A DNA stretch of 64,000 bases from Rhodanobacter denitrificans (lineage in GTDB: Bacteria > Pseudomonadota > Gammaproteobacteria > Xanthomonadales > Rhodanobacteraceae). Below are positions 1-64,000 of the stretch, one piece after another (the first letter of the stretch is position 1; every line of letters starts with the position of its first letter). The stretch spans positions 3,844,001 to 3,908,000 of the forward strand of contig NC_020541.1 of the NCBI RefSeq assembly GCF_000230695.2. Direction: 5' to 3'. The notes under the pieces were generated by a model, which had not been told where the DNA came from, made no database searches, and saw only the letters and a list, made by a program, of their open reading frames with translations. Made by a program: the position numbers and the translations under genes.

Positions 1-247
1 CCGCGTCCATCCGCACGAAATGATCGCCGGCGGCGTCATGGTCGACGTACCAGAAGTGACCGTCGTCCAGCCATTCGACCTTCGGCACCGCGTGGTCGAC
101 CAGCGGCACGGTGTTGTAGCTCATGAAGCGCTCCGCCCGCGCGTAGTCGTCGGCGCTCAGCGTGCGCGCCTGCGCCGCGACACCGGCCGACAAGGCGCCC
201 ATGACCAGCGCGCCGAGCACGCGCGAACTGCCGGTTTTCGAACTCAT
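1..247 (-). CDS. S9 family peptidase (dipeptidyl-peptidase IV-like), N-terminal fragment
   Basis: This is the first 82 codons of a gene that continues beyond the left edge. A secretion signal (MSSKTGSSRVLGALVMG followed by an Ala-rich stretch and AQA) precedes a segment reading LSADDYARAERFMSYNT, then VEWLDDGHFWYVD. That pattern is what I know from the start of the beta-propeller domain of bacterial DPP-IV-type serine peptidases, which cleave dipeptides from peptide N-termini in the periplasm. The catalytic domain is outside the window, so activity cannot be judged. The start is chosen by the signal peptide and an AAGGGG stretch upstream. The gene diverges from the GST gene; the 215 bases between them must carry both promoters, but I see no clear box. 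Confidence 0.7.
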   Translation of the reverse strand, partial: MSSKTGSSRVLGALVMGALSAGVAAQARTLSADDYARAERFMSYNTVPLVDHAVPKVEWLDDGHFWYVDHDAAGDHFVRMDA

Positions 248-462
248 GCTGCGTTCCCCTTGCGGAAGCGGATCTGTGCGGTTGCCGACCCTGGCGCGGA
301 CTCCCTCGACTGACCGATGCTAGCGCGGGCATGACCAATGGCACCCATGCCATTGGTCCCGATCCGGCCCCATGCGCCAGCGCATGGGCGACCGTCCCCT
401 GCGCTTGACGCGCAGGCATCGGCCGTCGCACGCTGCGCCAAGCGTGTCCCCGGAGCCGCGTC

Positions 463-1215
463 ATGTCGCAGCGCCTCAGAGTCATCGGCAATTACATTTC
501 GCCCTACGTGCGCAAGGTGCTGGTGTGCCTGGAGCTGAAGGGGCTGGAATACGAGGTCGACCCGATCGCGCCGTTCGTCGGCAACGACGAATTCACCCGG
601 CTCAGCCCGCTGCGCCGCATCCCGGTGCTGATCGACGGCGGACTGGAGCTCAGCGACTCCTCGGTGATCTGCCAGTACCTGGAGGATCGGCAGCCCTCGC
701 CCTCGCTCTACCCGCGCGACATCGCCGACCGCGCCCGCGCGCGCTGGCTGGAGGAATACGCCGACACGCGGCTGGCCGACGGGTTGATCTGGCGGCTGTT
801 CCACCAGCTGGCGATCAAGCGCCACGTCTTCGGCGAAGCGCCCAATGAGGCGGTGGTGCAGCATGCCCGCGAGGTGGAAATCCCCGCCGCGCTCGACTAC
901 CTGGAGCGGCAGCTGCCGGATGACGGCTTCGTGTTCGGCGCGCTGTCGATCGCCGATATCGGCATCGCCAGTTTCTTCCGCACCGCCTCGTTCGTGCGCT
1001 ACACGATCGACGCCGAACGCTGGCCGCTGGCCGCCGCACTGGTGGCGCAAGTGCAGGCGCTGCCGGTGTTCCAGAAACTGGCCGGCTTCGAGGATTGCAT
1101 GCTGCGCCTGCCGCTGGCCGAGCAGCGCGGCGCCCTGCTCACCGCCGGTGCCCCGCTGACCAGCGACACGCTCGGCACCAGCGCGCCGCGCCCCGGCCCG
1201 CCGCGCGCCTCGTAA
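463..1215 (+). CDS. Glutathione S-transferase family protein
   Basis: The 250-residue protein has the two-part GST layout. An N-terminal thioredoxin-like domain carries SPYVRKV near residue 13 (the active-site position), a cis-proline motif in RIPVLIDGG, and the glutathione-binding ELSDSSVICQYLE around residues 63-75. An all-helical C-terminal domain carries the N-capping motif ALSIADIGIAS. The protein probably conjugates or reduces small electrophiles with glutathione in the cytoplasm; the substrate cannot be read from sequence. GGAG lies 8 bases before the ATG. The Pro-rich C-terminal tail of about 25 residues is beyond the usual fold. The gene stands alone between a divergent peptidase gene and a convergent LysR gene. 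Confidence 0.85.
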   Translation: MSQRLRVIGNYISPYVRKVLVCLELKGLEYEVDPIAPFVGNDEFTRLSPLRRIPVLIDGGLELSDSSVICQYLEDRQPSPSLYPRDIADRARARWLEEYADTRLADGLIWRLFHQLAIKRHVFGEAPNEAVVQHAREVEIPAALDYLERQLPDDGFVFGALSIADIGIASFFRTASFVRYTIDAERWPLAAALVAQVQALPVFQKLAGFEDCMLRLPLAEQRGALLTAGAPLTSDTLGTSAPRPGPPRAS

Positions 1216-1235
1216 GGCCACGCCACCTGCCGTGG

Positions 1236-1296
1236 ACGCGCACCCTGTGCGCGATGGTTTCCGGTCATGTGACGATGAGCATCACGCACAGGGCGC
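1236..1296. repeat. Palindromic dispersed repeat, 'GCGCACCCTGT' family, copy 1
   Basis: A 19-base arm at 1236-1254 is repeated in inverted orientation at 1278-1296 with 17 of 19 positions matching. The core GCGCACCCTGT is shared with the inverted repeat between thrB and thrC (41770-41859). It lies between the convergent ends of the GST and LysR genes, where it could also act as a bidirectional terminator or mRNA-stabilising hairpin. The two-copy relationship is seen directly; assignment to a REP-like family is inference. Confidence 0.65.
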
Positions 1297-1300
1297 GCTC

Positions 1301-2194
1301 CTACGCCGTCGTCAACTCCACCAGCCAGTCGACGAACACGCGCAGCCGCGCCGGCATCTGCCGCTGCTGCGGGTACAGGATGGTCATCGGCAACGACGGT
1401 GGCGGGTGCGCCGGCAGGATCTCGCGCAGCCGGCCGTTCTTCAGCGCATCGACGATGCGGTAACGCGGCATCTGCGCGATGCCCAGGCCGGCCTCGCAAC
1501 AGCCGAGATAGGCATCCACGCCGCTGACGCTGACGCAGCCCGGCAGCGCGATCTCGCGCCGCTTGCGGCCGACCATGAACTCCAGGGGCTCCGCGCGGCG
1601 CGTGGTGGGCGACACCCAGTTCACTGCCAGGTGGCCGTCCCGCAGCGCGGCCAGCGCATCGGGCAGGCCATGCCGGCGCACGTAGGCGGCGCTGGCCACG
1701 GTCACCTGCTCCAGCATCGCCACGCGACGCCCGACCATGCCCGAATCGCCCAGCTCGCCGACGCGCAGCACGCAATCCACGCCCTCGCGTACCAGGTCGA
1801 CGAAGCGGTCGCCGGTGCCGATGTCCAGCTGGATCTGCGGGAAGCGCGCGAAGAAATCGCGCAGCGCCGGGATCACCAGCAGGCGTGCCAGCGACACCGG
1901 CAGGTCGACGCGCAGGCGGCCCTTCGGCTGCACCCGCGCCTCGCGGAAATCCGTCTCGACCTCGTCCACGTCGGCCAGCAGGCGCAGGCAATGGCCGTAA
2001 TAGGTCTCGCCGTCACGGGTGGCGCGCACGCGGCGGGTGGTCCGCTGCAGCAGCTGCGCGCCCAGCCGCGCCTCCAGCCGCTTGATCGCGTGGGTGACGG
2101 TGGCGCGCGGCAGGTTCAGGTCGTCCGCCGCGGCAGTGAAACTGCCCAGCTCGACGATCCGCGTGTACAGCCGCATGGCTTCGAGCCGGTCCAT
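1301..2194 (-). CDS. LysR family transcriptional regulator
   Basis: The 297-residue protein is of normal LysR length. A winged helix-turn-helix spans about residues 1-60 ([19 protein letters not shown], then [21 protein letters not shown]), followed by a periplasmic-binding-protein-like co-inducer domain from about residue 88. The ATG at 2194 fits the family start ([10 protein letters not shown]); the in-frame ATG at 2230 would add 12 residues not seen in the family. The gene is divergent from the aldo/keto reductase gene with a 104-base gap, the usual arrangement for a LysR protein controlling its neighbour and itself. That regulatory link is inference; the effector is unknown. Confidence 0.9.
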
Positions 2195-2298
2195 TGCGAT
2201 TGTTGTCCCGGTTTGAATGGTCATGGCCATTATTGAGCATTTATCCGGCGATCGTCATGGCGCACCATGCGTCCACCCCATCTACCGGAGCGACTCGC

Positions 2299-3291
2299 AT
2301 GCAGACCCGCACCCTCGGCAGCCACGGCCCCCGCGTCTCCGCCCTCGGCCTTGGCTGCATGGGCATGAGCGCGTTCTACGGCGCGCACGACGACGCCGAA
2401 TCCATCGCCACCATCCACCACGCGCTGGAGCGCGGCCTCACCCTGCTCGACACCGCCGACATGTACGGCCCGCACACCAACGAGGTGCTGCTGGGCAAGG
2501 CGCTCAAGGGGCGGCGCGAGCAGGCTTTCGTGGCCACCAAGTTCGGCATCGTGCTCGACCCGAACGACCCGGCCGCGCGTGGCATCAACGGCCGCCCGGC
2601 CTACGTGCACGCCGCCTGCGACGCGAGCCTGAAGCGCCTCGGCATCGATACCATCGACCTGTACTACCAGCATCGCGTCGATCCGGGCGTGCCGATCGAG
2701 GAAACCGTCGGTGCGATGGCCGAACTGATTGCCGCCGGCAAGGTGCGCTACCTGGGCCTGAGCGAGGCCTCCGGCGCCACGCTGGAGCGCGCCTGCACGG
2801 TGCACCCGATCGCCGCGTTGCAAAGCGAGTTCTCGCTGTGGACGCGCGACCCGCAAACGAACGGCATGCTCGCCGCCTGCCGCAAGCTCGGCGTCAGCCT
2901 GGTCGCCTATTCGCCGCTGGGCCGCGGCTTCCTCACCGGTGCGATCCGCTCGCCGGACGATTTCGACGCCGACGACTACCGCCGCGGCAGCCCGCGCTTC
3001 ATCGGCGACAACTTCGCCCGCAACCTGCAGCTGGTCGAACAGGTGAAGACGCTCGCCGCCGACAAGGGCTGTTCGCCCGCGCAGCTGGCGCTGGCCTGGG
3101 TGCTGGCGCAGGGCGACGACGTGCTGGCGATCCCCGGCACGCGCCGGCGCAGCCGGCTGGACGAGAACCTGGGCGCGCTCGACGTGCGGCTCGGCGCCGC
3201 CGAGTTGAAAGCGATCGACGCCGTGTTCCCGCCGGATGCGGCCAGCGGCAGCCGCTATGTCGAAGCGGGAATGCGGATGGTCAATGCGTAA
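2299..3291 (+). CDS. Aldo/keto reductase
   Basis: The 330-residue protein is a TIM-barrel NADPH-dependent oxidoreductase. It shows the family landmarks: LLDTADMYG (catalytic Asp and Tyr), FVATKFG (catalytic Lys), [10 protein letters not shown] (catalytic His), RYLGLSEAS, and the C-terminal cofactor-binding [17 protein letters not shown]. The YYQHRVDP form is typical of the AKR13-like bacterial group that reduces aldehydes and alpha-keto carbonyls. GGAG lies before the ATG at 2299, and the reading frame upstream is poorly coding. The divergent LysR gene is its likely regulator. Confidence 0.88.
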
Positions 3292-3328
3292 GGCCGGGAA
3301 TGGGGAATAGCGAACCGACAGAGCCGGG

Positions 3329-3409
3329 GCCCGCTCGCGGGTGATGCTCTTGCTTCTGCGGGTCCCAAATCCCGAATCCCCGCTCCAAAGGCATCGCCCG
3401 CGAGCGGGC
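3329..3409. repeat. Composite palindromic repeat, 'CCCGCGAGCGGGC' family
   Basis: GCCCGCTCGCGGG followed by a base and GATGC at 3329-3346 is mirrored by GCATC plus CCCGCGAGCGGGC at 3391-3409. The loop holds Xanthomonadales-style tracts (GGGTCCCAAATCCCGAATCCCC). One arm with the extension CTCC recurs at about 32217-32242 next to the Pycsar module, so this is a dispersed element. It lies between the aldo/keto reductase and queF genes. Confidence 0.6.
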
Positions 3410-3440
3410 TCCAGCAGGGGCGGCGGGGTAAACTTGGAGG

Positions 3441-4265
3441 ATGAGCACCCCCGAACATTCCCCGCTCGGCAAGGACACCGTCTACGCCGACCGCTACGAG
3501 CCGCGCCTGCTGTTCCCGATCCCGCGCGCGGACAAGCGCGCCGAGCTCGGCATCGCCGAGTCGCTGCCGTTCCACGGCGTGGACATCTGGAACGCCTACG
3601 AATTGTCGTGGCTCGACCCGCGCGGCAAACCGCAGGTGGCGCTGGCCGAGTTCCGCGTGCCGGCGGCGTCGCCGCACATCATCGAATCGAAGTCGTTCAA
3701 GCTGTACTTGAACGGCTTCGCGCAGGAGCGCCTCGCCGATGCCGCCACGCTGGCCGCCACCCTGATGCGCGACCTGTCCGCGGCGGCCGGCGCGGTGGTC
3801 GGCGTACAGTTGCGCGAGGCGCGCACCGACGCGCTGCCGGTGGTCGATCTGGACGGCCATCTGCTCGACACGCAGGACATCGCGATCGACCACTACGGCC
3901 CACCGCAGGCCGATTTCCTGCAGGCCGACACCACCGCGGCGCCGGTGGCGGAGACCGTGCTCTCGCACCTGCTGCGCTCGAACTGCCCGGTCACCGGCCA
4001 GCCCGACTGGGGCAGCGTGCAGATCGCCTACCGCGGCGCGCCGATCGACCACGCCGGGCTGCTGCGCTACCTGGTCTCGTTCCGCACCCACAACGAATTC
4101 CACGAGCAGTGCGTGGAACGCATCTTCGTCGACCTGATGCAGCGCTGCGCGCCGCGGCAGCTCAGCGTGCATGCGCGCTACACCCGCCGCGGCGGGCTGG
4201 ACATCAACCCGTTCCGCAGCAGCACGCCGGCCACGCCCGGCAATCTGCGCACGGTGCGCCAGTAG
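3441..4265 (+). CDS. queF: NADPH-dependent 7-cyano-7-deazaguanine reductase
   Basis: QueF reduces preQ0 to preQ1 in queuosine biosynthesis (tRNA wobble modification). The 274-residue length matches the long, E. coli-type QueF with two fused T-fold halves. The QueF signature ESKSFK is at residues 82-87 in the N-terminal half. In the C-terminal half the active-site cysteine ([11 protein letters not shown]182), the proton-relay Asp (D189) and the substrate-gripping FHEQC (H221, E222) are all present. TTGGAGG precedes the start codon. It stands alone; no preQ1 riboswitch is visible in the short upstream region, which is occupied by a palindromic repeat. Confidence 0.95.
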
Positions 4266-4412
4266 CGACCGAGGCGCGTGTCGGCACCGCGTGAAATCCG
4301 GCGCCGGCGGTTCCCTCCGGTAATCGCCGCTTCAGATCGACGGCGCTAGCCTCGGCAGCCTGAGTCCAGGCCATGGAACGGCATCTGCCACGTCATCGAC
4401 ACCGGAGTTCCC

Positions 4413-4997
4413 ATGACACGATCCATGCATTCCCTCGCGCTGTACGGCGCCGTGCTGGGCAGCCTGCTGTGGCTCGGCGGCTGCGGCAAGCACGAGTCGG
4501 CGCCGCCGGCACCGGCATCGGCCAGCACCGCGCCGGCGGCCGCCGCCTCCGCACCGGCCGGCAGCGCCACGCGGCCGCCTGCCGGCGCCGCCTCGGCCGC
4601 TGCGGCCCGCGCAGCAAGCGTCGCCCCGGCGATCGCGCCGGTCACCGCGCCCGCTCCGCTCAGCGTGGCCAAGCTGACCCTGGGCAGCGCGGTGAACGCC
4701 GACCATCAGGTAATCCGCGCCAGCAACAGCTTCGCCACCAGCGACAAGATCCTCTACGCCAGCGTCGCCACCGAGGGCAGCAGCGGCGGCGCCACGCTCA
4801 ACGCGAAGTGGAGCTACCTGGAAGGCCAGGGCCAGTTGGTCAGCAGCATCAGCCAGTCGATCGCCACCGACGGCCCGGCCATCACCACGTTCAAGGTGCA
4901 GAACCCCGACCTGTGGCCGGAAGGCAGGTACAAGGTCGAGATCTCGCTCGACGGCAAGCCGGTGGCGCAGCAGGATTTCGCGATCAAGAAGAGCTGA
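4413..4997 (+). CDS. Lipoprotein with Ala/Pro-rich linker, unknown function
   Basis: The 194-residue protein starts with a lipoprotein signal ending in the lipobox LGGC (about residues 21-24), so it is predicted to be lipid-anchored. Residues 25-85 are a low-complexity Ala/Pro/Ser linker. Residues 85-194 form a compact domain ([20 protein letters not shown], then [16 protein letters not shown] and a final DFAIKKS) with an alternating beta-strand pattern like an Ig-type fold. I do not recognise a named family. GGAG precedes the ATG. A strong hairpin follows the stop codon, so this is probably a single-gene transcript. Confidence 0.75.
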
Positions 4998-5019
4998 CCT
5001 CGCCCGATCCGGCATGCAC

Positions 5020-5046
5020 GAAGAGGCGCCTGCAAGGCGCCTCTTC
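5020..5046. terminator. Hairpin terminator-like element after the lipoprotein gene
   Basis: A perfect 12-base stem (GAAGAGGCGCCT / AGGCGCCTCTTC) with a 3-base loop starts 22 bases after the lipoprotein stop codon. There is no run of T after it on either strand, so an intrinsic terminator is plausible but not certain. Confidence 0.55.
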
Positions 5047-5051
5047 GCGGT

Positions 5052-5248
5052 TCAGTGCCCGTCCAGCGCCTTGCGCCCGATCGCCGGATCGTCGCCAGGT
5101 CCGGCTCGACGAAGTCGGCGCCGTCGGCGATCGCCTTCGCATACGAAGCCAGCGTGTGCTCCGGGCGCAGCGCGCTGGCACCGCGATGGCCGATCACCAG
5201 CACCCTGGCGGCAAGCGGTCTCTCGGCTGAAGAGGTGGCAACGGGCAT
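5052..5248 (-). pseudogene. Decayed glycerophosphodiester phosphodiesterase gene with internal deletion
   Basis: The remnant encodes [20 protein letters not shown] and on to [10 protein letters not shown], nearly identical to residues 34-72 of the intact paralogue at 22573-23682. It then jumps, out of frame, to [13 protein letters not shown], the extreme C-terminus of the same protein. About 285 residues including most active-site residues are missing, and the signal peptide is also lost. The join lies at about 5086-5095. Both ends and the deletion are visible by direct comparison of the two loci in this window. The remnant lies 62 bases from the end of hsdR, so deletion may have accompanied acquisition of the restriction cassette; that is inference. 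Confidence 0.88.
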
Positions 5249-5310
5249 GGAAATTCCGACCTGTGATAGCGACGCTCAGCAACTGGGGCGATTGTCGTCC
5301 ATGGAGCGTT

Positions 5311-8300
5311 CTACGCCGCCCACTTCTGACCCCGGCTGGCGTATTCCATCATCACCTCGAAGACCCGGTCGCATTTCTGCTTGAACAATGCGCGGTCGTA
5401 ACTGGATGGCAAGTCGGCATCCAGCACGGTCACCACTGCGTTGCGCACCGCCTCCTGGGTCTGACGATCCTTGAACCAATCCTGCACCAGCACCTTCGGG
5501 CTTTCCTCCAGAAGGCGGTGCAGCAGGTGGCGCGCGGCCAGCTTCACTTTCTGCGTTTCGTCCTTGCTGAGCCCGTCCTGCAGCAGCAGGTCGTACAGCT
5601 CCAGCTCGTCCTCGGTAAGCCCCTCGCGAAGATGTCGCTCGTCCTCGGCCTTCAGGTCGCGGGTGAATTTCAGCAACTCCTCGAAATACTGCTCATTCGA
5701 CGAGCCGCCTGCGTTGTAGCTGTCGATGATCTGCTGCAGGCGCTGCGCGAAATCGGCGCGCGTGGCATTGGCCTGCAGCATCTGCTCCAGCTTGCGGGCG
5801 ATGAAGGCGCGCAGGTCGGCGATCTCGATGTTCTTGTATTCAGTGGCGGTGAACTCGGCGCGCAACTTGTCGAAGTCGATCCGGCTGAGGTCCCAGACCC
5901 GGCCCTTCTGCACGATCTGGTAGACCGGGCTGGCGCGATCGGCCTGCCAGCTTCCCGACTGGCGATCCACCACCACGCTCTGATCCAGCAACTCGCCGAC
6001 GCGCCGGGCCACGTCATCGATGTCGGCCTCGCCGATGGCGCTGTCGATCACCCCGCGAAGATACTGGAACACCGCCACCTGGCGCGTCACCGGCCGGCCC
6101 AGGATCTCCGGCTTGCTCGCCTCGTACAGCGCGCTGATGCTGTTCTCGTAGACGTTGAACGACCTGCGCCATTCGTCGTTCCCGAGCAGCGTGTCGGCGA
6201 AGCGGCCGAACTCGCCCACCTTCTCGAACACGTTCGCCTGCGCCAGCACGTTGTCCAGCTCGACGCCGCGTTCCGCGCAGAACGTCCGGCCCTGGGCAAT
6301 CGCCTCGTCCAGCAACACGAACAGCTCATCCTTGGGCTGGACCGGCGGCCGCTCCTCGTCGCTGTCGCCCTGCGCGTAGTCTCTCAGCGCCCGCTTCATG
6401 TTGCGGAACACGTTGTAGTAATCGACGATCTCGCCGTTGCGCTTGGGCACGCCGCTGATCAGCCAGCTGGTCACGCGGTTCGCGCGTGCGATGGTCTGCA
6501 TCAGGGTGTGATCCTTCATCGGCTTGTCCAGGTACAACGTGGACACCGTGGGCGCGTCGAAACCGGTCAGCCACATCGCGCAGACGAACACGAGCTGCAA
6601 CGAATCGCCGGGATCCTTGAAGTTGTATTCAATGTCATGGCCGTTCGCGTCCAGCCGGCTCATGCGCGATCGATGCAGTTTGATGTCCAGCTTCTGCTTC
6701 GCGAACTTCTCCTCCTCGCCGGCCTCCTCGCTGACGATCACCGCCATTTCCACGCCGCGCATATATTCCAGCCGCTTCTTCAGCCGCGCCTTTTCCAGCT
6801 CGTCGACCGAGCCGGCGATGCGCCCGACCAGCGCCTTGACCTCGTCCTTCCACAGCGCCTGCACCTTGTCGTGCATGCGCAGGGCGGTGAATTTGTCGAG
6901 CGAGATCACCATCGCCTTGCCGAGATAGCCGCGACGCGGAAAGTGGCTGACGATGTCGCGCGCAATCGCCTCAAGCCGGTCGTCGCGCTTGATCACCTCC
7001 ACTTCCCTGGCGAAGCGCTGCTCCAGCTTGGCCTGCTGCGCTTCGTCGAGGTTCTCGTCCTCCAGGATCTCGTAGAACTCCTCGCTCAGATCCTCGTTCT
7101 GGATCAGCACCTCGGGCACGCGCTTGCAGTAAAACAGCGGCACCGTGGCACCGTCGTCCATCGACTGCTGGAAGTTGTACTCGGACACGTAGCCGCCGAA
7201 CCAGGTCGCGGTCTTGCGCTCGCGCCCCAGCAGCGGCGTGCCGGTAAACGCCAGGTAGTTCGCGTTGGGCAGGCCGGCGCGCATGTTCTCGGCCAGGCTG
7301 GCGTACTGGGTACGGTGCGCCTCGTCGATGATCACCACGATGTCGGCACGGTCCGACAGCAGCGGATACGCCGCGCCGGCGGCATAACGGAACTTCTGGA
7401 TCAGGGTGAACACCAGCCGCTTGTTCTGGCCGAGGAACTGGCGCATCTCCGCACTGTTCTTCGGCTGCGCCGCCGCGGCCTGGCTGACCGTCTCGGTGTT
7501 GAGGAAGTTGCGGTAGATCTGCCCGTCCAGGTCCTCGCGATCGGTCACCACCACGAAGGTGAAGTTGCCGGGCGTGCGCCGGAAGATCTTGCGCACGTAG
7601 AAGATCATCGAGAAGCTCTTGCCCGAACCCTGGGTGTGCCAGAACACGCCGAGCTTGCCGTCCAGCTCGGCGCGCCGGTCGAACCGCTCCAGCGCACGGT
7701 TGACGCCGATGAACTGGTGGTTCTGCGCAATGATCTTCTGCGTCTGCTTGTGGAACAGGATGAAGTTCTCGACGTAGTCCAGCAGCCGTGCCGGCACGAA
7801 CAAGCCGTCGATCACCCGCTCCAGGCTGGTGCCGTCCGCGCGGATCTGCTCGCGGTCGATCTTCTCCTTCTCGTCATCCGGACGCAGCCAGGTGAAGAAA
7901 TGCTCCCACTCGGCGGTCAGGCTGCCCACGCGGGTGTCCAGCGCGTTGCTGAGCACGCAGAACGCGTTGCACAGGAACAACTGCGGAATCTCGTGGCGGT
8001 AGGTGGTGAGGTTGTCGGTATAGGCGCTCTTCAGCGCGACGTTGGAATTCTTCAGCTCGATGAATACCAGCGGCAGGCCGTTGACGTACAGCAACACGTC
8101 CGGCCGGCGGTAGCCGCCACGCTCGCCCTTGATCCACAGCTGCGACACCGCCAGGAAGTCGTTGCGCGCCGTGTCGCGGAAGTCGATCACCCGCAGCCGC
8201 TCGTACTGGCGGCGCCCCTGCGCATCGTCGAACTCCACCGCGATACCGTGGCACAGCAGGTCGTAGACCTCGCGGTTGGCCATCACTGCGGTCATCGCCG

Positions 8301-8547
8301 GTCGCCGGTCGCACAGCCGCTCCAGCGCCTCATCGAGGACGGACCCCGGCAACGCCGGATTCAGCCGCCGCGCCGCCGCACGCAAGCGATCGAGCAGGAT
8401 CACCTCGCGCTTGTCGGCGCGGCCCGAGCCATCCGCCGGCTGATCCCGTTCGGCGGTGTGGCAATTCAGCACCGACCAGCCCGACGACGCGGTCAACCGG
8501 CCCAGCAAAGCCTGCTCGATCTGGTCTTCCGTTATCGGGTTCGGCAT
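5311..8547 (-). CDS. hsdR: Type I restriction endonuclease, R subunit
   Basis: The 1078-residue protein is the DNA-translocating and cleaving subunit of a type I restriction enzyme. The N-terminal nuclease domain shows PD at 149-150 and ELK at 164-166 (PD-(D/E)XK pattern). The SF2 motor follows with Walker A TQGSGKSFSM (GSGKS 307-311), DEAH box IIDEAHRTQ (408-411) and motif III FTGTP (434-438). The ATG at 8547 is preceded by AAGGAAAG and gives the family start MPNPITEDQIEQALL. It is the last gene of the minus-strand series hsdM, hsdS, higB, higA, hsdR. It looks intact, but it needs an HsdM-HsdS complex, and hsdM carries a premature stop. Confidence 0.95.
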   Translation of the reverse strand: MPNPITEDQIEQALLGRLTASSGWSVLNCHTAERDQPADGSGRADKREVILLDRLRAAARRLNPALPGSVLDEALERLCDRRPAMTAVMANREVYDLLCHGIAVEFDDAQGRRQYERLRVIDFRDTARNDFLAVSQLWIKGERGGYRRPDVLLYVNGLPLVFIELKNSNVALKSAYTDNLTTYRHEIPQLFLCNAFCVLSNALDTRVGSLTAEWEHFFTWLRPDDEKEKIDREQIRADGTSLERVIDGLFVPARLLDYVENFILFHKQTQKIIAQNHQFIGVNRALERFDRRAELDGKLGVFWHTQGSGKSFSMIFYVRKIFRRTPGNFTFVVVTDREDLDGQIYRNFLNTETVSQAAAAQPKNSAEMRQFLGQNKRLVFTLIQKFRYAAGAAYPLLSDRADIVVIIDEAHRTQYASLAENMRAGLPNANYLAFTGTPLLGRERKTATWFGGYVSEYNFQQSMDDGATVPLFYCKRVPEVLIQNEDLSEEFYEILEDENLDEAQQAKLEQRFAREVEVIKRDDRLEAIARDIVSHFPRRGYLGKAMVISLDKFTALRMHDKVQALWKDEVKALVGRIAGSVDELEKARLKKRLEYMRGVEMAVIVSEEAGEEEKFAKQKLDIKLHRSRMSRLDANGHDIEYNFKDPGDSLQLVFVCAMWLTGFDAPTVSTLYLDKPMKDHTLMQTIARANRVTSWLISGVPKRNGEIVDYYNVFRNMKRALRDYAQGDSDEERPPVQPKDELFVLLDEAIAQGRTFCAERGVELDNVLAQANVFEKVGEFGRFADTLLGNDEWRRSFNVYENSISALYEASKPEILGRPVTRQVAVFQYLRGVIDSAIGEADIDDVARRVGELLDQSVVVDRQSGSWQADRASPVYQIVQKGRVWDLSRIDFDKLRAEFTATEYKNIEIADLRAFIARKLEQMLQANATRADFAQRLQQIIDSYNAGGSSNEQYFEELLKFTRDLKAEDERHLREGLTEDELELYDLLLQDGLSKDETQKVKLAARHLLHRLLEESPKVLVQDWFKDRQTQEAVRNAVVTVLDADLPSSYDRALFKQKCDRVFEVMMEYASRGQKWAA

Positions 8548-8600
8548 CGGCAAGCTTTCCTTGCAGCAGCTGTCAGTTGACGATAATGCGCTTGCGTCAA

Positions 8601-8900
8601 CTAGGCGGCTGCCTGATAGGGCGTGATTTTCCTCAGTGCGCCGCCGATGCTGTCCTGCGCGCACTCGATGTCGTAGCGCTGCTGCAGGTTCAGCCAGCTC
8701 TGCGCGTCATTGCCGAAATAGCGCGCCAGCCGCAGCGCGGTATCGGCGCTGATGCCGCGCCGCTCGCGCACGATCTCGTTGATACGTGCAGGCGTGACTT
8801 CGAGGGCGCGGGCCAGCGCGTTGGACGACAGCTCCAGCGGCAGCATGTATTCCTCGCGCAGGATCTCGCCGGGGTGGATGGGTGGCAGTTTGCGGGGCAT
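8601..8900 (-). CDS. higA: HigA family antitoxin
   Basis: The 99-residue protein is an XRE-type helix-turn-helix antitoxin of the HigA/VapI group. The typical start IHPGEILREEYMLPLELSSN leads into the helix-turn-helix ALARALEVTPARINEIV and GISADTALRLARYFG, with the C-terminal SWLNLQQRYDIE. It should neutralise the HigB toxin and repress the operon. It follows higB by 9 bases, the toxin-first order that distinguishes hig systems. The pair sits between hsdS and hsdR within the restriction cassette. Confidence 0.93.
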   Translation of the reverse strand: MPRKLPPIHPGEILREEYMLPLELSSNALARALEVTPARINEIVRERRGISADTALRLARYFGNDAQSWLNLQQRYDIECAQDSIGGALRKITPYQAAA

Positions 8901-8909
8901 GGCAAATCC

Positions 8910-9191
8910 TCAGTGATAATCGACGATCTCGACCAGGCCCGGGCCGTCGGCGGTCCACACGAAGCACAGCCGGAACTGGTCATTCACACGAATGCTGTGC
9001 TGACCCTTGCGATCGCCGGCCAAGGCTTCCAGTCGATTGCCGGGCGGCACCCGCAGATAGTCCAGTTGGGTCGCCGCATTCAACAGCTCCAGCTTGCGCC
9101 GCGCCGCCGCCTCGATCACCAGAAAGCGCCGCACCCGGCGTCGCTCGAACAGCGCCTGCGTATCCTTGCAGCGGAACGACTGGATGGTCAT
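8910..9191 (-). CDS. higB: HigB family mRNA interferase toxin
   Basis: The 93-residue protein belongs to the RelE/HigB superfamily of ribosome-dependent mRNA interferases. The family start MTIQSFRCKDTQALFERRRV, the core PPGNRLEALAGDRKGQHSIRVNDQFRLCF and the ending VEIVDYH are present. The basic residues of the active-site surface (R and K in GDRKGQHSIRVND) are kept, so it looks functional. It precedes higA on the same strand, and a palindromic operator lies 12 bases upstream of its start codon. Confidence 0.93.
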   Translation of the reverse strand: MTIQSFRCKDTQALFERRRVRRFLVIEAAARRKLELLNAATQLDYLRVPPGNRLEALAGDRKGQHSIRVNDQFRLCFVWTADGPGLVEIVDYH

Positions 9192-9202
9192 GGCTTATAG
9201 TG

Positions 9203-9217
9203 TATCGGAAAGCGATA
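9203..9217. promoter_or_regulatory. Probable higBA operator
   Basis: TATCG and CGATA form a perfect inverted repeat with a 5-base spacer, 12 bases before the higB start. On the minus strand a TACACTATA stretch between the palindrome and the start codon could be the -10 box. HigA proteins typically bind such a site to autoregulate. The palindrome is seen directly; the binding protein is inference. Confidence 0.55.
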
Positions 9218-9270
9218 TGGCGCAAGCGCCGATGACTCGCGATATCCCATGGCGCGCTGCGCGCCAGCGG

Positions 9271-10524
9271 TCAACCCGCCTGCATGCTGGGCGGAAACTG
9301 GATATCGAGCTCGTCCACGCGCAGTTTGCCGGAGATCAGGCGGGGGAGGAGGAGGTCGCGGGTTTTGACGAGCTGTTCACTCATCCTTAGTAGAACTTCA
9401 ATTTGGTCGAAGATCGGCGCAGCCATGTGCAAATATCGCTCAATCAAGGACTTCTGCGGCACCAAAACCTGAAACTTTTTGATGGTGTCCTGGCTTAGGT
9501 TCTGCTGTGCAGCGCCATGCGCAAAAGTGACCATTTGAGCAAGCGCATACTTTGCGAGAAAGTACGTAAAGCTTGGATAGAGGTAATCCTTCTTGGGCAA
9601 GAGAGCACAGCATGCTTGATTGGTTGCGGCATCAATAGCCAAGAGACTCACATCGGGCATTGCGCAATACATTGCCATGACCACAGTTTGCCTTGGAAAT
9701 ACCTTCGCGGAGGACGAGTCCATCCCTTGCTCTGTGATGGTTTCTGCAGTGCTCAGAACAAAGAGTTGCTTCAGCTCGCCAGTCTTAAGCCAGTTGATAC
9801 GACCGCCGTAATTCCCAGATGAGGCGCGAGACGGTGTGCCGCCCGATGCCGTCCTATAAAGCTCGCCGAGCTTAGTGACGGTCCAGCCAAATGGAACACC
9901 CTTCTCGAACTTCGCTTGCTGATAGCCGGGAAAGCGGAAGCGGACGAACCATTCGCGGTAAAGCTGCTCGGCCATCCGCTCCAGCAAGGCAATCCGCCGC
10001 CGGCTGTTCTCGATCAAGTCATCGTAGGCCGATAGCACCGCTGCGATCTTTTTCTGCACAGCGCAGTCGGGAATTCGGAAGCGGAAGCTCAGCAATTTCT
10101 CGACGCTGAGATTGTCTTGCGTCGTTCCCTGCGAGATCGCCCGGATTCTCTGCTTGTACGTGTCCAGGCAGTATTTGACGTACTTCGCGTCGGATTTTTT
10201 GGGATCGGCTGTAAACCCGATGATGCTGTCCGGAAAGCATGCCGGCATAGCCAGAATGGCCGTATCAGCGATGTTTGCCGCAATCGTGATACACAATGTG
10301 CCCGGTGGCCAAAGCTTGCTCTGGGCTAGCCCTTTCTCGTTGTACGTCTGGTCGAACTCGCGCAAATAGAAAGGCGCGGCTTTCACGTCACCAGTCTGGA
10401 CAAAAGGGTATGCCCCGCCGTAAAGCTGCGGGTCGTTTCGGGGTCGATGCCTCGATTTCCCACGTGCGACTGATCCAACTTCGATCAGTTGCTTGAACTC
10501 ATTTTTGCGCAACACCGAACTCAC
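9271..10524 (-). CDS. hsdS: Type I restriction-modification specificity subunit
   Basis: The 417-residue protein has the two-target-domain architecture of HsdS. TRD1 is about residues 12-150, a conserved helical spacer at 155-205 contains QKKIAAVLSAYDDLIENSRRR and the YREWFVRFRFPG motif, TRD2 is about 210-360, and the second conserved helix ends with LVKTRDLLLPRLISGKLRVDEL. Each TRD reads one half of a bipartite DNA target, which cannot be predicted here. The DNA is visibly more A/T-rich than its surroundings, as is common for horizontally exchanged hsdS. Its start overlaps the hsdM stop by four bases (ATGA). Confidence 0.95.
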   Translation of the reverse strand: MSSVLRKNEFKQLIEVGSVARGKSRHRPRNDPQLYGGAYPFVQTGDVKAAPFYLREFDQTYNEKGLAQSKLWPPGTLCITIAANIADTAILAMPACFPDSIIGFTADPKKSDAKYVKYCLDTYKQRIRAISQGTTQDNLSVEKLLSFRFRIPDCAVQKKIAAVLSAYDDLIENSRRRIALLERMAEQLYREWFVRFRFPGYQQAKFEKGVPFGWTVTKLGELYRTASGGTPSRASSGNYGGRINWLKTGELKQLFVLSTAETITEQGMDSSSAKVFPRQTVVMAMYCAMPDVSLLAIDAATNQACCALLPKKDYLYPSFTYFLAKYALAQMVTFAHGAAQQNLSQDTIKKFQVLVPQKSLIERYLHMAAPIFDQIEVLLRMSEQLVKTRDLLLPRLISGKLRVDELDIQFPPSMQAG

Positions 10525-12596
10525 GCCATATCCACGATGGATTTGAGGTTGCTGCTGATGAGATCTTCCAACGTGCGGGCATCCTCATTCAACTTTGCAA
10601 ACTCTTCGTTCATTGCCAGCAGCTCAGCGACAAACTCCTCTTCAGTCTTTCCATCCTCCTCGATCACCACGCCCGCATAGCGCCCGGGGTTGAGCGAATA
10701 TTCCTGCTCGGCCACCTCGGCCGGCGTCGCCAGCTTGCACAGACCGGTGACGTCTTCGTATTCGGCATTCGGAAAACGCTCCTGTAGCCAGCGCACATGG
10801 CCGAACCAGTACTCGGCACGGCGCACTTCCGCGTGCAGCGCATCTAACGCGACCTTGAGTGCGCGGATGTCGCGGCCCGTGCCTCCGCGCCGACCTTCGG
10901 CCTGGGCAGCATCGGCCAGCTTCTTCTCGTGCGCCCGCACGCGCTTGTCGAGCTGCTTCAAGTCAGCATGCAGCGCGACGAAAAACGGATCGCAGTGCTC
11001 GCGCAACCCGAGTTGCGCGCGGTTGCTGGCTTCGGTGGAGGTGCTGGCCTCGGCCTTCGCCCGGTACTTGGCGTAACGCGCCTGCAGCGGCTTCAGCGCG
11101 GCCCATTCGGCCTGCATCGCCGCCACCGCCTGCTGGCCTTCGGCATCATCCAACACCGCCAGCAGCTGTTCGGCCAGCGGCGCGATCTGCGCATGGCTTT
11201 CGGCCAGTGCGGCGAAGCCGGCGGCGAAGTAGTCGTCCACCGCCTCGATGAACTCGTGCCGGTCGCCGAGATGCAGCTGGCTGATCAGCGCCAGGTTGCG
11301 TACCTGCTCGTCGCTGAACTCGCGGTGCGCGCGGTCGACCTGGGTGAACACATTGCGCGCATCGATGAACAGGATGTGGTCGTCGGCCTTGGCCTTGTCG
11401 AAGAACCACAGCGTGGCCGGCAGGGTGACGGTGTAGAACATGTTGGATGGCAGGGTCAGCATGCCGTAGATCAGGTTGGCCTCGATCAGCGCCTTGCGGA
11501 TGTCCGCCTCGGAGTGGCGCGCGTCGCTGGCCGAGTTGGCCATCACCAGCGCGGCGCGGCCCTGTTCGTTGAGCGAGGTGGCGAACAGGTTGATCCACAG
11601 GTAGTTGCCGTTGGGCACGGTCTGCTTGCCCTCGTCCGCCTTCTTCACCTTGGTCTTGTTGCGCGGGATGCCGTAGGTGTTGAAGCGGCGGTCGCCCTCC
11701 ACGCTGCCCAGCGACACGTCGTCGACATTGAACGGCGGATTGGCCAGCACGTAGTCGAACGCACCGAAGCTGTCGTGCGGATCTTCGTAGTAGGTGTTGG
11801 CCTGCTTGATCTCGCCGCGCAGGCCGTTGACCGCCAGGTTCATCTTGGCCAGCTTGACCGTTTCGAGCGTCTTCTCCTGGCCGTAGACGTAGATGTCCGC
11901 ACCGCCCTCGGCCTTGTCGCGACGCTGCTGCTCGATGAAATGCGCGGACTGCACGAACATGCCGCCGGAGCCGCAGGCGGGGTCGTAGACGGTGCCGCCA
12001 TGCGGCTGGATGATGCCGACCATCAGCCGCACCACCGAGCGCGGGGTGAAGAACTCGCCGCCACCCTGCCCTTCGGACATGGCGAACTCGCCGAGGAAGT
12101 ATTCGTAGATCTGGCCGAACATGTCGCCATCGGCGTCGGCCGGGATGTCGGCGAAGTTTTTCAGCAGCTGGCGCGGGATGCCGCGGTTCTGCTCGGAGCG
12201 GGTGAGGCGAAAGTATTCGTCCTGCGGCAGCACGCCAGCCAGCTCGGGTTTGTACTGCTCGATCGCCTGCATCGCCAGCTTGATCGCCCGGGCGATGTCC
12301 TGGTCGTCCGGCAGGTTGAGCAGGTAGTCGTAGCGGGCGTGCTCGGGCAGGTAGAAGCCGCATTGCTCGATGGCGATGGCCGCCAGCTCGCGTTCGGCAC
12401 GCTTGCCCTTGTGCTTGCCGTATTCGGCGAGGATCGCCGCTTCATGCTTGTGGTAATTGTTGTCGGCGAACTTCAGGAAAATCAGCCCGAGCACCGGCGT
12501 GGATTACTCGCTGGCCTTCAGGTCAGAGTTGGCACGCAGGCTGTCGGCCGAACGCCACAGGTCGGCTTCGAGTTTTTTGAGCTGCTCTTTGGTCAT
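10521..12596 (-). pseudogene. hsdM: Type I DNA methyltransferase subunit, interrupted by an in-frame stop at codon 31
   Basis: The coding pattern starts with ATG at 12596 (MTKEQLKKLEADLWRSAD) and runs 30 codons to ASE, then TAA at 12506-12504, then continues in the same frame with STPVLGLIFLKFAD to 10521. Relatives read ASEYSTPVLG here, so a Tyr codon has become a stop by one base. The rest is intact: SAM-binding DPACGSGG at about 205-212, catalytic NPPF at about 286-289, and a long C-terminal helical region. Full length would be 691 residues. Translation could restart at GTG 12494, but this would lack the N-terminal helices. Either the methyltransferase is off in this strain or the base is a sequencing error. 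Confidence 0.85.
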
Positions 12597-12871
12597 CGTC
12601 GATTCTTGGGCTGGGTGATGCGCCTGGGCGCTTGCGCCACGGGCATGGTCAAGGCGGCTCCATTCTCGACGCGAGAGGCACGTGGTGGAAACCGCCCGAT
12701 GCCACCCATTCTCCGCGATCACGGAAGAACTGTCGCTTGTCGGCCATCTACGGTGGATCGGACGACATGGCCTTGCACGCCGCGCACGCGTATCCCGCAT
12801 GCCCCTGATGAAGCCCGCGACGAATATCCACTGATTCGGAGGATGCACCTCCGGCGAGGAAGTGGCGAAAA

Positions 12872-12948
12872 TGGTGCGCCCGGCGGGATTCGAACCCACG
12901 ACCCCTGCCTTCGGAGGGCAGTACTCTATCCAGCTGAGCTACGGGCGC
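12872..12948 (-). tRNA. tRNA-Arg (anticodon CCG)
   Basis: The minus strand folds as a complete tRNA. The acceptor stem GCGCCCG pairs with CGGGCGC, the D arm has GCTC/GAGT, the anticodon stem CTGCC/GGCAG encloses loop CTCCGAA giving anticodon CCG, and the T arm contains GGTTCGAATCC. CCA is encoded at the 3' end. It reads the Arg codon CGG. Its 3' end points at the restriction cassette, the usual geometry for an island inserted at a tRNA gene, although no integrase is present. Confidence 0.97.
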
Positions 12949-13056
12949 ATTTAGGGCCGCGCGGAGCTGTGGCCGGAGGCCGGCACCGCGGGGTACGCAG
13001 TATAGCCGAGTTGCCGCCGCGGAGTGGACGGACCGCCGCCGGCGGCGGAAACGCGA

Positions 13057-13087
13057 GCGGCCCTCCCGAACGGTGCCGGGAGGGCCG
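13057..13087 (-). terminator. Strong hairpin after the M61 peptidase gene
   Basis: An 11-base perfect GC-rich stem (GCGGCCCTCCC / GGGAGGGCCGC) with a 10-base loop lies just after the M61 stop codon. It probably ends that transcript before the tRNA. The T content after it is low. Confidence 0.6.
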
Positions 13088-13100
13088 CTGCAGGCTTGCC

Positions 13101-14999
13101 TCAGCGTGCCTTGAGCAGCGCGGTCAGCGTGTCGGGCTTGCTGGTGTCGCGTACCAGGTGCGGGTATTTCAGGCCGTCGTGGTAGTCGATGCGGATGGTC
13201 TTGTACTCGTCGAAGTTCTTCACCAGCAGCTCGACTGGCTGGCTCTTGTCCTTCGCCGAGGCGGTCACCGCCTCCTTGAGCGCGTCGGCGTCATAGTCGC
13301 GACCATTGACGGCGATCACCGTCATGCCCGGCGACAGGCCGGCCTTGAACGCGGGGCCGTCCCACAGCACGTCGCCGATGCTGCCGCCCTTGCCGATGGA
13401 GACGCCCAGCGAATAGGTGAGGTCGGCGATGTGCCGGCGCGCCTCGATCGCCTTTACCGCCTCGGACGGCTTGTCGGTGTAGACCAGCCTCCAGCCGTGC
13501 GACTCGATGCCGCCGATCAGCGGGCCGTGACCATCGAGGCGCGTGCGCAGGTACTTCGCCCAGTCGTACGGCGCGATGTCGTTGAGCGTCTTGACCACGT
13601 CCTCGAAGGTGTAGGTGTTGACGTCCCACTTGCCGTTCTCCATGCCGAAGAACGCCTTGCCGAAATCATCGAGGGTCTTCTTGCCGCCGCTCAGCGCACG
13701 CAACTGGCCGTCGACGTCGAGCCAGATCATCTGGCCGGCCGAGTAATAGTCCTCGCTGGCCTGGTAGTTGCGGTACGGCAACGGGCGACGCTGCGCGATG
13801 ATCGGGTCGTTGGTGGTGTCCTGCACATTGCGGAAGCTGGCCAGGCCGGGACGGCCCCTGTCGTAGGTGGCCGCGGTGAAGGCCCACATGTCGTGCGCCT
13901 GCTCGGTGTCCCACAGGCCCGAACGCGCGGCCATCACCTGGCCCCAGAACTGGGTCTGCCCTTCGTAGACCCACAGCAGCGTGTCGCTCATCGGCACGTT
14001 GAAGTTCGGCGTGGCGAGATCCGCGCCGCGGCGATACTTGCCGTCCCAGGAATGGTTGAACTCGTGCGAGAACAGGTCGCGGGCCAGCGCATTCTTCTTC
14101 CACTCGGTGAAGAAGTCGGCCGAGGTGCCGTCCTCGCTGGAGCGGTGATGCTCCAGGCCATTGCCGCTCATCTTGTCGCTGAGCGAGACGAGGAAGTCGT
14201 AGTGGTCGTAGTGGTGCGCGCCGTACATCTTGTACATCTGCTGGACCAGGTTGCGGAACGGCTTGATCTGCTCCGGCTTGATCTCCAGGTACTTCGGGTC
14301 ATCGGCCACGATGCTCATGTGCACCGGCACCTTGGCGCCCGGATCCAGATCGATGCGCTTGAAGTACTTGCCGGCATAGATCGGCGAATCGACCAGGTCG
14401 TCGTAATTGATCGGCTTGAAGTTCAGCGTGTCGCCGTCCTTCGAGGCCACCTCCAGCGCGGTGCCGGCCTGCCAGCCGGCGGGCAGCTTCACGCTGGCTT
14501 CGGTGTTGATCCCGCGGGCGAAGTAGCCGGCCGGATACATCGTCACCGAGTTCCACTGCAGGTTGAGCATCTCCGGCGTCATCACCACGCGGCCCTGGCG
14601 CTGGTCCTGCGACGAGAGGAACTGGAACTCGACCTCCACGCCAGTGGCGCCCTGCGGCACGTCGACATGGAACGCGTAGACGTTCAGCGGGTCGCGCGTC
14701 CACGGCAGCACCTGGCCGTTCGCCTTCACCACCAGTCCGGCCATCTTGTCGATCGTGCCGTTCGGCGCATGGTTGCCCGGCAGCCACTGCGGATACAGCA
14801 GGGTCAGCGGACCGGCCTGCGCCGGGATCACCTGGTGCACGCGGAAGATGCGGTGGGCCAGGTCGGTGGCGTCCACCTTGATCTTCAAGGTGCCCTGGTA
14901 CGGCACATCCTGCGGCGCCGGGACATCGGCAAGCGCGGCGAAACTGGCCAGGCCGAAAGCGGCGGCGGCGAGGGCGGTGGCGAGGCGGGTGGCTTTCAA
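13101..14999 (-). CDS. M61 family metallopeptidase with PDZ domain
   Basis: The 632-residue protein has a cleavable signal peptide (about residues 1-24), so it is exported. An N-terminal all-beta domain precedes a gluzincin-type catalytic domain with the zinc motif HEFNH at 312-316 and the third ligand Glu in WVYEGQTQFWG (E346). A PDZ domain at about 515-595 carries GVSIGKGGSIGDVLWDGPAF and LSPGMTVIAVNG. This is the layout of M61 glycyl-aminopeptidase-like enzymes, which act on peptides in the periplasm or outside the cell. It is divergent from a diguanylate cyclase gene and ends at a strong hairpin. Confidence 0.92.
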   Translation of the reverse strand: MKATRLATALAAAAFGLASFAALADVPAPQDVPYQGTLKIKVDATDLAHRIFRVHQVIPAQAGPLTLLYPQWLPGNHAPNGTIDKMAGLVVKANGQVLPWTRDPLNVYAFHVDVPQGATGVEVEFQFLSSQDQRQGRVVMTPEMLNLQWNSVTMYPAGYFARGINTEASVKLPAGWQAGTALEVASKDGDTLNFKPINYDDLVDSPIYAGKYFKRIDLDPGAKVPVHMSIVADDPKYLEIKPEQIKPFRNLVQQMYKMYGAHHYDHYDFLVSLSDKMSGNGLEHHRSSEDGTSADFFTEWKKNALARDLFSHEFNHSWDGKYRRGADLATPNFNVPMSDTLLWVYEGQTQFWGQVMAARSGLWDTEQAHDMWAFTAATYDRGRPGLASFRNVQDTTNDPIIAQRRPLPYRNYQASEDYYSAGQMIWLDVDGQLRALSGGKKTLDDFGKAFFGMENGKWDVNTYTFEDVVKTLNDIAPYDWAKYLRTRLDGHGPLIGGIESHGWRLVYTDKPSEAVKAIEARRHIADLTYSLGVSIGKGGSIGDVLWDGPAFKAGLSPGMTVIAVNGRDYDADALKEAVTASAKDKSQPVELLVKNFDEYKTIRIDYHDGLKYPHLVRDTSKPDTLTALLKAR

Positions 15000-15268
15000 T
15001 GCGTTCTCCGGGTGGGCAAGGGGAAGCCTGCGGGGCGGACTGATCCGCGGCGAGGGCCGCCCGGGCAGGCCCGGGAATCCATGCCGCAGGAGTTGCCGCG
15101 GCAGGCAACCGAAGCGCCGATGCTAGACCGGCCATGCCGGACTTCACCCCTGCCGAAGGTCACGAGCATGGCTCGCGCATGAACCCGTTCCAGCCGATGG
15201 CCCGGATCTGGCATCCATCTTGCTCGGCTTGGGTCGAGCCTCCCGGCTCTCCACCCGAAAGAACCCGC

Positions 15269-16339
15269 ATGCACGCCTTGTTCAAGCATCTCCGGCAAGC
15301 CGACGACACGGAGCAACGCCGCGAGTACAGCCATTATCTGGCGCAGCAGATGGGGCCGATGATCCACGCCCTGATGCTGGTGGGTGCGCTGGCCTATCTG
15401 GTGGCGGTCACCGCCAGCACCCTGGTGCGCCACTCGTCGTTGCCGCTGTGGCTGCGCCTCGCGCCGCTGGCGCCGCTGCTGCTGGTGGCCGCGTCGACCC
15501 GGCACGTGCGGCAGCCGCGCCTGCTCAGCGCGCTGACCCTGCTGTGCGTCCTGCTGCTGGAGATCGGCATCAACCTCAACGGCATGGACGACATGCACCG
15601 GCAGTCCGTGGTGTTGCCCGGGCTGCTGCTGCCGGTGGCGTCGTCGGTGGTCTGGCTGGGCCGCTGGGATTTCGTCGCCGCCATGCTGCTGTGCGCGCTG
15701 GGGCCGCTGCCGATGCTGCTGTTCGGCAGCGCCGACAGCGCGCAGGTCTTCCAGTACCTGGTCTACATGGCGATCGCGATCGCGCTGTCGACGGTGCTGC
15801 GCGCGTTCATGGCGCGTACCCTGTTCGAGCAGTTCCGGCTGGAACGCCAGCTGCGCGAGCAGGCCAATACCGACGGCCTCACCGGCCTGCTGGTGCGCAA
15901 CCGCTTCCTGGAGCTGGCGCAACTCGCGCTGGGCGACATCCATCGCCGGCAGCAGCCGGCGTGCGTGCTTTACCTGGACGCCGACCACTTCAAGCCGCTC
16001 AACGACGACTACGGCCACGCCGCGGGGGATGCGGCGCTGATCGCGCTGGCCACGACGATGCGCCGGCAGATGCGCCAGGGCGACCTGATCGGCCGCATCG
16101 GCGGCGAGGAGTTCGCGATGTTGCTGCCCGGCCTCGACCTGCAGCAGGCCGGCGCACGCGCCGAGCAACTGCGTGAGTCGATGCACGAGATCCGGCGCCC
16201 GGACGGCCCGTTGACCGTGAGCATCGGCGTGGCCGCATGCGGCCACGCCGACGAAGCCATCGAAACCCTGCTGGCCCGCGCCGACCAGGCGATGCGCCAG
16301 GCCAAGCGCGACGGCCGCGACCGGGTCGTCAGCGCCTGA
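15269..16339 (+). CDS. Membrane-bound diguanylate cyclase (GGDEF)
   Basis: The 356-residue protein has about six membrane helices (residues 28-180) followed by a GGDEF domain. Catalytic GGEEF is at 278-282, the metal/GTP-binding YLDADHFKPLNDDYGH is present, and the inhibitory site RQGD is at 269-272. It should therefore make cyclic di-GMP and be product-inhibited. The N-terminal membrane region is a sensor of unknown ligand. The start at 15269 is chosen because the membrane domain begins soon after; upstream in-frame sequence has no coding character. Confidence 0.9.
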   Translation: MHALFKHLRQADDTEQRREYSHYLAQQMGPMIHALMLVGALAYLVAVTASTLVRHSSLPLWLRLAPLAPLLLVAASTRHVRQPRLLSALTLLCVLLLEIGINLNGMDDMHRQSVVLPGLLLPVASSVVWLGRWDFVAAMLLCALGPLPMLLFGSADSAQVFQYLVYMAIAIALSTVLRAFMARTLFEQFRLERQLREQANTDGLTGLLVRNRFLELAQLALGDIHRRQQPACVLYLDADHFKPLNDDYGHAAGDAALIALATTMRRQMRQGDLIGRIGGEEFAMLLPGLDLQQAGARAEQLRESMHEIRRPDGPLTVSIGVAACGHADEAIETLLARADQAMRQAKRDGRDRVVSA

Positions 16340-16351
16340 CGACGGCCGGGT

Positions 16352-17860
16352 TCAGCCTCCGGCCGCCGCCAGCTTGCTGCGGCGGATGCCGTAGACGAAG
16401 TAGATCACGCAGCCCAGCGCCATCCAGACGATGAAGCGCTCGTAGGTGATCCACGGCAGGCCGTAGATCAGCGCGACGGAGAACACGATGCCGAGCGGCG
16501 CGGTGAACCACACCGCCGGGGTCCTGAAGTTGCGCTGCAGGTCCGGCCGACGCACGCGCAGCAGCATGATCGAGGCGCAGATGATGATGAAGGCGCTGAG
16601 CGTGCCGATGTTGACCAGTTCGGCCACCTCGCCGATCGGCAGCAGGCCGGCGACCAGCGCGGTGAACACGCCGAGAATCAGGGTCGGCCGCGCCGGCGTG
16701 CCGAAGCGAGGACTCACTTTCGCGAACCAGCCCGGCAGCAGGCCGTCGCGGGCCAGCGCGAACCAGATCCGCGCCGCGCCCAGCATGAAGGCGAACAGCA
16801 CGCTGGTGACGCCGATCACCGCGGCAGCCGCAATGGTGATGCTGAGCCAGTGCAGGCCGATCGACTCGAACGCATCGGACACCGAGGCTTCGCCGCCCAG
16901 CGTGCTGTAGTGGGCGATGCCGGTGAGCACCAGCGACACCGCGATGTACAGCACCATCGCGATCGCCAGCGACAGCAGCACCGCGCGCGGCAGGTCGCGC
17001 TGCGGGTTCCTCGACTCCTCCGCCGCGGTGGTCAGCGTGTCGTAGCCGAACACCGCGAAGAACACCACGCTGGCGCCGGTCAGCACGCCCTGCCAGCCGA
17101 AGTGGCCGATGCCGGTGGCGGCGTCGACCACGCGCGCCGGGATGTACGGGTGCCAGTTCGCCGTGTCGATGTAGAACACGCCGACCAGCACCACCAGCAA
17201 CACGCCGATCACCTTGATCGCCACCACCAGCGTGTTGAAGCGCGCGCCCCACTCGGTGCGCACGGTCAGCAGCACGGCGACCGCCAGCGACACCGCCGCG
17301 GCGATCACGTTGAAGCGGTGGCCGTCGCCGGGCCCGGCGATCGGGTGGCTGCCGTGCAGGCCGAACAGCTGCTGCAGGTAGTACTCCATGGTCTGCGCGC
17401 TCATGCTCTGCTGCGCCCACTCCGGCAGGTGCACGCCGGCCGAGGCCAGCAGCACCTGCACGTAGCCGGACCAGCCGATCGCCACCACTGCGACCACCAG
17501 CGCGTATTCCAGCAAGAGGTCCCAGCCGATGATCCAGGCGGCGAACTCGCCGAGCACCGCATAGCCGTAGGTATAGGCGCTGCCGGTGACCGGGATCAGC
17601 CCGGCGAACTCGGCGTAGCACAGCGCGGCGCAGGCGCTGCCGAAGCCGGCGATGAGGAAGCTGATCGCCACCGCGGGGCCGGCGTTCATCGCCGCCTGCT
17701 GGCCGGCCAGCACGAAGATGCCCACGCCGATGATGCCGCCGATGCCGATCGCGGTGAGCTGCCACAGGCCCAGCACGCGGCGGAAATCGCCACGCGTGCC
17801 GGCTTCCGCCTGCAACTGCTCGACCGTCTTGTGGCGCACCAGCTTGCTGAAGAATCCCAT
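16352..17860 (-). CDS. APC superfamily amino-acid permease (cationic amino acid transporter-like)
   Basis: The 502-residue inner-membrane protein has about 12-14 hydrophobic helices. The first carries the APC substrate-binding motif GIGGIIGVGIFVLAG, and FFAVFGYDTLTTAAEE matches helix 6 to helix 8 features of the bacterial cationic amino-acid transporter group. It is predicted to import amino acids with protons; the substrate is not determined. The start is set at 17860 (MGFFSKLVRHK), where a purine/GC-rich SD-like tract precedes it and the family N-terminus fits. It stands alone and converges on the diguanylate cyclase gene. Confidence 0.88.
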   Translation of the reverse strand: MGFFSKLVRHKTVEQLQAEAGTRGDFRRVLGLWQLTAIGIGGIIGVGIFVLAGQQAAMNAGPAVAISFLIAGFGSACAALCYAEFAGLIPVTGSAYTYGYAVLGEFAAWIIGWDLLLEYALVVAVVAIGWSGYVQVLLASAGVHLPEWAQQSMSAQTMEYYLQQLFGLHGSHPIAGPGDGHRFNVIAAAVSLAVAVLLTVRTEWGARFNTLVVAIKVIGVLLVVLVGVFYIDTANWHPYIPARVVDAATGIGHFGWQGVLTGASVVFFAVFGYDTLTTAAEESRNPQRDLPRAVLLSLAIAMVLYIAVSLVLTGIAHYSTLGGEASVSDAFESIGLHWLSITIAAAAVIGVTSVLFAFMLGAARIWFALARDGLLPGWFAKVSPRFGTPARPTLILGVFTALVAGLLPIGEVAELVNIGTLSAFIIICASIMLLRVRRPDLQRNFRTPAVWFTAPLGIVFSVALIYGLPWITYERFIVWMALGCVIYFVYGIRRSKLAAAGG

Positions 17861-17958
17861 CGCCCGCCCCCGAGTTGGCAAACGGCGATCATAGCGAATG
17901 CGCATGCGGGCACACAGCGCGGTGCAGCACGGTCGTCGCCGAAGGTTCGCGCAAACCC

Positions 17959-18022
17959 GTAGGGCGGGCGCGGCCCGCCGCTTCTGCCAAAGCCGACAGC
18001 CGGCGGGCGGTGCCCGCCCTAC
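17959..18022. repeat. Palindromic repeat, 'GTAGGGCGGGC' family
   Basis: GTAGGGCGGGC at 17959-17969 and its exact complement GCCCGCCCTAC at 18012-18022 bound a nested GGCCCGCCG / CGGCGGGC pair. The right arm supplies the TAG stop codon (18019-18021) of the alkylglycerol-monooxygenase-like gene, so the element has inserted at or replaced the original end of that gene. Confidence 0.7.
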
Positions 18023-19305
18023 CGCAATGAAGCGGTTGCAGATTCAGAGGGAACGGCGGCCACGCCCGCGCGGGCCGATGACGGGCGCAGCCACGGCAGT
18101 GCGGCCGCACTCAGTCCGAACACCAGCGCGATCGCCAGCGCGATATGGCCGTCCAGATGCGGCACACCGAACCAGCGTCCGCTGGCCAGCGGCACCGCGG
18201 CGGTGGCGATCACGCGCAGGCCTTCCGCCCACCACGCCCAGCGGCGGCCATCCATCAGTGCGCCGAGCACGCACAGACCAAACACCTGCCAGGCCGCGTA
18301 GAACAGCAGTTCCGGCAGGGCGGCGTGGCCGGCCAGGCCGAGGAACTGGGTGACCATGCCCAGCAACAGGGCGAATTGCAGCAGCACGTAGAGCTTCAGC
18401 GACCGCGGCAACGGCGGGTCGTAGCGCTCGGTGGGCAGCGCGAACGCCGGCTTCGGGAAGCGCGCCGCCACGTCGGCGGGACGCCAGCCCGGCGGCTTGA
18501 ACCACACCAGGAATTTGTCGCGCCAGCGCCGCGCATGCCACGCATCCTGCGCGGTCCGCCAGTACACCTCGGCGTTCGCCCACAGCGGATTCCAGCTGCG
18601 CAGCGGCGCGCGCGTGCCGTACACCGGCGGGTCGGCGTCGTCTTCCTCCACGAAGCTGCCGAACAGGCGGTCCCACACGATCAGGATGCCGCCGTAGTTG
18701 CGGTCGAGGTAGCGGTCGTTCACCGCGTGGTGGGCGCGGTGGTTGGACGGCGAGCAGAACACGCGGTCGAACCAGCCGAGCCGGCCGATCTGCTCGGTGT
18801 GCACCCAGAACTGGTACAGGAGGTCGATCAACGCCACCACCACGAACACCTCGACCGGCACGCCGAGGATCGCCAGCGGCAGGTAGAAGATCCAGCCCAG
18901 CAGCGCGCCGCTGCCGGTCTGGCGCAGCGCGGTGGAGAGGTTGTAGCGCTCGCTCTGGTGGTGCACCACGTGGGCCGCCCACAGGAGGTTCGTCTCGTGG
19001 CCCTTGCGGTGCAGCCAGTAGTAGCAGAAGTCGTAGCCCAGCAAGGCGCCGGCCCACACCAGCAGGTTGTCCGCCGGCAGCCTGAACAGCGCCAGGTGCT
19101 CGGCACACCAGGCATAGATGCCGATGGTCAGCAGCTTGCTGAACACCGCCACCAGCTGCGAGATCACGCCGAGGCCGATGCTGTTGATCGCGTCGTTGCT
19201 GGCGTAGGCGTCGCGCCCGCGCAGCCTGGCCACCAGCAGCTCGATGCCGATCAACAGGAAGAACACCGGCGTGGCCCAGGTGATGATGAGTTCCTGCGTG
19301 TTCAT
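18019..19305 (-). CDS. Fatty-acid hydroxylase superfamily protein, alkylglycerol monooxygenase-like
   Basis: The 428-residue membrane protein has the eight-histidine di-iron signature: HRKGH (HX3H), HVVHH (HX2HH) and HRAHH (HX2HH). The residues around them (ERYNLSTALRQ, LLYQFWVHTEQIG, DRNYGGILIVWDRLFG) resemble TMEM195/AGMO, which cleaves ether lipids using tetrahydrobiopterin and O2, more than plain sterol desaturases. The C-terminal 120 residues add further membrane helices. It overlaps the upstream YhhN/TMEM86-like gene by four bases. That gene's animal relatives are lysoplasmalogenases, so both genes may act on ether lipids. The final codons and stop run into a palindromic repeat. Confidence 0.82.
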   Translation of the reverse strand: MNTQELIITWATPVFFLLIGIELLVARLRGRDAYASNDAINSIGLGVISQLVAVFSKLLTIGIYAWCAEHLALFRLPADNLLVWAGALLGYDFCYYWLHRKGHETNLLWAAHVVHHQSERYNLSTALRQTGSGALLGWIFYLPLAILGVPVEVFVVVALIDLLYQFWVHTEQIGRLGWFDRVFCSPSNHRAHHAVNDRYLDRNYGGILIVWDRLFGSFVEEDDADPPVYGTRAPLRSWNPLWANAEVYWRTAQDAWHARRWRDKFLVWFKPPGWRPADVAARFPKPAFALPTERYDPPLPRSLKLYVLLQFALLLGMVTQFLGLAGHAALPELLFYAAWQVFGLCVLGALMDGRRWAWWAEGLRVIATAAVPLASGRWFGVPHLDGHIALAIALVFGLSAAALPWLRPSSARAGVAAVPSESATASLR

Positions 19306-20024
19306 GCCGCCTCGTTTTCGGCGGTGACGCCCTGCACCGAGCAGGCGATCCACCACATGGCCAGATAATACGCCGCCAGCACCCACAGGCTGGCCCACGG
19401 CAGCGGGCCGCGGAAGCGGTCCCACGCCAGCACGCTGTCGCTGAGCATGAATACCAGCGCGCCGCGCGCGGCCAGCCGGGCCGGGGCGTCGCCCCGCCGC
19501 GTCCACGCCCGCGCCACCGCCTGCCCGCCCATGGTGGCCAGCACCGTCACGTAGACGATCACTGGCACGCGCAGCGGCGCGCCGATGGCGCCCCACAGCA
19601 GGGCGAGATTCGCCGCGCCGTAGGCGAGACAGGCCGCCAGCGGCCACGCCGGCGCCGCCAAGCGGCTGTCGCCGAGGAAGGCCGCGATGAAGCAGGCATG
19701 CGCCAGCAGGAAGGCCAGCAGCCCCGGCACGAACAGGTCGCCCGGCAGCATCAGCAACACGTCGCCGAGCAGCGAAGCGGCGATGCCGGCCAGCACCCGT
19801 CGCCGGTAGCGCGGCGACACCGCCGGCCGCACGCGCCAGGCCAGCGCGAAGACCAGCCCGGTGGCCAGCGGCTTGGCGAGCCAGTGCAGCCACAGCCAGC
19901 CATGGCCGGCATGACCTGCCGCCAGCAGCGCGCCAGCGATGGCCGCGACCGCCGCGACTGCGGTGGCGAAGCCGAGCCGGCGCACGCCGGCGGAAAGCGT
20001 AGGGCGGGAAACCAGCGCGACCAT
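19302..20024 (-). CDS. YhhN/TMEM86 family membrane protein (lysoplasmalogenase-like)
   Basis: The roughly 240-residue protein is almost entirely hydrophobic, with about eight helices. It contains the family landmarks WLWLHWLAKPLATGLVFAL, GIAASLLGDVLLMLPGD (conserved GD), LLAHACFIAAFL and FMLSDSVLAWDRF (conserved SDS..A.D). Family members hydrolyse the vinyl-ether bond of lysoplasmalogens in animals; the role in this lineage is unproven. The start is uncertain: ATG 20024 is used here, ATG 20057 is also possible, and neither has a clear ribosome-binding site. The gene is translationally coupled to the AGMO-like gene (ATGA overlap). Confidence 0.8.
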   Translation of the reverse strand: MVALVSRPTLSAGVRRLGFATAVAAVAAIAGALLAAGHAGHGWLWLHWLAKPLATGLVFALAWRVRPAVSPRYRRRVLAGIAASLLGDVLLMLPGDLFVPGLLAFLLAHACFIAAFLGDSRLAAPAWPLAACLAYGAANLALLWGAIGAPLRVPVIVYVTVLATMGGQAVARAWTRRGDAPARLAARGALVFMLSDSVLAWDRFRGPLPWASLWVLAAYYLAMWWIACSVQGVTAENEAA

Positions 20025-20113
20025 GCAGGGCACCGTGGACGATACCCGGCCGATCATAGCCGGGCGCCGCCATCGCGTTGGATGGCGACGCCCGGCGCAT
20101 CACCGGCGGGCGC

Positions 20114-22381
20114 TCAGAAGCGCACGGTGGCGGTCAGCATCGCCGCGCGCGGCGCACCGACCTGCAGGGTGGCGAACTCGCCGGTCGGATCGGCTGCGGT
20201 GAAGCCGTTGGAGCCGATCGTGCCGTAGTAGTGCTTGCCGGCGAGGTTGGTGACGTTGAGCGCCAGCTTCAGGTCCTCGGCCACGCCGAGCTTGCCGAAG
20301 TCGTACGCGGCGGCGGCGTTGAACAGCCAGTACGACGGCACCGCGGCGTCGTTGACGTAGGTGTAGTAGCGCTTGCCGGTGTAGTTGGCGGACAGGCGCA
20401 GGTCCCACGCGCCCGGCGTCCAGGCGATCTCCGAGGAGAACAGCTGCTTCGGGCTGTCGACCACGGTCTTGCCCTTCGTCGCCACCACGGTGGTGCCGTT
20501 GAGGTAGTCGCTGTCGTAGCGCGAGCGGTTGTACGACAGCGCGTTGTACCAGCGCAGGTCGCTGGCCGGCTTCAGGATGAAGGTCAGCTCGGCGCCGCGG
20601 CTGGTCACCGAACCGACGTTGGCGTACGCCGACGGACAACCCTGGATGCCGGACGAGCACTGCTGGATCGCCAGCAGGCGGTGGTCGAACTTAACGTCGT
20701 ACAGCGCCAGCGAACCTTCGAACAGCTCCTCGGCATGGCGCCAGCCGGCCTCGACGGTGCGCGACTGCTCCGGCTTCAGCTTGCCGCTGATCAGGTCGAA
20801 CGCGGCCTGGGTGGTGGCGAACGGCCCGCTCACGCCGGCCTGGAACGCGGCGATGTTCTGCGCATAGGAGGCGAACAGCTCATCCTGCCCGCCCAGCTTG
20901 TAGCTGGCGCCGAACTGGGGCAGCAGCGACTTGTCCGCGGTCAGCTCGCCGTTGGCGTAGCTGCCCACCACGGCGTGCGTGCGGGTGCGCGTCTGCGGGC
21001 TCTTGACGCCCACGTCGACGTGCAGCCTGCCGTCGAGCAGGGTGATGCTGTCCTGCAGGTACAGCTGGTGCGTCTCGGTCTCGTAGCGCTGGTAGAACTT
21101 GCGGATGTCCGGGTTGTGCAGGAAGTACTGGTCGTCCACCGGGCCGGCGATGAAATAGAAGTTGCGCTGCACCGTGTGGTGGCTGTTCTCGTACCAGAAG
21201 CCGCCCTCGAGGTGGTGGATGCCGATGTCCCAGCCCAGCGAGGCGATCGCGCCCCAGCGGTCGATGCCGTACTCGGTGGTGCGGATCGAGATCGGCGTCT
21301 CCTGCGGCGTGCCCGGGAACGAGGCCTGGTACGGCGTGAACCAGTGACCCTGGCCGCGGTTGCTGTGGTAGTAGCCGGTGGCCTTCAGGCGCACGCCCTC
21401 GGCCAGGCCGAAGTCGCCGAACAGGCCGGCCAGGCTGTCGTCGCGCAGGCCGCGGCCGGCGTAGTACGCGTCGTCCGGGTTGTTGACGCCGCCGCTGTAG
21501 ATGCCCTTCGCCGCGTTCACCGCACGCGTCCAGTCCGGCGCGTAGTTGTCCCAGTTCCAGCCCAGCCGCCGCTGCATGTCCAGCGACAGGTCCTGGTAGT
21601 CGGTCTCGTTGCGGCTGGAGGTGTTCAGCAGCGCGGCCAGGTGGTTGTCGCCGAAGTCGTACACCGCCTTGCCGTTGAACTGCTGCTGCTTCTGCGCGCC
21701 GTCGCCCTTCCACTTGTCGCTGTCCGCATAGGCGCCGGAGAGGTACATGGCGAAGCCCTGGTGGTCACCGGTGTCCAGCCGCGCGTAGGTGCGCAGCGCG
21801 CTGTCGCTGCCCACGCTCTGCGCCAGCGTCACGCCGTAGTTGCTCGCCGGGTCGGCCGAGTAGAACTGCACGGTGCCGCCGAGGTTGCCGGTGGAGGCGG
21901 TGCCCAGCGCGCCGATGCCGGCGGCCAGCTCGGCGCCGCCGAGGTTCTCGGCGATCAGCGCGCGGCTGATGTGCAGGCCGTTGTTGTTGCCGTAGCTCAT
22001 GTCGCCCAGCGGGATGCCGTCCAGCGTGAAGCCGAGCCGGGTCTGGTTGAAGCCGCGCAGGCTGATGCGGGTGGACCACTCGTAGTTGCCGAACGCATCG
22101 GCCGATTCGAAATGCACGCCCGGCAGCTTCGCCAGCAGCTTCAGCGGGCTGGAGCCCGGCGGCAGCAGCTTCACGTCCTGCACGGTGATGCGCTGCACCT
22201 GGCGGGTCTCGCCCTGCCCGATCACCGACACCGACTCCAGCGTGCGGGCGGTGTCGGCGGTGGGCGCCGGCGTTGCCGGCGCGTCGTTGTCGGCCGGCGC
22301 AGCCAGCGCCGTGCCATGCAGCACGGCGAACAGCGTCACGGCCAGGGCGGTCCTGCGGAAGGAGATCTTGTCGACGGACAT
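20114..22381 (-). CDS. TonB-dependent outer-membrane receptor
   Basis: The 755-residue protein has a signal peptide (cleavage near TALAA, about residue 28). A plug domain at about 45-165 includes LESVSVIGQG (TonB-box region), LPGVHFESADAFGNYEWSTR and RGFNQTRLGFTLDGIPLGD. The C-terminal part is a long beta-barrel ending in LTATVRF with the terminal Phe needed for outer-membrane insertion. The ligand is unknown. It is co-directional with secreted glycerophosphodiesterase and alkaline phosphatase genes just upstream, which suggests uptake of a phosphorylated compound. That link is inference from context. Confidence 0.92.
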   Translation of the reverse strand: MSVDKISFRRTALAVTLFAVLHGTALAAPADNDAPATPAPTADTARTLESVSVIGQGETRQVQRITVQDVKLLPPGSSPLKLLAKLPGVHFESADAFGNYEWSTRISLRGFNQTRLGFTLDGIPLGDMSYGNNNGLHISRALIAENLGGAELAAGIGALGTASTGNLGGTVQFYSADPASNYGVTLAQSVGSDSALRTYARLDTGDHQGFAMYLSGAYADSDKWKGDGAQKQQQFNGKAVYDFGDNHLAALLNTSSRNETDYQDLSLDMQRRLGWNWDNYAPDWTRAVNAAKGIYSGGVNNPDDAYYAGRGLRDDSLAGLFGDFGLAEGVRLKATGYYHSNRGQGHWFTPYQASFPGTPQETPISIRTTEYGIDRWGAIASLGWDIGIHHLEGGFWYENSHHTVQRNFYFIAGPVDDQYFLHNPDIRKFYQRYETETHQLYLQDSITLLDGRLHVDVGVKSPQTRTRTHAVVGSYANGELTADKSLLPQFGASYKLGGQDELFASYAQNIAAFQAGVSGPFATTQAAFDLISGKLKPEQSRTVEAGWRHAEELFEGSLALYDVKFDHRLLAIQQCSSGIQGCPSAYANVGSVTSRGAELTFILKPASDLRWYNALSYNRSRYDSDYLNGTTVVATKGKTVVDSPKQLFSSEIAWTPGAWDLRLSANYTGKRYYTYVNDAAVPSYWLFNAAAAYDFGKLGVAEDLKLALNVTNLAGKHYYGTIGSNGFTAADPTGEFATLQVGAPRAAMLTATVRF

Positions 22382-22505
22382 GCGCGTGCATCCTTAGCGC
22401 AGCCTCCCGCGTCACGGGAAGCTACGACATCTAATGTGTGGAAGAGGAGTACGGCCGCCCCCAGCGACCGTGCGCACCAGCATGGCGGTGCTTTGTGTAG
22501 GTGGC

Positions 22506-22523
22506 CTTACAGCCGCATGTCAT
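22506..22523 (-). promoter_or_regulatory. Weak Pho-box-like sequence before the TonB receptor gene
   Basis: Reading on the minus strand, ATGACAT, 4 bases, then CTGTAAG match 10 of 14 positions of a tandem CTGTCAT Pho box, about 125 bases upstream of the receptor start. The adjacent genes are phosphatases, which makes PhoB control plausible. The match is imperfect and could be chance. Confidence 0.2.
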
Positions 22524-22530
22524 CTTCCGG

Positions 22531-22565
22531 ATGGACGTCCATGCGGTCGCCGCGATGGCGGCGAC
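22531..22565. repeat. Two adjacent small palindromes after the GDPD gene
   Basis: ATGGACGTCCAT (22531-22542) is a perfect 12-base palindrome. It is followed by GTCGCCGC-GATG-GCGGCGAC (22546-22565), an 8-base stem with a 4-base loop. They lie just past the GDPD stop codon in its direction of transcription and may protect or end that mRNA. Confidence 0.5.
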
Positions 22566-22572
22566 GCCGCGC

Positions 22573-23682
22573 TCAGCGCCGGTCCAGCGCCTTGCGTCCG
22601 ATCGCCGGATCGTCGGTGAAGAACGCGTCGATGCCGGCGTCGAGGTAGGCGCGGATCTCGGCGATCGAGCCCGCCTCGTTGAAGGTCTTCGGGTCGCTGC
22701 CCTGGCGGAAGTTCTTCGCCTGGAACTGGTTTTCCGGGCGGAACGTGTAGGGATGCACTTCCAGCTTCGCCGCGTGCGCGTCGCGCACCAGCGGGGTCGG
22801 CCGGCCGAGCGTGCCGTCGCCGGCCAGCGGGATGATTGCGCGGATGTTCGGGCCGATCGCGTCGGCGTAGCCGGCGATCTCGCGCAGGCCGGCCGGCGTC
22901 GTCATCCCGCCGTAGGTCAGCCGGCCGCCGGCGGCGGCCACGTCGTACGGTTGCTGGTCGGCGTCGTCGATCAGCTGCAGCAGGCGGATGTTGCGGTGGT
23001 CGCGGCCGAGCTTGCCGCGCAGGTATTTGAGGTTGGCGATCTCGAACGACTGGATCTCCACCGGCGCCGTGCGCGTGTACGCGTGCGCGGCGAGGATCGC
23101 CAGCACGCGGTCCTCCATCGGCAGGCCGGCCTTCTGGAAATACGTGCCGTGCTTGATTTCGGGAATGATGCCGATCATCCGCCCCTGCGTGGCCGACTCG
23201 GCGGCGACGAAGTCGATGATCTCGTCCAGCGTGGGAATCTGGAACTGGCCGTCATACGCGGTGCCGCGCAACTCCGGCAGGCGTTCGCGCGCGCGCAACG
23301 TCTTCAGTTCGGCGAGGGTGAAGTCCTCGGTGAACCAGCCGGTGACCGGCTGGCCGTCGATGGTCTTGGTGGTCTCGCGCCCGGCGAATTCCGGATGCCG
23401 GGCGACATCGGTGGTGCCGCCGATCTCGTTTTCATGGCGTGCCACCGGCACGCCGTCCCGCGTCATCACCAGGTCGGGCTCGATGAAGTCGGCGCCGTCG
23501 GCGATCGCCTTGCCGTAGGAGGCCAGCGTGTGCTCCGGCCGCAGCGCGCTGGCGCCGCGGTGGCCGATCACCAGCACCCTGGCGGCCAGCGGCGGCTCGG
23601 TTCCCGTGGCGTTTGACATGCCGGCGAATCCGATCAGGAGGACGGCCAAGCATAGGCGTTTCGGCAGCGAAGGTTGCGGCAT
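22573..23682 (-). CDS. glpQ: Secreted glycerophosphodiester phosphodiesterase
   Basis: The 369-residue protein has a signal peptide (about residues 1-26) and a GDPD TIM barrel. Catalytic [11 protein letters not shown] near 34-44, the metal-binding FIEPDLVMTRDG followed by HE, and the later IPEIKHGTYF, IQSFE and VHPYTFR motifs agree with the periplasmic GlpQ type. It releases glycerol-3-phosphate from glycerophosphodiesters. It lies between the alkaline phosphatase and TonB receptor genes on the same strand. A strongly deleted paralogue sits at 5052-5248. Confidence 0.93.
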   Translation of the reverse strand: MPQPSLPKRLCLAVLLIGFAGMSNATGTEPPLAARVLVIGHRGASALRPEHTLASYGKAIADGADFIEPDLVMTRDGVPVARHENEIGGTTDVARHPEFAGRETTKTIDGQPVTGWFTEDFTLAELKTLRARERLPELRGTAYDGQFQIPTLDEIIDFVAAESATQGRMIGIIPEIKHGTYFQKAGLPMEDRVLAILAAHAYTRTAPVEIQSFEIANLKYLRGKLGRDHRNIRLLQLIDDADQQPYDVAAAGGRLTYGGMTTPAGLREIAGYADAIGPNIRAIIPLAGDGTLGRPTPLVRDAHAAKLEVHPYTFRPENQFQAKNFRQGSDPKTFNEAGSIAEIRAYLDAGIDAFFTDDPAIGRKALDRR

Positions 23683-23767
23683 GCGTGCGGCTCCGGTGGA
23701 TCGGCGTGGTGCCGGCCCGGCGACGCGGGCGAGGCACCGACTCTGCCGGCCGCATGTGTAACGGTCT

Positions 23768-25540
23768 TTACAGCGGCGTGGCGGCCACGCCGGCGCCGAG
23801 CTTCCGCCACTGCTGCCAGTCCGGCCGGTCCACCGGCACGCCGTCGGCGTTGCAGCTGCCGAGCCGGCACAGCTCGGCGCGCAGCCGCGGCGTGTGCTGC
23901 ACCATCACGTGGAAGATCACGTTCTGCTCCAGCTCGCCGTGGAACGCGGCGGCGCCGGGGCCGGTGGCGAAGATCGCCACGTCCTCGCCGCCGTGCGTCT
24001 CGGCCTTCAGCGGCACGGTCGCTTCCTGCATGTAGTCGGGGTCGGTGGTGTCGACCCGGCGCAGGTCGGGGCGGCCCTTGCCGATCGCGTCGTACTCGCG
24101 CGGGTTGTGCGGGTAGCGCTTGCTGCCCTCCGGCTGCCGTTCGCTGGCGCCGGTGTTGCCCGGACCGTTGGCGAAGCCGAGCGTGGTGTACGGCAGGCCG
24201 GTGGCGTCGCGCGCCATGCCCGGCGCGCTTTCGTCGTCGTAGCTGTCGGTGTGACCCACGACCTTGCCCAGGATCGGGTTGCCGCGGCGCGGATAGCCGG
24301 CGAAGGTCATGGTGTGGCTGTGGTCGGCGGTGACCACGATCAGCGTCTCGGCCGGGTCGGTGTGCTGCAGCGCGGCCTGCACCGCGTCGGCGAAGGCGAT
24401 CGTCTCGTCCAGCGCGCGATACGCGTTGCCGGCGTGCAGCGCGTGGTCGATGCGGCCGCCCTCGACCATCAGGAAGAAGCCGTTCGGGTTGCGTTTCAGC
24501 ACTTCGATCGCACTGGCCGTCATCTCGGCCAGGCTGGGCTCGCCGGCCTTGTCGTGCGCGCGCTCGTGCTCGTAGTTCATGTGCGAGGGCTCGAACAGGC
24601 CGAGCAGGCGCGGCGTGCGCGCAAGGTCCAGCGCCTTCAGCTGCGCCGCGTTCCACACGTACTTGCCGTCGGGATGCCGGGACGTCCATTCGCCGATCAG
24701 GTCGCGGCCGTCGAGGCGCTGGCCCACGCTGGTCGGGTATTCCGGGTCGTCCGCACCGGCCGGCATGAATTCGGTGCGGCCGCCGCCCATCGCCACGGTG
24801 AGGCCGCCGGCGACCGGGAAGTCGATCAGCTGCGCGGCGAAATCCTTGCAACCGGCGGCCTTCGCCGCCTCGCTCAGGTCGGCGTCCACCTCCCAGTTGC
24901 GCTCGGGCAGGTGGCCGTAGGTGGCGGCCGGGGTGGCGTGGGTGATCCGCGTGGTGGTGACCGCGCCGGTGGCCATGCCGGCCGAGGCCGCCAGCTCCAG
25001 CGCGGTGACCAGTTCCTGGCCGCGGCTGCCGGCGCAGTCCTGCCGCTTCGGCACCTGCGACACACCGATGTAGCCGGCGCGGGTCTTCACCCCGGTCATG
25101 ATCGCGGTCATGGTGCCGGCCGAATCGGGCGTCTGCTGGTCGGTCTCGTAGGTGCGGCTCAGCGCGCTGAACGGAAACTTCTCGAAGCTCAGCCGGTAGC
25201 TCTCGCCGTCCGTGCCGGCGCGCTCGCCGGCCAGCACGTGCGCGGCGGCGATGGTGGGAATGCTCATGCCGTCGCCGAGGAACACGATCACGTTCTTCGC
25301 ACGCTGGCCGTCGACGTGCGCCTGCGCGGAAGCCAGCGCGGCCTGCGCCGCGCCGCTGCGGAACCACCACGACGCCGTCTCGCCCTGCGGCCGCTGGATC
25401 GCCGGCACCGCGATCGCGGCCGTCGACGCCGACGGCGCGGACCACGGCTGGCTGGCGCAGGCGCCGAGCAGGGACAGGCAGCTGCCCAGCAGGGCCGGGC
25501 GGAGGCGGGACAGGGAACGGGGCATGCGGATCTTCTTCAT
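23768..25540 (-). CDS. Alkaline phosphatase, PhoA superfamily, probable lipoprotein
   Basis: The 590-residue protein carries a lipobox LGAC with C28, so it is probably lipid-anchored. The catalytic set of the PhoA family is present: NVIVFLGDGMS (metal Asp, D90), TPDSAGTMTAIMTG (nucleophile S140), FLMVEGGRIDHALHAGN, VTADHSH and THGGEDVAI. It is about 120 residues longer than E. coli PhoA, with an insertion in the middle (about 200-330) and a C-terminal extension after the last metal ligand. It removes phosphate from monoesters outside the cytoplasm. The start may be ATG 25540 or 25525. Confidence 0.93.
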   Translation of the reverse strand: MKKIRMPRSLSRLRPALLGSCLSLLGACASQPWSAPSASTAAIAVPAIQRPQGETASWWFRSGAAQAALASAQAHVDGQRAKNVIVFLGDGMSIPTIAAAHVLAGERAGTDGESYRLSFEKFPFSALSRTYETDQQTPDSAGTMTAIMTGVKTRAGYIGVSQVPKRQDCAGSRGQELVTALELAASAGMATGAVTTTRITHATPAATYGHLPERNWEVDADLSEAAKAAGCKDFAAQLIDFPVAGGLTVAMGGGRTEFMPAGADDPEYPTSVGQRLDGRDLIGEWTSRHPDGKYVWNAAQLKALDLARTPRLLGLFEPSHMNYEHERAHDKAGEPSLAEMTASAIEVLKRNPNGFFLMVEGGRIDHALHAGNAYRALDETIAFADAVQAALQHTDPAETLIVVTADHSHTMTFAGYPRRGNPILGKVVGHTDSYDDESAPGMARDATGLPYTTLGFANGPGNTGASERQPEGSKRYPHNPREYDAIGKGRPDLRRVDTTDPDYMQEATVPLKAETHGGEDVAIFATGPGAAAFHGELEQNVIFHVMVQHTPRLRAELCRLGSCNADGVPVDRPDWQQWRKLGAGVAATPL

Positions 25541-25583
25541 GGGGCGTCGCGTGAACAGCCACGCGAATCGCCCGCGATCCTAA

Positions 25584-25847
25584 TCATGGCATGCGAACTT
25601 TCCGTGGCACCGGCATAACCGGGGCCGACGCGCCAGCGGCGCCGTACATCCTGCGATACGCCTCGCCCAGTTGCGCCTGCGCCCCGCCGTCCCGGTGCGC
25701 CTGCTCGAACACCTCGTTGATCTGCCGCTCGGCCGCGTGGAGCTGGCGCAGGAAGCTCCGGGTGCCGTCCGACAGGCTGCTCTCGGCCATCCGCCGTTCC
25801 AGGACCGGGTCGGACGTTTCACCGGATTTTGGCTTGCGCTTGCTCAT
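25584..25847 (-). CDS. Small hypothetical protein
   Basis: The 87-residue protein begins MSKRKPKSGETSDPVLERRM and continues with a helical, charged stretch (RSFLRQLHAAERQINEVFEQA, with the rest ending YRRMYGAAGA). I do not recognise a family. No signal peptide or membrane segment is seen. The reading frame has normal codon bias for this genome, and it sits between the alkaline phosphatase and LtaS-like genes in the same direction, which supports a real gene. The ribosome-binding site is weak. Confidence 0.45.
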   Translation of the reverse strand: MSKRKPKSGETSDPVLERRMAESSLSDGTRSFLRQLHAAERQINEVFEQAHRDGGAQAQLGEAYRRMYGAAGASAPVMPVPRKVRMP

Positions 25848-25993
25848 GCCGGATTGCAAGCAAGACGCCTGCCAGCGTTGTCCGACGCCCGCGGCACGCA
25901 GTCCATGGCCGCCGCGACGGCCTGCCCCGCTGCCCGACCGCGACGCAAACTGCCGCTGCCGGTCGCCCGTGACAGGGGCGCGTCGCCGCCCCT

Positions 25994-27703
25994 TCACTGG
26001 TAGACGTGCAGCCGCCCGATCGTCCACGCGTGGTAGGACGCCAGCAGGCCGGGCACCGCGCAGTCGTCGTAGCGGCCGTCGCAGCGCTCACGCAGTCCGG
26101 TCGACGCGGCGAAGTACGCGTCGGTCGGCACGCCGGCGGCCTCGAGCACCATGCTGGGCAGGAACGCGATGTCGAGCAGCGGGTACTGCGGCAGCGGCGG
26201 CCCGGCGAAGTTGCTCTTCAGCATGTAATAGGTGAGGTAGTCGCGGTACGGCTGCAGCGCGGGCGGCAGCCGCCGCGGCAGGTTGCGGATCAGGCCGTTG
26301 AAGGAAGGCTGGTGGTCGCCGAAGTGCAGCAGCACGGTCGGCTGCGGACGGTCGAGGAAGGCATGCTCCAGGGCGTGCATCGCCGTATCCGAGGCGTGCA
26401 GGCGCGCCAGGTAGGCGTCGAAGTTCAGCGCCGCATCGCGTGACAGCCCGCGCAGCAGGTTGCGGTAGGGCTTGGGCAGCGTCGCCATCGGCTGGTGGTC
26501 GTGCGGGCCGTGCTGGTTCAGCGTCAGGATCATCAGGAACACCGGCTGCCCCGGTTTCTTCAGTTTGTCGTAGAGGCGCCCGGCCGCCGCGAACATCTGC
26601 GCATCGCTCTCTTCCCATTCCTCCAGGCCCAGCTCGTCGGCGCCGTACAGGTGGTCGAAGCCGTAGGCCTGATAGGCGTTGCGGCCGTTGATGAAGTCGG
26701 CGCTGGTCGGGTAGACGCCGATGGTGAGGTAGCCGAGCCGGCGCAGCTGCAGCGCCAGCGCGTCGCGCACGTTCGGCGCCAGCACGTACGGCGCGTACAT
26801 GCCGCCGGGACCGAAGATGTCCTGCGGCATGCCGGTCAGCGCGGCGAACTCGCTGACCCAGGTCCCGCCGCCGAAGGTGTGCACGCGCAGCATGCCGTGC
26901 GCGCGGGTGCGCGCGTCGGGGCGGAACATCGCGACCCGGCACGCCGGCACGTTGCAGGCGTCGTAGATCGACGGGTCGAAGGTGCTTTCCTCCAGCACCT
27001 GCACGATGTCCGGATACGGCGACGTGCTGCCGGGCGCACCCTGCGCGGTGGCGCCCCAGTCCTGCTCGGCCACCGCATCGTCGGCCATCGCCGGCAGTTC
27101 CACGTCGGCGTCATGCAGGTTGACGAAGAAGTTGGTCAGCTGTGCGTCGTCGGACATCTTCTGCCACGCGTTGCGCGAGTGCACCCGCGCGAACGGCCCG
27201 CTGGGCAGCATGCACAGCCACAGCGCCAGTGCGCACGACGCGACGCCGCCGAGGCGCACGCCGGCGACGCGCCGCGACCGCAGCCGCTCCAGCACGCGCC
27301 AGTCCCAGCGCCACACCAGATACAGCAGCGGCGGCAGCAGCACGCCCAGGCCGATCCCCACCGTGTACAGGTGCGGATAATGGCGCAACGTGTCGAGCAG
27401 GCTGCTGCGCACGTAGTAGATGAAGTCCGACGGCATCAGCTGCGAGTCGAGGTAGCGCAGCTTCAGCACCGCCACCGACTTCAGCAGCAGGAACAGCCCG
27501 CCGCCGACCAGCAGCGCCGTGGCGAACCGGCCGAACGCGAACAGCAGCATGCCGGACGTGCACAGCATCAGCCCCGCGATGAAGCCGCGCTGCAGCGGCT
27601 GCGGTTCCTGCCAGGCGGTGAGCGCGACACAACCGGCGAAGAAAGCCAGCGCGCACAGCACCACCGTACCTGCCCGCGTGGGGCGCAACGACATTCGACG
27701 CAT
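25994..27703 (-). CDS. Sulfatase-fold membrane phosphotransferase (LtaS/OpgB-like)
   Basis: The roughly 569-residue protein has four to five N-terminal membrane helices (about 8-205) and a periplasmic sulfatase-type catalytic domain. The motif DIVQVLEESTFDPS holds the metal-binding Glu and nucleophilic Thr. GGGTWVSEFAALTGMP, FLMILTLNQHGPH and LLHFGDHQPSF complete the metal site. Family members move phosphoglycerol or phosphoethanolamine from phospholipids onto glycans or lipids; the acceptor here is unknown. The start at 27703 is preferred; 27694 and 27736 are possible. It is divergent from the 5'-nucleotidase gene and shares the phosphorus-related neighbourhood. Confidence 0.85.
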   Translation of the reverse strand: MRRMSLRPTRAGTVVLCALAFFAGCVALTAWQEPQPLQRGFIAGLMLCTSGMLLFAFGRFATALLVGGGLFLLLKSVAVLKLRYLDSQLMPSDFIYYVRSSLLDTLRHYPHLYTVGIGLGVLLPPLLYLVWRWDWRVLERLRSRRVAGVRLGGVASCALALWLCMLPSGPFARVHSRNAWQKMSDDAQLTNFFVNLHDADVELPAMADDAVAEQDWGATAQGAPGSTSPYPDIVQVLEESTFDPSIYDACNVPACRVAMFRPDARTRAHGMLRVHTFGGGTWVSEFAALTGMPQDIFGPGGMYAPYVLAPNVRDALALQLRRLGYLTIGVYPTSADFINGRNAYQAYGFDHLYGADELGLEEWEESDAQMFAAAGRLYDKLKKPGQPVFLMILTLNQHGPHDHQPMATLPKPYRNLLRGLSRDAALNFDAYLARLHASDTAMHALEHAFLDRPQPTVLLHFGDHQPSFNGLIRNLPRRLPPALQPYRDYLTYYMLKSNFAGPPLPQYPLLDIAFLPSMVLEAAGVPTDAYFAASTGLRERCDGRYDDCAVPGLLASYHAWTIGRLHVYQ

Positions 27704-27890
27704 GGCTGGAAAGTCCCCCCGTAGGACCGGTGTCACCGGAATGCCATCTTACGGTCTTGCCGCGGCAACGAAACGGCGCCGCGGGCAGGCCGTTCCACTG
27801 GCGTTGGGCTTGGCGCGGCGGATGGGGCGAAGGCCGCCCCCGGCGGCGACGAGCAAGCATCCGGTCACCCCGATCTGCTAGCTTTCGCGA

Positions 27891-28030
27891 TCTGAGAGGT
27901 TGTGGCTTTTTCAACCTCTCAGACCGGCCACGAATGGCCGGACATGAAGCAGTCACGCCAGTGACTGGTTCATGTGAGCGAGTCCGGGCGGTACCGGACT
28001 CGCGACAGAAGACAGCCACAGGAAGTGGTT
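27891..28030 (+). ncRNA. Tandem hairpin array in the leader of the 5'-nucleotidase gene
   Basis: Five stems follow each other with almost no spacing: 27891-27923 (12-base perfect stem), 27924-27941 (CCGGCCA-CGAA-TGGCCGG), 27942-27975 (14 paired positions with one mismatch), 27978-28003 (10-base perfect stem) and 28016-28028 (4 bases). TGTGGCT at 27901-27907, in the first hairpin loop region, is complementary to AGCCACA at 28014-28020, which would close the array as a pseudoknot. The array ends about 40 bases before the start codon. It may be a cis-acting RNA, or a composite of dispersed palindromes: the second hairpin resembles the one at 46149-46166. No known riboswitch class matches by eye. 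Confidence 0.5.
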
Positions 28031-28071
28031 TCCTTCTCAAGCCCCCAACCCGCACGTCCCACGGAACCGCC

Positions 28072-30102
28072 ATGTCGCTTCGCCTGACCCCGTTCGCCGC
28101 CCCGCTGCTGCTCGCCCTCGGCGCCGCCCTGCTCGCCGCCTGCTCCAGCCTGCCCTGGGCCGCCGGCAAGACGCCCGACGGCGCGCGCGCGAGCGTGGCG
28201 ATCCTGGAAACCACCGACGTGCACGCGAACGTGCTCAGCTACGACTACTACAAGCTGAAGCCGGACCCCTCGCTCGGCTACGAGCGCACCGCCACGCTGA
28301 TCCGCCGCGCCCGCGCCGAGTTCCCGAACACCTTCCTGTTCGACAGCGGCGACACCATCCAGGGCAGCGTGCTGGCGGACTACCAGGCACTGGTGAAACC
28401 GGTGACCTGCGCGCAGGAGCTGGCCGTCTACCAGGCGATGGACGCGATGGGCTACGACGGCGGCACCGCCGGCAACCACGAGTTCAACTACGGCCTGCGC
28501 TTCCTGTCGCAGGTCACCGGCACCCCGATGAACGTGGACGGCGGCCACAGCGAGCGCTGCGCCGGCCCGCACTTCCCGCTGGTGCTGGCGAACGTCTACA
28601 GCGCGCGCGACGGCAAGCCGATCTTCCAGCCGTGGACGATGGTGACCAGGCGGATCGAGGCGTACACGGCCGACGGCAGCAAGCTCAGCGTGCCGCTGAA
28701 GGTCGGCATCATCGGCTTCACCCCGCCGCCGATCATGGCCTGGGACAAGCAGAACCTGGAAGGCAAGGTCACCGTCAGCGGCGTGGTCGAGGCCGCGCAG
28801 AAGTACCTGCCGGAACTCGAGGCGCAGCATCCCGACCTGATCGTGGCGATCCTGCACGGCGGCCTGAATACCGCGCCGTACACCCCGGACATGGAAAACG
28901 CCGGCTGGCACCTGGCCGGCGTGCCCGGCATCGACGCGCTGCTGCTCGGCCACTCGCACGCCGAGTTCCCCGGCCCGCGCTACGCCGGCCTGAAGGAGGT
29001 CGACGCCCAGCGCGGCCTGGTGCGCGGCGTGCCCGCGGTGATGGCGGACTTCTTCGGCAAGGACCTGGGCGTGATCCGGCTGGTGCTGGATCGCAAGAAC
29101 GGCCGCTGGGTGGTTGACCGCGAGGAAAGCCACAGCGAGGTGCGGCGCATCTGCGGAAAACCGGGCGGCCCGAACAAGTCGGGTCTGCAAGCTGTCGAGT
29201 GCGTGCCGACCGACCCGGCGATCGCGCCGCTAGTGCAGCAGGCGCACGAGGCCGCGATCGCCTACGTCAACACGCCGATCGGCGAAAGCGCGCTGCGCCT
29301 GAGCAGCCACTTCGCCGACGAGGGCAACATGACCGCGCTGGCGCCGGTCAACGCGGCCCAGGCCGACTACGTGCGCCACGAACTGCCGCGCTCGCACCCC
29401 GAACTGGCCGGCGTGCCGGTGCTGTCCGCCGCCGCCGCGTTCCGCACCGGCTTCGGCGGCCCCGACGACTACACCGACGTCGCACCCGGCCCGCTCACCC
29501 TGCGCAGCGCCGCCGACCTGTACTTCTACCCGAACACGCTGGCCGCGGTGAAGACCGACGGCGCCGGCCTGAAGGCCTGGCTGGAGAAATCCGCCGAACG
29601 CTTCAACCGGATCGACCCGGCGAAGGCCGGCGAACAGGCGCTGATCAACAGCCGCTACACCGGCTACAACTTCGACCAGATCCAGGGTGGCATCCGCTAC
29701 GTCATCGACGTCTCGAAGCCGGCCGGCCAGCGCATCACCACGCTGACCTTCCAGGGCAAACCGGTCGAGCCGGGCCAGCCGTTCATCGTGGTCACCAACA
29801 ACTACCGCGCCAGCGGCGGCGGCCACTTCCCCGGCCTCGACGGCGGCAACATCGTGCTGGCCGCCCCCGATGGCACCCGCGAGATCCTGGCGAAATGGCT
29901 GGAGAGCAAGAAGCGGATCGGCGCGCTGGACCTCGAACCGACCTCATGGCGGTTCGCGCCGCTGAAGACCCGCGGCCCGGTGGTGTTCACCGACGCCAGC
30001 GGCAAACAGGACGTGGCGCGCGAGGCCGGCCTCGACAACATCCGCCAACTGAAGGACCACGGCGACGGCACGGCGACCTACGCGATCGACCTGTCGCGTT
30101 GA
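28072..30102 (+). CDS. 5'-nucleotidase / 2',3'-cyclic-nucleotide phosphodiesterase, lipoprotein
   Basis: The 676-residue protein has a lipoprotein signal (LLAACSS, C24). The metallophosphoesterase domain carries LETTDVHANVL, FLFDSGDTIQGS, GTAGNHEFNYG, ILHGG and LLGHSHAEF, the five metal-binding motifs. The C-terminal 5'-nucleotidase domain has YFYPNTLAAVK and the substrate-binding NYRASGGGHFPG. This is the CpdB/UshA arrangement, which dephosphorylates nucleotides outside the cytoplasm. The ATG at 28072 is fixed by the lipoprotein signal. A dense hairpin array lies in its leader. It adds to the nearby secreted phosphatases. Confidence 0.93.
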   Translation: MSLRLTPFAAPLLLALGAALLAACSSLPWAAGKTPDGARASVAILETTDVHANVLSYDYYKLKPDPSLGYERTATLIRRARAEFPNTFLFDSGDTIQGSVLADYQALVKPVTCAQELAVYQAMDAMGYDGGTAGNHEFNYGLRFLSQVTGTPMNVDGGHSERCAGPHFPLVLANVYSARDGKPIFQPWTMVTRRIEAYTADGSKLSVPLKVGIIGFTPPPIMAWDKQNLEGKVTVSGVVEAAQKYLPELEAQHPDLIVAILHGGLNTAPYTPDMENAGWHLAGVPGIDALLLGHSHAEFPGPRYAGLKEVDAQRGLVRGVPAVMADFFGKDLGVIRLVLDRKNGRWVVDREESHSEVRRICGKPGGPNKSGLQAVECVPTDPAIAPLVQQAHEAAIAYVNTPIGESALRLSSHFADEGNMTALAPVNAAQADYVRHELPRSHPELAGVPVLSAAAAFRTGFGGPDDYTDVAPGPLTLRSAADLYFYPNTLAAVKTDGAGLKAWLEKSAERFNRIDPAKAGEQALINSRYTGYNFDQIQGGIRYVIDVSKPAGQRITTLTFQGKPVEPGQPFIVVTNNYRASGGGHFPGLDGGNIVLAAPDGTREILAKWLESKKRIGALDLEPTSWRFAPLKTRGPVVFTDASGKQDVAREAGLDNIRQLKDHGDGTATYAIDLSR

Positions 30103-30129
30103 GAGGTGGCATAAGTGAGGAATGGCGAC

Positions 30130-30153
30130 GTCCGCTTTCGACCCGAAGCGGAC
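30130..30153. repeat. Inverted repeat next to the Pycsar module
   Basis: GTCCGCTT and AAGCGGAC are separated by 8 bases. The wording (CGACCCGAAGCGGACATT) is like short dispersed intergenic motifs that I have seen in many proteobacteria. It lies between the 5'-nucleotidase stop codon and the Pycsar cyclase end, that is, at one edge of the A/T-richer module. Confidence 0.4.
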
Positions 30154-30220
30154 ATTCATCAAATATCCGCTGATCGCCCTCATCGGGCGTCCAGCCGATG
30201 CGGTTGAGCATTTTCGGAAG

Positions 30221-30922
30221 CTATATGGCCCAATGCCATGTTGATCCGTGAATGATGCGGTCGCCATGCTTAGACCAGCGGTAGCGCTTCCACATTAACT
30301 GCTTCGGATCACCGCCAAATTTCGCTTCATCGTGAAGACGTGCAAATGCTTCATCCGTGATCCAAGTCCGCTCCGCCAAATTCAGGTCGGTGAGTTTCGC
30401 AGCATAGTTCGCCGCACGCCCTACCCATACGATGTCATTGCCGCCACGAACGCCCGTACGTGCAGCCCGGATGGGGCTGGTGTCAATCCCTACTACCTGC
30501 TTCACCTCACCACCCCATTCAGGGTATTGCTGCTTCAGCGCAGGATTGACGATCTTCTGGACTGCATAGTTGATCTTCAAAGCCGCAATCGCGGCGGGTG
30601 TAGTTTGGCGGCTCCCTACCCAAATCCCCATGACGCGATCGCCATCATAAGATGTGATCTTGCCACCTTCTGCTCTAATGATGGTCGCCGCGCAATGTAG
30701 GAAGGCCTTGTAGACTTCTGCGCTAAGCTGCCAGTTTTCCGTGTCGACCATGTTCGTCGATCCTTGAAGGTCTGCGTAGAGAACGGTCGCTAGATCGAAT
30801 TCGACGGCATCATTGCCGAGCCTTAGGTCCTCGGGGTCGGGAACGACTTGACCTTGTCGCTTGTTCCAGGCGCTCCGCGCAATGGTCTGCACGGCTTCCT
30901 TCATGTCATCCAATAGCGACAT
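30221..30922 (-). CDS. pycC: Pycsar pyrimidine cyclase (class III nucleotidyl cyclase)
   Basis: The 233-residue cytoplasmic protein is a single class III cyclase catalytic domain. ATVLYADLQGSTNMVD gives the first metal Asp (D51), GGKITSYDGDRVMGIWVG the second (D95), and WVGRAANYAAKL the conserved region following the transition-state residues. It has no sensor domain. In Pycsar systems such a cyclase makes cCMP or cUMP on phage infection; which base is used here cannot be read by eye. It starts 2 bases after the stop codon of the TIR effector gene, so the two are one operon. Its DNA is clearly more A/T-rich than the flanks, suggesting transfer. Confidence 0.88.
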   Translation of the reverse strand: MSLLDDMKEAVQTIARSAWNKRQGQVVPDPEDLRLGNDAVEFDLATVLYADLQGSTNMVDTENWQLSAEVYKAFLHCAATIIRAEGGKITSYDGDRVMGIWVGSRQTTPAAIAALKINYAVQKIVNPALKQQYPEWGGEVKQVVGIDTSPIRAARTGVRGGNDIVWVGRAANYAAKLTDLNLAERTWITDEAFARLHDEAKFGGDPKQLMWKRYRWSKHGDRIIHGSTWHWAI

Positions 30923-30924
30923 CG

Positions 30925-31845
30925 TTAATCTCTCGGACCAGCTTCCAGGATTCGTGCCCGGATCTGTTCGCAGGCGGGTGCCAGAAAGGCACGGGCGTCG
31001 GGGCCTTTGACGTAGCGATACGGCACAGTGGTCAACCCCGCCAAATCGCTCGGTAGCTTTAACTTATCCTCGCGCGGCTCCATCAGAAAGGCGCGCTTGC
31101 GGCCTAAGAAACCAATGAACATGCCCAATTCAAAGACTACGTTGTCGCGCATCGCTGGCCATTCGTCGCTGCGGCTAATTACCATGTCGTCAGCATGCGC
31201 TACAGCAATGGCGAAATCAGCCTGTTCCAACTGGCGCTCGAGTTCTTCTAGAGTGTAGTTCGAAGCTCGAAAAACCCCCTGATCCCAAACCACGGTTAGG
31301 AAGGGATCGTGTTCGAAGTGCTGAACAAGCAGACGCGTTACGGGCAAGGCCTCAACGGACGACATCACGAATACCCGCACTTGCTCTCGCGCATGGGCGA
31401 TCATTGAGTTGCGCTCTAAGAGCCGCCGCGACAGCGTTGCGGCCATGCGTCTCCAGATCACAGGGTTCGCATCGGCGAATTTGATGAAGTCGCTGTCAGA
31501 GATTTTCAGGAGAACGCACGATTCCCGTGCGGTGATAGTCGCCGAGCGGAGCTGTGCCGGTTCGATGACAGCCATCTCGCCCACATGATCTCCGACCCTG
31601 CGAGTATTGACCATCTTGCCGTTGACGATGACGTTTACCGACCCTGCGACAATGAAAAACACATCAGTCTGTGAATCATTTTGGGTAATAAACGACTCGC
31701 CCGCTGCAACTTCCAAGAGCTCACCTACCTCGGCGAGGCACGCGGGGACTCCGGCCAATCCCGCCAAGAGGCGGAATTCGGACAACGCCTCGATCAGCCG
31801 TTTACCGCCCTCAGCGGCAAATCGTTCTACCAGCCGTGTTCCCAC
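30925..31845 (-). CDS. pycTIR: Pycsar effector: cyclic-nucleotide-binding domain plus TIR
   Basis: The 306-residue protein has a cyclic-nucleotide-binding domain at about 40-140 (phosphate-binding cassette GEMAVIEPAQLRSAT, E90 and R100). A CAP12/Pycsar-type TIR domain at about 156-300 contains VRVFVMSSVEALPVTRLLV, YTLEELERQLEQADFAIAV and RDNVVFELGMFIGFLGRK with the expected catalytic Glu E239. Known PycTIR effectors degrade NAD+ once cCMP/cUMP binds, killing or stalling the infected cell. The GTG start at 31845 follows AAAGGGGG at good distance; the ATG further upstream has no such site. A TATATT box lies about 30 bases upstream on the minus strand. Confidence 0.9.
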   Translation of the reverse strand: MGTRLVERFAAEGGKRLIEALSEFRLLAGLAGVPACLAEVGELLEVAAGESFITQNDSQTDVFFIVAGSVNVIVNGKMVNTRRVGDHVGEMAVIEPAQLRSATITARESCVLLKISDSDFIKFADANPVIWRRMAATLSRRLLERNSMIAHAREQVRVFVMSSVEALPVTRLLVQHFEHDPFLTVVWDQGVFRASNYTLEELERQLEQADFAIAVAHADDMVISRSDEWPAMRDNVVFELGMFIGFLGRKRAFLMEPREDKLKLPSDLAGLTTVPYRYVKGPDARAFLAPACEQIRARILEAGPRD

Positions 31846-32383
31846 GGTCGCCCCCTTTGAAAGCGTGATGTGCACCCAAATATACGCCGAAAGTATGCCT
31901 ATCTCGGAACCGGCCGGCGCAGCGCAAAGGGCGCTGCGGCCCACTCTGGCTCAACAACACGTACTGCTCCTCACGAAGGTCTGCTGTTGGCCGATAGCCA
32001 GCCGTCTTAGCAGCACCATGCCACTCTCCCAATTGAACGTTTGGCGTCTCGGCTCTTCCGCTCTCGCAACCGCGCAGCGGTTGCGCACCGAGTGCGGGCC
32101 GGAACCGCCCGCCGCCCTTTCCTTCGCCGGTGGGCGCCTGAAGAACCAGAGCTTTCGTACACTTGCGGCGCACGAAAGCTCTTCGCTTCGAACTACCAAC
32201 CAGAGCGATCAAGAGTATCGCCCGCGAGCGGGCTCCTACAACGAGATCCCGAGGTGGTTGCCGCAGGCAGACGAAAGCTCTCGGCGACACCTGGGCACGT
32301 GGGCACGTGGGAAGAACGAGCTCCCAGCCTTGGGCGGCCACCACCAGCCTACCGCCTGAATCGGCAAGAGCACCGCAGGTGCC
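31846..32383. other. Intergenic region with repeat fragments beside the Pycsar module
   Basis: No gene is supported in these 538 bases. It holds the likely Pycsar promoter (TATATT near 31878, minus strand). It also holds inverted AGAGCTTTCGT / ACGAAAGCTCT arms near 32148-32182, a further copy of ACGAAAGCTCT near 32270, and a solo arm of the CCCGCGAGCGGGC repeat near 32220. The mixture of fragments suggests repeated small insertions at this edge of the module. Confidence 0.5.
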
Positions 32384-33277
32384 CTACCGGATCAGCACCA
32401 ACACCGTGACGATCGCCAGCAGCGCCAGCGGATACAGGCTGGCGCGGTCGAACAGGCGCGCGGCCTGGCGGCCGTCCAGCGTGCGCGCGAGCCCTATCGC
32501 CGGCGGCAGCAGCAGGCCGGCGCCGGCGGCGAGGATGGCGAACTGGAACGGCCAGCCGCCCGCCAGCGGCGACAGGCGCGGCAGCAGTGCGCTGGCCAGC
32601 ACGGTCAGGCCCAGGCTGATCGCCACCAGCACGCTGGCGGTGCGCAGGCCAAGGACCAGCGGAATGGTGCGCGCGCCGATGCGACGGTCTTCCTCGATGT
32701 CGTTCCAGTCGGCCGGGATGTTCTGCCCGCCGATTTCCCACAGCATCAGCCAGACCAGCATCCCCAGCAGCCCCGACCACGGCGGCGCGGGGATCACCGC
32801 GAACACGGCGGCGACCGGGCCGGCCGACTTGACCAGGCCGCTGACCACGGTGCGCCACCAGGTGACCTTCAGCAGCTTGACGTAGAGCACCTCCAGCGCC
32901 GCCGCGGCGAATACGATGAGCAGGATCTTCGGGTTCAGCAGCCAGGTGCCGAGCACGGCCAGCGCGAACCAGCAGCCGAACCACGCCAGCGCGCCCTTCA
33001 TGCTGATCAGGTTCTGCGCCAGCGGGTAGCGCATGGCGGACGCCTCCACCGCGTAGCCGGGGGTGATCCCGCCGGCGACCTTTTCCTGGTCGTCCTTCAC
33101 CCCGATCAGGTCGTTCAGCGCGTAGATGGCCGTATAGCCGGCCAGCGCCGTCGCCAGGCACAGCGCCAGTATCCGCCACGACGGGAAATGCCCCAGCCAC
33201 AGCAGCGCGACGAAGCCGGGCATGGCGATGTCGAGCACGCCGTGGACGGAACGCGACAAGGCTAGGAAACGTCGCAT
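32384..33277 (-). CDS. UbiA superfamily prenyltransferase in the cyclase/LuxS cluster
   Basis: The 297-residue protein has about eight to nine membrane helices and both Asp-rich prenyl-diphosphate motifs: NDLIGVKDD at 55-63 and ADWNDIEED near 205. It should attach or transfer a prenyl-type chain from a diphosphate donor to an acceptor in the membrane. The true UbiA for ubiquinone is at 57913-58842, so this copy probably has another acceptor. It starts 5 bases after the UbiG-like stop codon and is the last of five overlapping or abutting genes on this strand. Confidence 0.85.
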   Translation of the reverse strand: MRRFLALSRSVHGVLDIAMPGFVALLWLGHFPSWRILALCLATALAGYTAIYALNDLIGVKDDQEKVAGGITPGYAVEASAMRYPLAQNLISMKGALAWFGCWFALAVLGTWLLNPKILLIVFAAAALEVLYVKLLKVTWWRTVVSGLVKSAGPVAAVFAVIPAPPWSGLLGMLVWLMLWEIGGQNIPADWNDIEEDRRIGARTIPLVLGLRTASVLVAISLGLTVLASALLPRLSPLAGGWPFQFAILAAGAGLLLPPAIGLARTLDGRQAARLFDRASLYPLALLAIVTVLVLIR

Positions 33278-33282
33278 GGGGT

Positions 33283-33993
33283 TCAGCCCTTCCTGGCGAA
33301 GCAGGCCATGTAGTTGATGTCGGCGCGGTCCGGCGCAACGCGGAAGCGGCGCGTGAGCGGGTTGTACATCAGGCTGTCCACCGCCTTGAACTCGAGCCCC
33401 GCCGCGCCGGCCCACGCGCGCATCTCCGCCGGCCGGATCAGCTTGCGGTAGTGGTGGGTGCCGCGCGGCAGCAGGCCGAGGATGTACTCGCCGGCCACGA
33501 TGGCGAAGGCGAACGCCTTGAACGTGCGGTTGATGGTGGAGAAGAACGCCACGCCGCCCGGCTTGAGCAGGGCGGCGCAGGCGGCGATGACCTGCGCCGG
33601 CTGCGGCACGTGCTCGAGCATCTCCATGCAGGTGACCGCGTCGAAACGGCCGGCTTCCTCGCGGGCGAGCGTTTCCGCATCGAGCTCGCGGTAATCGATG
33701 GCCAGCCCGCCGCGCTCGGCATGCTGGCGGGCGATGTCCAGCGACAATCGCGACAGGTCGATGCCGGTCACCTGTGCGCCGCTCCGGGCCAGCGCCTCGG
33801 CCAGGATGCCGCCGCCGCAGCCCACGTCGACGACGCGCGGCGCGCTCACGCCGATGCGGTCGGTGATGAAGCGCAGGCGCAGCTCGTTGATCGCGTGCAG
33901 CTGGCCCATCTTGCCGTGCGGGTCCCACCACAGCTGCGCGATGCGGTTGAAGTGGGCGATTTCCGCGGCATCAACGTTCGGCGATTCGGTCAT
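33283..33993 (-). CDS. UbiG-like class I SAM methyltransferase
   Basis: The 236-residue protein has the SAM-binding motif VVDVGCGGGILAEAL at about 54-68, the acidic GIDLS, and CMEMLEHVPQP. Its start, NVDAAEIAHFNRIAQLWWD, and the region KPGGVAFFSTINRT match UbiG O-methyltransferases. Location inside a cluster with a sugar-phosphate cyclase and a second UbiA-like enzyme suggests a specialised O-methylation rather than, or as well as, ubiquinone synthesis. It overlaps the end of the cyclase gene by 23 bases, so the two are probably translated together. Confidence 0.82.
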   Translation of the reverse strand: MTESPNVDAAEIAHFNRIAQLWWDPHGKMGQLHAINELRLRFITDRIGVSAPRVVDVGCGGGILAEALARSGAQVTGIDLSRLSLDIARQHAERGGLAIDYRELDAETLAREEAGRFDAVTCMEMLEHVPQPAQVIAACAALLKPGGVAFFSTINRTFKAFAFAIVAGEYILGLLPRGTHHYRKLIRPAEMRAWAGAAGLEFKAVDSLMYNPLTRRFRVAPDRADINYMACFARKG

Positions 33994-35122
33994 GGTCTGT
34001 CGTGGTCCGGTCATGCAACGTCTGGATGGAGGCTTCGATTTCCGCGCGCGCGATGTCGTTGACGAACGTGCATTCGCCGACCGCCGCGGGCAGCGGCACG
34101 CGCTGCAGGCCGTTGCGGTGTTCGACGCGATCGAGCAGCGATTGCCACATGAGTTCGGCGTCGAGCAGGGCGAGGTCGGGGGCGAGGCCGAGATGGTCGA
34201 CCACGGCGAAGATCCGTTCGGCCGCGGCCGCGCCGAGCAGGCTGCGGCGCCGCGCGATCGCGGTCGACACCAGGATGTCCAGCAGCACCGCCTCGCCGTG
34301 CAGAAGGTCGTCCCCGTGGCGGGTTTCCAGGCCATAGCTGAAGGTGTGGCCGAAGTCGACCTTGCGCGCCAGCTCTTCCTCGTGCAGGTTCGGCGCCAGC
34401 TCTTCGAGCATGCCGCCGATCGCACGGTCGAGGATGTCGCCGCCGCGCGCGTCCTGGAACGCCGTCGCCAGCGAGGCCGCGCCGTGTTGCTCCAGCAGGC
34501 GGAACAGCGCGGCGTCCCTGATCACGGCCAGCTTGACGATCTCGCACAGGCCGTTGCGCAGGTGGCGCGGCGACAAGGTGCGCAGCAGGCTGCGATCGAG
34601 CAGCACCCGGCGCGGCGGCTCGAAGTTGCCCAGGCGGTTCTTGTGGCCGTTGAAATTGATCCCGGTCTTGATTCCCACCGCGGCGTCGACGTAACCCATC
34701 AGCGTGGTCGGCACCTTGATGTGCGGCACCCCGCGGCGGTAGCTGGCCGCCGCGTAACCGACCACGTCGGTCAGCACGCCGCCGCCGATGGCGATGACCG
34801 GCTCGTCGCGGCGATGGATCGGAAAGCCGTCCAGCTCGCGCAGCACCGAGAGCCAGGCCTCCAGCGTCTTGCCGCCCTCGCCGCCCGGCAGAGTGATGAT
34901 GCGGGCATCGACCCGGTGCTGCGCGAAGTAGGCGCAGATGCGTGCGCCGTGATGCGCGTGCACGCAGGCGTCGACCACCACGAAACGGCGCCCGTCCTGC
35001 ACGCGCCCCATCGACAGCAGCGCGTCGCTGCGCGGGTCGAACACGTCGGCCACGTTGAGCAGGTCGTACTCGATCCGGCGCGTGGCGCTGACCTGCCAGT
35101 GCGTGCCCGGCGCGGTGCTCAT
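33971..35122 (-). CDS. Sugar-phosphate cyclase (EEVS/AroB superfamily)
   Basis: The 383-residue protein is an NAD-dependent cyclase of the dehydroquinate synthase fold. Zinc ligands are expected at E194 (NGLCEIVK), H259 (FGHTFSYG) and H275 (HGEAV). The segment VPTTLMGYVDAAVGIKTGIN, then GHKNRLG and FEPP, resembles sedoheptulose-7-phosphate cyclases such as 2-epi-5-epi-valiolone synthase, rather than true dehydroquinate synthase (which has GGKTGVN and GKN-IG). The expected product is a C7 cyclitol, made in the cytoplasm; the exact class is not certain. It overlaps luxS by four bases and the methyltransferase gene by 23. Confidence 0.82.
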   Translation of the reverse strand: MSTAPGTHWQVSATRRIEYDLLNVADVFDPRSDALLSMGRVQDGRRFVVVDACVHAHHGARICAYFAQHRVDARIITLPGGEGGKTLEAWLSVLRELDGFPIHRRDEPVIAIGGGVLTDVVGYAAASYRRGVPHIKVPTTLMGYVDAAVGIKTGINFNGHKNRLGNFEPPRRVLLDRSLLRTLSPRHLRNGLCEIVKLAVIRDAALFRLLEQHGAASLATAFQDARGGDILDRAIGGMLEELAPNLHEEELARKVDFGHTFSYGLETRHGDDLLHGEAVLLDILVSTAIARRRSLLGAAAAERIFAVVDHLGLAPDLALLDAELMWQSLLDRVEHRNGLQRVPLPAAVGECTFVNDIARAEIEASIQTLHDRTTTDHDRIAER

Positions 35123-35601
35123 GCCACGTCCCGCCACGCCGAGCGCTGCGCCAGCACCTCGCGCGCGACGGCCTGGGCGCGGGCCAGGTCGTGGTGGCGC
35201 CAGTGGCCGCACTGGTCGACGCGCGCATACGGCACGGCGTCGGCCGCGAGCACGCCTTTCAGGATGGTTTCGAGCGCGTCCTCGATGACGGCACGCCGGC
35301 CTTCGCCGAGCAGGGTGAGATAGAAGCCGGTCTGGCAACCCATCACGCCGATGCCGACGAAATGCCGCGGCAACAGGCGCCCGTAGCCTTCGAGCAGGAA
35401 ATGCTCGATCGAATGCAGTTCGGTGCTCGACAGGCAGGCGTCGGCGTTCGGCCGGCGCAGGCGCAGGTCGACGGTGTAGACGATGTCGCCCGCAGCTCCC
35501 GCATGGACGCCGCGCAGCTTGACGCTGGGCGCCTTCAGCCGGCGGTGGTCCAGTTCGCCGACGGTATCGCTCGACCAGCCCAGTGCCTCGAAGTCGATCA
35601 T
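35119..35601 (-). CDS. luxS: LuxS family S-ribosylhomocysteine lyase
   Basis: The 160-residue protein keeps every LuxS catalytic residue. HSIEH gives metal ligands H63 and H67 and base E66, MGCQTGFYL gives catalytic C89, and DQCGHWRHHDL gives the third metal ligand C131. LuxS splits S-ribosylhomocysteine into homocysteine and DPD, the autoinducer-2 precursor. Its position, ATGA-overlapped with a C7-cyclase gene and followed by a methyltransferase gene, is unusual: luxS is normally with methionine-cycle genes. No pfs gene is adjacent. It may recycle SAH from the local methyltransferase or supply a C5 building block. Confidence 0.9.
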   Translation of the reverse strand: MIDFEALGWSSDTVGELDHRRLKAPSVKLRGVHAGAAGDIVYTVDLRLRRPNADACLSSTELHSIEHFLLEGYGRLLPRHFVGIGVMGCQTGFYLTLLGEGRRAVIEDALETILKGVLAADAVPYARVDQCGHWRHHDLARAQAVAREVLAQRSAWRDVA

Positions 35602-35632
35602 GGTGATTGCTCGGTGGAACGGCCGGGTGCGC

Positions 35633-36874
35633 TCATGCCGGCTGCGCGATCGCGGCCAGGTGGCGGTAGCTGTCGTCGAGGGCCTGCTGCCAGCCCTCGA
35701 CGTGGTGGTAGAGCTCGACCGAGCCGAAGCCGTCGAAGCCGTGCGCGTTCAGCGCATCGAAACTCGCCGCCAGGTCCAGCGTGCCCTCGCCGGGAATCTC
35801 GTGGAAGTGCACGATGCCGGTGCGCGTGTTGGCGACCATCCGCTCGAACAGCGCCGGACCGCGCACGCCGCGCAGGTGGGCGACGATCGGCCAGGCCCGT
35901 TCGAGCACGTCGAAGCTCAGCCCCGGCACCGAGATCAGGTAGGTGAAGATCTCGTCGTCCAGCGGCGAAGCACCGGCGTACAGGCTGCCGTAATCGACCA
36001 TGCCTGCCGGCCGGTCGATGCCGGCCTGCGCCAGCAGGGCGTCGATGCGCCGGCGCCGCGCCGGGTCGGGCGCGCGGTCGGCGAAGTACAGCGGATGGCG
36101 GCGATCCACCAGCAGGTAGTCCGCCGTCTCGGGAAAATAGACCAGGGTGCTGGCGGCATCCAGGTCGAAGCCCGCCACCGCATCGTCCCGCACGATCCTG
36201 AGGTTGCGGCCCTCGCGCGCATCGGAGATGTGCAGGTAGCGGGCGAACGGCGCCGCCTGCGCCAGCGCGCCGGTGTAGTCCGGTTCCGAGCAGTAGGCGT
36301 GGCAGATGTCGATGTGCAGCGCGAAGCGCGGCGAGCCGACCGCGCGGATCAGCGCCAGCCCCTGCGCCAGGGTCTCGATGTACATGCCGGGCTCGGGCTC
36401 GATCAGCAGCGTGATGTCCTCATCGTCGCGGATCTCGCGCAGGCATTCGCGGATGCTGTCGGCCAGCAGCTCGCCCGGATCGGCGGCCGCCTCGCGCACG
36501 TGCTCGTCGCGCAGGAAGCCGCTGCCGAAAGTGACCAGCTTCACGCCCAGCCGGCGGGCCACGCGGATGCCGCGCTTGACCAGGTCGATGCGGCGCTTGC
36601 GTCCGGCCACGTCCAGCGTCAGCAGCGACGGTTCGTGCGGCCGCGACGGGGTGAAGAAGTGCGAGGCGGTGGCTACGCAGGCCGGTACGATCCGCGCCGC
36701 GTCCAGCCGCGCGCGCACGGCATCGAGGTCGGCCTCGCCGAGGTTGAAGGGATTGAACTGGTCGCGGTGGAAGGACAGCTCGACCCCGGCGTAGCCGGCC
36801 CGGGCCACCGCGTCGATCGCCTCCAGAAACGGCAGATTGGTGAGGCCGAAGGTGCTGTAGCTGAGCTGGATCAT
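35633..36874 (-). CDS. TIM-barrel sugar isomerase/epimerase-like protein
   Basis: The 413-residue protein starts as a xylose-isomerase-like TIM barrel (MIQLSYSTFGLTNLPFLEA and GYAGVELSFHRD). Putative metal ligands are E159 in LLIEPEPG, D189 and H192 in LHIDICHAYC, and H215 in YLHISD. It is longer than ordinary family members (about 280 residues) by a C-terminal part that ends with FGSVELYHHVEGWQQAL. A similar TIM-barrel partner occurs in ebo clusters beside cyclase and UbiA-like genes, but I cannot claim orthology. It is the first gene of the five-gene minus-strand cluster. The start at 36874 lacks a clear ribosome-binding site. Confidence 0.72.
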   Translation of the reverse strand: MIQLSYSTFGLTNLPFLEAIDAVARAGYAGVELSFHRDQFNPFNLGEADLDAVRARLDAARIVPACVATASHFFTPSRPHEPSLLTLDVAGRKRRIDLVKRGIRVARRLGVKLVTFGSGFLRDEHVREAAADPGELLADSIRECLREIRDDEDITLLIEPEPGMYIETLAQGLALIRAVGSPRFALHIDICHAYCSEPDYTGALAQAAPFARYLHISDAREGRNLRIVRDDAVAGFDLDAASTLVYFPETADYLLVDRRHPLYFADRAPDPARRRRIDALLAQAGIDRPAGMVDYGSLYAGASPLDDEIFTYLISVPGLSFDVLERAWPIVAHLRGVRGPALFERMVANTRTGIVHFHEIPGEGTLDLAASFDALNAHGFDGFGSVELYHHVEGWQQALDDSYRHLAAIAQPA

Positions 36875-37154
36875 GCCCGGAAGCCGTGGTGAGCAAGCGG
36901 TGGATGGATATCCCCCGCAGCGTGCGGGCGCGGCGCCACGCTTGCCATGACCCACGTCAAATCGCGCCCGCCGACGCCTGCGTACGGATGCCGCAGTGCG
37001 CTGCAGCCGGCGGCAAGAGCGCGCTGCCGGCGCGCTCGCACCGGTCACGGCAGGGCCACGGCGCCCCGCCGGGACGGAAGAAAGAGCAAGAGCGGACCCC
37101 GCCCCCCTGCGAGCAGGCAGGGAGTAACGCCGACGACGCCGAAACGCCGGCTGC

Positions 37155-38438
37155 TCAGTCGACCGGCGTGTTGCGGTAGGTGCCGACGTCGGCCGGTTGC
37201 ACCGCAGCGGCCTGGTTCGACCACGACTGGCGGATGTAGCCGACCACCGCGGCGACGTCCTCGTCGTTCAGCTGCTGCGCGAACGGCGGCATCGAGTACG
37301 GCTGCGGGTTGCCGGCGGTGGCCGGGGCGAAGCCGCCGAGCAGCACGCTGCGGATCGCGTTGATGCCGGTCGGTTCGGTCACCGAGGTATTGCCGTCCAG
37401 CGGCGGGTAGGTGCCGGCCACGCCACGGCCGTCCTTGCCGTGGCAGTCGGCGCAGTGCTGCGCGTAGAGCTTGCCGCCCTGCGCGTGGCTGGCCGCCTGC
37501 ACGAACGGAACCGCTGCCGCCGGCGCGCGCGGCGGCAGCGATTGCAGATAGACGGCCACCGCCTGCAGGTCGGCGTCGCGCAGGTGCTGGGTGCTCAGGC
37601 GCACCACGTCGGCCATCGGCCCGAACGCGGTGCCCTTGGCCGACTGGCCGGTCTTCAGCAGGTCGACGATGTCCTGCGCGCGCCAGCCGTCGAGGCCGCC
37701 GCCGGCCTGCGTGCTGAGGTCCGGCGCGTACCAGTCCAGCTGCGGGATCTGGCCGCCGGTGAGGTGGCGGTCCTGCTCGATGCCGCCCAGCGAATCGCGC
37801 GTGCTGTGGCATTCGTTGCAGTGGCCCAGGCCCTGCACCAGGTAGGCGCCGCGGTTCCACTGTTCGGACTTCGTCGGGTCGGGCCGGTACTCGCCCGGCT
37901 TGAAGTACAGCGCGCGCCACGCGACCAGGCTGCTGCGCACGTTGTAGGGAAACTCCAGCCCCAGCGCCGTGTCGGGCCGCTGCACCGGCGGCAGCGACTT
38001 CAGGTAGGCGAAGATCGCCAGCGCGTCGTCGCGGCTCACCTTGGTGAACGAGGTGTAGGAGAACACCGGGTACAGCAGTTCGCCCCGGCGGCCCTTGCCT
38101 TCGTGCAGCGCGCGCCAGAAATCGTCGAAGCTCCACTGGCCGATGCCGGTATCCGGATCGGGCGTGATGTTCGGCGCCGGCACGTCGCCGAACGGCGTGC
38201 CCAGCGAACGGCCGCCGGCGTAGCGCTGGCCGTCGCGCGCGGTGTGGCAGGCAGCGCAATCGCCGGCCGTGGCCAGGTATTCGCCGCGCGCGATCAGCGC
38301 CGGGTCGCGCAGCGCGGCGGCATCCGCCGCGCGCTGCGCGGGCGAGGCGACCGGCTGGCCATGGCCGAGGTACCACCAGCCCAGCACCGCCACCACCAGC
38401 AATGCCGGCACCCACCAGCCATGTCGCCGCCATGTCAT
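37155..38438 (-). CDS. Triheme cytochrome c, membrane-anchored
   Basis: The 427-residue protein has one N-terminal membrane anchor (WWVPALLVVAVLGWWYLG) and three CXXCH haem sites (CAACH, CNECH, CADCH). Each is followed by a Met-containing region, for example SMPPFAQQLNDEDVAAVVGYI in the last. This matches cytochrome subunits of alcohol/gluconate-type dehydrogenases, but no dehydrogenase gene is adjacent. It should carry electrons in the periplasm. Its start overlaps the stop codon of the diheme cytochrome gene by four bases. Confidence 0.9.
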   Translation of the reverse strand: MTWRRHGWWVPALLVVAVLGWWYLGHGQPVASPAQRAADAAALRDPALIARGEYLATAGDCAACHTARDGQRYAGGRSLGTPFGDVPAPNITPDPDTGIGQWSFDDFWRALHEGKGRRGELLYPVFSYTSFTKVSRDDALAIFAYLKSLPPVQRPDTALGLEFPYNVRSSLVAWRALYFKPGEYRPDPTKSEQWNRGAYLVQGLGHCNECHSTRDSLGGIEQDRHLTGGQIPQLDWYAPDLSTQAGGGLDGWRAQDIVDLLKTGQSAKGTAFGPMADVVRLSTQHLRDADLQAVAVYLQSLPPRAPAAAVPFVQAASHAQGGKLYAQHCADCHGKDGRGVAGTYPPLDGNTSVTEPTGINAIRSVLLGGFAPATAGNPQPYSMPPFAQQLNDEDVAAVVGYIRQSWSNQAAAVQPADVGTYRNTPVD

Positions 38439-39211
38439 CGATCCGCTCCGCTCTTGCCCATCACGCACCAGCCCGGCAACGGTTCGGTCTGCGCGCTGGC
38501 CGGTGCCGGATGCATGTCGGCCGGCGGCTCGTGGCTGGCCAGCCACGCGGACACGGCGGTGATGTCCGATTCGCGCATGCGATTGGCGACCACGCCCATG
38601 CAGTACGGCCCTTCGGCCGCGCGCTGGCGCGTGCGCCACGACACCAGCTGAGTGTCGAGATAGTCGTACGACAAGCCCATCAGGCCCGGCATCATCGGCT
38701 CCACGCCGGTGAGTCTGGCGCCGTGGCAGCTGACGCACGACGGTACGCCGCGGGTGGAGTCGCCGCGCAGCACCAGTTGCTCGCCGCGCCGCAGGGTGTC
38801 CGCGGACACCGCCGGCACCGGCAGTTTCCGGTACGGCACGTCCTGCTTCGCGAAGTAGCCGGCGATGTCGCGCAGGTACGCCGGGCCCAGCTGGCGCACC
38901 ACGTATTCCATCGGTGCGTGCCGGCGCTGGCCGCTCTGGAAATATTCCAGCTGTTGCAGCAGATAACCCGCCGGCTTGCCGGCCAGGCGAGGGATCGCCA
39001 CGCTGTCCGGCGAACCCTCGCCATGCGCACCGTGGCAGCTGGTGCAGGCGGCCACGCGTTGCTGCATGGTGTCGGGTATCGCCGGGGCGGCGCCGGCCTG
39101 CGGCGGCGTGGCGGCCATCGGCGCATGGCCCATGCCGAGCGCAAGCAACGCAAAAGCCGCACGCGGCGCCTGTCTGCACAGCCGCCGGCGCAGTGAAACG
39201 AACCTGTTCAT
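38435..39211 (-). CDS. Diheme cytochrome c (c4-like)
   Basis: The 258-residue protein has a signal peptide (about residues 1-33) and two CXXCH sites (CTSCH and CVSCH), each in a separate c-type domain. The wording PRLAGKPAGYLLQQLEYFQSG is typical of cytochrome c4/c553 families. It is the upstream partner of the triheme cytochrome gene. Candidate roles are electron delivery to an oxidase or to a periplasmic reductase such as the NirK fusion at 62 kb; the latter is speculation. It is divergent from the threonine operon. Confidence 0.88.
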   Translation of the reverse strand: MNRFVSLRRRLCRQAPRAAFALLALGMGHAPMAATPPQAGAAPAIPDTMQQRVAACTSCHGAHGEGSPDSVAIPRLAGKPAGYLLQQLEYFQSGQRRHAPMEYVVRQLGPAYLRDIAGYFAKQDVPYRKLPVPAVSADTLRRGEQLVLRGDSTRGVPSCVSCHGARLTGVEPMMPGLMGLSYDYLDTQLVSWRTRQRAAEGPYCMGVVANRMRESDITAVSAWLASHEPPADMHPAPASAQTEPLPGWCVMGKSGADR

Positions 39212-39326
39212 CCGGCGGATTGTAGGCCGGTCGACCGGCACCGGCCGGCGCCAACCGGCGTGCCGCGACAACCTGCCGCAGGTGCGGCGACCTGCGCCCG
39301 CCGCTTGAAAGTTGCAGATGCATCTG

Positions 39327-39356
39327 TTGACCGCAGTGCAACATCCGCCTTAAGGT
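39327..39356 (+). promoter_or_regulatory. Promoter of the threonine operon
   Basis: TTGACC (39327-39332) and TAAGGT (39351-39356) are separated by 18 bases, and the leader-peptide ATG follows TAAGGT by 7 bases. The leucine leader at 43269 has exactly the same spacing. TAAGGT may serve as the -10 box, which would make the leader peptide mRNA leaderless; alternatively, AAGG is a ribosome-binding site and the promoter lies further upstream. Confidence 0.5.
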
Positions 39357-39363
39357 CGAGCCC

Positions 39364-39513
39364 ATGTCGCCGCTTTCCATGCCAGCACGCACGCACCTCG
39401 CCCCGGTCTTCGCCGGGCGTGCGCCGTTGCCGGCCGGCGGCGTCAACCGCCCCGCCACCACCACCACGACCACCATTACCACTCGGTCGGGGTGGGTGTC
39501 CGTGCGCGACTAG
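39364..39513 (+). CDS. thrL: Threonine operon leader peptide
   Basis: The 49-residue reading frame ends shortly after a run of nine regulatory codons (codons 32-40: six Thr, Ile, two Thr), the same amino acids that control E. coli thrL. It sits 104 bases before the homoserine dehydrogenase gene, with alternative RNA helices overlapping and following the run. A scarcity of charged tRNA-Thr or tRNA-Ile would stall the ribosome here. The sequence before the run has no recognisable function. An internal ATG at 39379 is an alternative start. Confidence 0.82.
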   Translation: MSPLSMPARTHLAPVFAGRAPLPAGGVNRPATTTTTTITTRSGWVSVRD

Positions 39514-39556
39514 GTTCTTCACCACGCAACGGCCCCGCCCTCGACCGAGGCGGGCC
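39482..39556 (+). promoter_or_regulatory. Threonine attenuator (competing helices)
   Basis: A GC-rich hairpin at 39531-39556 (arms 39531-39542 and 39547-39556 with two single-base bulges) competes with a long helix in which 39482-39492, at the end of the Thr codons, pairs with 39539-39549 over 11 positions (one G-U). The two cannot coexist. The hairpin lacks a T-run after it, so the terminating form may be weak or Rho-assisted. The pairings are read directly; the mechanism is inferred from E. coli thr. Confidence 0.55.
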
Positions 39557-39617
39557 GGTGCACTCCCCAAGCACACGCCGATCCGCCAGCGAGCACGGGC
39601 CTCACCAGGAGGTCATC

Positions 39618-40763
39618 GTGAACATCTGTGCGTCCCCACTTGCCGAGCTGCCGCCCGCATCCGGTTTCGCCGCGGCGGGCAGGCGGCGGCAGCGCGTGCT
39701 GGCCGTCGGCGTGATCGGCCCCGGCCGGGTCGGCAGTGCCTTGCTCGAACAGCTGCGTGCCGCGCAGCCGCGGCTGCTGCGCGACAGCGCGCTGGAACTG
39801 AAGCTCTGCGGCGTGGTGGCCAGCAAGCGCATGTGGCTGGACTGCGACGACACCGAGCTCAACGGCCGCCACGGCGGCGCGCAGATCTGGCGGCCGAACG
39901 ACCTGGACGCGTTCGCCGGGCACGTGCGCGGCAGCGATGGCCGGCATGCGCTGCTGATCGACTGCAGCGCGAACGACGAGGTGGCCGCACGCTACCCGCG
40001 CTGGCTGGCCGCCGGCCTGCACGTGGTGACCCCGAACAAGCTGGCCGGCAGCGGCCCGCTGTCGCGCTGGCAGGCGATCCGCGCCGCCTGCGCCGGCGGC
40101 GCGCGCTTCCGCTACGAGGCCACCGTGTGCGCCGGCCTGCCGGTGGTGCAGACGCTGCGCGACCTGCTCGACACCGGCGACGATCTGCTCGCGGTCGACG
40201 GCATGTTCTCCGGCACGCTGGCCTGGCTGTGCAACCGCCACGACGGCCGCCAGCCGTTCTCCGCGCTGGTGCGCGAGGCGCATGCGCTGGGCTATACCGA
40301 GCCCGACCCGCGCGACGACCTGTCCGGGCTCGACGTGGCGCGCAAGCTGGTGATCCTGGCGCGCGAGGCCGGCCGGGCCCTGTCGCTGGAAGACGTCGAC
40401 CTGCAAAGCCTGGTGCCGCCCGCACTGGCCGCGTTGCCGCTGGACGACTGCATGCGGCGGCTCGACGAACTCGATGCGCCAATGGCGGCGAAACTGGCCG
40501 AGGCGCGTGCCGAAGGCGGCGTGCTGCGCCACGTGGCGCAGCTGGACCGGCACGGCCGCGCCAGCGTACGGCTGCTGGTGCTGCCCGCGTCCCACGCGTT
40601 CGCGCACACCCGCCTCACCGACAACATCGTGCAGTTCAGCACCCGCCGCTACTGCGATAATCCGCTGATCGTGCAAGGCCCCGGCGCCGGCCCGGAGGTG
40701 ACCGCCGCCGGCGTGTTCACCGACCTGCTGCGCATCGCCGAATCGCTGGAGGCGCGCGCATGA
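39618..40763 (+). CDS. hom: Homoserine dehydrogenase (monofunctional, short)
   Basis: The 381-residue protein reduces aspartate semialdehyde to homoserine, the branch point to Thr, Ile and Met. The Rossmann motif [13 protein letters not shown] is at 31-43. [36 protein letters not shown] and the catalytic-domain signature [25 protein letters not shown] follow. It resembles the homoserine dehydrogenase half of bifunctional ThrA but has no aspartokinase domain and no ACT domain, so feedback control by threonine may be lost or moved to transcription. GTG start: AGGAGGT stands 4 bases before it, the best ribosome-binding site in the region. Confidence 0.93.
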
Positions 40764-41755
40764 ACTCCTCCCTGCTGGAACCCGTCATGGCCGCACCGCG
40801 CACTGCCAAACATCCACAAGTCGCCTGCGCGTTCGCGCCGGCCAGCGTCGGCAACGTCGGCGTCGGCTTCGACCTGCTCGGCCACAGCGTGGCCGGCGCC
40901 GGCGACCGCGCCGAAGTGCGCCGCATCGACGAGCCGGTGGTGCGCATTGCCGCCATCCGCGGCTGCGTCACCGACCTGCCCACCGACCCGCGCGCGAACA
41001 CCGCCGGCACCGCGCTGCTTTCGCTGCGCAAGGCGCTCGGCTTGCGCCACGGGTTCGAGCTGACCCTGCACAAGGGCATCGCGCTGGGCTCGGGCATGGG
41101 CGGTTCGGCGGCCTCGTGCGTGGCAGCGCTGATCGCCGCCAATGCGCTGCTGCCCAGGCCGCTGCCGCGCGAGGCGCTGTACGGCTTCGCGCTGGACGGC
41201 GAAGCAGTGGCCAGCGGCAGCCGCCACGGCGACAACCTCGGCTCGATGCTGCTCGGCGGCCTGGTGCTGGCCACCCACGAACGCCTGCTGCGCATCGAGG
41301 TGCCGGCCGCATGGCACTGCGCGCTGGTGCATCCGCACGTGGTGCTGGAGACACGCACGGCGCGCGCGGCGCTGGCCGGCCACTACGCGCTGGGCGAGTT
41401 CGTGGCGCAGAGCGCGAACCTCGCCCTGGTGCTGGCCGGCTGCTGGCGCGGCGATGCTTCGCTGGTGCGTGAAGGCCTGAAGGACGTGCTGGTGGAACCG
41501 CGCCGCGCGCCACTGATCCCGAACTTTGCCCGCGTGAAGCAGGCCGCGCTCGACCACCACGCGCTCGGTGCCAGCATCTCCGGCGCCGGCCCCAGCGTGT
41601 TCGGCTGGTACGACCACCGCGCCGACGCCGAGGCGGCCAGCATGGCGATGCGCGCCGCGTTCGCCGAGGGCGGGCTGGACAGCGACGCCTGGGTGTCGCC
41701 GATCGACGGACCCGCTGCCGCCTTGATCGCCTCGCTCGACGAGGCCTTGCCATGA
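40760..41755 (+). CDS. thrB: Homoserine kinase
   Basis: The 331-residue protein is a GHMP kinase that phosphorylates homoserine for threonine synthesis. It has the N-terminal [20 protein letters not shown], the ATP-binding loop [20 protein letters not shown], and the C-terminal motif [14 protein letters not shown]. The start codon overlaps the hom stop codon (ATGA). A palindromic repeat fills the gap to thrC. Confidence 0.95.
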
Positions 41756-41769
41756 ACGCACGCCCTGCA

Positions 41770-41859
41770 GGAGCGCACCCTGTCCACAAGGGTCTTCCCT
41801 CGGTCGTGCGCGATGCCTTTGCTGCACGCCAGGCAGAACTCGCGCACAGGGTGCGCTCC
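41770..41859. repeat. Palindromic repeat between thrB and thrC, 'GCGCACCCTGT' family, copy 2
   Basis: GGAGCGCACCCTGT (41770-41783) and ACAGGGTGCGCTCC (41846-41859) are perfect 14-base inverted arms. The same core occurs at 1236-1296. Its position inside a transcribed operon gap suggests effects on mRNA stability rather than termination. Confidence 0.7.
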
Positions 41860-41875
41860 CGCAGAGGTGGCGACC

Positions 41876-43186
41876 ATGCGTGAACCACTGCGTTATCACA
41901 GCACGCGCAGCAGCACGGAAACCGTGCCGCTCGGCCAGGCGATCGCCGCCGGGCTGGCGCCGGACGGCGGCCTGTACGTGCCCGAAGCCCTGCCGCGACT
42001 CGACCCGGCCGCGTTCGATCCGCGCGGCAGGCTGGCCGACACTGCGGCCACCTTGCTGGCGCCGTTCTTCGCCGGCGACGTGCTGGCCGACGCACTGCCC
42101 GCGATCTGCGCCGAGGCGCTCAGCTTCGACACGCCGCTGCGCGCCCTGCCGGCGCATCCGCACGCGGCGATGCTGGAGCTGTTCCACGGCCCCACCTCGG
42201 CCTTCAAGGACATCGGCGCACGCTTCCTCGCCGCCTGCCTGCGCCGGCTGCCGCGCCGCGATGCGCGGCCGCTGACCATCCTGGTCGCCACCTCCGGCGA
42301 CACCGGCGCCGCGGTGGCCGCCGCGTTCCACCGCCAGCCGAACGTGCGCGTGGTGATCCTGTATCCGGACGGCTTGGTCTCGCCGCGCCAGGCACACCAG
42401 CTCGGCTGCTTCGGCGACAACGTCACCGCGCTGCGCGTGGCCGGCCGCTTCGACGACTGCCAGCGCATGGTCAAGGCCGCGCTCAACGACGCGGCACTGC
42501 AGGCGGATGTGCCGCTGTCCTCGGCCAACAGCATCAGCCTCGGCCGCCTGCTGCCGCAGATGAGCTACTACGCGCACGCCGCGCTGGGCTGGTGGCGCGA
42601 ACACGGCACGCCGCTCAACTTCATCGTGCCCACCGGCAATCTCGGCAACGCGCTGGCCTGCCTGTGGGTGCGCGAACTGGGCCTGCCGGTCGGCGAGGTG
42701 CGGCTGGCCTGCAACGCGAACGCCACCCTGCCCGAGTTCTTCGCCGGCGCCGACTATCGCCCGCGCGAAGCCATCGCCACTCTCGCCAACGCGATGGACG
42801 TCGGCGCGCCCAGCAACTTCGAGCGGCTGCGCTGGACCTTCCCGAATGAATCCGCGTTGCGCCAGCTGCTGCAAGCGCACAGCGTGGACGACGCCACCAT
42901 CCGCCACACCATCGCCGCTCACGCCCGCGAGCACGGCGAGCTGTTCTGTCCGCACACCGCCACCGCAATGCACCTGCTCGACCGCCTGCGCGCGGAGGGC
43001 GACACGGCGCCATGGGCGGTGGTCGCCACCGCGCATCCGGCCAAGTTCGAGAACGTGGTGGCGCCACTGCTCGACCACCCGCTCGCCGTGCCCCCCGCGC
43101 TGGCCGCGATGCTGGCACGCGGCGCTAGTGCCGAACCGCTGGCGGCCAGCGAGATCGCCCTGCGGAGCCGGCTGCTGCTCTCGTGA
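41876..43186 (+). CDS. thrC: Threonine synthase
   Basis: The 436-residue PLP enzyme converts O-phosphohomoserine to threonine. PLP-binding Lys is K111 in FHGPTSAFKDIGARFL, and the phosphate-binding LVATSGDTGAAVAAAF, PTGNLGNALACLW and the late SVDDATIRHTI segment agree with the E. coli-type ThrC. AGAGGTGG precedes the ATG at 41876. The gene ends the thr operon; no terminator is seen before the leucine promoter. Confidence 0.95.
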   Translation: MREPLRYHSTRSSTETVPLGQAIAAGLAPDGGLYVPEALPRLDPAAFDPRGRLADTAATLLAPFFAGDVLADALPAICAEALSFDTPLRALPAHPHAAMLELFHGPTSAFKDIGARFLAACLRRLPRRDARPLTILVATSGDTGAAVAAAFHRQPNVRVVILYPDGLVSPRQAHQLGCFGDNVTALRVAGRFDDCQRMVKAALNDAALQADVPLSSANSISLGRLLPQMSYYAHAALGWWREHGTPLNFIVPTGNLGNALACLWVRELGLPVGEVRLACNANATLPEFFAGADYRPREAIATLANAMDVGAPSNFERLRWTFPNESALRQLLQAHSVDDATIRHTIAAHAREHGELFCPHTATAMHLLDRLRAEGDTAPWAVVATAHPAKFENVVAPLLDHPLAVPPALAAMLARGASAEPLAASEIALRSRLLLS

Positions 43187-43225
43187 AATATTCCGCGTCT
43201 CGCCCGGCAAGACCGTCTGGACATC

Positions 43226-43235
43226 TGGACGTCCA
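43226..43235. promoter_or_regulatory. Palindrome upstream of the leucine promoter
   Basis: TGGACGTCCA is a perfect 10-base palindrome. The preceding GTCTGGACATC repeats the TCTGGAC word, giving tandem 8-base units loosely like MetJ boxes (AGACGTCT). It lies 33 bases upstream of the predicted -35 box, where a regulator could act. The protein is unknown. Confidence 0.25.
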
Positions 43236-43268
43236 AAGCAGGCCGATCGACGATTTCAAACGAAACTG

Positions 43269-43298
43269 TTGACGCCGCCACACGAAGTGCCCTAAGGT
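43269..43298 (+). promoter_or_regulatory. Promoter of the leucine/isoleucine/valine operon
   Basis: TTGACG (43269-43274) and TAAGGT (43293-43298) are 18 bases apart, and the leader ATG follows 7 bases later. This is the same geometry and the same TAAGGTCG word as the threonine promoter 3.9 kb upstream. Confidence 0.5.
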
Positions 43299-43305
43299 CG
43301 GTCAC

Positions 43306-43443
43306 ATGTCGCAGCGCAGCAACCATTGCCGCATCGCCGAAATGAACCGTCTCGCGACGGTCGACGGCCTGCTGCAGCTCGGCGGCACGCTCCTTATTAC
43401 CCTCGTACTCGTACTCCTTATTACCAACGGAGGTGCGGGCTGA
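43306..43443 (+). CDS. Branched-chain amino-acid operon leader peptide
   Basis: The 45-residue leader peptide carries a dense regulatory run TLLITLVLVLLIT at codons 28-40: Leu, Ile, Val and Thr, the end products and precursor of the operon that follows. The run is written with codons uncommon in this G+C-rich DNA (CTT, ATT, GTA twice each), which would sharpen stalling when the tRNAs are uncharged. It ends 108 bases before leuA, and the attenuator hairpins begin within its last codons. A second in-frame ATG (43342) has a poorer context. Confidence 0.88.
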   Translation: MSQRSNHCRIAEMNRLATVDGLLQLGGTLLITLVLVLLITNGGAG

Positions 43444-43522
43444 GGGCATGTGTCCAGGTAAATAAGAAAACCTGAAAACACCCGAAGAACCCCGCACCCG
43501 GTAACGGATGCGGGGTTTTTTT
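43432..43522 (+). terminator. Leucine operon attenuator: antiterminator and intrinsic terminator
   Basis: The terminator arms 43488-43496 and 43509-43517 (AACCCCGCA / TGCGGGGTT, with an inner CCG-GTAA-CGG) are followed by seven T. The alternative helix pairs GGTGCGGG (43432-43439, in the last leader codons) with CCCGCACC (43491-43498), eight perfect pairs that destroy the terminator. A ribosome finishing the leader peptide covers 43432-43439, allowing termination; one stalled in the Leu/Ile/Val run leaves it free, giving read-through. Confidence 0.85.
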
Positions 43523-43551
43523 GTGCCTTCGGCGCCGCCCACAGCGGAGCC

Positions 43552-45206
<1,655 letters not shown>

Positions 45207-45210
<4 letters not shown>

Positions 45211-46208
45211 ACACCCCATTCCTGTGGCACAACGGCCGCATCAAGCCGTGGGCCGAGGCCAACGTCCACGTCAGCACGCACGCGCTGCATTACGGTTCGT
45301 CCGTGTTCGAGGGCGAGCGCGTATACGCCACGCCGCACGGCCCGGCCTACTTCCGCCTCGCCGACCACACCCGCCGCCTGTTCGAGTCGGCGCGCGTGTA
45401 CGAGATCGAGGTCGGCTACAGCGAGGACGAGATCAACGCCGCCTGCCTGGAGCTGATCCGCGCCAACGCGATGCCGTCGGCCTATGTGCGGCCGATCGTG
45501 TTCCGCGGTGCCGGCGGCCTGGGCGTGCTGGCGAAGGACGGGGCGCCGGTCGAGGTGGCGATCATGGCGATGGCCTGGGGCGCGTACCTGGGCGAGGCGG
45601 CCGAGCGCGGCGCCGACATCTGCGTGTCGTCGTGGAACCGTCCCGCGCCGAACACCATCCCGAGCTGGGCCAAGGCCGGCGGCAACTATCTGTCCAGCCA
45701 GCTGATCGGGCTGGAGGCGCGCCGCAACGGCTACGACGAGGGCATCGCGCTGGGCCACGGCGGCCTGCTCAGCGAAGGCGCCGGCGAGAACCTGTTCCTG
45801 GTGAAGAACGGCCGGCTGCTCACGCCGCCGTCCAGCGCCGGCATCCTGGCCGGGATCACCCGCGACAGCGTGCTCGCGCTGGCCGCCGGCCTCGGCATCG
45901 CGGTGGAGGAGCGCGAGCTGCCGCGCGAGGCGCTGTACTCGGCCGACGAAGTGTTCATGACCGGCACCGCCGCCGAGATCACCCCGGTGCGTTCGGTCGA
46001 CCGCAAGGCGGTCGGCAAGGGCGCGCCCGGCCCGGTCACGCAGCAGCTGCGGCAGGCGTTCTTCGGATTGTTCGATGGCCGTACCGAGGATCGCCACGGC
46101 TGGCTGAGTGTCGTCAATGCGGTCGCCCCTGACCGCGAAGATCGAGAACCGGCCATCCATGGCCGGACTCCTCATCAACAGCCTGCCCCCATGGAGGCAT
46201 CGGCATGA
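45207..46208 (+). CDS. ilvE: Branched-chain amino-acid aminotransferase
   Basis: The 333-residue class IV PLP aminotransferase performs the last step of Leu, Ile and Val synthesis. The family motifs [27 protein letters not shown] (PLP Lys), [12 protein letters not shown] and [14 protein letters not shown] are present. About 30 residues after the usual end (HGWLSVVN) come from sequence that contains a palindrome (46149-46166), so the C-terminal tail looks like a later addition. Having ilvE between leuA and leuC is unusual relative to E. coli. Confidence 0.95.
46149..46166. repeat. Palindrome within the 3' end of ilvE
   Basis: CCGGCCA-TCCA-TGGCCGG is a perfect 7-base stem with a 4-base loop, read as codons of the ilvE tail. 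The same stem with loop CGAA occurs at 27924-27941 in the hairpin array, in both cases followed by AC. Confidence 0.6.
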
Positions 46209-47617
46209 GTGCGCGGACCCTGTTCGAGAAAGTCTGGGACGCCCACGTCGTCGTCGCCGAAACCATCGACACGCCCGCGGTGTTCTACGTCGACCTGCAC
46301 CTGGTGCACGAGGTAACCTCGCCGCAGGCGTTCAGCGAACTGCGCGAGCGTGGACTGAGCCTGCGCCGGCCCGACCGCATGCTGGCCACGCTGGATCATT
46401 CCACCCCGACCCTGCCGGCCAACGCCGACGGCAGCCGTCCGTACGCGAACGCCGAGGCGCAGGCGCAGGTGGCGCAGCTGGAAAGCAACTGCCGCGAGTT
46501 CGGCGTCGAGCTGCACGGCTGGGACAGCGCCGAGCGCGGCATCGTGCACGTGATCGGCCCGGAGCTGGGCGCGACGCAGCCGGGCATGACCATCGTCTGC
46601 GGCGACAGCCACACCTCCACCCACGGCGCGTTCGGCGCCCTGGCGTTCGGCATCGGCACCACCGAGGTCGGCCACGTGATGGCCACGCAATGCCTGCTGC
46701 AGCGCAAGCCGAGGACCATGGCGATCCACGTGGACGGCCAGCTGCCGCCGGGCGTGGGCGCGAAGGACCTGATCCTGCACATCATCGGCACGATCGGCGT
46801 CGATGGCGGCACCGGCCACGTGCTGGAGTACCGCGGCGCGGCGATCGAGGCGCTCACGATGGACCAGCGCATGACCGTCTGCAACATGTCGATCGAGGCC
46901 GGCGCGCGCGCCGGCATGATCGCGCCGGACGAGACCACGTTCGCCTGGCTGGAAGGCCGCATGCGCGCACCGCAGGGCACGGCGTGGGACGCGGCGGTGG
47001 CGAACTGGCGCACGCTGAAGAGCGACGACGGCGCGCGCTACGACCGCGAGGTACGCATCGACGCCGCCGCGGTGAAACCTACCGTCACCTACGGTACCCA
47101 TCCGGGCATGGCGATCGCCATGGACGCGCCGGTGCCAGCGGCGACGAACGCGCAGGAACGCCGCGCGCTCGACTACATGCAGAGCCGCCCCGGCCAGCCG
47201 ATGCAGGGCACACCGGTCGACGTGGTGTTCATCGGCAGCTGCACCAACTCGCGCCTGTCCGACCTGCGCGAAGTGGCGCGCGTGCTGCGCGGCCGACGCG
47301 TCGCCGACGGCGTGCGCATGCTGGTGGTGCCCGGCTCCGAGGCGGTGCGCCGCGACGCCGAGCGCGAAGGCCTGCACCGGGTGTTCCTTGCCGCCGGCGC
47401 CGAGTGGCGCGTGCCCGGCTGCTCGATGTGCATCGCAATGAACGGCGACCTGGCGCAGCCGGGCCAGCTCGTCGTCTCCACCTCCAACCGCAACTTCGAG
47501 GGCCGCCAGGGCAAGGGCGCGCGCACCGTGCTGGCCAGCCCGGCCACCGCCGCCGCGTCGGCGATCGCCGGGCGCATCGCCGATCCACGCGAGTACCTGG
47601 CGGAGGTGGCGGCATGA
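46205..47617 (+). CDS. leuC: 3-isopropylmalate dehydratase large subunit
   Basis: The 470-residue aconitase-family protein isomerises 2- to 3-isopropylmalate together with LeuD. The 4Fe-4S ligands are C346 (IGSCTNSR), C406 and C409 (PGCSMC). [20 protein letters not shown] and GHVMATQCL are the substrate-site motifs. It overlaps ilvE by four bases. A 224-base gap with three palindromes separates it from leuD. Confidence 0.96.
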
Positions 47618-47640
47618 ACGCCGACCGATTCGCTGGCCTC

Positions 47641-47810
47641 CCTCCCCTGCTGGCAGGGGAGGGCCGGGGTGGGGTCGCTCTTGCCTCCAGCTCCAGAGCT
47701 TTACCCCCTCCCGACCTCCCCCTGCACGCAGGGGGAGGAGCAAGGCGCTTCGTTGCACTTCCCTGCGGGCACCCGCCCCTCACATCAATCCTCTCCCCAC
47801 AGGGGAGAGG
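47641..47810. repeat. Three palindromes between leuC and leuD
   Basis: CCTCCCCTG-CTGG-CAGGGGAGG (47641-47662), CCTCCCCCTGC-AC-GCAGGGGGAGG (47715-47738) and CCTCTCCCC-ACA-GGGGAGAGG (47790-47810). They share a CTCCCCNG core. Similar elements fill the gaps ilvC-ilvG and ilvG-ilvM, so a repeat family has spread inside the operon. Confidence 0.7.
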
Positions 47811-47841
47811 AGGCCAACGCAAGAAGCGAGGAATTTCATTG

Positions 47842-48423
47842 ATGCACCCCATCACCCGCCTCCACTCGCGCACCGCCGTGCTGGCCGACGAGAACATCGA
47901 CACCGACCGCATCATCCCGGCGCGCTTCCTCACCACCACCACCCGCGACGGGCTGGGCAGGCTGTGTTTCCACGACTGGCGCTACCAGCCCGACGGCAGC
48001 GACAACCCCGTCTTCCCGCTGAACCGGCCGGAAGCGCGCGGCTGCGCGATCCTCGTCGCCGGAAACAACTTCGGCTGCGGCTCCTCGCGCGAGCACGCGC
48101 CGTGGGCCTTGCTGGATTACGGCATCCAGGCGGTGCTGTGCAGCGAGATCGCGGACATCTTCCGCGGCAACGCGCTGAAGAACGGCCTGCTCGCCATCGT
48201 CATCGACGAGCGGGAGCACCGCTGGCTGCTCAGGCACCCCGGCATCGAGCTGGCGATCGACGTGCGCGGGCAATACATCGCGCTACCCGACGGCGGCCGC
48301 ATCCCGTTCCGCCTGGAACCGTTCGCGCGGCACTGCCTGCTCCACGGCGTCGACCAGCTCGGCTACCTGCTGCAACACGCCGACGCGATCACTCATTACG
48401 AACAACAGGAGCAAGCGGCATGA
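47842..48423 (+). CDS. leuD: 3-isopropylmalate dehydratase small subunit
   Basis: The 193-residue swivel-domain partner of LeuC has DENIDTDRIIPARFL and the substrate-binding NNFGCGSSREHAPWAL, standard for LeuD of E. coli type (201 residues). GAGGAA precedes the ATG at 47842. It is separated from leuC by repeats and overlaps leuB by four bases. Confidence 0.95.
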   Translation: MHPITRLHSRTAVLADENIDTDRIIPARFLTTTTRDGLGRLCFHDWRYQPDGSDNPVFPLNRPEARGCAILVAGNNFGCGSSREHAPWALLDYGIQAVLCSEIADIFRGNALKNGLLAIVIDEREHRWLLRHPGIELAIDVRGQYIALPDGGRIPFRLEPFARHCLLHGVDQLGYLLQHADAITHYEQQEQAA

Positions 48424-49517
48424 AGGCACGCATCGTTACCCTGCCCGGCGACGGCGTCGGCCCCGAGGTCACCGCCGCCGCGGTGGCCGTGTTGAAAACC
48501 GTGGCCGCGCGCTATGAGCACGTGTTCGCGTTCGAGCAGCAGCTGATCGGCGGCATCGCGATCGACGCCACCGGCGAACCGCTGCCGGCCGCCGCGCTGG
48601 CGGCGTGCCAGTCCGCCGATGCGGTGCTGCTGGGTGCCGTCGGCGGTCCGCAGTGGTCCGATCCGAACGCACCGGTGCGGCCCGAACAGGGCCTGCTGGC
48701 GCTGCGCGCCGCGCTCGGCGTGTACGCGAACCTGCGCCCGCTGCAGGTGCACCCGGCGCTGGCCAACCTGTCGCCGCTGAAGAACGACAAGCTGAAGCAC
48801 GTCGACGTGCTGTTCGTGCGCGAGCTCACCGGCGGCGCCTATTTCGGCGCGAAGACGCGCAGCGCCGATGCCGCCACCGACGAGTGCCGGTACACCGTGG
48901 CCGAGATCGAGCGCGTGGTGCGCCGTGCGTTCGAGCTGGCGCGCGGCCGCCGTCATCACGTCACTTCGGTCGACAAGGCGAACGTGCTGGAAACCTCGCG
49001 GCTGTGGCGCAGCACGGTGCAGCGCATCGCCGCCGACTACCCCGACGTGAAGCTCGAGCACCAGCTGGTCGACTCGATGGCGATGCTGCTGCTGACCCGG
49101 CCGAACCGCTACGACGTGGTGGTCACCGAGAACCTGTTCGGCGACATCCTCACCGACGAGGCCGCCGCGCTGGCCGGCTCGCTCGGCCTGCTGCCGTCGG
49201 CCTCGCTGGGCGACGGCCGGCGCGGGCTGTACGAGCCGATCCACGGCTCGGCGCCGGACATCGCCGGGCAAGGCGTGGCCAACCCGATCGGCGCGATCCT
49301 CTCCGCCGCGCTGCTGCTGCGCCATTCGCTGGGACTGGAAGCGGAGGCGGTCGCGGTGGAGTCGGCGGTCGAGCAGGTGCTGCGGCACGGCCCGCACAGC
49401 CGCGACATCGGCGGCAGCGCCGGCACCGACGAGGTGCGCGATGCGGTGATCGCCGCGATCGACGACCACGCCGACACCGCCGCCGCGTTCTTCGCCGGAG
49501 CGCGCGCATGCGGCTGA
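48420..49517 (+). CDS. leuB: 3-isopropylmalate dehydrogenase
   Basis: The 365-residue enzyme oxidatively decarboxylates 3-isopropylmalate using NAD+. The motifs IVTLPGDGVGPEV, LLGAVGGPQW, VRELTGGAYFG, VDKANVLETSRLWR and VTENLFGDILTDEAA with the NAD-binding GLYEPIHGSAPDIAG are complete. The start overlaps the leuD stop codon. An intrinsic terminator begins 17 bases after the gene. Confidence 0.96.
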   Translation: MKARIVTLPGDGVGPEVTAAAVAVLKTVAARYEHVFAFEQQLIGGIAIDATGEPLPAAALAACQSADAVLLGAVGGPQWSDPNAPVRPEQGLLALRAALGVYANLRPLQVHPALANLSPLKNDKLKHVDVLFVRELTGGAYFGAKTRSADAATDECRYTVAEIERVVRRAFELARGRRHHVTSVDKANVLETSRLWRSTVQRIAADYPDVKLEHQLVDSMAMLLLTRPNRYDVVVTENLFGDILTDEAAALAGSLGLLPSASLGDGRRGLYEPIHGSAPDIAGQGVANPIGAILSAALLLRHSLGLEAEAVAVESAVEQVLRHGPHSRDIGGSAGTDEVRDAVIAAIDDHADTAAAFFAGARACG

Positions 49518-49533
49518 TCCGGCCAGCTTTCCC

Positions 49534-49563
49534 CCGCGGACACCGGGACGTGTCCGCATTTTT
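49534..49563 (+). terminator. Intrinsic terminator between leuB and ilvD
   Basis: GCGGACAC-CGGGAC-GTGTCCGC (8-base perfect stem, 6-base loop) is followed by A and seven T. It is the clearest rho-independent terminator in the window and lies 17 bases after the leuB stop codon, so most transcripts from the leader should stop here. Confidence 0.85.
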
Positions 49564-49838
49564 TGCCGCCCCCTGCGCGTCTTCGGCGCCGGACGGTTCG
49601 TGCCCGCCGCGATGGCGCCGACTCCCGTTCCGTCCCGCCACCTCCCTGGCGCGCAGGGGGCGCTCTTCTTCCTTTCGATCAGCTCCACCGCAAGCACTCG
49701 CCCCTCATCCGCCCCTTCGGGGCACCTTCATTCGGGCCATCCCCGGCCCTCACCCTGCGGGCGGCTGGCGCCGTGCAAATCGGCTTTCCTGCCGATTTGT
49801 CCCCCCGTCAAGGGACTCTGTCCTTCGGAGCTTTCCCC
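49564..49838. other. Intergenic region before ilvD
   Basis: No gene is supported in the 275 bases between the leuB terminator and ilvD. It contains a perfect 9-base palindrome CAAATCGGC-TTTCCT-GCCGATTTG at 49776-49799 and GC-rich fragments like those of the other operon gaps. It should hold the ilvD promoter if the terminator is efficient; I see no clear -35/-10 pair and no second leader peptide with Ile/Val codons. Confidence 0.45.
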
Positions 49839-51554
49839 ATGCGCAGTGACCTGATCAAGAGCGGCCCGGACCGCGCCCCCGCCCGCGCCATGCTGCGCGC
49901 CACCGGCCTGGACGATGCGGCGCTGAAGAAGCCGCTGGTGGCGGTGGTGCACACCTGGTCGGACGTGTCGCCATGCAACCTCAACCTGCGCGAGCTGGCG
50001 CAGGCGGCGATGGCAGGCGTGCGCGCCGCCGGCGGCACGCCGGTGGAGTTCAACACCATCGCGGTCACCGACGGCATCGCCATGGGCACGCCGGGCATGC
50101 GCTATTCGCTGGTGAGCCGCGAGGTGATCACCGACTCGATCGAGGCGGCGGTGGAAGGCCACCTGTGCGACGCCATGGTGGTGCTGTGCGGCTGCGACAA
50201 GACCATTCCCGCCGCAGCGATGGCGATGGCGCGGCTGGACATCCCCGCGGTGGCGCTCTACGGCGGCACCATCGCGCACGGCCTGCACAGGAACCGGCCG
50301 ATCACCATCCAGCAGGTGTTCGAGGCGGTGGGCGCGCACGGCGCCGGCAAGATCGACGACGCCGAGCTGCGCCAGGTGGAGTGCGACGCCTGCGGCGGCG
50401 CCGGCGCCTGCGGCGGCCAGTTCACCGCCAACACCATGGCGATGGTGCTGACCACGCTGGGGCTGTCGCCGATGGGGCTGAACGACATTCCCGCCACCCA
50501 CCCGGACAAGCTCGCCGCCGCTCGCCGCTGCGGCGAGCTGGTGATGGATTGCCTGCGCGAGGGCCGCACGCCGCGTGCCCTGATCAGCCGCACCGCGATG
50601 CACAACGCCGCGCGCATGGTCGCGGCCACCGCCGGCTCCACCAACGCGGTGCTGCACCTGCTCGCGATCGCCCGCGAGGCCGGCGTGGAATGGTCGCTGG
50701 AGGATTTCCAGCCGGCCACCGAAAGCACCCCGGTGATCGCCGACCTGTTGCCCGGCGGCCGCTACACCGCGGTGGAGATGTTCGACGCCGGCGGCGCCGC
50801 GCGCGTGGCGCAGGAGCTGATCGCCGCCGGCATGCTGGAGGACGCCGCCACCGTCACCGGCCGCAGCCTGTTCGCCGAAACCGCCGCGGCGCCGCGCGTC
50901 GCGCAGCAGCGGGTGATCCATCCGGTCGTCGCACCGCTGAAGCCGCGCGGCGGCTACTCCATCCTCTACGGCAACCTGGCGCCGGACGGCTGCATCCTGA
51001 AGATCCCCGGCAAGCACAGCGCCGGCCACGGCGGCACCCGCTTCGAGGGCAGCGCCCGCGTGTTCGAGAGCGAGGAGGCCGCCTTCGCCGCCGTGCAGGA
51101 AGGCCGCATCGCGAAGGGCGACGTGGTGGTGATCCGCAACGAAGGCCCGGCCGGCGGCCCCGGCATGCGCGAGATGCTCGGCGTCACCGCCGCGCTGATC
51201 GGCCGCGGCCTCGGCGACGACGTGGCGCTGATCACCGACGGTCGTTTCTCCGGCGCCACCCACGGCTTCATGGTCGGCCACATCGCCCCGGAAGCCGCCC
51301 GCGGCGGCCCGATCGCGCTGCTCGCCGACGGTGACCGCATCCGCATCGACGCGCTCGCCCGCGAAATGTCCACCGACGCCGACCTCGCCGCGCGCCGCGC
51401 GCGGTGGCAACCGCCGGCGCCGAAAGTCAGTCGCGGCGTGCTGGCCAAGTTCGCCCTGCTGGTGGGCTCGGCTTCCGACGGCGCCACCACGCAACCCGCC
51501 AACCCTGCCCCACGCCCTACCACCACCGCATCCAACCAGGGAGTCACCGCATGA
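49839..51554 (+). CDS. ilvD: Dihydroxy-acid dehydratase
   Basis: The 571-residue iron-sulfur enzyme dehydrates dihydroxy acids in Ile/Val synthesis. Cluster ligands lie in [19 protein letters not shown] and [19 protein letters not shown]. The late motifs [19 protein letters not shown] and [22 protein letters not shown] bind substrate and Mg. The length matches the shorter IlvD type (about 560-575). A low-complexity tail of about 30 residues follows the usual end. The start [18 protein letters not shown] fits the family. It overlaps ilvC by four bases. Confidence 0.95.
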
Positions 51555-52558
51555 GCCACCACACCCTCGCCTCATCCCGCATCGCCGTGCTCGGCTACGG
51601 CAGCCAGGGCCGCGCGCACGCGCTCAACCTGCGCGACTCCGGCCTCGACGTCGTGGTCGGCCTGCGCCCGAACGGCCCGACCTGGCACAAGGCCAAGGCC
51701 GACGGCTTTACTGTCGCCGAACCGGCCGAGGCGGTGAAAGGCGCCGACCTGGTCGCCGTGCTCACCCCCGACATGGTGCAGCCCGCGCTGTACAAGGAAG
51801 CGATCGAGCCGAACCTCAAACCCGGTGCGGCACTCCTGTTCGCGCACGGCTTCAACGTGCACTTCGGACAGATCACGCCGCGCGCGGACATCGACGTGAT
51901 CCTGGTCGCGCCGAAAGGTCCCGGCGCGCTGGTGCGCAGCGAGTACGAGCGCGGCCGCGGCGTGCCGTGCATCTGGGCCGTGCACCAGGACGTCAGCGGC
52001 CACGCCGAGGCGAAGACGAAGGGCTACGCCGACGGCATCGGCGGCAACCGCGCGATGCTCATCCAGACCGACTTCAAGGAAGAGACCGAGACGGATCTGT
52101 TCGGCGAACAGGCGGTGCTGTGCGGCGGCGCCAGCGAGCTGGTGACCAAGGGCTTCGAGACCCTGGTCGAGGCCGGCTACCAGCCGGAGATCGCCTATTA
52201 CGAGGTGATGCACGAGCTGAAGCTGATCGTCGACCTGTTCTACGAGGGCGGCCTGGCCAAGATGCTGCAGTTCGTCTCCGAGACCGCGCAGTACGGCGAC
52301 TACGTCAGCGGCCCGCGCATCGTCGATGCCGGCACCAAGGCGCGCATGAAGGGGGTGCTCAGCGACATCCAGGACGGCACCTTCGCGAAGAACTGGATCG
52401 CCGAATACCAGGCCGGCCTGCCGAACTACAAGCGCCTGAAGCAGGCCGACCTCGAGCATCCGATCGAGGTGGTCGGCGCGAAGCTGCGCGCACGGATGCC
52501 GTGGCTGCAGCCGAACACGCCGCCCGCCGCCGTCGCGCCGCTGAAGAAAGCCGGCTGA
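51551..52558 (+). CDS. ilvC: Ketol-acid reductoisomerase (NADP+), class I
   Basis: The 335-residue enzyme converts acetolactate to dihydroxyisovalerate. The NADP-binding [21 protein letters not shown], the domain-linking [15 protein letters not shown], and the Mg-binding [10 protein letters not shown] and [19 protein letters not shown] are present. It is the short class I form. It is translationally coupled to ilvD, an order different from E. coli. Confidence 0.95.
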
Positions 52559-52570
52559 CGCTCCCTGGCT

Positions 52571-52672
52571 CCTCCCCCTGCAATGAAGGGGAGGTTGGGA
52601 GGGGGTGACGCTTTTGACTTTTTACGGGCAAGAGCGCCCCCTCCCCAACCCTCCCCTGCTGCGCAGGGGAGG
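52571..52672. repeat. Palindromic repeats between ilvC and ilvG
   Basis: CCTCCCC / GGGGAGG (52571-52594) is followed by a longer inverted match in which the stretch at 52588-52605 mirrors 52637-52656 with two single-base differences. CCCTCCCCTGC / GCAGGGGAGGG follows (about 52649-52672). It is the same core family as the leuC-leuD gap. Confidence 0.65.
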
Positions 52673-52705
52673 GAGCACGACACCGAACTTGTGGGGATTT
52701 TCTTT

Positions 52706-54562
52706 GTGAATGCACAAGCACTGAAAGCCGAGACCACGACCGACCGGCACCCGCTGGCCGGCCACAGCATGAGCGGCGCCGAAGTGATCGTGCAGATACT
52801 CGCCGACGAGGGCGTCGACGTTCTGTTCGGCTACTCCGGTGGCGCGATCCTGCCGGTGTACGACGCGGTGTTCCGCTACAACGCCGGACACCCGCGCGCT
52901 GACGGCAGCGAACCGATGCCGTTGATCGTGCCGGCCAACGAGCAGGGCGCCGGCTTCATGGCCGCCGGCTACGCACGCGCTTCCGGCAAGGTCGGCGTGG
53001 CCATCGTCACCTCCGGTCCCGGCGCCACCAACATGGTCACGCCGGTACGCGACTCGATGGCCGATTCGATCCCGCTGGTGGTGATCTGCGGCCAGGTGGG
53101 CACCGCCGCAATCGGCAGCGACGCGTTCCAGGAGGCGCCGGTCAGCAACATCATGGGCGCCTGCGCCAAGCACGTGTTCCTGGTCACCGACGCGACGCAG
53201 CTGGAAGCGATCGTGCGTACCGCGTTCAGCCTGGCACGCAGCGGCCGGCCCGGTCCGGTGGTGGTGGACGTGCCCAAGGACGTGCAGAACACCGCGCTGG
53301 CCTGGCGCGGCGGCGGCGAGCTGGCACTGGCCGGCTACCGCACGCGGCTGCGTGCAGTGGAGCAGTCGACGCTGAGCGACGCCGACTGCGCGACGTTCTT
53401 CCACGCGCTGGTGCGGGCGCGGCGCCCGCTGATCTACGCCGGTGGCGGCGTGATCGCAGCGGAAGCGTCGGCCGCGCTGCGCGCCTTCGTCGACGCTTTC
53501 GGGCTGCCGGTCGCCACCACCCTGATGGGCCTGGGCGGCTTCGACAGCACCGACCCGCTGGCGCTGCACCTGCTCGGCATGCACGGCACCGCCTACGCGA
53601 ACTACGCGGTGGAGGACTGCGACTTCGTGCTGGCGTTGGGCGCGCGCTTCGACGACCGCGTGGCCGGCGTACCGGACAAGTTCGCGCCGCGCGCGAAGTT
53701 CATCGCGCAGGTCGACATCGACCCGGCCGAGATCGGCAAGGTGAAGGCGGTCGACTGGCAGCACGTGGGGCCGCTGGTGCGCGCGCTGGAACGGCTCACC
53801 GCGTACGGCCGCGCGCACGGCCTGCGCCCCGAGCTGGACGCCTGGCATGCGCACGTGGCGGAACTGAAACGCGTGCACGCGATGGCCTACGACCGCGCCA
53901 GCGCACTGATCCAGCCGTACGCAGTGATCGAGGCGATCAACCGCCACACACGGGGCCATGCCATCGTCAGCACCGGCGTCGGCCAGCACCAGATGTGGGC
54001 GGCGCAGTATTTCGACTTTCGCGCGCCACGGCATTGGCTCACCTCCGGCTCGATGGGCACGATGGGCTTCGGCCTGCCGGCGGCGATCGGCGCGCAATTC
54101 GCGCGGCGCGACAAGCTGGTGATCGACATCGACGGCGACGCCAGCATCCGCATGAACCTCGGCGAGCTGGAAACCGTCACCACCTACGAGCTGCCGATCA
54201 AGGTGGTGGTGTTGAACAACGTCGGCGACGGCATGGTGCGGCAGTGGCAGAAGCTGTACTTCAAGGGCCGCTTCGCGGCGTCGGACAAGAGCCTGCACAA
54301 GAAGGACTTCGTGCGCGCCGCGCAGGCCGACGGCTTCGGCTGGGCGCGGCGGCTGGAACGCGTGGACGAGCTGGAGGCGACGATTGCCGACTTCCTCGCC
54401 TACCCCGGCCCGGCCTTCCTGGAAGTGATGATCGACCCGGAGGCCGGCGTATATCCGATGGTTGGCCCCGGCGCCAGCTACGCGCAGATGATCACCGGCG
54501 ACTTCATTCCCTCGCGCGCGGCGGCGGCCGCGGGCGAGGGCGCGACGTCACACATGTTCTGA
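52706..54562 (+). CDS. ilvG: Acetolactate synthase large subunit
   Basis: The 618-residue TPP enzyme makes acetolactate and acetohydroxybutyrate. It shows the catalytic-Glu region IVPANEQGAGFMAAGYARAS, the FAD-binding middle domain, and the TPP/Mg motif IDGDASIRMNLGELETVTTY with VVLNN. The GTG at 52706 is preferred: GGGGA lies 7 bases upstream, while the in-frame ATG at 52769 (MSGAEVIVQIL) has no ribosome-binding site. About 20 extra N-terminal residues result. The C-terminal extension AAAAGEGATSHMF is also unusual. The small subunit follows after a repeat-filled gap. Confidence 0.94.
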   Translation: MNAQALKAETTTDRHPLAGHSMSGAEVIVQILADEGVDVLFGYSGGAILPVYDAVFRYNAGHPRADGSEPMPLIVPANEQGAGFMAAGYARASGKVGVAIVTSGPGATNMVTPVRDSMADSIPLVVICGQVGTAAIGSDAFQEAPVSNIMGACAKHVFLVTDATQLEAIVRTAFSLARSGRPGPVVVDVPKDVQNTALAWRGGGELALAGYRTRLRAVEQSTLSDADCATFFHALVRARRPLIYAGGGVIAAEASAALRAFVDAFGLPVATTLMGLGGFDSTDPLALHLLGMHGTAYANYAVEDCDFVLALGARFDDRVAGVPDKFAPRAKFIAQVDIDPAEIGKVKAVDWQHVGPLVRALERLTAYGRAHGLRPELDAWHAHVAELKRVHAMAYDRASALIQPYAVIEAINRHTRGHAIVSTGVGQHQMWAAQYFDFRAPRHWLTSGSMGTMGFGLPAAIGAQFARRDKLVIDIDGDASIRMNLGELETVTTYELPIKVVVLNNVGDGMVRQWQKLYFKGRFAASDKSLHKKDFVRAAQADGFGWARRLERVDELEATIADFLAYPGPAFLEVMIDPEAGVYPMVGPGASYAQMITGDFIPSRAAAAAGEGATSHMF

Positions 54563-54576
54563 GCTTTGGGCCTTTC

Positions 54577-54703
54577 CCTTCTCCCTCCGGGAGAAGGTGG
54601 CCCCCAAGGGCCGGATGAGGGTACGGGCGGGCGTCAGCGCCTCGCTTCGCCCGTACCCTCACCCGCCTGTCGGCACCCTCTCCCGAAGGGAGGGGGACTC
54701 ACC
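54577..54703. repeat. Palindromic repeats between ilvG and ilvM
   Basis: CCTTCTCCC-TCC-GGGAGAAGG (54577-54597), then a perfect 13-base inverted pair GAGGGTACGGGCG / CGCCCGTACCCTC (54617-54629 and 54648-54660), then CTCTCCC-GAA-GGGAGGG. No T-run follows, so transcription is expected to continue into ilvM. Confidence 0.65.
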
Positions 54704-54717
54704 CACGGAGTCCCGTC

Positions 54718-54966
54718 ATGAACCACACCTTGTCCATCCTGCTGCAGAACGAAGCCGGCGCGCTGGTGCGCGTGGCCGGGCTGTTCGCCGCGCGCGGCTA
54801 CAACATCGACACGCTGACCGTGGCGGCCACGCACGATCCCGCCGTCTCGCGGCTCACGCTGAGCCTGCAATGCGACGACGCGGCGCTCGGCCAGATCCTG
54901 CAGCAGACGCGCAAGCTGGTCGACGTGCTGCAGGTGGCGCATCCGGCTGCCGCGCTCGCGGCATGA
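54718..54966 (+). CDS. ilvM: Acetolactate synthase small (ACT) subunit
   Basis: The 82-residue protein is a single ACT domain: [31 protein letters not shown] and [11 protein letters not shown] are the strand-helix elements that bind Val in related subunits. It is the short IlvM type, about half the size of IlvH/IlvN. It activates and may confer valine control on IlvG. Its stop codon overlaps the ilvA start codon. Confidence 0.92.
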
Positions 54967-56516
54967 ACGCCGTCGCCCCGCTCGTCGACGACGATCACGC
55001 CGACCTGCTGGCGCAGATCCGTGCCGCGCGCGTCTACGAGGTGGCGCAGGTCTCCGCGCTGGAACCGGCGCCGCTGCTCGACGAGCGGCTGGGCCGGCCG
55101 GTGCTGCTGAAGCGCGAGGACCAGCAAAGCGTGTTCTCGTTCAAGCTGCGCGGCGCGTACAACCGCATGGTGCAGCTGGACGCGGCGCAGCGCGCGCGCG
55201 GCGTGGTCGCCGCTTCCGCCGGCAACCACGCGCAGGGCGTGGCGCTGGCCGCGGCGAAGCTGGGCATCCGCGCCACCATCGTGATGCCGGTGACCGCACC
55301 GCAGCTGAAGGTGGACGCGGTGCGCCGCTTCGGCGGGGCGATGGTGGACGTCGTGCTGGCCGGCGATTCCTACAGCGACGCGCAGGCGGCGGCCGCGCAG
55401 CTGCAGGCCGAACGCGGCGCGGTGTTCGTGCACCCGTTCGACGACCCGGCGGTGATCGCCGGCCAGGGCACGGTGGCGCTGGAGATCCTGCGCCAGCACC
55501 CGGGTCCGCTGGAGGCGGTGTTCGTGCCGGTCGGCGGCGGCGGCCTCGCCGCCGGCGTGGCCGCGTGCATCAAGGCGCTGCGGCCCGCGGTACGGGTGAT
55601 CGGCGTGCAGGCGGCGGACTCGGACGCGATGGCGCGCTCGCTCGACGCCGGCGAGCGTGTCGTGTTGGACGAGGTCGGCCTGTTCGCCGACGGCACCGCG
55701 GTGAAGCAGGTCGGCGCGCTGACCTTCGCGCTGTGCCGGCAGCATCTGGACGCGATGCTGCGGGTGGATGCCGACGCGGTCTGCGCGGCGATCCGTGACA
55801 TCTACCAGGACACCCGCAGCGTGCCCGAACCCGCTGGCGCGCTGGCGCTGGCCGGGCTGAAGCAATACGCCGCCGCGCACGGCGGCGGCGCGGGCGCGCT
55901 GGTGGCGATCGTCTCCGGCGCGAACATGAATTTCGACCGCCTGCGCTTCGTCGCCGAGCGTGCCGAGCTAGGCGAGCAGCGCGAGGCGGTGTTCGCGGTG
56001 ACCATCCCGGAGGAGCGCGGCAGCTTCCGCCGCTTCTGCGCCGCGCTGGGCCGGCACGCCATCACCGAGTTCAACTACCGCATCGGCGACGCGCGCTCGG
56101 CGCACATCTTCGTGGGCGTGTGCATCGCCCGCCGCGGTGAGCGCGAGGCGCTGGCCGCCGCGTTCTGCGCGCAGCAGTTCGACGTGCTCGACCTCACCGA
56201 CGACGAGCTGGCCAAGCTGCACCTGCGCCACATGATCGGCGGCCGTTCGCCGCTGGCACGGGACGAGCGGCTGTACCGCTTCGAGTTCCCCGAGCGTCCC
56301 GGCGCGCTCACCGACTTCCTCGGACGGCTGCACCCGGACTGGAACGTCAGCCTGTTCCACTACCGCAACCACGGCGCCGACCACGGCCGCATCCTGGTCG
56401 GCCTGCAGGTGCCGGCGGCCGAGCTGCCGCTGCTGCGGCAGTTCCTGGCTGCGCTTGGCTATCCGCATGTGGACGAGAGCGCACACCCGGCCTACCGGCG
56501 GCTGCTGCGCAGCTGA
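54963..56516 (+). CDS. ilvA: Threonine deaminase (biosynthetic)
   Basis: The 517-residue PLP enzyme converts threonine to 2-oxobutyrate, the entry to isoleucine. PLP Lys is K61 in [32 protein letters not shown] and [13 protein letters not shown] complete the catalytic domain. Two ACT-like regulatory domains (about 330-420 and 425-515) agree with feedback by Ile and activation by Val. It ends the ilv genes and uses the product of the thr operon 11 kb upstream. Confidence 0.95.
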
Positions 56517-56550
56517 GCGCGCATCGCCGGCGCCGTGCGCCCGCGGCCGC

Positions 56551-57663
56551 TCAGAACAGGTCGATGCTGCCGGCCGCCATCTCCCGCCCGAGCAGGCCGC
56601 GCGCGCTCAGGCTCTCGTAGCCGCAGGTGCCGTTGCGGCCGTGCTGCTTGGCGTAGTACAGCGCCTTGTCGGCGCGATCCAGCGCGCTGGCCGGGTAATC
56701 GTGGCGACCGACGCCGGCGTAGCCGATGCTGACGGTGACGCTGCCCACCTGCGGGAACACGTGCTCGGCGATGCGCTGGCGGAAACGCTCCAGCACGGCG
56801 TGCACGATGCCCTCGCTGGCTGCGCCGAACAGGATCACGAACTCCTCGCCGCCGAAGCGGAACAGCACGTCGCTGCGGCGGAAGCAGGCACGCATCTGCT
56901 GCGCCAGCAGCAGGATCACCTCGTCGCCGTAGATGTGCCCGTAGGTGTCGTTGATGCGCTTGAAGTGGTCGATGTCGAGGATCGCCAGCCACACTTGCGG
57001 CGGCTCCGCGGCGGGCTCGCCGGGCACTGCGCGTGCCGGCGGCAGCACGCGCAGCGTCTGCTCGTGCTGGTGCAACAGCCGCTGCAACTGGCGTTCGAGG
57101 CTGCGCCGGTTGTACAGGCCGGTCAGCTTGTCGTGTTCGCTTTCGTGCAGCAGCACGGTGTAGTTGGCGTAGATGCGCGCAAAGCCCTCGGTGAGCGACC
57201 GGCTGGCAGCCGGCGGCAGGTCGCTGTCCAGCTGCAGCGCGCCGATCGCGCGGCCGTCGCACAGGATCGGCACGACCAGTCGATGCAGGCCCTGCACCGT
57301 TTCCGTCTGCACGTCCAGCCGGTGCATGCAGCGGTGCAGCAGCTTCAGCGCCGGATCGATAGCGTCCGGGTCGTCCGCCTGCAGGCGATAGACGCCCTGC
57401 GCGTCCGGCGTGCAACACATGATGGCCTCCACGTAGGCGCCGTCGAGCGCCCGCTTGGCCAGCACCACCCGCCGCGCTGCGGTCAGTTCGGCCAACGACA
57501 GCACCAGGCTGTGGTCGAGCGCGGCGATGTCGCGGTGGTGGGTGAACGAGGCCACCGAATCGAGCAGGCGCGAGTGCACGAAGGAATCGGCCGCCGGCGC
57601 GTCGGGCGGCAGCGCGTCGGGCGACAGCGCAAGGTCCTCTTCGCTGGCTTCGTATCCGGCCAT
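56551..57663 (-). CDS. Diguanylate cyclase with GAF-like sensor
   Basis: The 370-residue cytoplasmic protein has a GAF-like domain at about 30-165 and a GGDEF domain with GGEEF at 271-275, inhibitory site RRSD at 262-265, and LDIDHFKRINDTYGH. It should make cyclic di-GMP in response to a small ligand. TGGAGCG before ATG 57663 supports that start over the one at 57678. A Pro/Ala-rich insertion (about 205-223) splits the first GGDEF helix. It converges on ilvA. Confidence 0.9.
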   Translation of the reverse strand: MAGYEASEEDLALSPDALPPDAPAADSFVHSRLLDSVASFTHHRDIAALDHSLVLSLAELTAARRVVLAKRALDGAYVEAIMCCTPDAQGVYRLQADDPDAIDPALKLLHRCMHRLDVQTETVQGLHRLVVPILCDGRAIGALQLDSDLPPAASRSLTEGFARIYANYTVLLHESEHDKLTGLYNRRSLERQLQRLLHQHEQTLRVLPPARAVPGEPAAEPPQVWLAILDIDHFKRINDTYGHIYGDEVILLLAQQMRACFRRSDVLFRFGGEEFVILFGAASEGIVHAVLERFRQRIAEHVFPQVGSVTVSIGYAGVGRHDYPASALDRADKALYYAKQHGRNGTCGYESLSARGLLGREMAAGSIDLF

Positions 57664-57912
57664 CGACGCTCCAGGCACCGACGGCGTCCGGCGTCGTGCG
57701 GCGCATGCTTGGCGTTACCCCGAACGGTAGCGCTCGTCAGCCTTATCGGCCGCGGCAGGGCGGACTTTAGAACTACCGCGCGGTTCGCCGAGGCACGGCG
57801 CGCTAGACTTTGCCGCATGGTTCCCCCATCCCGCCAACGCCAGCGGCACCGCGCCGCGCCTTCCTCCGCCGCCCGGCCACGGCCCGGCACCGCGAACCCC
57901 GCCGCCCGGGCG

Positions 57913-58842
57913 ATGCAGCCGGCGGACAGCTCGACCCGTGCCACGCGGGTGCTGGACTGGCTGCTGTGCCGGCTGCCGGCGCACCATCGCGCGAAGGCGC
58001 GCGACTACCTGGTGCTGACCCGGATGGATCGCCCGATCGGCGCGCTGCTGCTGCTGTGGCCAACCTGGTGGGCGCTGTGGCTGGCAGCCGGCGATTTCCC
58101 GCCGTGGCAGCCGCTGCTGATCTTCACCCTCGGCGTGTTCGCGATGCGCGCGGCCGGCTGCGCGATCAACGACTACGCCGACCGCCAGCTCGATCCGCTG
58201 GTGGAGCGCACCGCCGGGCGGCCGATCGCCAGCGGGCGGGTGACGCCACGCGAGGCGCTGGTGGTATTCGCCACGCTGCTGGCGTTCTCCTTCGTGCTGG
58301 TGCTGTTCACCAACGCGCTGACCATCCGGCTGGCGTTCGCCGGCGCCGCGCTGGCGGCGATCTACCCGTTCACCAAGCGCTGGACCTACGTGCCGCAGGT
58401 GGTGCTGGGCGCCGCATTCGGCTGGTCGATCCCGATGGCATTCGCCGCGGTGACGCACACGGTACCGCCGCTGGGCTGGCTGCTGTTCATCGGCAACATC
58501 CTGTGGACGGTGATATACGACACCGAGTACGCGATGGTCGACCGCGACGACGACCGCAAGGTCGGCGCGAAATCCACCGCGATCCTGTTCGGCGACGCCG
58601 ACCTGCCGATCCTCGGCATGCTGATGGGCACCTTCCTGCTGGCGATGCTGTTCGTCGGCCGGCGCGCCGCGCTGGGCTGGCCGTACTGGCTGGCGCTGCT
58701 GGCCGCCGCCGGCCTGTTCGGCTGGCAGCTGTGGCTGATCCGCGCGCGCGCCCGCGACGCCTGCCTGGCCGCGTTCCGCCACAACAACTGGCTGGGGCTG
58801 GCGCTGTGGATCGGCATCGTGCTGGCGCTGGCGGTGCGCTGA
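57913..58842 (+). CDS. ubiA: 4-hydroxybenzoate octaprenyltransferase
   Basis: The protein of about 309 residues prenylates 4-hydroxybenzoate for ubiquinone. It has YLVLTRMDRPIGALLLLWPTWWALW, the first Asp-rich motif NDYADRQLD and the second YDTEYAMVDRDDD with KSTAILFG, the exact UbiA pattern. Eight to nine membrane helices are expected. The start is uncertain: ATG 57817 would add 32 Arg/Pro-rich residues; neither start has a good ribosome-binding site. Confidence 0.92.
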   Translation: MQPADSSTRATRVLDWLLCRLPAHHRAKARDYLVLTRMDRPIGALLLLWPTWWALWLAAGDFPPWQPLLIFTLGVFAMRAAGCAINDYADRQLDPLVERTAGRPIASGRVTPREALVVFATLLAFSFVLVLFTNALTIRLAFAGAALAAIYPFTKRWTYVPQVVLGAAFGWSIPMAFAAVTHTVPPLGWLLFIGNILWTVIYDTEYAMVDRDDDRKVGAKSTAILFGDADLPILGMLMGTFLLAMLFVGRRAALGWPYWLALLAAAGLFGWQLWLIRARARDACLAAFRHNNWLGLALWIGIVLALAVR

Positions 58843-58869
58843 GCAAGCGCCGAGCCGGCACCCGGTAGT

Positions 58870-60189
58870 TCAATGCGGGTGCTGCACCAGCACGTAGCTT
58901 CCCGGCTTCGTCGCCGGCGCGGCGGACCAGCCCGGCGCCAGCTCGATGGTCCAGCCCTTGCCTGCGAGACGCGGGCCCTTGATCGTCATCGGGACGGGCA
59001 GCGCGGCGCGGCTGAAATCCGCTGCCACCAGCACGCCGCCCGCTTGCACATCCAGGGTGCCCCACCGCGCGATGGCGTGGAACGTGCGGTAGACGATGCC
59101 GTCCGCGCCCAGCGCCACCGCGGTGCTGGGATTGAAACTGAAGCGCCCCAGCGCAGTCAGCGCAAGCGTCGGCCCGTCGACCAGGGCGGCGCGGTAGTGC
59201 GCCTGCATGGCTTTCTCGCGGGCGGCGCGATCCGCCAGCGTCACGCGCAGCCCGCTGGCACCATAGGTCGCGGCACGCGACTCGGCCGACGCTTCCGCGT
59301 TGCCGTGTAGCGTCGATGCCAGCATCGCGCCAAGGTCGGAACGCTCGTCGAGCGTCTTGCGCCATCCCGGCATGCGCTCGTCCAGCAACAGGCCGTAGGC
59401 CGGTCCCGACATGAAGGCGGAAATGCGCGAGAAGGAACTCTCGACATCGGGATGGAGGAGATCGGCCGCCGTGTGCCAGCGCGCCGCCGCGGCATCCGGC
59501 TCCGCCACCGCGATGCCGGTGTATTGGGCGGTGCCCTCCGTGATCTCCATGGCGGCTTCCGTTGCCGCCGCGCCGGGAAACAGTGCGTGGCGATGGCGGC
59601 GGAAGGCCAGGGCGTCGCGGATCGCCTGCGTCTGCGCATCGCCCGATTCGATCAGGGCGGCGGCGAGCGCGCGCCACTCCAGCTGCAGCCACAACCGCCC
59701 CTGTTCGGTATCGAGCTGCGGATTGGCCGTGGCGTTCGCCGCGAGATGCAGCTGCGGCTGGATGCGGTGGAACATCTCGTGCGCCAGAGTAATCGAGCGC
59801 GTCAGTGCATCCTCGGGCACGGCCGGCAACCTCAGCTGCGTCCAGCGCACGCCCTCCCATTCCGTGGGCGCGTCGGAAAGGACCACGTCCTCGGGCAGCG
59901 TGCCGACATAGACCCCGTCCGCAGGCCGCAGCAGATGCCGCGGATCCGGCTGGTTGGCGATGACGGCCCGCGTCGCGGGGATCACCAGCAGCATCCGGCC
60001 GTAGAGCGGGATGCCCCACAGGCGGCCGTCGTCCCTGGCGGAGACGCTTTGCGCATCCGCGAAGACGGCTTTCGCCTGCGCTATCTCGGTTGGCGTAGGC
60101 GACGCGGCCAGCGCCAGGGTCGGCGCAAGCAGGAAAAAAACCAGCGACGCCACGCGTGCCGATCCGCGAATCCACCTTGCTACCGACAT
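58870..60189 (-). CDS. Secreted HExxH protein of unknown family (putative metallopeptidase)
   Basis: The 439-residue protein has a signal peptide (SLVFFLLAPTLALAASP, cleavage near 29). ITLAHEMFHRIQPQL gives a zinc motif at H137-E138-H141, and MEITEGTAQYTG near 214-224 could supply the third ligand Glu, the spacing seen in gluzincins. The C-terminal half has no motif I recognise. AGGAGG stands 7 bases before ATG 60189, which settles the start. It is alone, convergent with ubiA. The peptidase assignment is inference. Confidence 0.65.
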   Translation of the reverse strand: MSVARWIRGSARVASLVFFLLAPTLALAASPTPTEIAQAKAVFADAQSVSARDDGRLWGIPLYGRMLLVIPATRAVIANQPDPRHLLRPADGVYVGTLPEDVVLSDAPTEWEGVRWTQLRLPAVPEDALTRSITLAHEMFHRIQPQLHLAANATANPQLDTEQGRLWLQLEWRALAAALIESGDAQTQAIRDALAFRRHRHALFPGAAATEAAMEITEGTAQYTGIAVAEPDAAAARWHTAADLLHPDVESSFSRISAFMSGPAYGLLLDERMPGWRKTLDERSDLGAMLASTLHGNAEASAESRAATYGASGLRVTLADRAAREKAMQAHYRAALVDGPTLALTALGRFSFNPSTAVALGADGIVYRTFHAIARWGTLDVQAGGVLVAADFSRAALPVPMTIKGPRLAGKGWTIELAPGWSAAPATKPGSYVLVQHPH

Positions 60190-60306
60190 GGCAAACCTCC
60201 TCATTCCATCACTGCCGACACGCCGCGAGCACAAGGCGAGTCCTCGTCACTGGCCTGATCCGCCCTGGCCGCGCCACCCGTACCACCCTGTCCGGTCTCG
60301 CATCGC

Positions 60307-60831
60307 CTACGGCGACAAACGGCACATGTCCTCGTAATCGTCGCGCGTCCGGAGCACCGGCAGTGCGAGCACCAGGGCGAGGTAGACCAGCGCCATCATG
60401 CCGCCGGTGAAAACCGTCGCCAGGATGAAGATGGTCCGCACCCAGTCGACGCGGACGCCCGAACGTGCCGCCAGTCCGGTGCAAACGCCACCGATCCACT
60501 TGTCTTGCTCGATGCGGCAAAACCGCCAGGGCCGCATCGGCGGCGGGCGGCGGGCATGGCCGTTGTCGCTGCCGGGATCGACCGTGCCGACTTGCCCCAG
60601 CACCGAATCGACTTCGTGGCCGGCGATGACCCGCCCGCCGGCATGCGGCAACACCGCGAGTTTTTCGCCGATCGACTGCTCGAGGTCGCGGAGTATTTCC
60701 TCGCGATCGGGATCGCGCGCCAGCCCCGCACGCGCGCGCTCGAAGTAGCGGCGCAAGGATCCGTAGCCATCCTCGTCCAGTTGGAACGCCGTCGCGTGAC
60801 CGCTCAGGCCGACATGGATCACGATTTGCAT
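60307..60831 (-). CDS. PspC-domain membrane protein
   Basis: The 174-residue protein has a soluble N-terminal half (about 1-100, with a charged REEILRDLEQSIGEKLAVL region) and a PspC-type C-terminal half: RFCRIEQDKWIGGVCTGLAAR and VDWVRTIFILATVF with two membrane helices. PspC proteins sense or respond to envelope stress. It overlaps the end of the padR gene by 13 bases, a coupling common in this type of PadR-PspC pair. Confidence 0.85.
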   Translation of the reverse strand: MQIVIHVGLSGHATAFQLDEDGYGSLRRYFERARAGLARDPDREEILRDLEQSIGEKLAVLPHAGGRVIAGHEVDSVLGQVGTVDPGSDNGHARRPPPMRPWRFCRIEQDKWIGGVCTGLAARSGVRVDWVRTIFILATVFTGGMMALVYLALVLALPVLRTRDDYEDMCRLSP

Positions 60832-61154
60832 GGTGGTGTACCCAGTTCGTCGATGAGGCGCGTCAAGGACTTCCAGTACGTCCGGAACGCGGCCAGTTGC
60901 CTGCGGCCGTTCGGCGTGAGCCGGTAATACTTCCGCGGCGGGCCGCTTGCGGATTCCTGCCACTCGTAATCCAGCAAGCGTTCGCGCCGCATCCGGCTCA
61001 GGAGCGGATACAGGGTGCCCTCGCTGGTGGCGAACTCGGTACCGCCCAGGCGCTGCAGGATGTCGGCGGCATAGGCCCTTCCCGACGAAACGACGGCCAG
61101 CACCACGAACTCCAACAGCCCCTTGCGCAACGCGCCGGACTTGCCTGCATCCAT
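60819..61154 (-). CDS. PadR family transcriptional regulator
   Basis: The protein of about 111 residues is a winged helix-turn-helix of the PadR type: LLEFVVLAVVSSGRAYAADI, TEFATSEGTLYPLLSRM and the wing ESASGPPRKYYRLT, then a C-terminal dimerisation helix. It probably represses itself and the PspC gene it overlaps. The ATG at 61154 fits the AAAAAAGG site 11 bases upstream better than the GTG at 61163. A perfect 20-base palindrome lies 9 bases before this start. Confidence 0.9.
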   Translation of the reverse strand: MDAGKSGALRKGLLEFVVLAVVSSGRAYAADILQRLGGTEFATSEGTLYPLLSRMRRERLLDYEWQESASGPPRKYYRLTPNGRRQLAAFRTYWKSLTRLIDELGTPPCKS

Positions 61155-61163
61155 CTCACGCAC

Positions 61164-61183
61164 TACCTTTTTTGAAAAAGGTA
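61164..61183. promoter_or_regulatory. Perfect 20-base palindrome, probable PadR operator
   Basis: TACCTTTTT and AAAAAGGTA flank a 2-base centre (TG). It is strikingly A/T-rich in this genome and overlaps the padR ribosome-binding site, so a bound PadR could block its own expression. It could also be a weak terminator for comF, but there is no GC-rich stem. Confidence 0.55.
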
Positions 61184-61202
61184 CTTGTGCCTAAACTTGA
61201 AG

Positions 61203-61925
61203 TCAAGGCGCCCGCGGCGACGGTGCGCGCGCCAGCGCCCACACGTCCACCCGCTGCACGCCGGCGCGGCGCAGCACGCGGGCGCATTCGGCGAGGGTGG
61301 CGCCGGTGGTCATCACGTCGTCGAGGATCGCCACGTGCGCGGGCAGCGCCACGCCTTCGCGCAGGGCGAACGCGCCATGCACGTTGCGGCGGCGGGCGAG
61401 CGCGTCGAGTTCGGTCTGCGCCGCGGTGGAACGCCGGCGCAGCAGCGCATCGTGCCGCAGCGGCACGCCGGATGCGCGCGCCAGCGAGCGGGCCAGCTCC
61501 AGCGCCTGGTTGTAGCCGCGCCGGCGCAGGCGGCTGCGATGCAGCGGCACGGCCAGCAGCAGCTGCGGCAGCCGCAGCGGGCACGGCTCGCGCTGCCACA
61601 GTTGCGACAGCACGCGCCCGGCGGCGAGGTCGGCGGAAAACTTGTAGCGCGACTCCAGCCGGTCCAGCGGCCAGCCGTAGCGGAACGGCGCCCACGCCGC
61701 GTCCCACGGCGGCCGGTGGCGCTGGCACTCGCCGCACAGCGCTGCCGGCGCGGCCAGCGGCAGCGCGCAACGCGCGCAGCAGCTGCGGTTGCGCGGCAGC
61801 TCGGCGGCGCAGTCGGCGCACAGATCCATCTCGTCGGCGCCGGGCGCGCCGCACAGCAGGCAGCGCCGCGGCAGCAGCCATCGCTGCAGCGCGTGCCAGG
61901 GTTGCAGCCGACTTGGCCGATCCAT
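61203..61925 (-). CDS. comF: ComF family protein
   Basis: The 240-residue protein has an N-terminal zinc-ribbon region with paired cysteines (C22/C25, C36/C39, C50/C53, C64/C67) and a C-terminal phosphoribosyltransferase-like domain (RRGYNQALELARSLA, then VAILDDVMTTGATLAECARVL). ComF helps DNA uptake in naturally competent bacteria. GGGGAGGA before ATG 61925 decides the start. It is divergent from nirK. Confidence 0.9.
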   Translation of the reverse strand: MDRPSRLQPWHALQRWLLPRRCLLCGAPGADEMDLCADCAAELPRNRSCCARCALPLAAPAALCGECQRHRPPWDAAWAPFRYGWPLDRLESRYKFSADLAAGRVLSQLWQREPCPLRLPQLLLAVPLHRSRLRRRGYNQALELARSLARASGVPLRHDALLRRRSTAAQTELDALARRRNVHGAFALREGVALPAHVAILDDVMTTGATLAECARVLRRAGVQRVDVWALARAPSPRAP

Positions 61926-62070
61926 GCGTCCTCCCCGTTCGTCGCTCGGGATGGTAACGGCAAGTCGCCCGCGAGTATCGCCCGGTGCCACCGTGGCGAC
62001 GTACACTCGGGCGTCGTCGCGCCGCGACGTCCGATTCCGCCCGCCACTTCATCCACTCAGAGAGGTTCCC

Positions 62071-64000
62071 ATGTCCGTGCCCGACAGCGGCAAGCCCGCT
62101 CCTTCCACCTGGCCGGCGGTAGCCGGCACCGCGCTGCGCGTGGCGTTCGGCCTGATCTGGGCCGTGAGCGCCGCGCTGACCTGGACCGCCGATTTCGCCA
62201 ACCACTACGTGGGCTACCTGCACAACGCCGCCACCGGCCAGCCGGCCTGGTCGGCGTGGTGGTTCGAGCTGTGGATCGGACTGGTGACGCCGCACGTGGG
62301 CTTCTTCGTATGGGCCACGCGCATCGCCGAGACCCTGCTGGCGCTGGCGCTGCTGCTGGGCTTCGCGCGCAAGATCACCTACGTGGTGGGCATCCTGTTC
62401 AGCCTGTTGATCTGGAGCACGGCGGAAGGCTTCGGCGGCCCGTACTCGGTGGGCGCCAACAACATCGGCGCGGCGATCAGCTACGTGCTGATCTTCGCGG
62501 CGCTGATCGTGATCAACCTGCGCTCGGGCCCCAGCCCGTACAGCCTGGACTACCTGATCGAGCGCCGCTGGCCGAGCTGGCGCCGGCTGGCCGACTGGAA
62601 CGACACGCTGCCGCTGACCGAGGTGCACCCGCTGCCGTGGCGCGTACAGGGGCCGGCGCTGGCCGGCGTGCTGATCCTGGTGGCGCTGCTGCTGGCCGGC
62701 TTGCACAGCGCGTTGAACGTGAAATCAGCCAGCCCGCAGGCCGCGGCGGCCGCGGTGACGCCGCTATCGCTGGCCTCCAGCCAACCCATCGGCAAGGCCC
62801 GCGACGCACGCCTGCCGCCGCTGCAGGAAGGCGGCAGCGTGGCAGTGGACATCGCCGTCTCCGACCAGAGCGTGGAAATCGCCAGCGGTGTGCAGTACCA
62901 GGCCTGGACCTTCGGCAAGAGCGTGCCCGGCCCGGTGATCCACGTGCGCCAGGGACAAACGGTGAACGTGAAGCTCACCAACCACGGCACCATGCAGCAC
63001 TCGATCGACTTCCACAGCGCGATCACCCCACCCAGCCTGCACTACGTGGACATCATGCCGGGCGAGTCGATCGCCTTCTCGTTCGTGGCCAAGGTGCCCG
63101 GTGCGTTCCTGTACCACTGCGGCACGCCGCCGGTGCTGCTGCACATCGGCAACGGCATGTACGGTGCGATCATCGTCGACCCGGCCACGCCGCTGCCGCC
63201 GGCCGCCGAGAGCTACGTGCTGGTGCAGGGCGAGTGGTACACCCAGCAGGTGTCGGGCAAGCTGATGGCCGGCAACTACGAGAAGATGCAGCAGATGCGC
63301 CCCGACGAGGTGGTGTTCAACGGCGCCGCGTTCCAGTACCGCGACCACCCACTCACCGCCAAGCCCGGCGACCTGGTGCGCCTGTACGTGGTCAACGCCG
63401 GCCCCAGCCTGTGGAGTTCGTTCCACGTGATCGGCGCGATCTTCGACAAGGTCTATCCGGGCGGCAACCCGGCGCAGGCGATCGACGGCGTCTCCACCTG
63501 GAGCGTGGGCCCGGGCGAGGGCGCGGTATTCGACCTGAAGCTGGACGAGGCCGGCCACTATCCGTTCGTCGACCACGCCATGGCGCACATGCAGCTGGGT
63601 GCGCAGGGCGTGCTGCTGGTGGGCTCGCCCGACGAGGCCGCCAAGCCGCCGGTGAGCAAGGCACCGGTCGCCGCCACGCCCGCCACGCCGCCGCCGGCCG
63701 CCAGCGGTCCGTACACGTTCGACCCGGCCCGCGGCGCCTCGCTGTACGCCGCCAACTGCGCGGCCTGCCACCAGGCCACCGGCCTGGGCCTGCCCGGCGC
63801 CTTCCCGCCGCTGAAGGACAACGTGGCGGTGCAGGACGCCGACCCGGCCAAGCACATCGAGGTGATCCTGAAGGGCCTGCAGGGCCTGGTGATCAACGGC
63901 ACCAGCTACCCCACCGCGATGCCGCCGTTCGCCGCCGCGCTGAACGACGCGGACATCGCCAACATCGCCAACCACGAGCGCAGTTCGTGGGGCAACCAGG
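62071..64000 (+). CDS. nirK: Fused DoxX-like membrane / copper nitrite reductase / cytochrome c protein (3' end outside window)
   Basis: At least 643 residues in one frame. Residues 14-152 hold four membrane helices of DoxX/DoxD type (EGFGGPYSVGANNIGAAISY); a fifth helix is at about 195-216. The CuNIR part (about 225-545) keeps all type 1 ligands (H310, C350, H358, M363), type 2 ligands (H315, H349, H502) and catalytic D313 and H452. A Pro/Ala linker leads to a cytochrome c domain with CAACH (563-567) and axial M617. It should reduce nitrite to NO, with the tethered haem as electron entry. C-terminal haem fusion is known; the N-terminal membrane domain is the odd part. GAGAGG precedes the ATG. 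No FNR box is evident. Confidence 0.93.
   Translation, partial: MSVPDSGKPAPSTWPAVAGTALRVAFGLIWAVSAALTWTADFANHYVGYLHNAATGQPAWSAWWFELWIGLVTPHVGFFVWATRIAETLLALALLLGFARKITYVVGILFSLLIWSTAEGFGGPYSVGANNIGAAISYVLIFAALIVINLRSGPSPYSLDYLIERRWPSWRRLADWNDTLPLTEVHPLPWRVQGPALAGVLILVALLLAGLHSALNVKSASPQAAAAAVTPLSLASSQPIGKARDARLPPLQEGGSVAVDIAVSDQSVEIASGVQYQAWTFGKSVPGPVIHVRQGQTVNVKLTNHGTMQHSIDFHSAITPPSLHYVDIMPGESIAFSFVAKVPGAFLYHCGTPPVLLHIGNGMYGAIIVDPATPLPPAAESYVLVQGEWYTQQVSGKLMAGNYEKMQQMRPDEVVFNGAAFQYRDHPLTAKPGDLVRLYVVNAGPSLWSSFHVIGAIFDKVYPGGNPAQAIDGVSTWSVGPGEGAVFDLKLDEAGHYPFVDHAMAHMQLGAQGVLLVGSPDEAAKPPVSKAPVAATPATPPPAASGPYTFDPARGASLYAANCAACHQATGLGLPGAFPPLKDNVAVQDADPAKHIEVILKGLQGLVINGTSYPTAMPPFAAALNDADIANIANHERSSWGNQ

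What the first reader, a model, noticed from the sequence alone, without database searches (positions are those of the whole stretch)
32384..36874. Five-gene cluster joining LuxS to a C7-type sugar cyclase, a methyltransferase, a second UbiA enzyme and a TIM-barrel isomerase
Seen: five minus-strand genes with overlaps of 4 and 23 bases and gaps of 31 and 5 bases, so one transcription and translation unit. Known: EEVS-type cyclases with methyltransferases make cyclitol products such as gadusol; UbiA enzymes prenylate; ebo clusters pair a cyclase, a UbiA-like enzyme and a TIM barrel. LuxS with all catalytic residues intact inside such a unit is not something I know from any described pathway. 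Inference: the operon may make a methylated, prenylated cyclitol or quinone-like membrane compound, with LuxS either recycling SAH-derived S-ribosylhomocysteine or supplying the C5 unit DPD.
Basis: partly seen in the sequence, partly recalled or inferred. Interest (0 to 1): 0.85.

Follow-up and report, generated by a model that had tools for sequence, protein, structure and literature searches.

The report
Five-gene operon with repurposed LuxS
Five genes that stay together in Rhodanobacter-type soil bacteria and in Chloroflexota appear to turn a seven-carbon sugar into a fat-soluble compound, using a relative of the quorum-sensing enzyme LuxS that seems to have lost its usual job.

Summary
The order TIM barrel - LuxS - cyclase - UbiG - UbiA is intact in 24 of 25 loci read (10 in the window's genus, 2 in another family of its class, 12 Chloroflexota). 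The exception, Desulforadius, has TIM and LuxS fused beside the cyclase; 30 of 120 listed database hits are such fusions, all TIM first. The cyclase lies with S7P cyclases, not AroB or EboD, and has the EEVS letter at 17 of 17 columns separating EEVS from DDGS. LuxS keeps metal and catalytic residues but not others fixed in ordinary LuxS (Asp78 and Lys35 in 0 of 73 rows). Of 20 hosts tested, 19 have SahH and 1 has the nucleosidase that makes the LuxS substrate over cut-off. So this LuxS is probably not an AI-2 or methionine-cycle enzyme. Most likely product, inferred: a prenylated, O-methylated compound from 2-epi-5-epi-valiolone, perhaps a quinol made without oxygen. One paper lists these genes as neighbours of nirS (PMC8756737, passages).

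The parts
35633..36874 (-). Gene 1: xylose-isomerase-like TIM barrel (PF01261), 413 aa, with an extra stretch at roughly residues 225-350; predicted metal-dependent keto-sugar/cyclitol epimerase, isomerase or dehydratase
35119..35601 (-). Gene 2: divergent LuxS family protein, 160 aa; metal ligands H63, H67, C131 and catalytic E66, C89 kept; residues at B. subtilis positions 6, 35, 61, 65, 78 changed
33971..35122 (-). Gene 3: sedoheptulose-7-phosphate cyclase, EEVS-like, 383 aa; metal ligands E194, H259, H275
   Evidence: Best PDB match 4p53 (ValA) 323 bits, then 5tpr 249 and 3okf 143; tree; 17 of 17 columns EEVS-like, metal ligands in 25 of 25
33283..33993 (-). Gene 4: UbiG-family O-methyltransferase, 236 aa, one of two copies in this genome
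   Evidence: TIGR01983 259.5 bits, cut-off 102.95; 48.9% identical to E. coli UbiG; the other copy is at G000:C1:1303130-1303783
32384..33277 (-). Gene 5: UbiA-superfamily membrane prenyltransferase, 297 aa, own subgroup; first motif NDLxGxxxD, second DWNDxxED
   Evidence: PF01040 93.6 bits; all matched NCBIfam UbiA-type models below their cut-offs; 24-row alignment
36947..36960 (-). Crp/Fnr-type palindrome TTGACGTGGGTCAT, starting 86 bases before the TIM-barrel start codon (possible anaerobic control; Fnr assignment recalled)
   Evidence: One mismatch to TTGAYNNNNRTCAA; perfect sites 85 bases upstream in L097 and L098; five other one-mismatch sites lie elsewhere in the window (6 found, 1.70 expected)

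Best explanation
The five genes are one co-inherited, probably horizontally spread biosynthetic operon. Step 1: the cyclase turns sedoheptulose 7-phosphate into 2-epi-5-epi-valiolone (EEV) or a close C7 cyclitol ketone (sequence inference). Steps 2 and 3: the TIM barrel and the LuxS-like protein act one after the other on this C7 ketone. Both are predicted metal enzymes of the enediol type; they are adjacent or fused in every locus read. The TIM barrel would epimerise, isomerise or dehydrate; the LuxS-like protein would do the LuxS reaction type, a carbonyl shift and beta-elimination, without homocysteine (inferred). Removing two waters from EEV (C7H12O6) gives C7H8O4, a trihydroxybenzyl alcohol, with no redox step and no O2 (my arithmetic). 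Steps 4 and 5: UbiA attaches a prenyl chain and UbiG O-methylates the prenylated catechol (inferred from the UbiG family). The product would be a membrane compound like a methoxylated hydroquinone. The LuxS-like protein is not an AI-2 synthase.
For: Gene order intact in 24 of 25 loci of two phyla; the same 10 of 45 genus genomes hold TIM and LuxS; 30 fusions among 120 listed hits (one is Desulforadius itself), all TIM-LuxS; pairwise distances of the five proteins correlate, Spearman 0.75-0.92 over 24 loci, no null model run. Cyclase: 25-row clade 100/100 on the EEVS/DDGS side, apart from 8 EboD and 4 AroB; EEVS letter at 17 of 17 columns, metal ligands in 25 of 25. LuxS: H11, D37, R39, H54, E57, H58, C84, C126 kept in 43 of 43 cluster rows and 30 of 30 fusions, D78 and K35 in 0 of 73; PMC4618692 (passages) says that the S. 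suis Asp76, which I equate with D78, contacts the substrate and that Ser6 matters. In 20 of the 25 host genomes: SahH in 19, MTA/SAH nucleosidase over cut-off in 1. UbiG: the only copy in 12 of 12 Chloroflexota hosts, one of two in 7 of 7 hosts of the window's class.
Against: No chemistry was measured. The nearest folds of the TIM barrel are ketose 3-epimerases, not dehydratases, so aromatisation is a guess. UbiA has Gly for the second Asp of the usual first motif in 24 of 24, so it may prenylate an alcohol or use another donor. Desulforadius has TIM-LuxS and the cyclase but no UbiG or UbiA match within the 20 kb read and no UbiG in the genome, so methylation and prenylation by these enzymes are not universal. 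One host (G530) has the nucleosidase over cut-off (its pieces joined) and 7 more have weaker matches; the model is over cut-off in 7 of 14 control genomes, and wider nucleosidase families were not searched. The cyclase tree does not resolve whether the clade is nearer EEVS or DDGS and carries long-branch warnings; 9 of the 17 EEVS-like letters are also the commonest letter of EboD or AroB.
Confidence: 0.53

Rival explanations
1. The product is a prenylated, methylated non-aromatic cyclitol (an ebo-like or ether-lipid-like membrane compound): UbiA alkylates a hydroxyl, and the TIM barrel and LuxS-like protein only epimerise or isomerise the ring.
For: TIM barrel closest to ketose 3-epimerases; UbiA first motif atypical; Streptomyces ebo-type clusters pair a TIM barrel 35% identical over 227 aa with a prenyltransferase and a gene annotated inositol-3-phosphate synthase; the ebo authors propose an isoprenoid-cyclitol product (PMC5133447, sections 3.4 and 3.7 read).
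Against: The methyltransferase is a UbiG by model score and shares 48.9% identity with E. coli UbiG; known UbiG substrates are prenylated catechols (recalled; the NCBIfam name agrees).
Confidence: 0.27
2. LuxS is an ordinary S-ribosylhomocysteine lyase placed beside UbiG to recycle SAH from its methylation.
For: Catalytic and metal residues intact; only LuxS-family match in the genome; weak nucleosidase matches in 7 of 20 hosts and one over cut-off.
Against: SahH in 19 of 20 hosts, nucleosidase over cut-off in 1 of 20 and no match in the window's genome; residues fixed in ordinary LuxS lost; fused to a sugar-isomerase-like domain in 30 listed proteins; present in Desulforadius, which has no UbiG match.
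Confidence: 0.07
3. LuxS supplies the C5 unit DPD, which becomes part of the product.
For: LuxS fold and catalytic residues.
Against: Same missing nucleosidase and lost residues as above; the operon has no obvious enzyme to join a C5 unit to the C7 ring (inference).
Confidence: 0.04
4. TIM barrel and LuxS-like protein act before the cyclase, remodelling a heptulose phosphate so that the cyclase makes a cyclitol other than EEV.
For: TIM barrel like sugar and sugar-phosphate 3-epimerases; the three-gene core exists without UbiG and UbiA.
Against: The cyclase carries EEVS letters at 17 of 17 columns, which argues for plain sedoheptulose 7-phosphate.
Confidence: 0.15

Closest known systems
ebo cluster (eboA-F)
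   Same: Pairs a sugar-phosphate cyclase, a UbiA-superfamily enzyme and a xylose-isomerase-like TIM barrel; proposed product an isoprenoid cyclitol (PMC5133447, sections 3.4 and 3.7 read). The extra TIM barrel of a Streptomyces ebo-type cluster is 35% identical over 227 aa.
   Different: No EboA, EboB or EboF among the five genes; cyclase in another group; no match to the EboC and EboE models, and the genome has no EboE; adds LuxS and UbiG.
[quoted passage not shown]
   Same: Same S7P-cyclase side of the tree, EEVS letters at 17 of 17 columns; best PDB match, 323 bits.
   Different: Separate clade supported 100/100; partners differ from the ROK-kinase genes beside the three plasmid EEVS-type genes.
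LuxS, S-ribosylhomocysteine lyase
   Different: Off the branch (99/97) that holds 21 of 21 canonical rows; residues at 6, 35, 61, 78 replaced; adjacent or fused to a TIM barrel; below every NCBIfam LuxS cut-off.
UbiG of ubiquinone biosynthesis
   Same: Above the TIGR01983 cut-off; 48.9% identical to E. coli UbiG, against 48.5% for the genome's other UbiG.
   Different: Sits in this operon; the only UbiG in 12 of 12 Chloroflexota hosts.
SURF MAG 42 nirS neighbourhood (PMC8756737, Table A1 passage)
   Same: Lists the same five gene names with consecutive protein numbers in the same order in a Chloroflexi MAG.
   Different: Listed as neighbours of an unusual nirS; in the passages shown by my term searches they are not discussed as a unit.

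Membership tests
S-ribosylhomocysteine lyase (LuxS, AI-2 synthase) | Metal ligands H54, H58, C126 and catalytic E57, C84 | tested here: met
   Kept in 43 of 43 cluster rows and 30 of 30 fusions (a few proteins occur twice)
S-ribosylhomocysteine lyase (LuxS, AI-2 synthase) | Residues S6, K35, D78, fixed in ordinary LuxS | tested here: not met
   D78 in 78 of 78 canonical, 0 of 73 here; K35 76 of 78 against 0 of 73; S6 78 of 78 against 2 of 73
S-ribosylhomocysteine lyase (LuxS, AI-2 synthase) | MTA/SAH nucleosidase in the genome to supply the substrate | tested here: not met
   TIGR01704: no match in the window's genome; over cut-off in 1 of 20 hosts, weaker in 7; wider families not searched
S-ribosylhomocysteine lyase (LuxS, AI-2 synthase) | Score over a curated LuxS equivalog cut-off | tested here: not met
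   10 models match, all below cut-off
S-ribosylhomocysteine lyase (LuxS, AI-2 synthase) | Cleaves S-ribosylhomocysteine | not testable with these tools
   Needs an enzyme assay
[quoted passage not shown]
[quoted passage not shown]
   17 of 17 columns from 4 EEVS and 2 DDGS rows, columns less than 90% uniform in the cluster not counted; the published 14-site fingerprint (PMC4426668, passage) was not available to me site by site
[quoted passage not shown]
   Needs an enzyme assay
3-dehydroquinate synthase (AroB) | Score over the aroB cut-off and place with AroB | tested here: not met
   204.3 bits against 305; outside the 4-row AroB group
ebo cluster | EboE and EboC by NCBIfam model | tested here: not met
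   No NF035939 or NF035940 match at E 0.001; control: the EboE model scores 424.7 on a Streptomyces EboE, the EboC model 125.7 on its prenyltransferase
ebo cluster | Cyclase in the EboD group | tested here: not met
   8 EboD rows form a separate 100/100 group
UbiG | Score over TIGR01983 cut-off | tested here: met
   259.5 against 102.95 bits
UbiG | O-methylates a prenylated catechol | not testable with these tools
   Blocks shared with E. coli UbiG in the alignment
UbiA superfamily prenyltransferase | First Asp-rich motif NDxxDxxxD | tested here: not met
   Gly at the second Asp in 24 of 24; second motif present. The motif is recalled; PMC9235831 gives DxxDxxxD for E. coli UbiA
UbiA superfamily prenyltransferase | Pfam UbiA score | tested here: met
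   93.6 bits, cut-off 34.2
Xylose-isomerase-like TIM barrel (PF01261) | Pfam score and metal ligands Glu/Asp/His/Glu | tested here: met
   128.6 bits; E159, D189, H215, E387 in 38 of 38; ligand roles recalled from ketose 3-epimerases

The most novel reading that the evidence does not exclude
This operon is an oxygen-independent route to a new isoprenoid quinone whose ring comes from a sugar phosphate and not from chorismate. The ring oxygens are those of sedoheptulose, so no hydroxylase and no O2 are needed. A LuxS-family enzyme that has abandoned S-ribosylhomocysteine carries out the aromatising isomerisation and elimination together with the TIM barrel. In some hosts an Fnr-type switch turns the operon on for anaerobic (denitrifying) growth.
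Probability: 0.2. Interest if true: 0.92.

Novelty: new variant of a known kind. Interest (0 to 1): 0.72.

Why it matters
LuxS is widely taken as the marker gene of AI-2 quorum sensing (recalled), and the database names shown here for this subfamily are S-ribosylhomocysteine lyase. A subfamily with intact catalytic residues and a different substrate would make such calls wrong in Chloroflexota, Rhodanobacter relatives and others, and would give LuxS a second chemistry. The operon also points to an undescribed membrane compound, built from a C7 sugar, shared between phyla. If the compound is a quinol, it bears on how oxygenated quinones can be made without O2.

Tried and rejected
Ordinary methionine-cycle LuxS: rejected on residues and on the nucleosidase. 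AroB and EboD identity of the cyclase: rejected by tree. EboC/EboE identity: rejected by NCBIfam. DDGS: disfavoured by 17 of 17 columns.

A search of plasmids with the cyclase and with the TIM barrel gave 112 and 36 records, all below 60% identity. The wide TIM-barrel searches sampled 369, 301 and 199 genomes, the fusion search 113 (only Desulforadius).

Anaerobic control, told with its misses. A palindrome with at most one mismatch to TTGAYNNNNRTCAA lies in the 300 bases before the TIM barrel in 10 of 25 loci (0.35 expected from single-base shuffles), but 9 of these 10 are in the window's genus and so not independent. It is absent at that stringency from L092, from both loci of the other family of the class, from 11 of 12 Chloroflexota and from Desulforadius. 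The pattern TTGAYNNNNRTCAW (one window match, 0.17 expected, 13 of 100 shuffles with one or more) was chosen after seeing the site. In the genus, narG is in 6 of 10 genomes with the cluster and 5 of 35 without (Fisher p 0.007), not corrected for kinship; G006, G025, G027 and G029 have the cluster and no narG match. No sigma-70 promoter was found by consensus scan in 32000-37400 and terminator-like hits were at chance level, 2 against 2.4.

Literature: ten searches of the open PMC library listed no paper whose title or abstract start describes this unit or a LuxS with another substrate; the only co-listing met is PMC8756737. Papers: PMC5133447 outline and sections 3.4 and 3.7; PMC9235831 passages and one section; PMC8756737, PMC4618692, PMC2929236, PMC5029033, PMC4426668 passages only; the rest listings only. 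Subscription journals are not covered. LuxS rows: the 43 cluster rows are 39 distinct by their last 140 residues, and the Desulforadius protein is both a cluster row and a fusion row; 77 of the 78 canonical rows were drawn by patterns that include MGC[QR]TGFY and [LI]EHFLLEG, which biases those columns. Labels from memory: 5tpr as the Anabaena DDGS, 3okf as V. cholerae AroB, which LuxS residues hold the homocysteine end, Fnr-type for the palindrome.
Full report
WHAT IS THERE. The window (Rhodanobacter by a 97% identical TIM-barrel protein of that name) holds five minus-strand genes at 32384-36874: TIM barrel, LuxS, cyclase, UbiG, UbiA, with gaps of 31, -4, -23 and 5 bases. Pfam and NCBIfam agree on the families. 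LuxS scores 113.8 bits against a cut-off of 208 in its best NCBIfam model, and the cyclase 204.3 against 305 for aroB, so both are outside those curated equivalogs; UbiG is inside its own (259.5 against 102.95).

IS IT A UNIT. A search with the LuxS family found it in 10 of 100 genomes (the window's own included), all among the 45 of the genus and none of 55 from other genera of the family and order. A search with the TIM barrel alone found the same 10 of 45. Over wider groups the TIM barrel was found in 3 of 369 genomes of the class (own included), 11 of 301 Chloroflexota and 1 of 199 of the phylum of Desulforadius. I read 25 loci: the window, nine of the genus, two of another family of the class, twelve Chloroflexota and Desulforadius. 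In 24 of 25 the five genes stand in the same order and strand. Between the proteobacterial and Chloroflexota loci the five proteins are on average 55-63% identical; their distances correlate over all pairs (Spearman 0.75-0.92) and less within Chloroflexota (0.37-0.72), with no null model. In the cyclase tree the 12 proteobacterial rows nest among Chloroflexota rows, as expected from transfer as a block, though not all deeper forks there are well supported.

THE FUSION. In Desulforadius tongensis TIM barrel and LuxS are one 592-residue ORF followed by the cyclase, with no UbiG or UbiA match within the 20 kb read; it is the only LuxS-family match of that genome. Of 211 hits to this protein at E 1e-20, 120 were listed; 30 of these 120 (Desulforadius itself included) carry both Pfam domains, and in 30 of 30 the TIM barrel comes first, as in the operon. 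Names among them include Zooshikella and a Legionellales MAG. Fused and unfused LuxS mix in the tree (5 label changes), which suggests more than one fusion or split. Neighbouring and fused genes in this order are good evidence for consecutive steps.

THE CYCLASE. Closest solved structures are 4p53 (ValA, 323 bits), 5tpr (249; recalled as the Anabaena DDGS) and then 3okf, a 3-dehydroquinate synthase (143). In a 44-row tree the 25 cluster cyclases form a 100/100 clade on the EEVS/DDGS side, away from 8 EboD and 4 AroB rows; whether they are nearer EEVS or DDGS is not resolved there, and long-branch warnings were given. At 17 columns where four EEVS rows agree, two DDGS rows agree on another letter and the cluster is at least 90% uniform, the cluster has the EEVS letter in 17 of 17; in 8 of these the letter also differs from the commonest one of both EboD and AroB. 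The three metal ligands are kept in 25 of 25. The EEVS rows other than ValA are assigned by annotation and neighbours, the Nostoc DDGS by its mycosporine-type neighbours (reading of the neighbours recalled).

MECHANISM. Shown: the genes, their conservation, the residues. Strongly inferred: EEV or a near relative as first product; LuxS-like protein not acting on S-ribosylhomocysteine. Inferred: TIM barrel and LuxS-like protein work on the C7 ketone by enediol chemistry, then prenylation and O-methylation. Speculative: loss of two waters to a trihydroxybenzyl alcohol and so a quinol whose oxygens come from the sugar. The palindrome and the narG association would suit an anaerobic role but are limited: the palindrome is found almost only in the genus, and 4 of 10 cluster genomes there lack narG.

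KNOWN OR NOT. The same five genes are listed once in print, as neighbours of nirS in a Chloroflexi MAG (PMC8756737, Table A1), without discussion in the passages shown. The nearest described systems are the ebo cluster and BE-40644 biosynthesis, where an EEVS and a UbiA-superfamily enzyme cooperate (PMC5133447, section 3.7). None of the searches named in Tried and rejected listed a paper on LuxS in such a unit.

Noticed in passing
window 30221-31944 minus: A Pycsar-type anti-phage pair directly downstream of the operon: PycC cyclase (PADLOC 347.6 bits) and a TIR effector (425.1 bits), in a 2-kb bin of 57% G+C against about 69-70% in the bins on either side.
   Followed up: partly
L135 4864-12048; L136 4975-12018: Streptomyces plasmid ebo-type clusters carry a gene annotated inositol-3-phosphate synthase and no annotated EboD-type cyclase in the stretch shown, plus an extra TIM barrel related to the window's (35% over 227 aa in L135): perhaps a different cyclase in the same kind of cluster.
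   Followed up: partly
P0241-P0293 (part), P0321: 30 TIM-LuxS fusion proteins among 120 listed hits, including Zooshikella and a Legionellales MAG; where a source names them the name includes LuxS; their gene neighbourhoods were not read.
   Followed up: partly
L013 8699-11748: Desulforadius tongensis has the TIM-LuxS fusion as its only LuxS-family match and a cyclase, without UbiG or UbiA nearby: possibly the minimal core.
   Followed up: partly
window 37155-39271 minus: Cytochrome c genes lie about 280 bases upstream of the operon on the same strand; the flank 36900-44000 is matched in 7 of 9 genus loci compared (L093-L099).
   Followed up: no
window 6001-14000: A stretch of lower G+C (61-65%) with a tRNA-Arg at 12872-12948, perhaps an island.
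   Followed up: no
window 39492-43186 plus: Homoserine dehydrogenase followed by ORFs that read by eye like homoserine kinase and threonine synthase.
   Followed up: no
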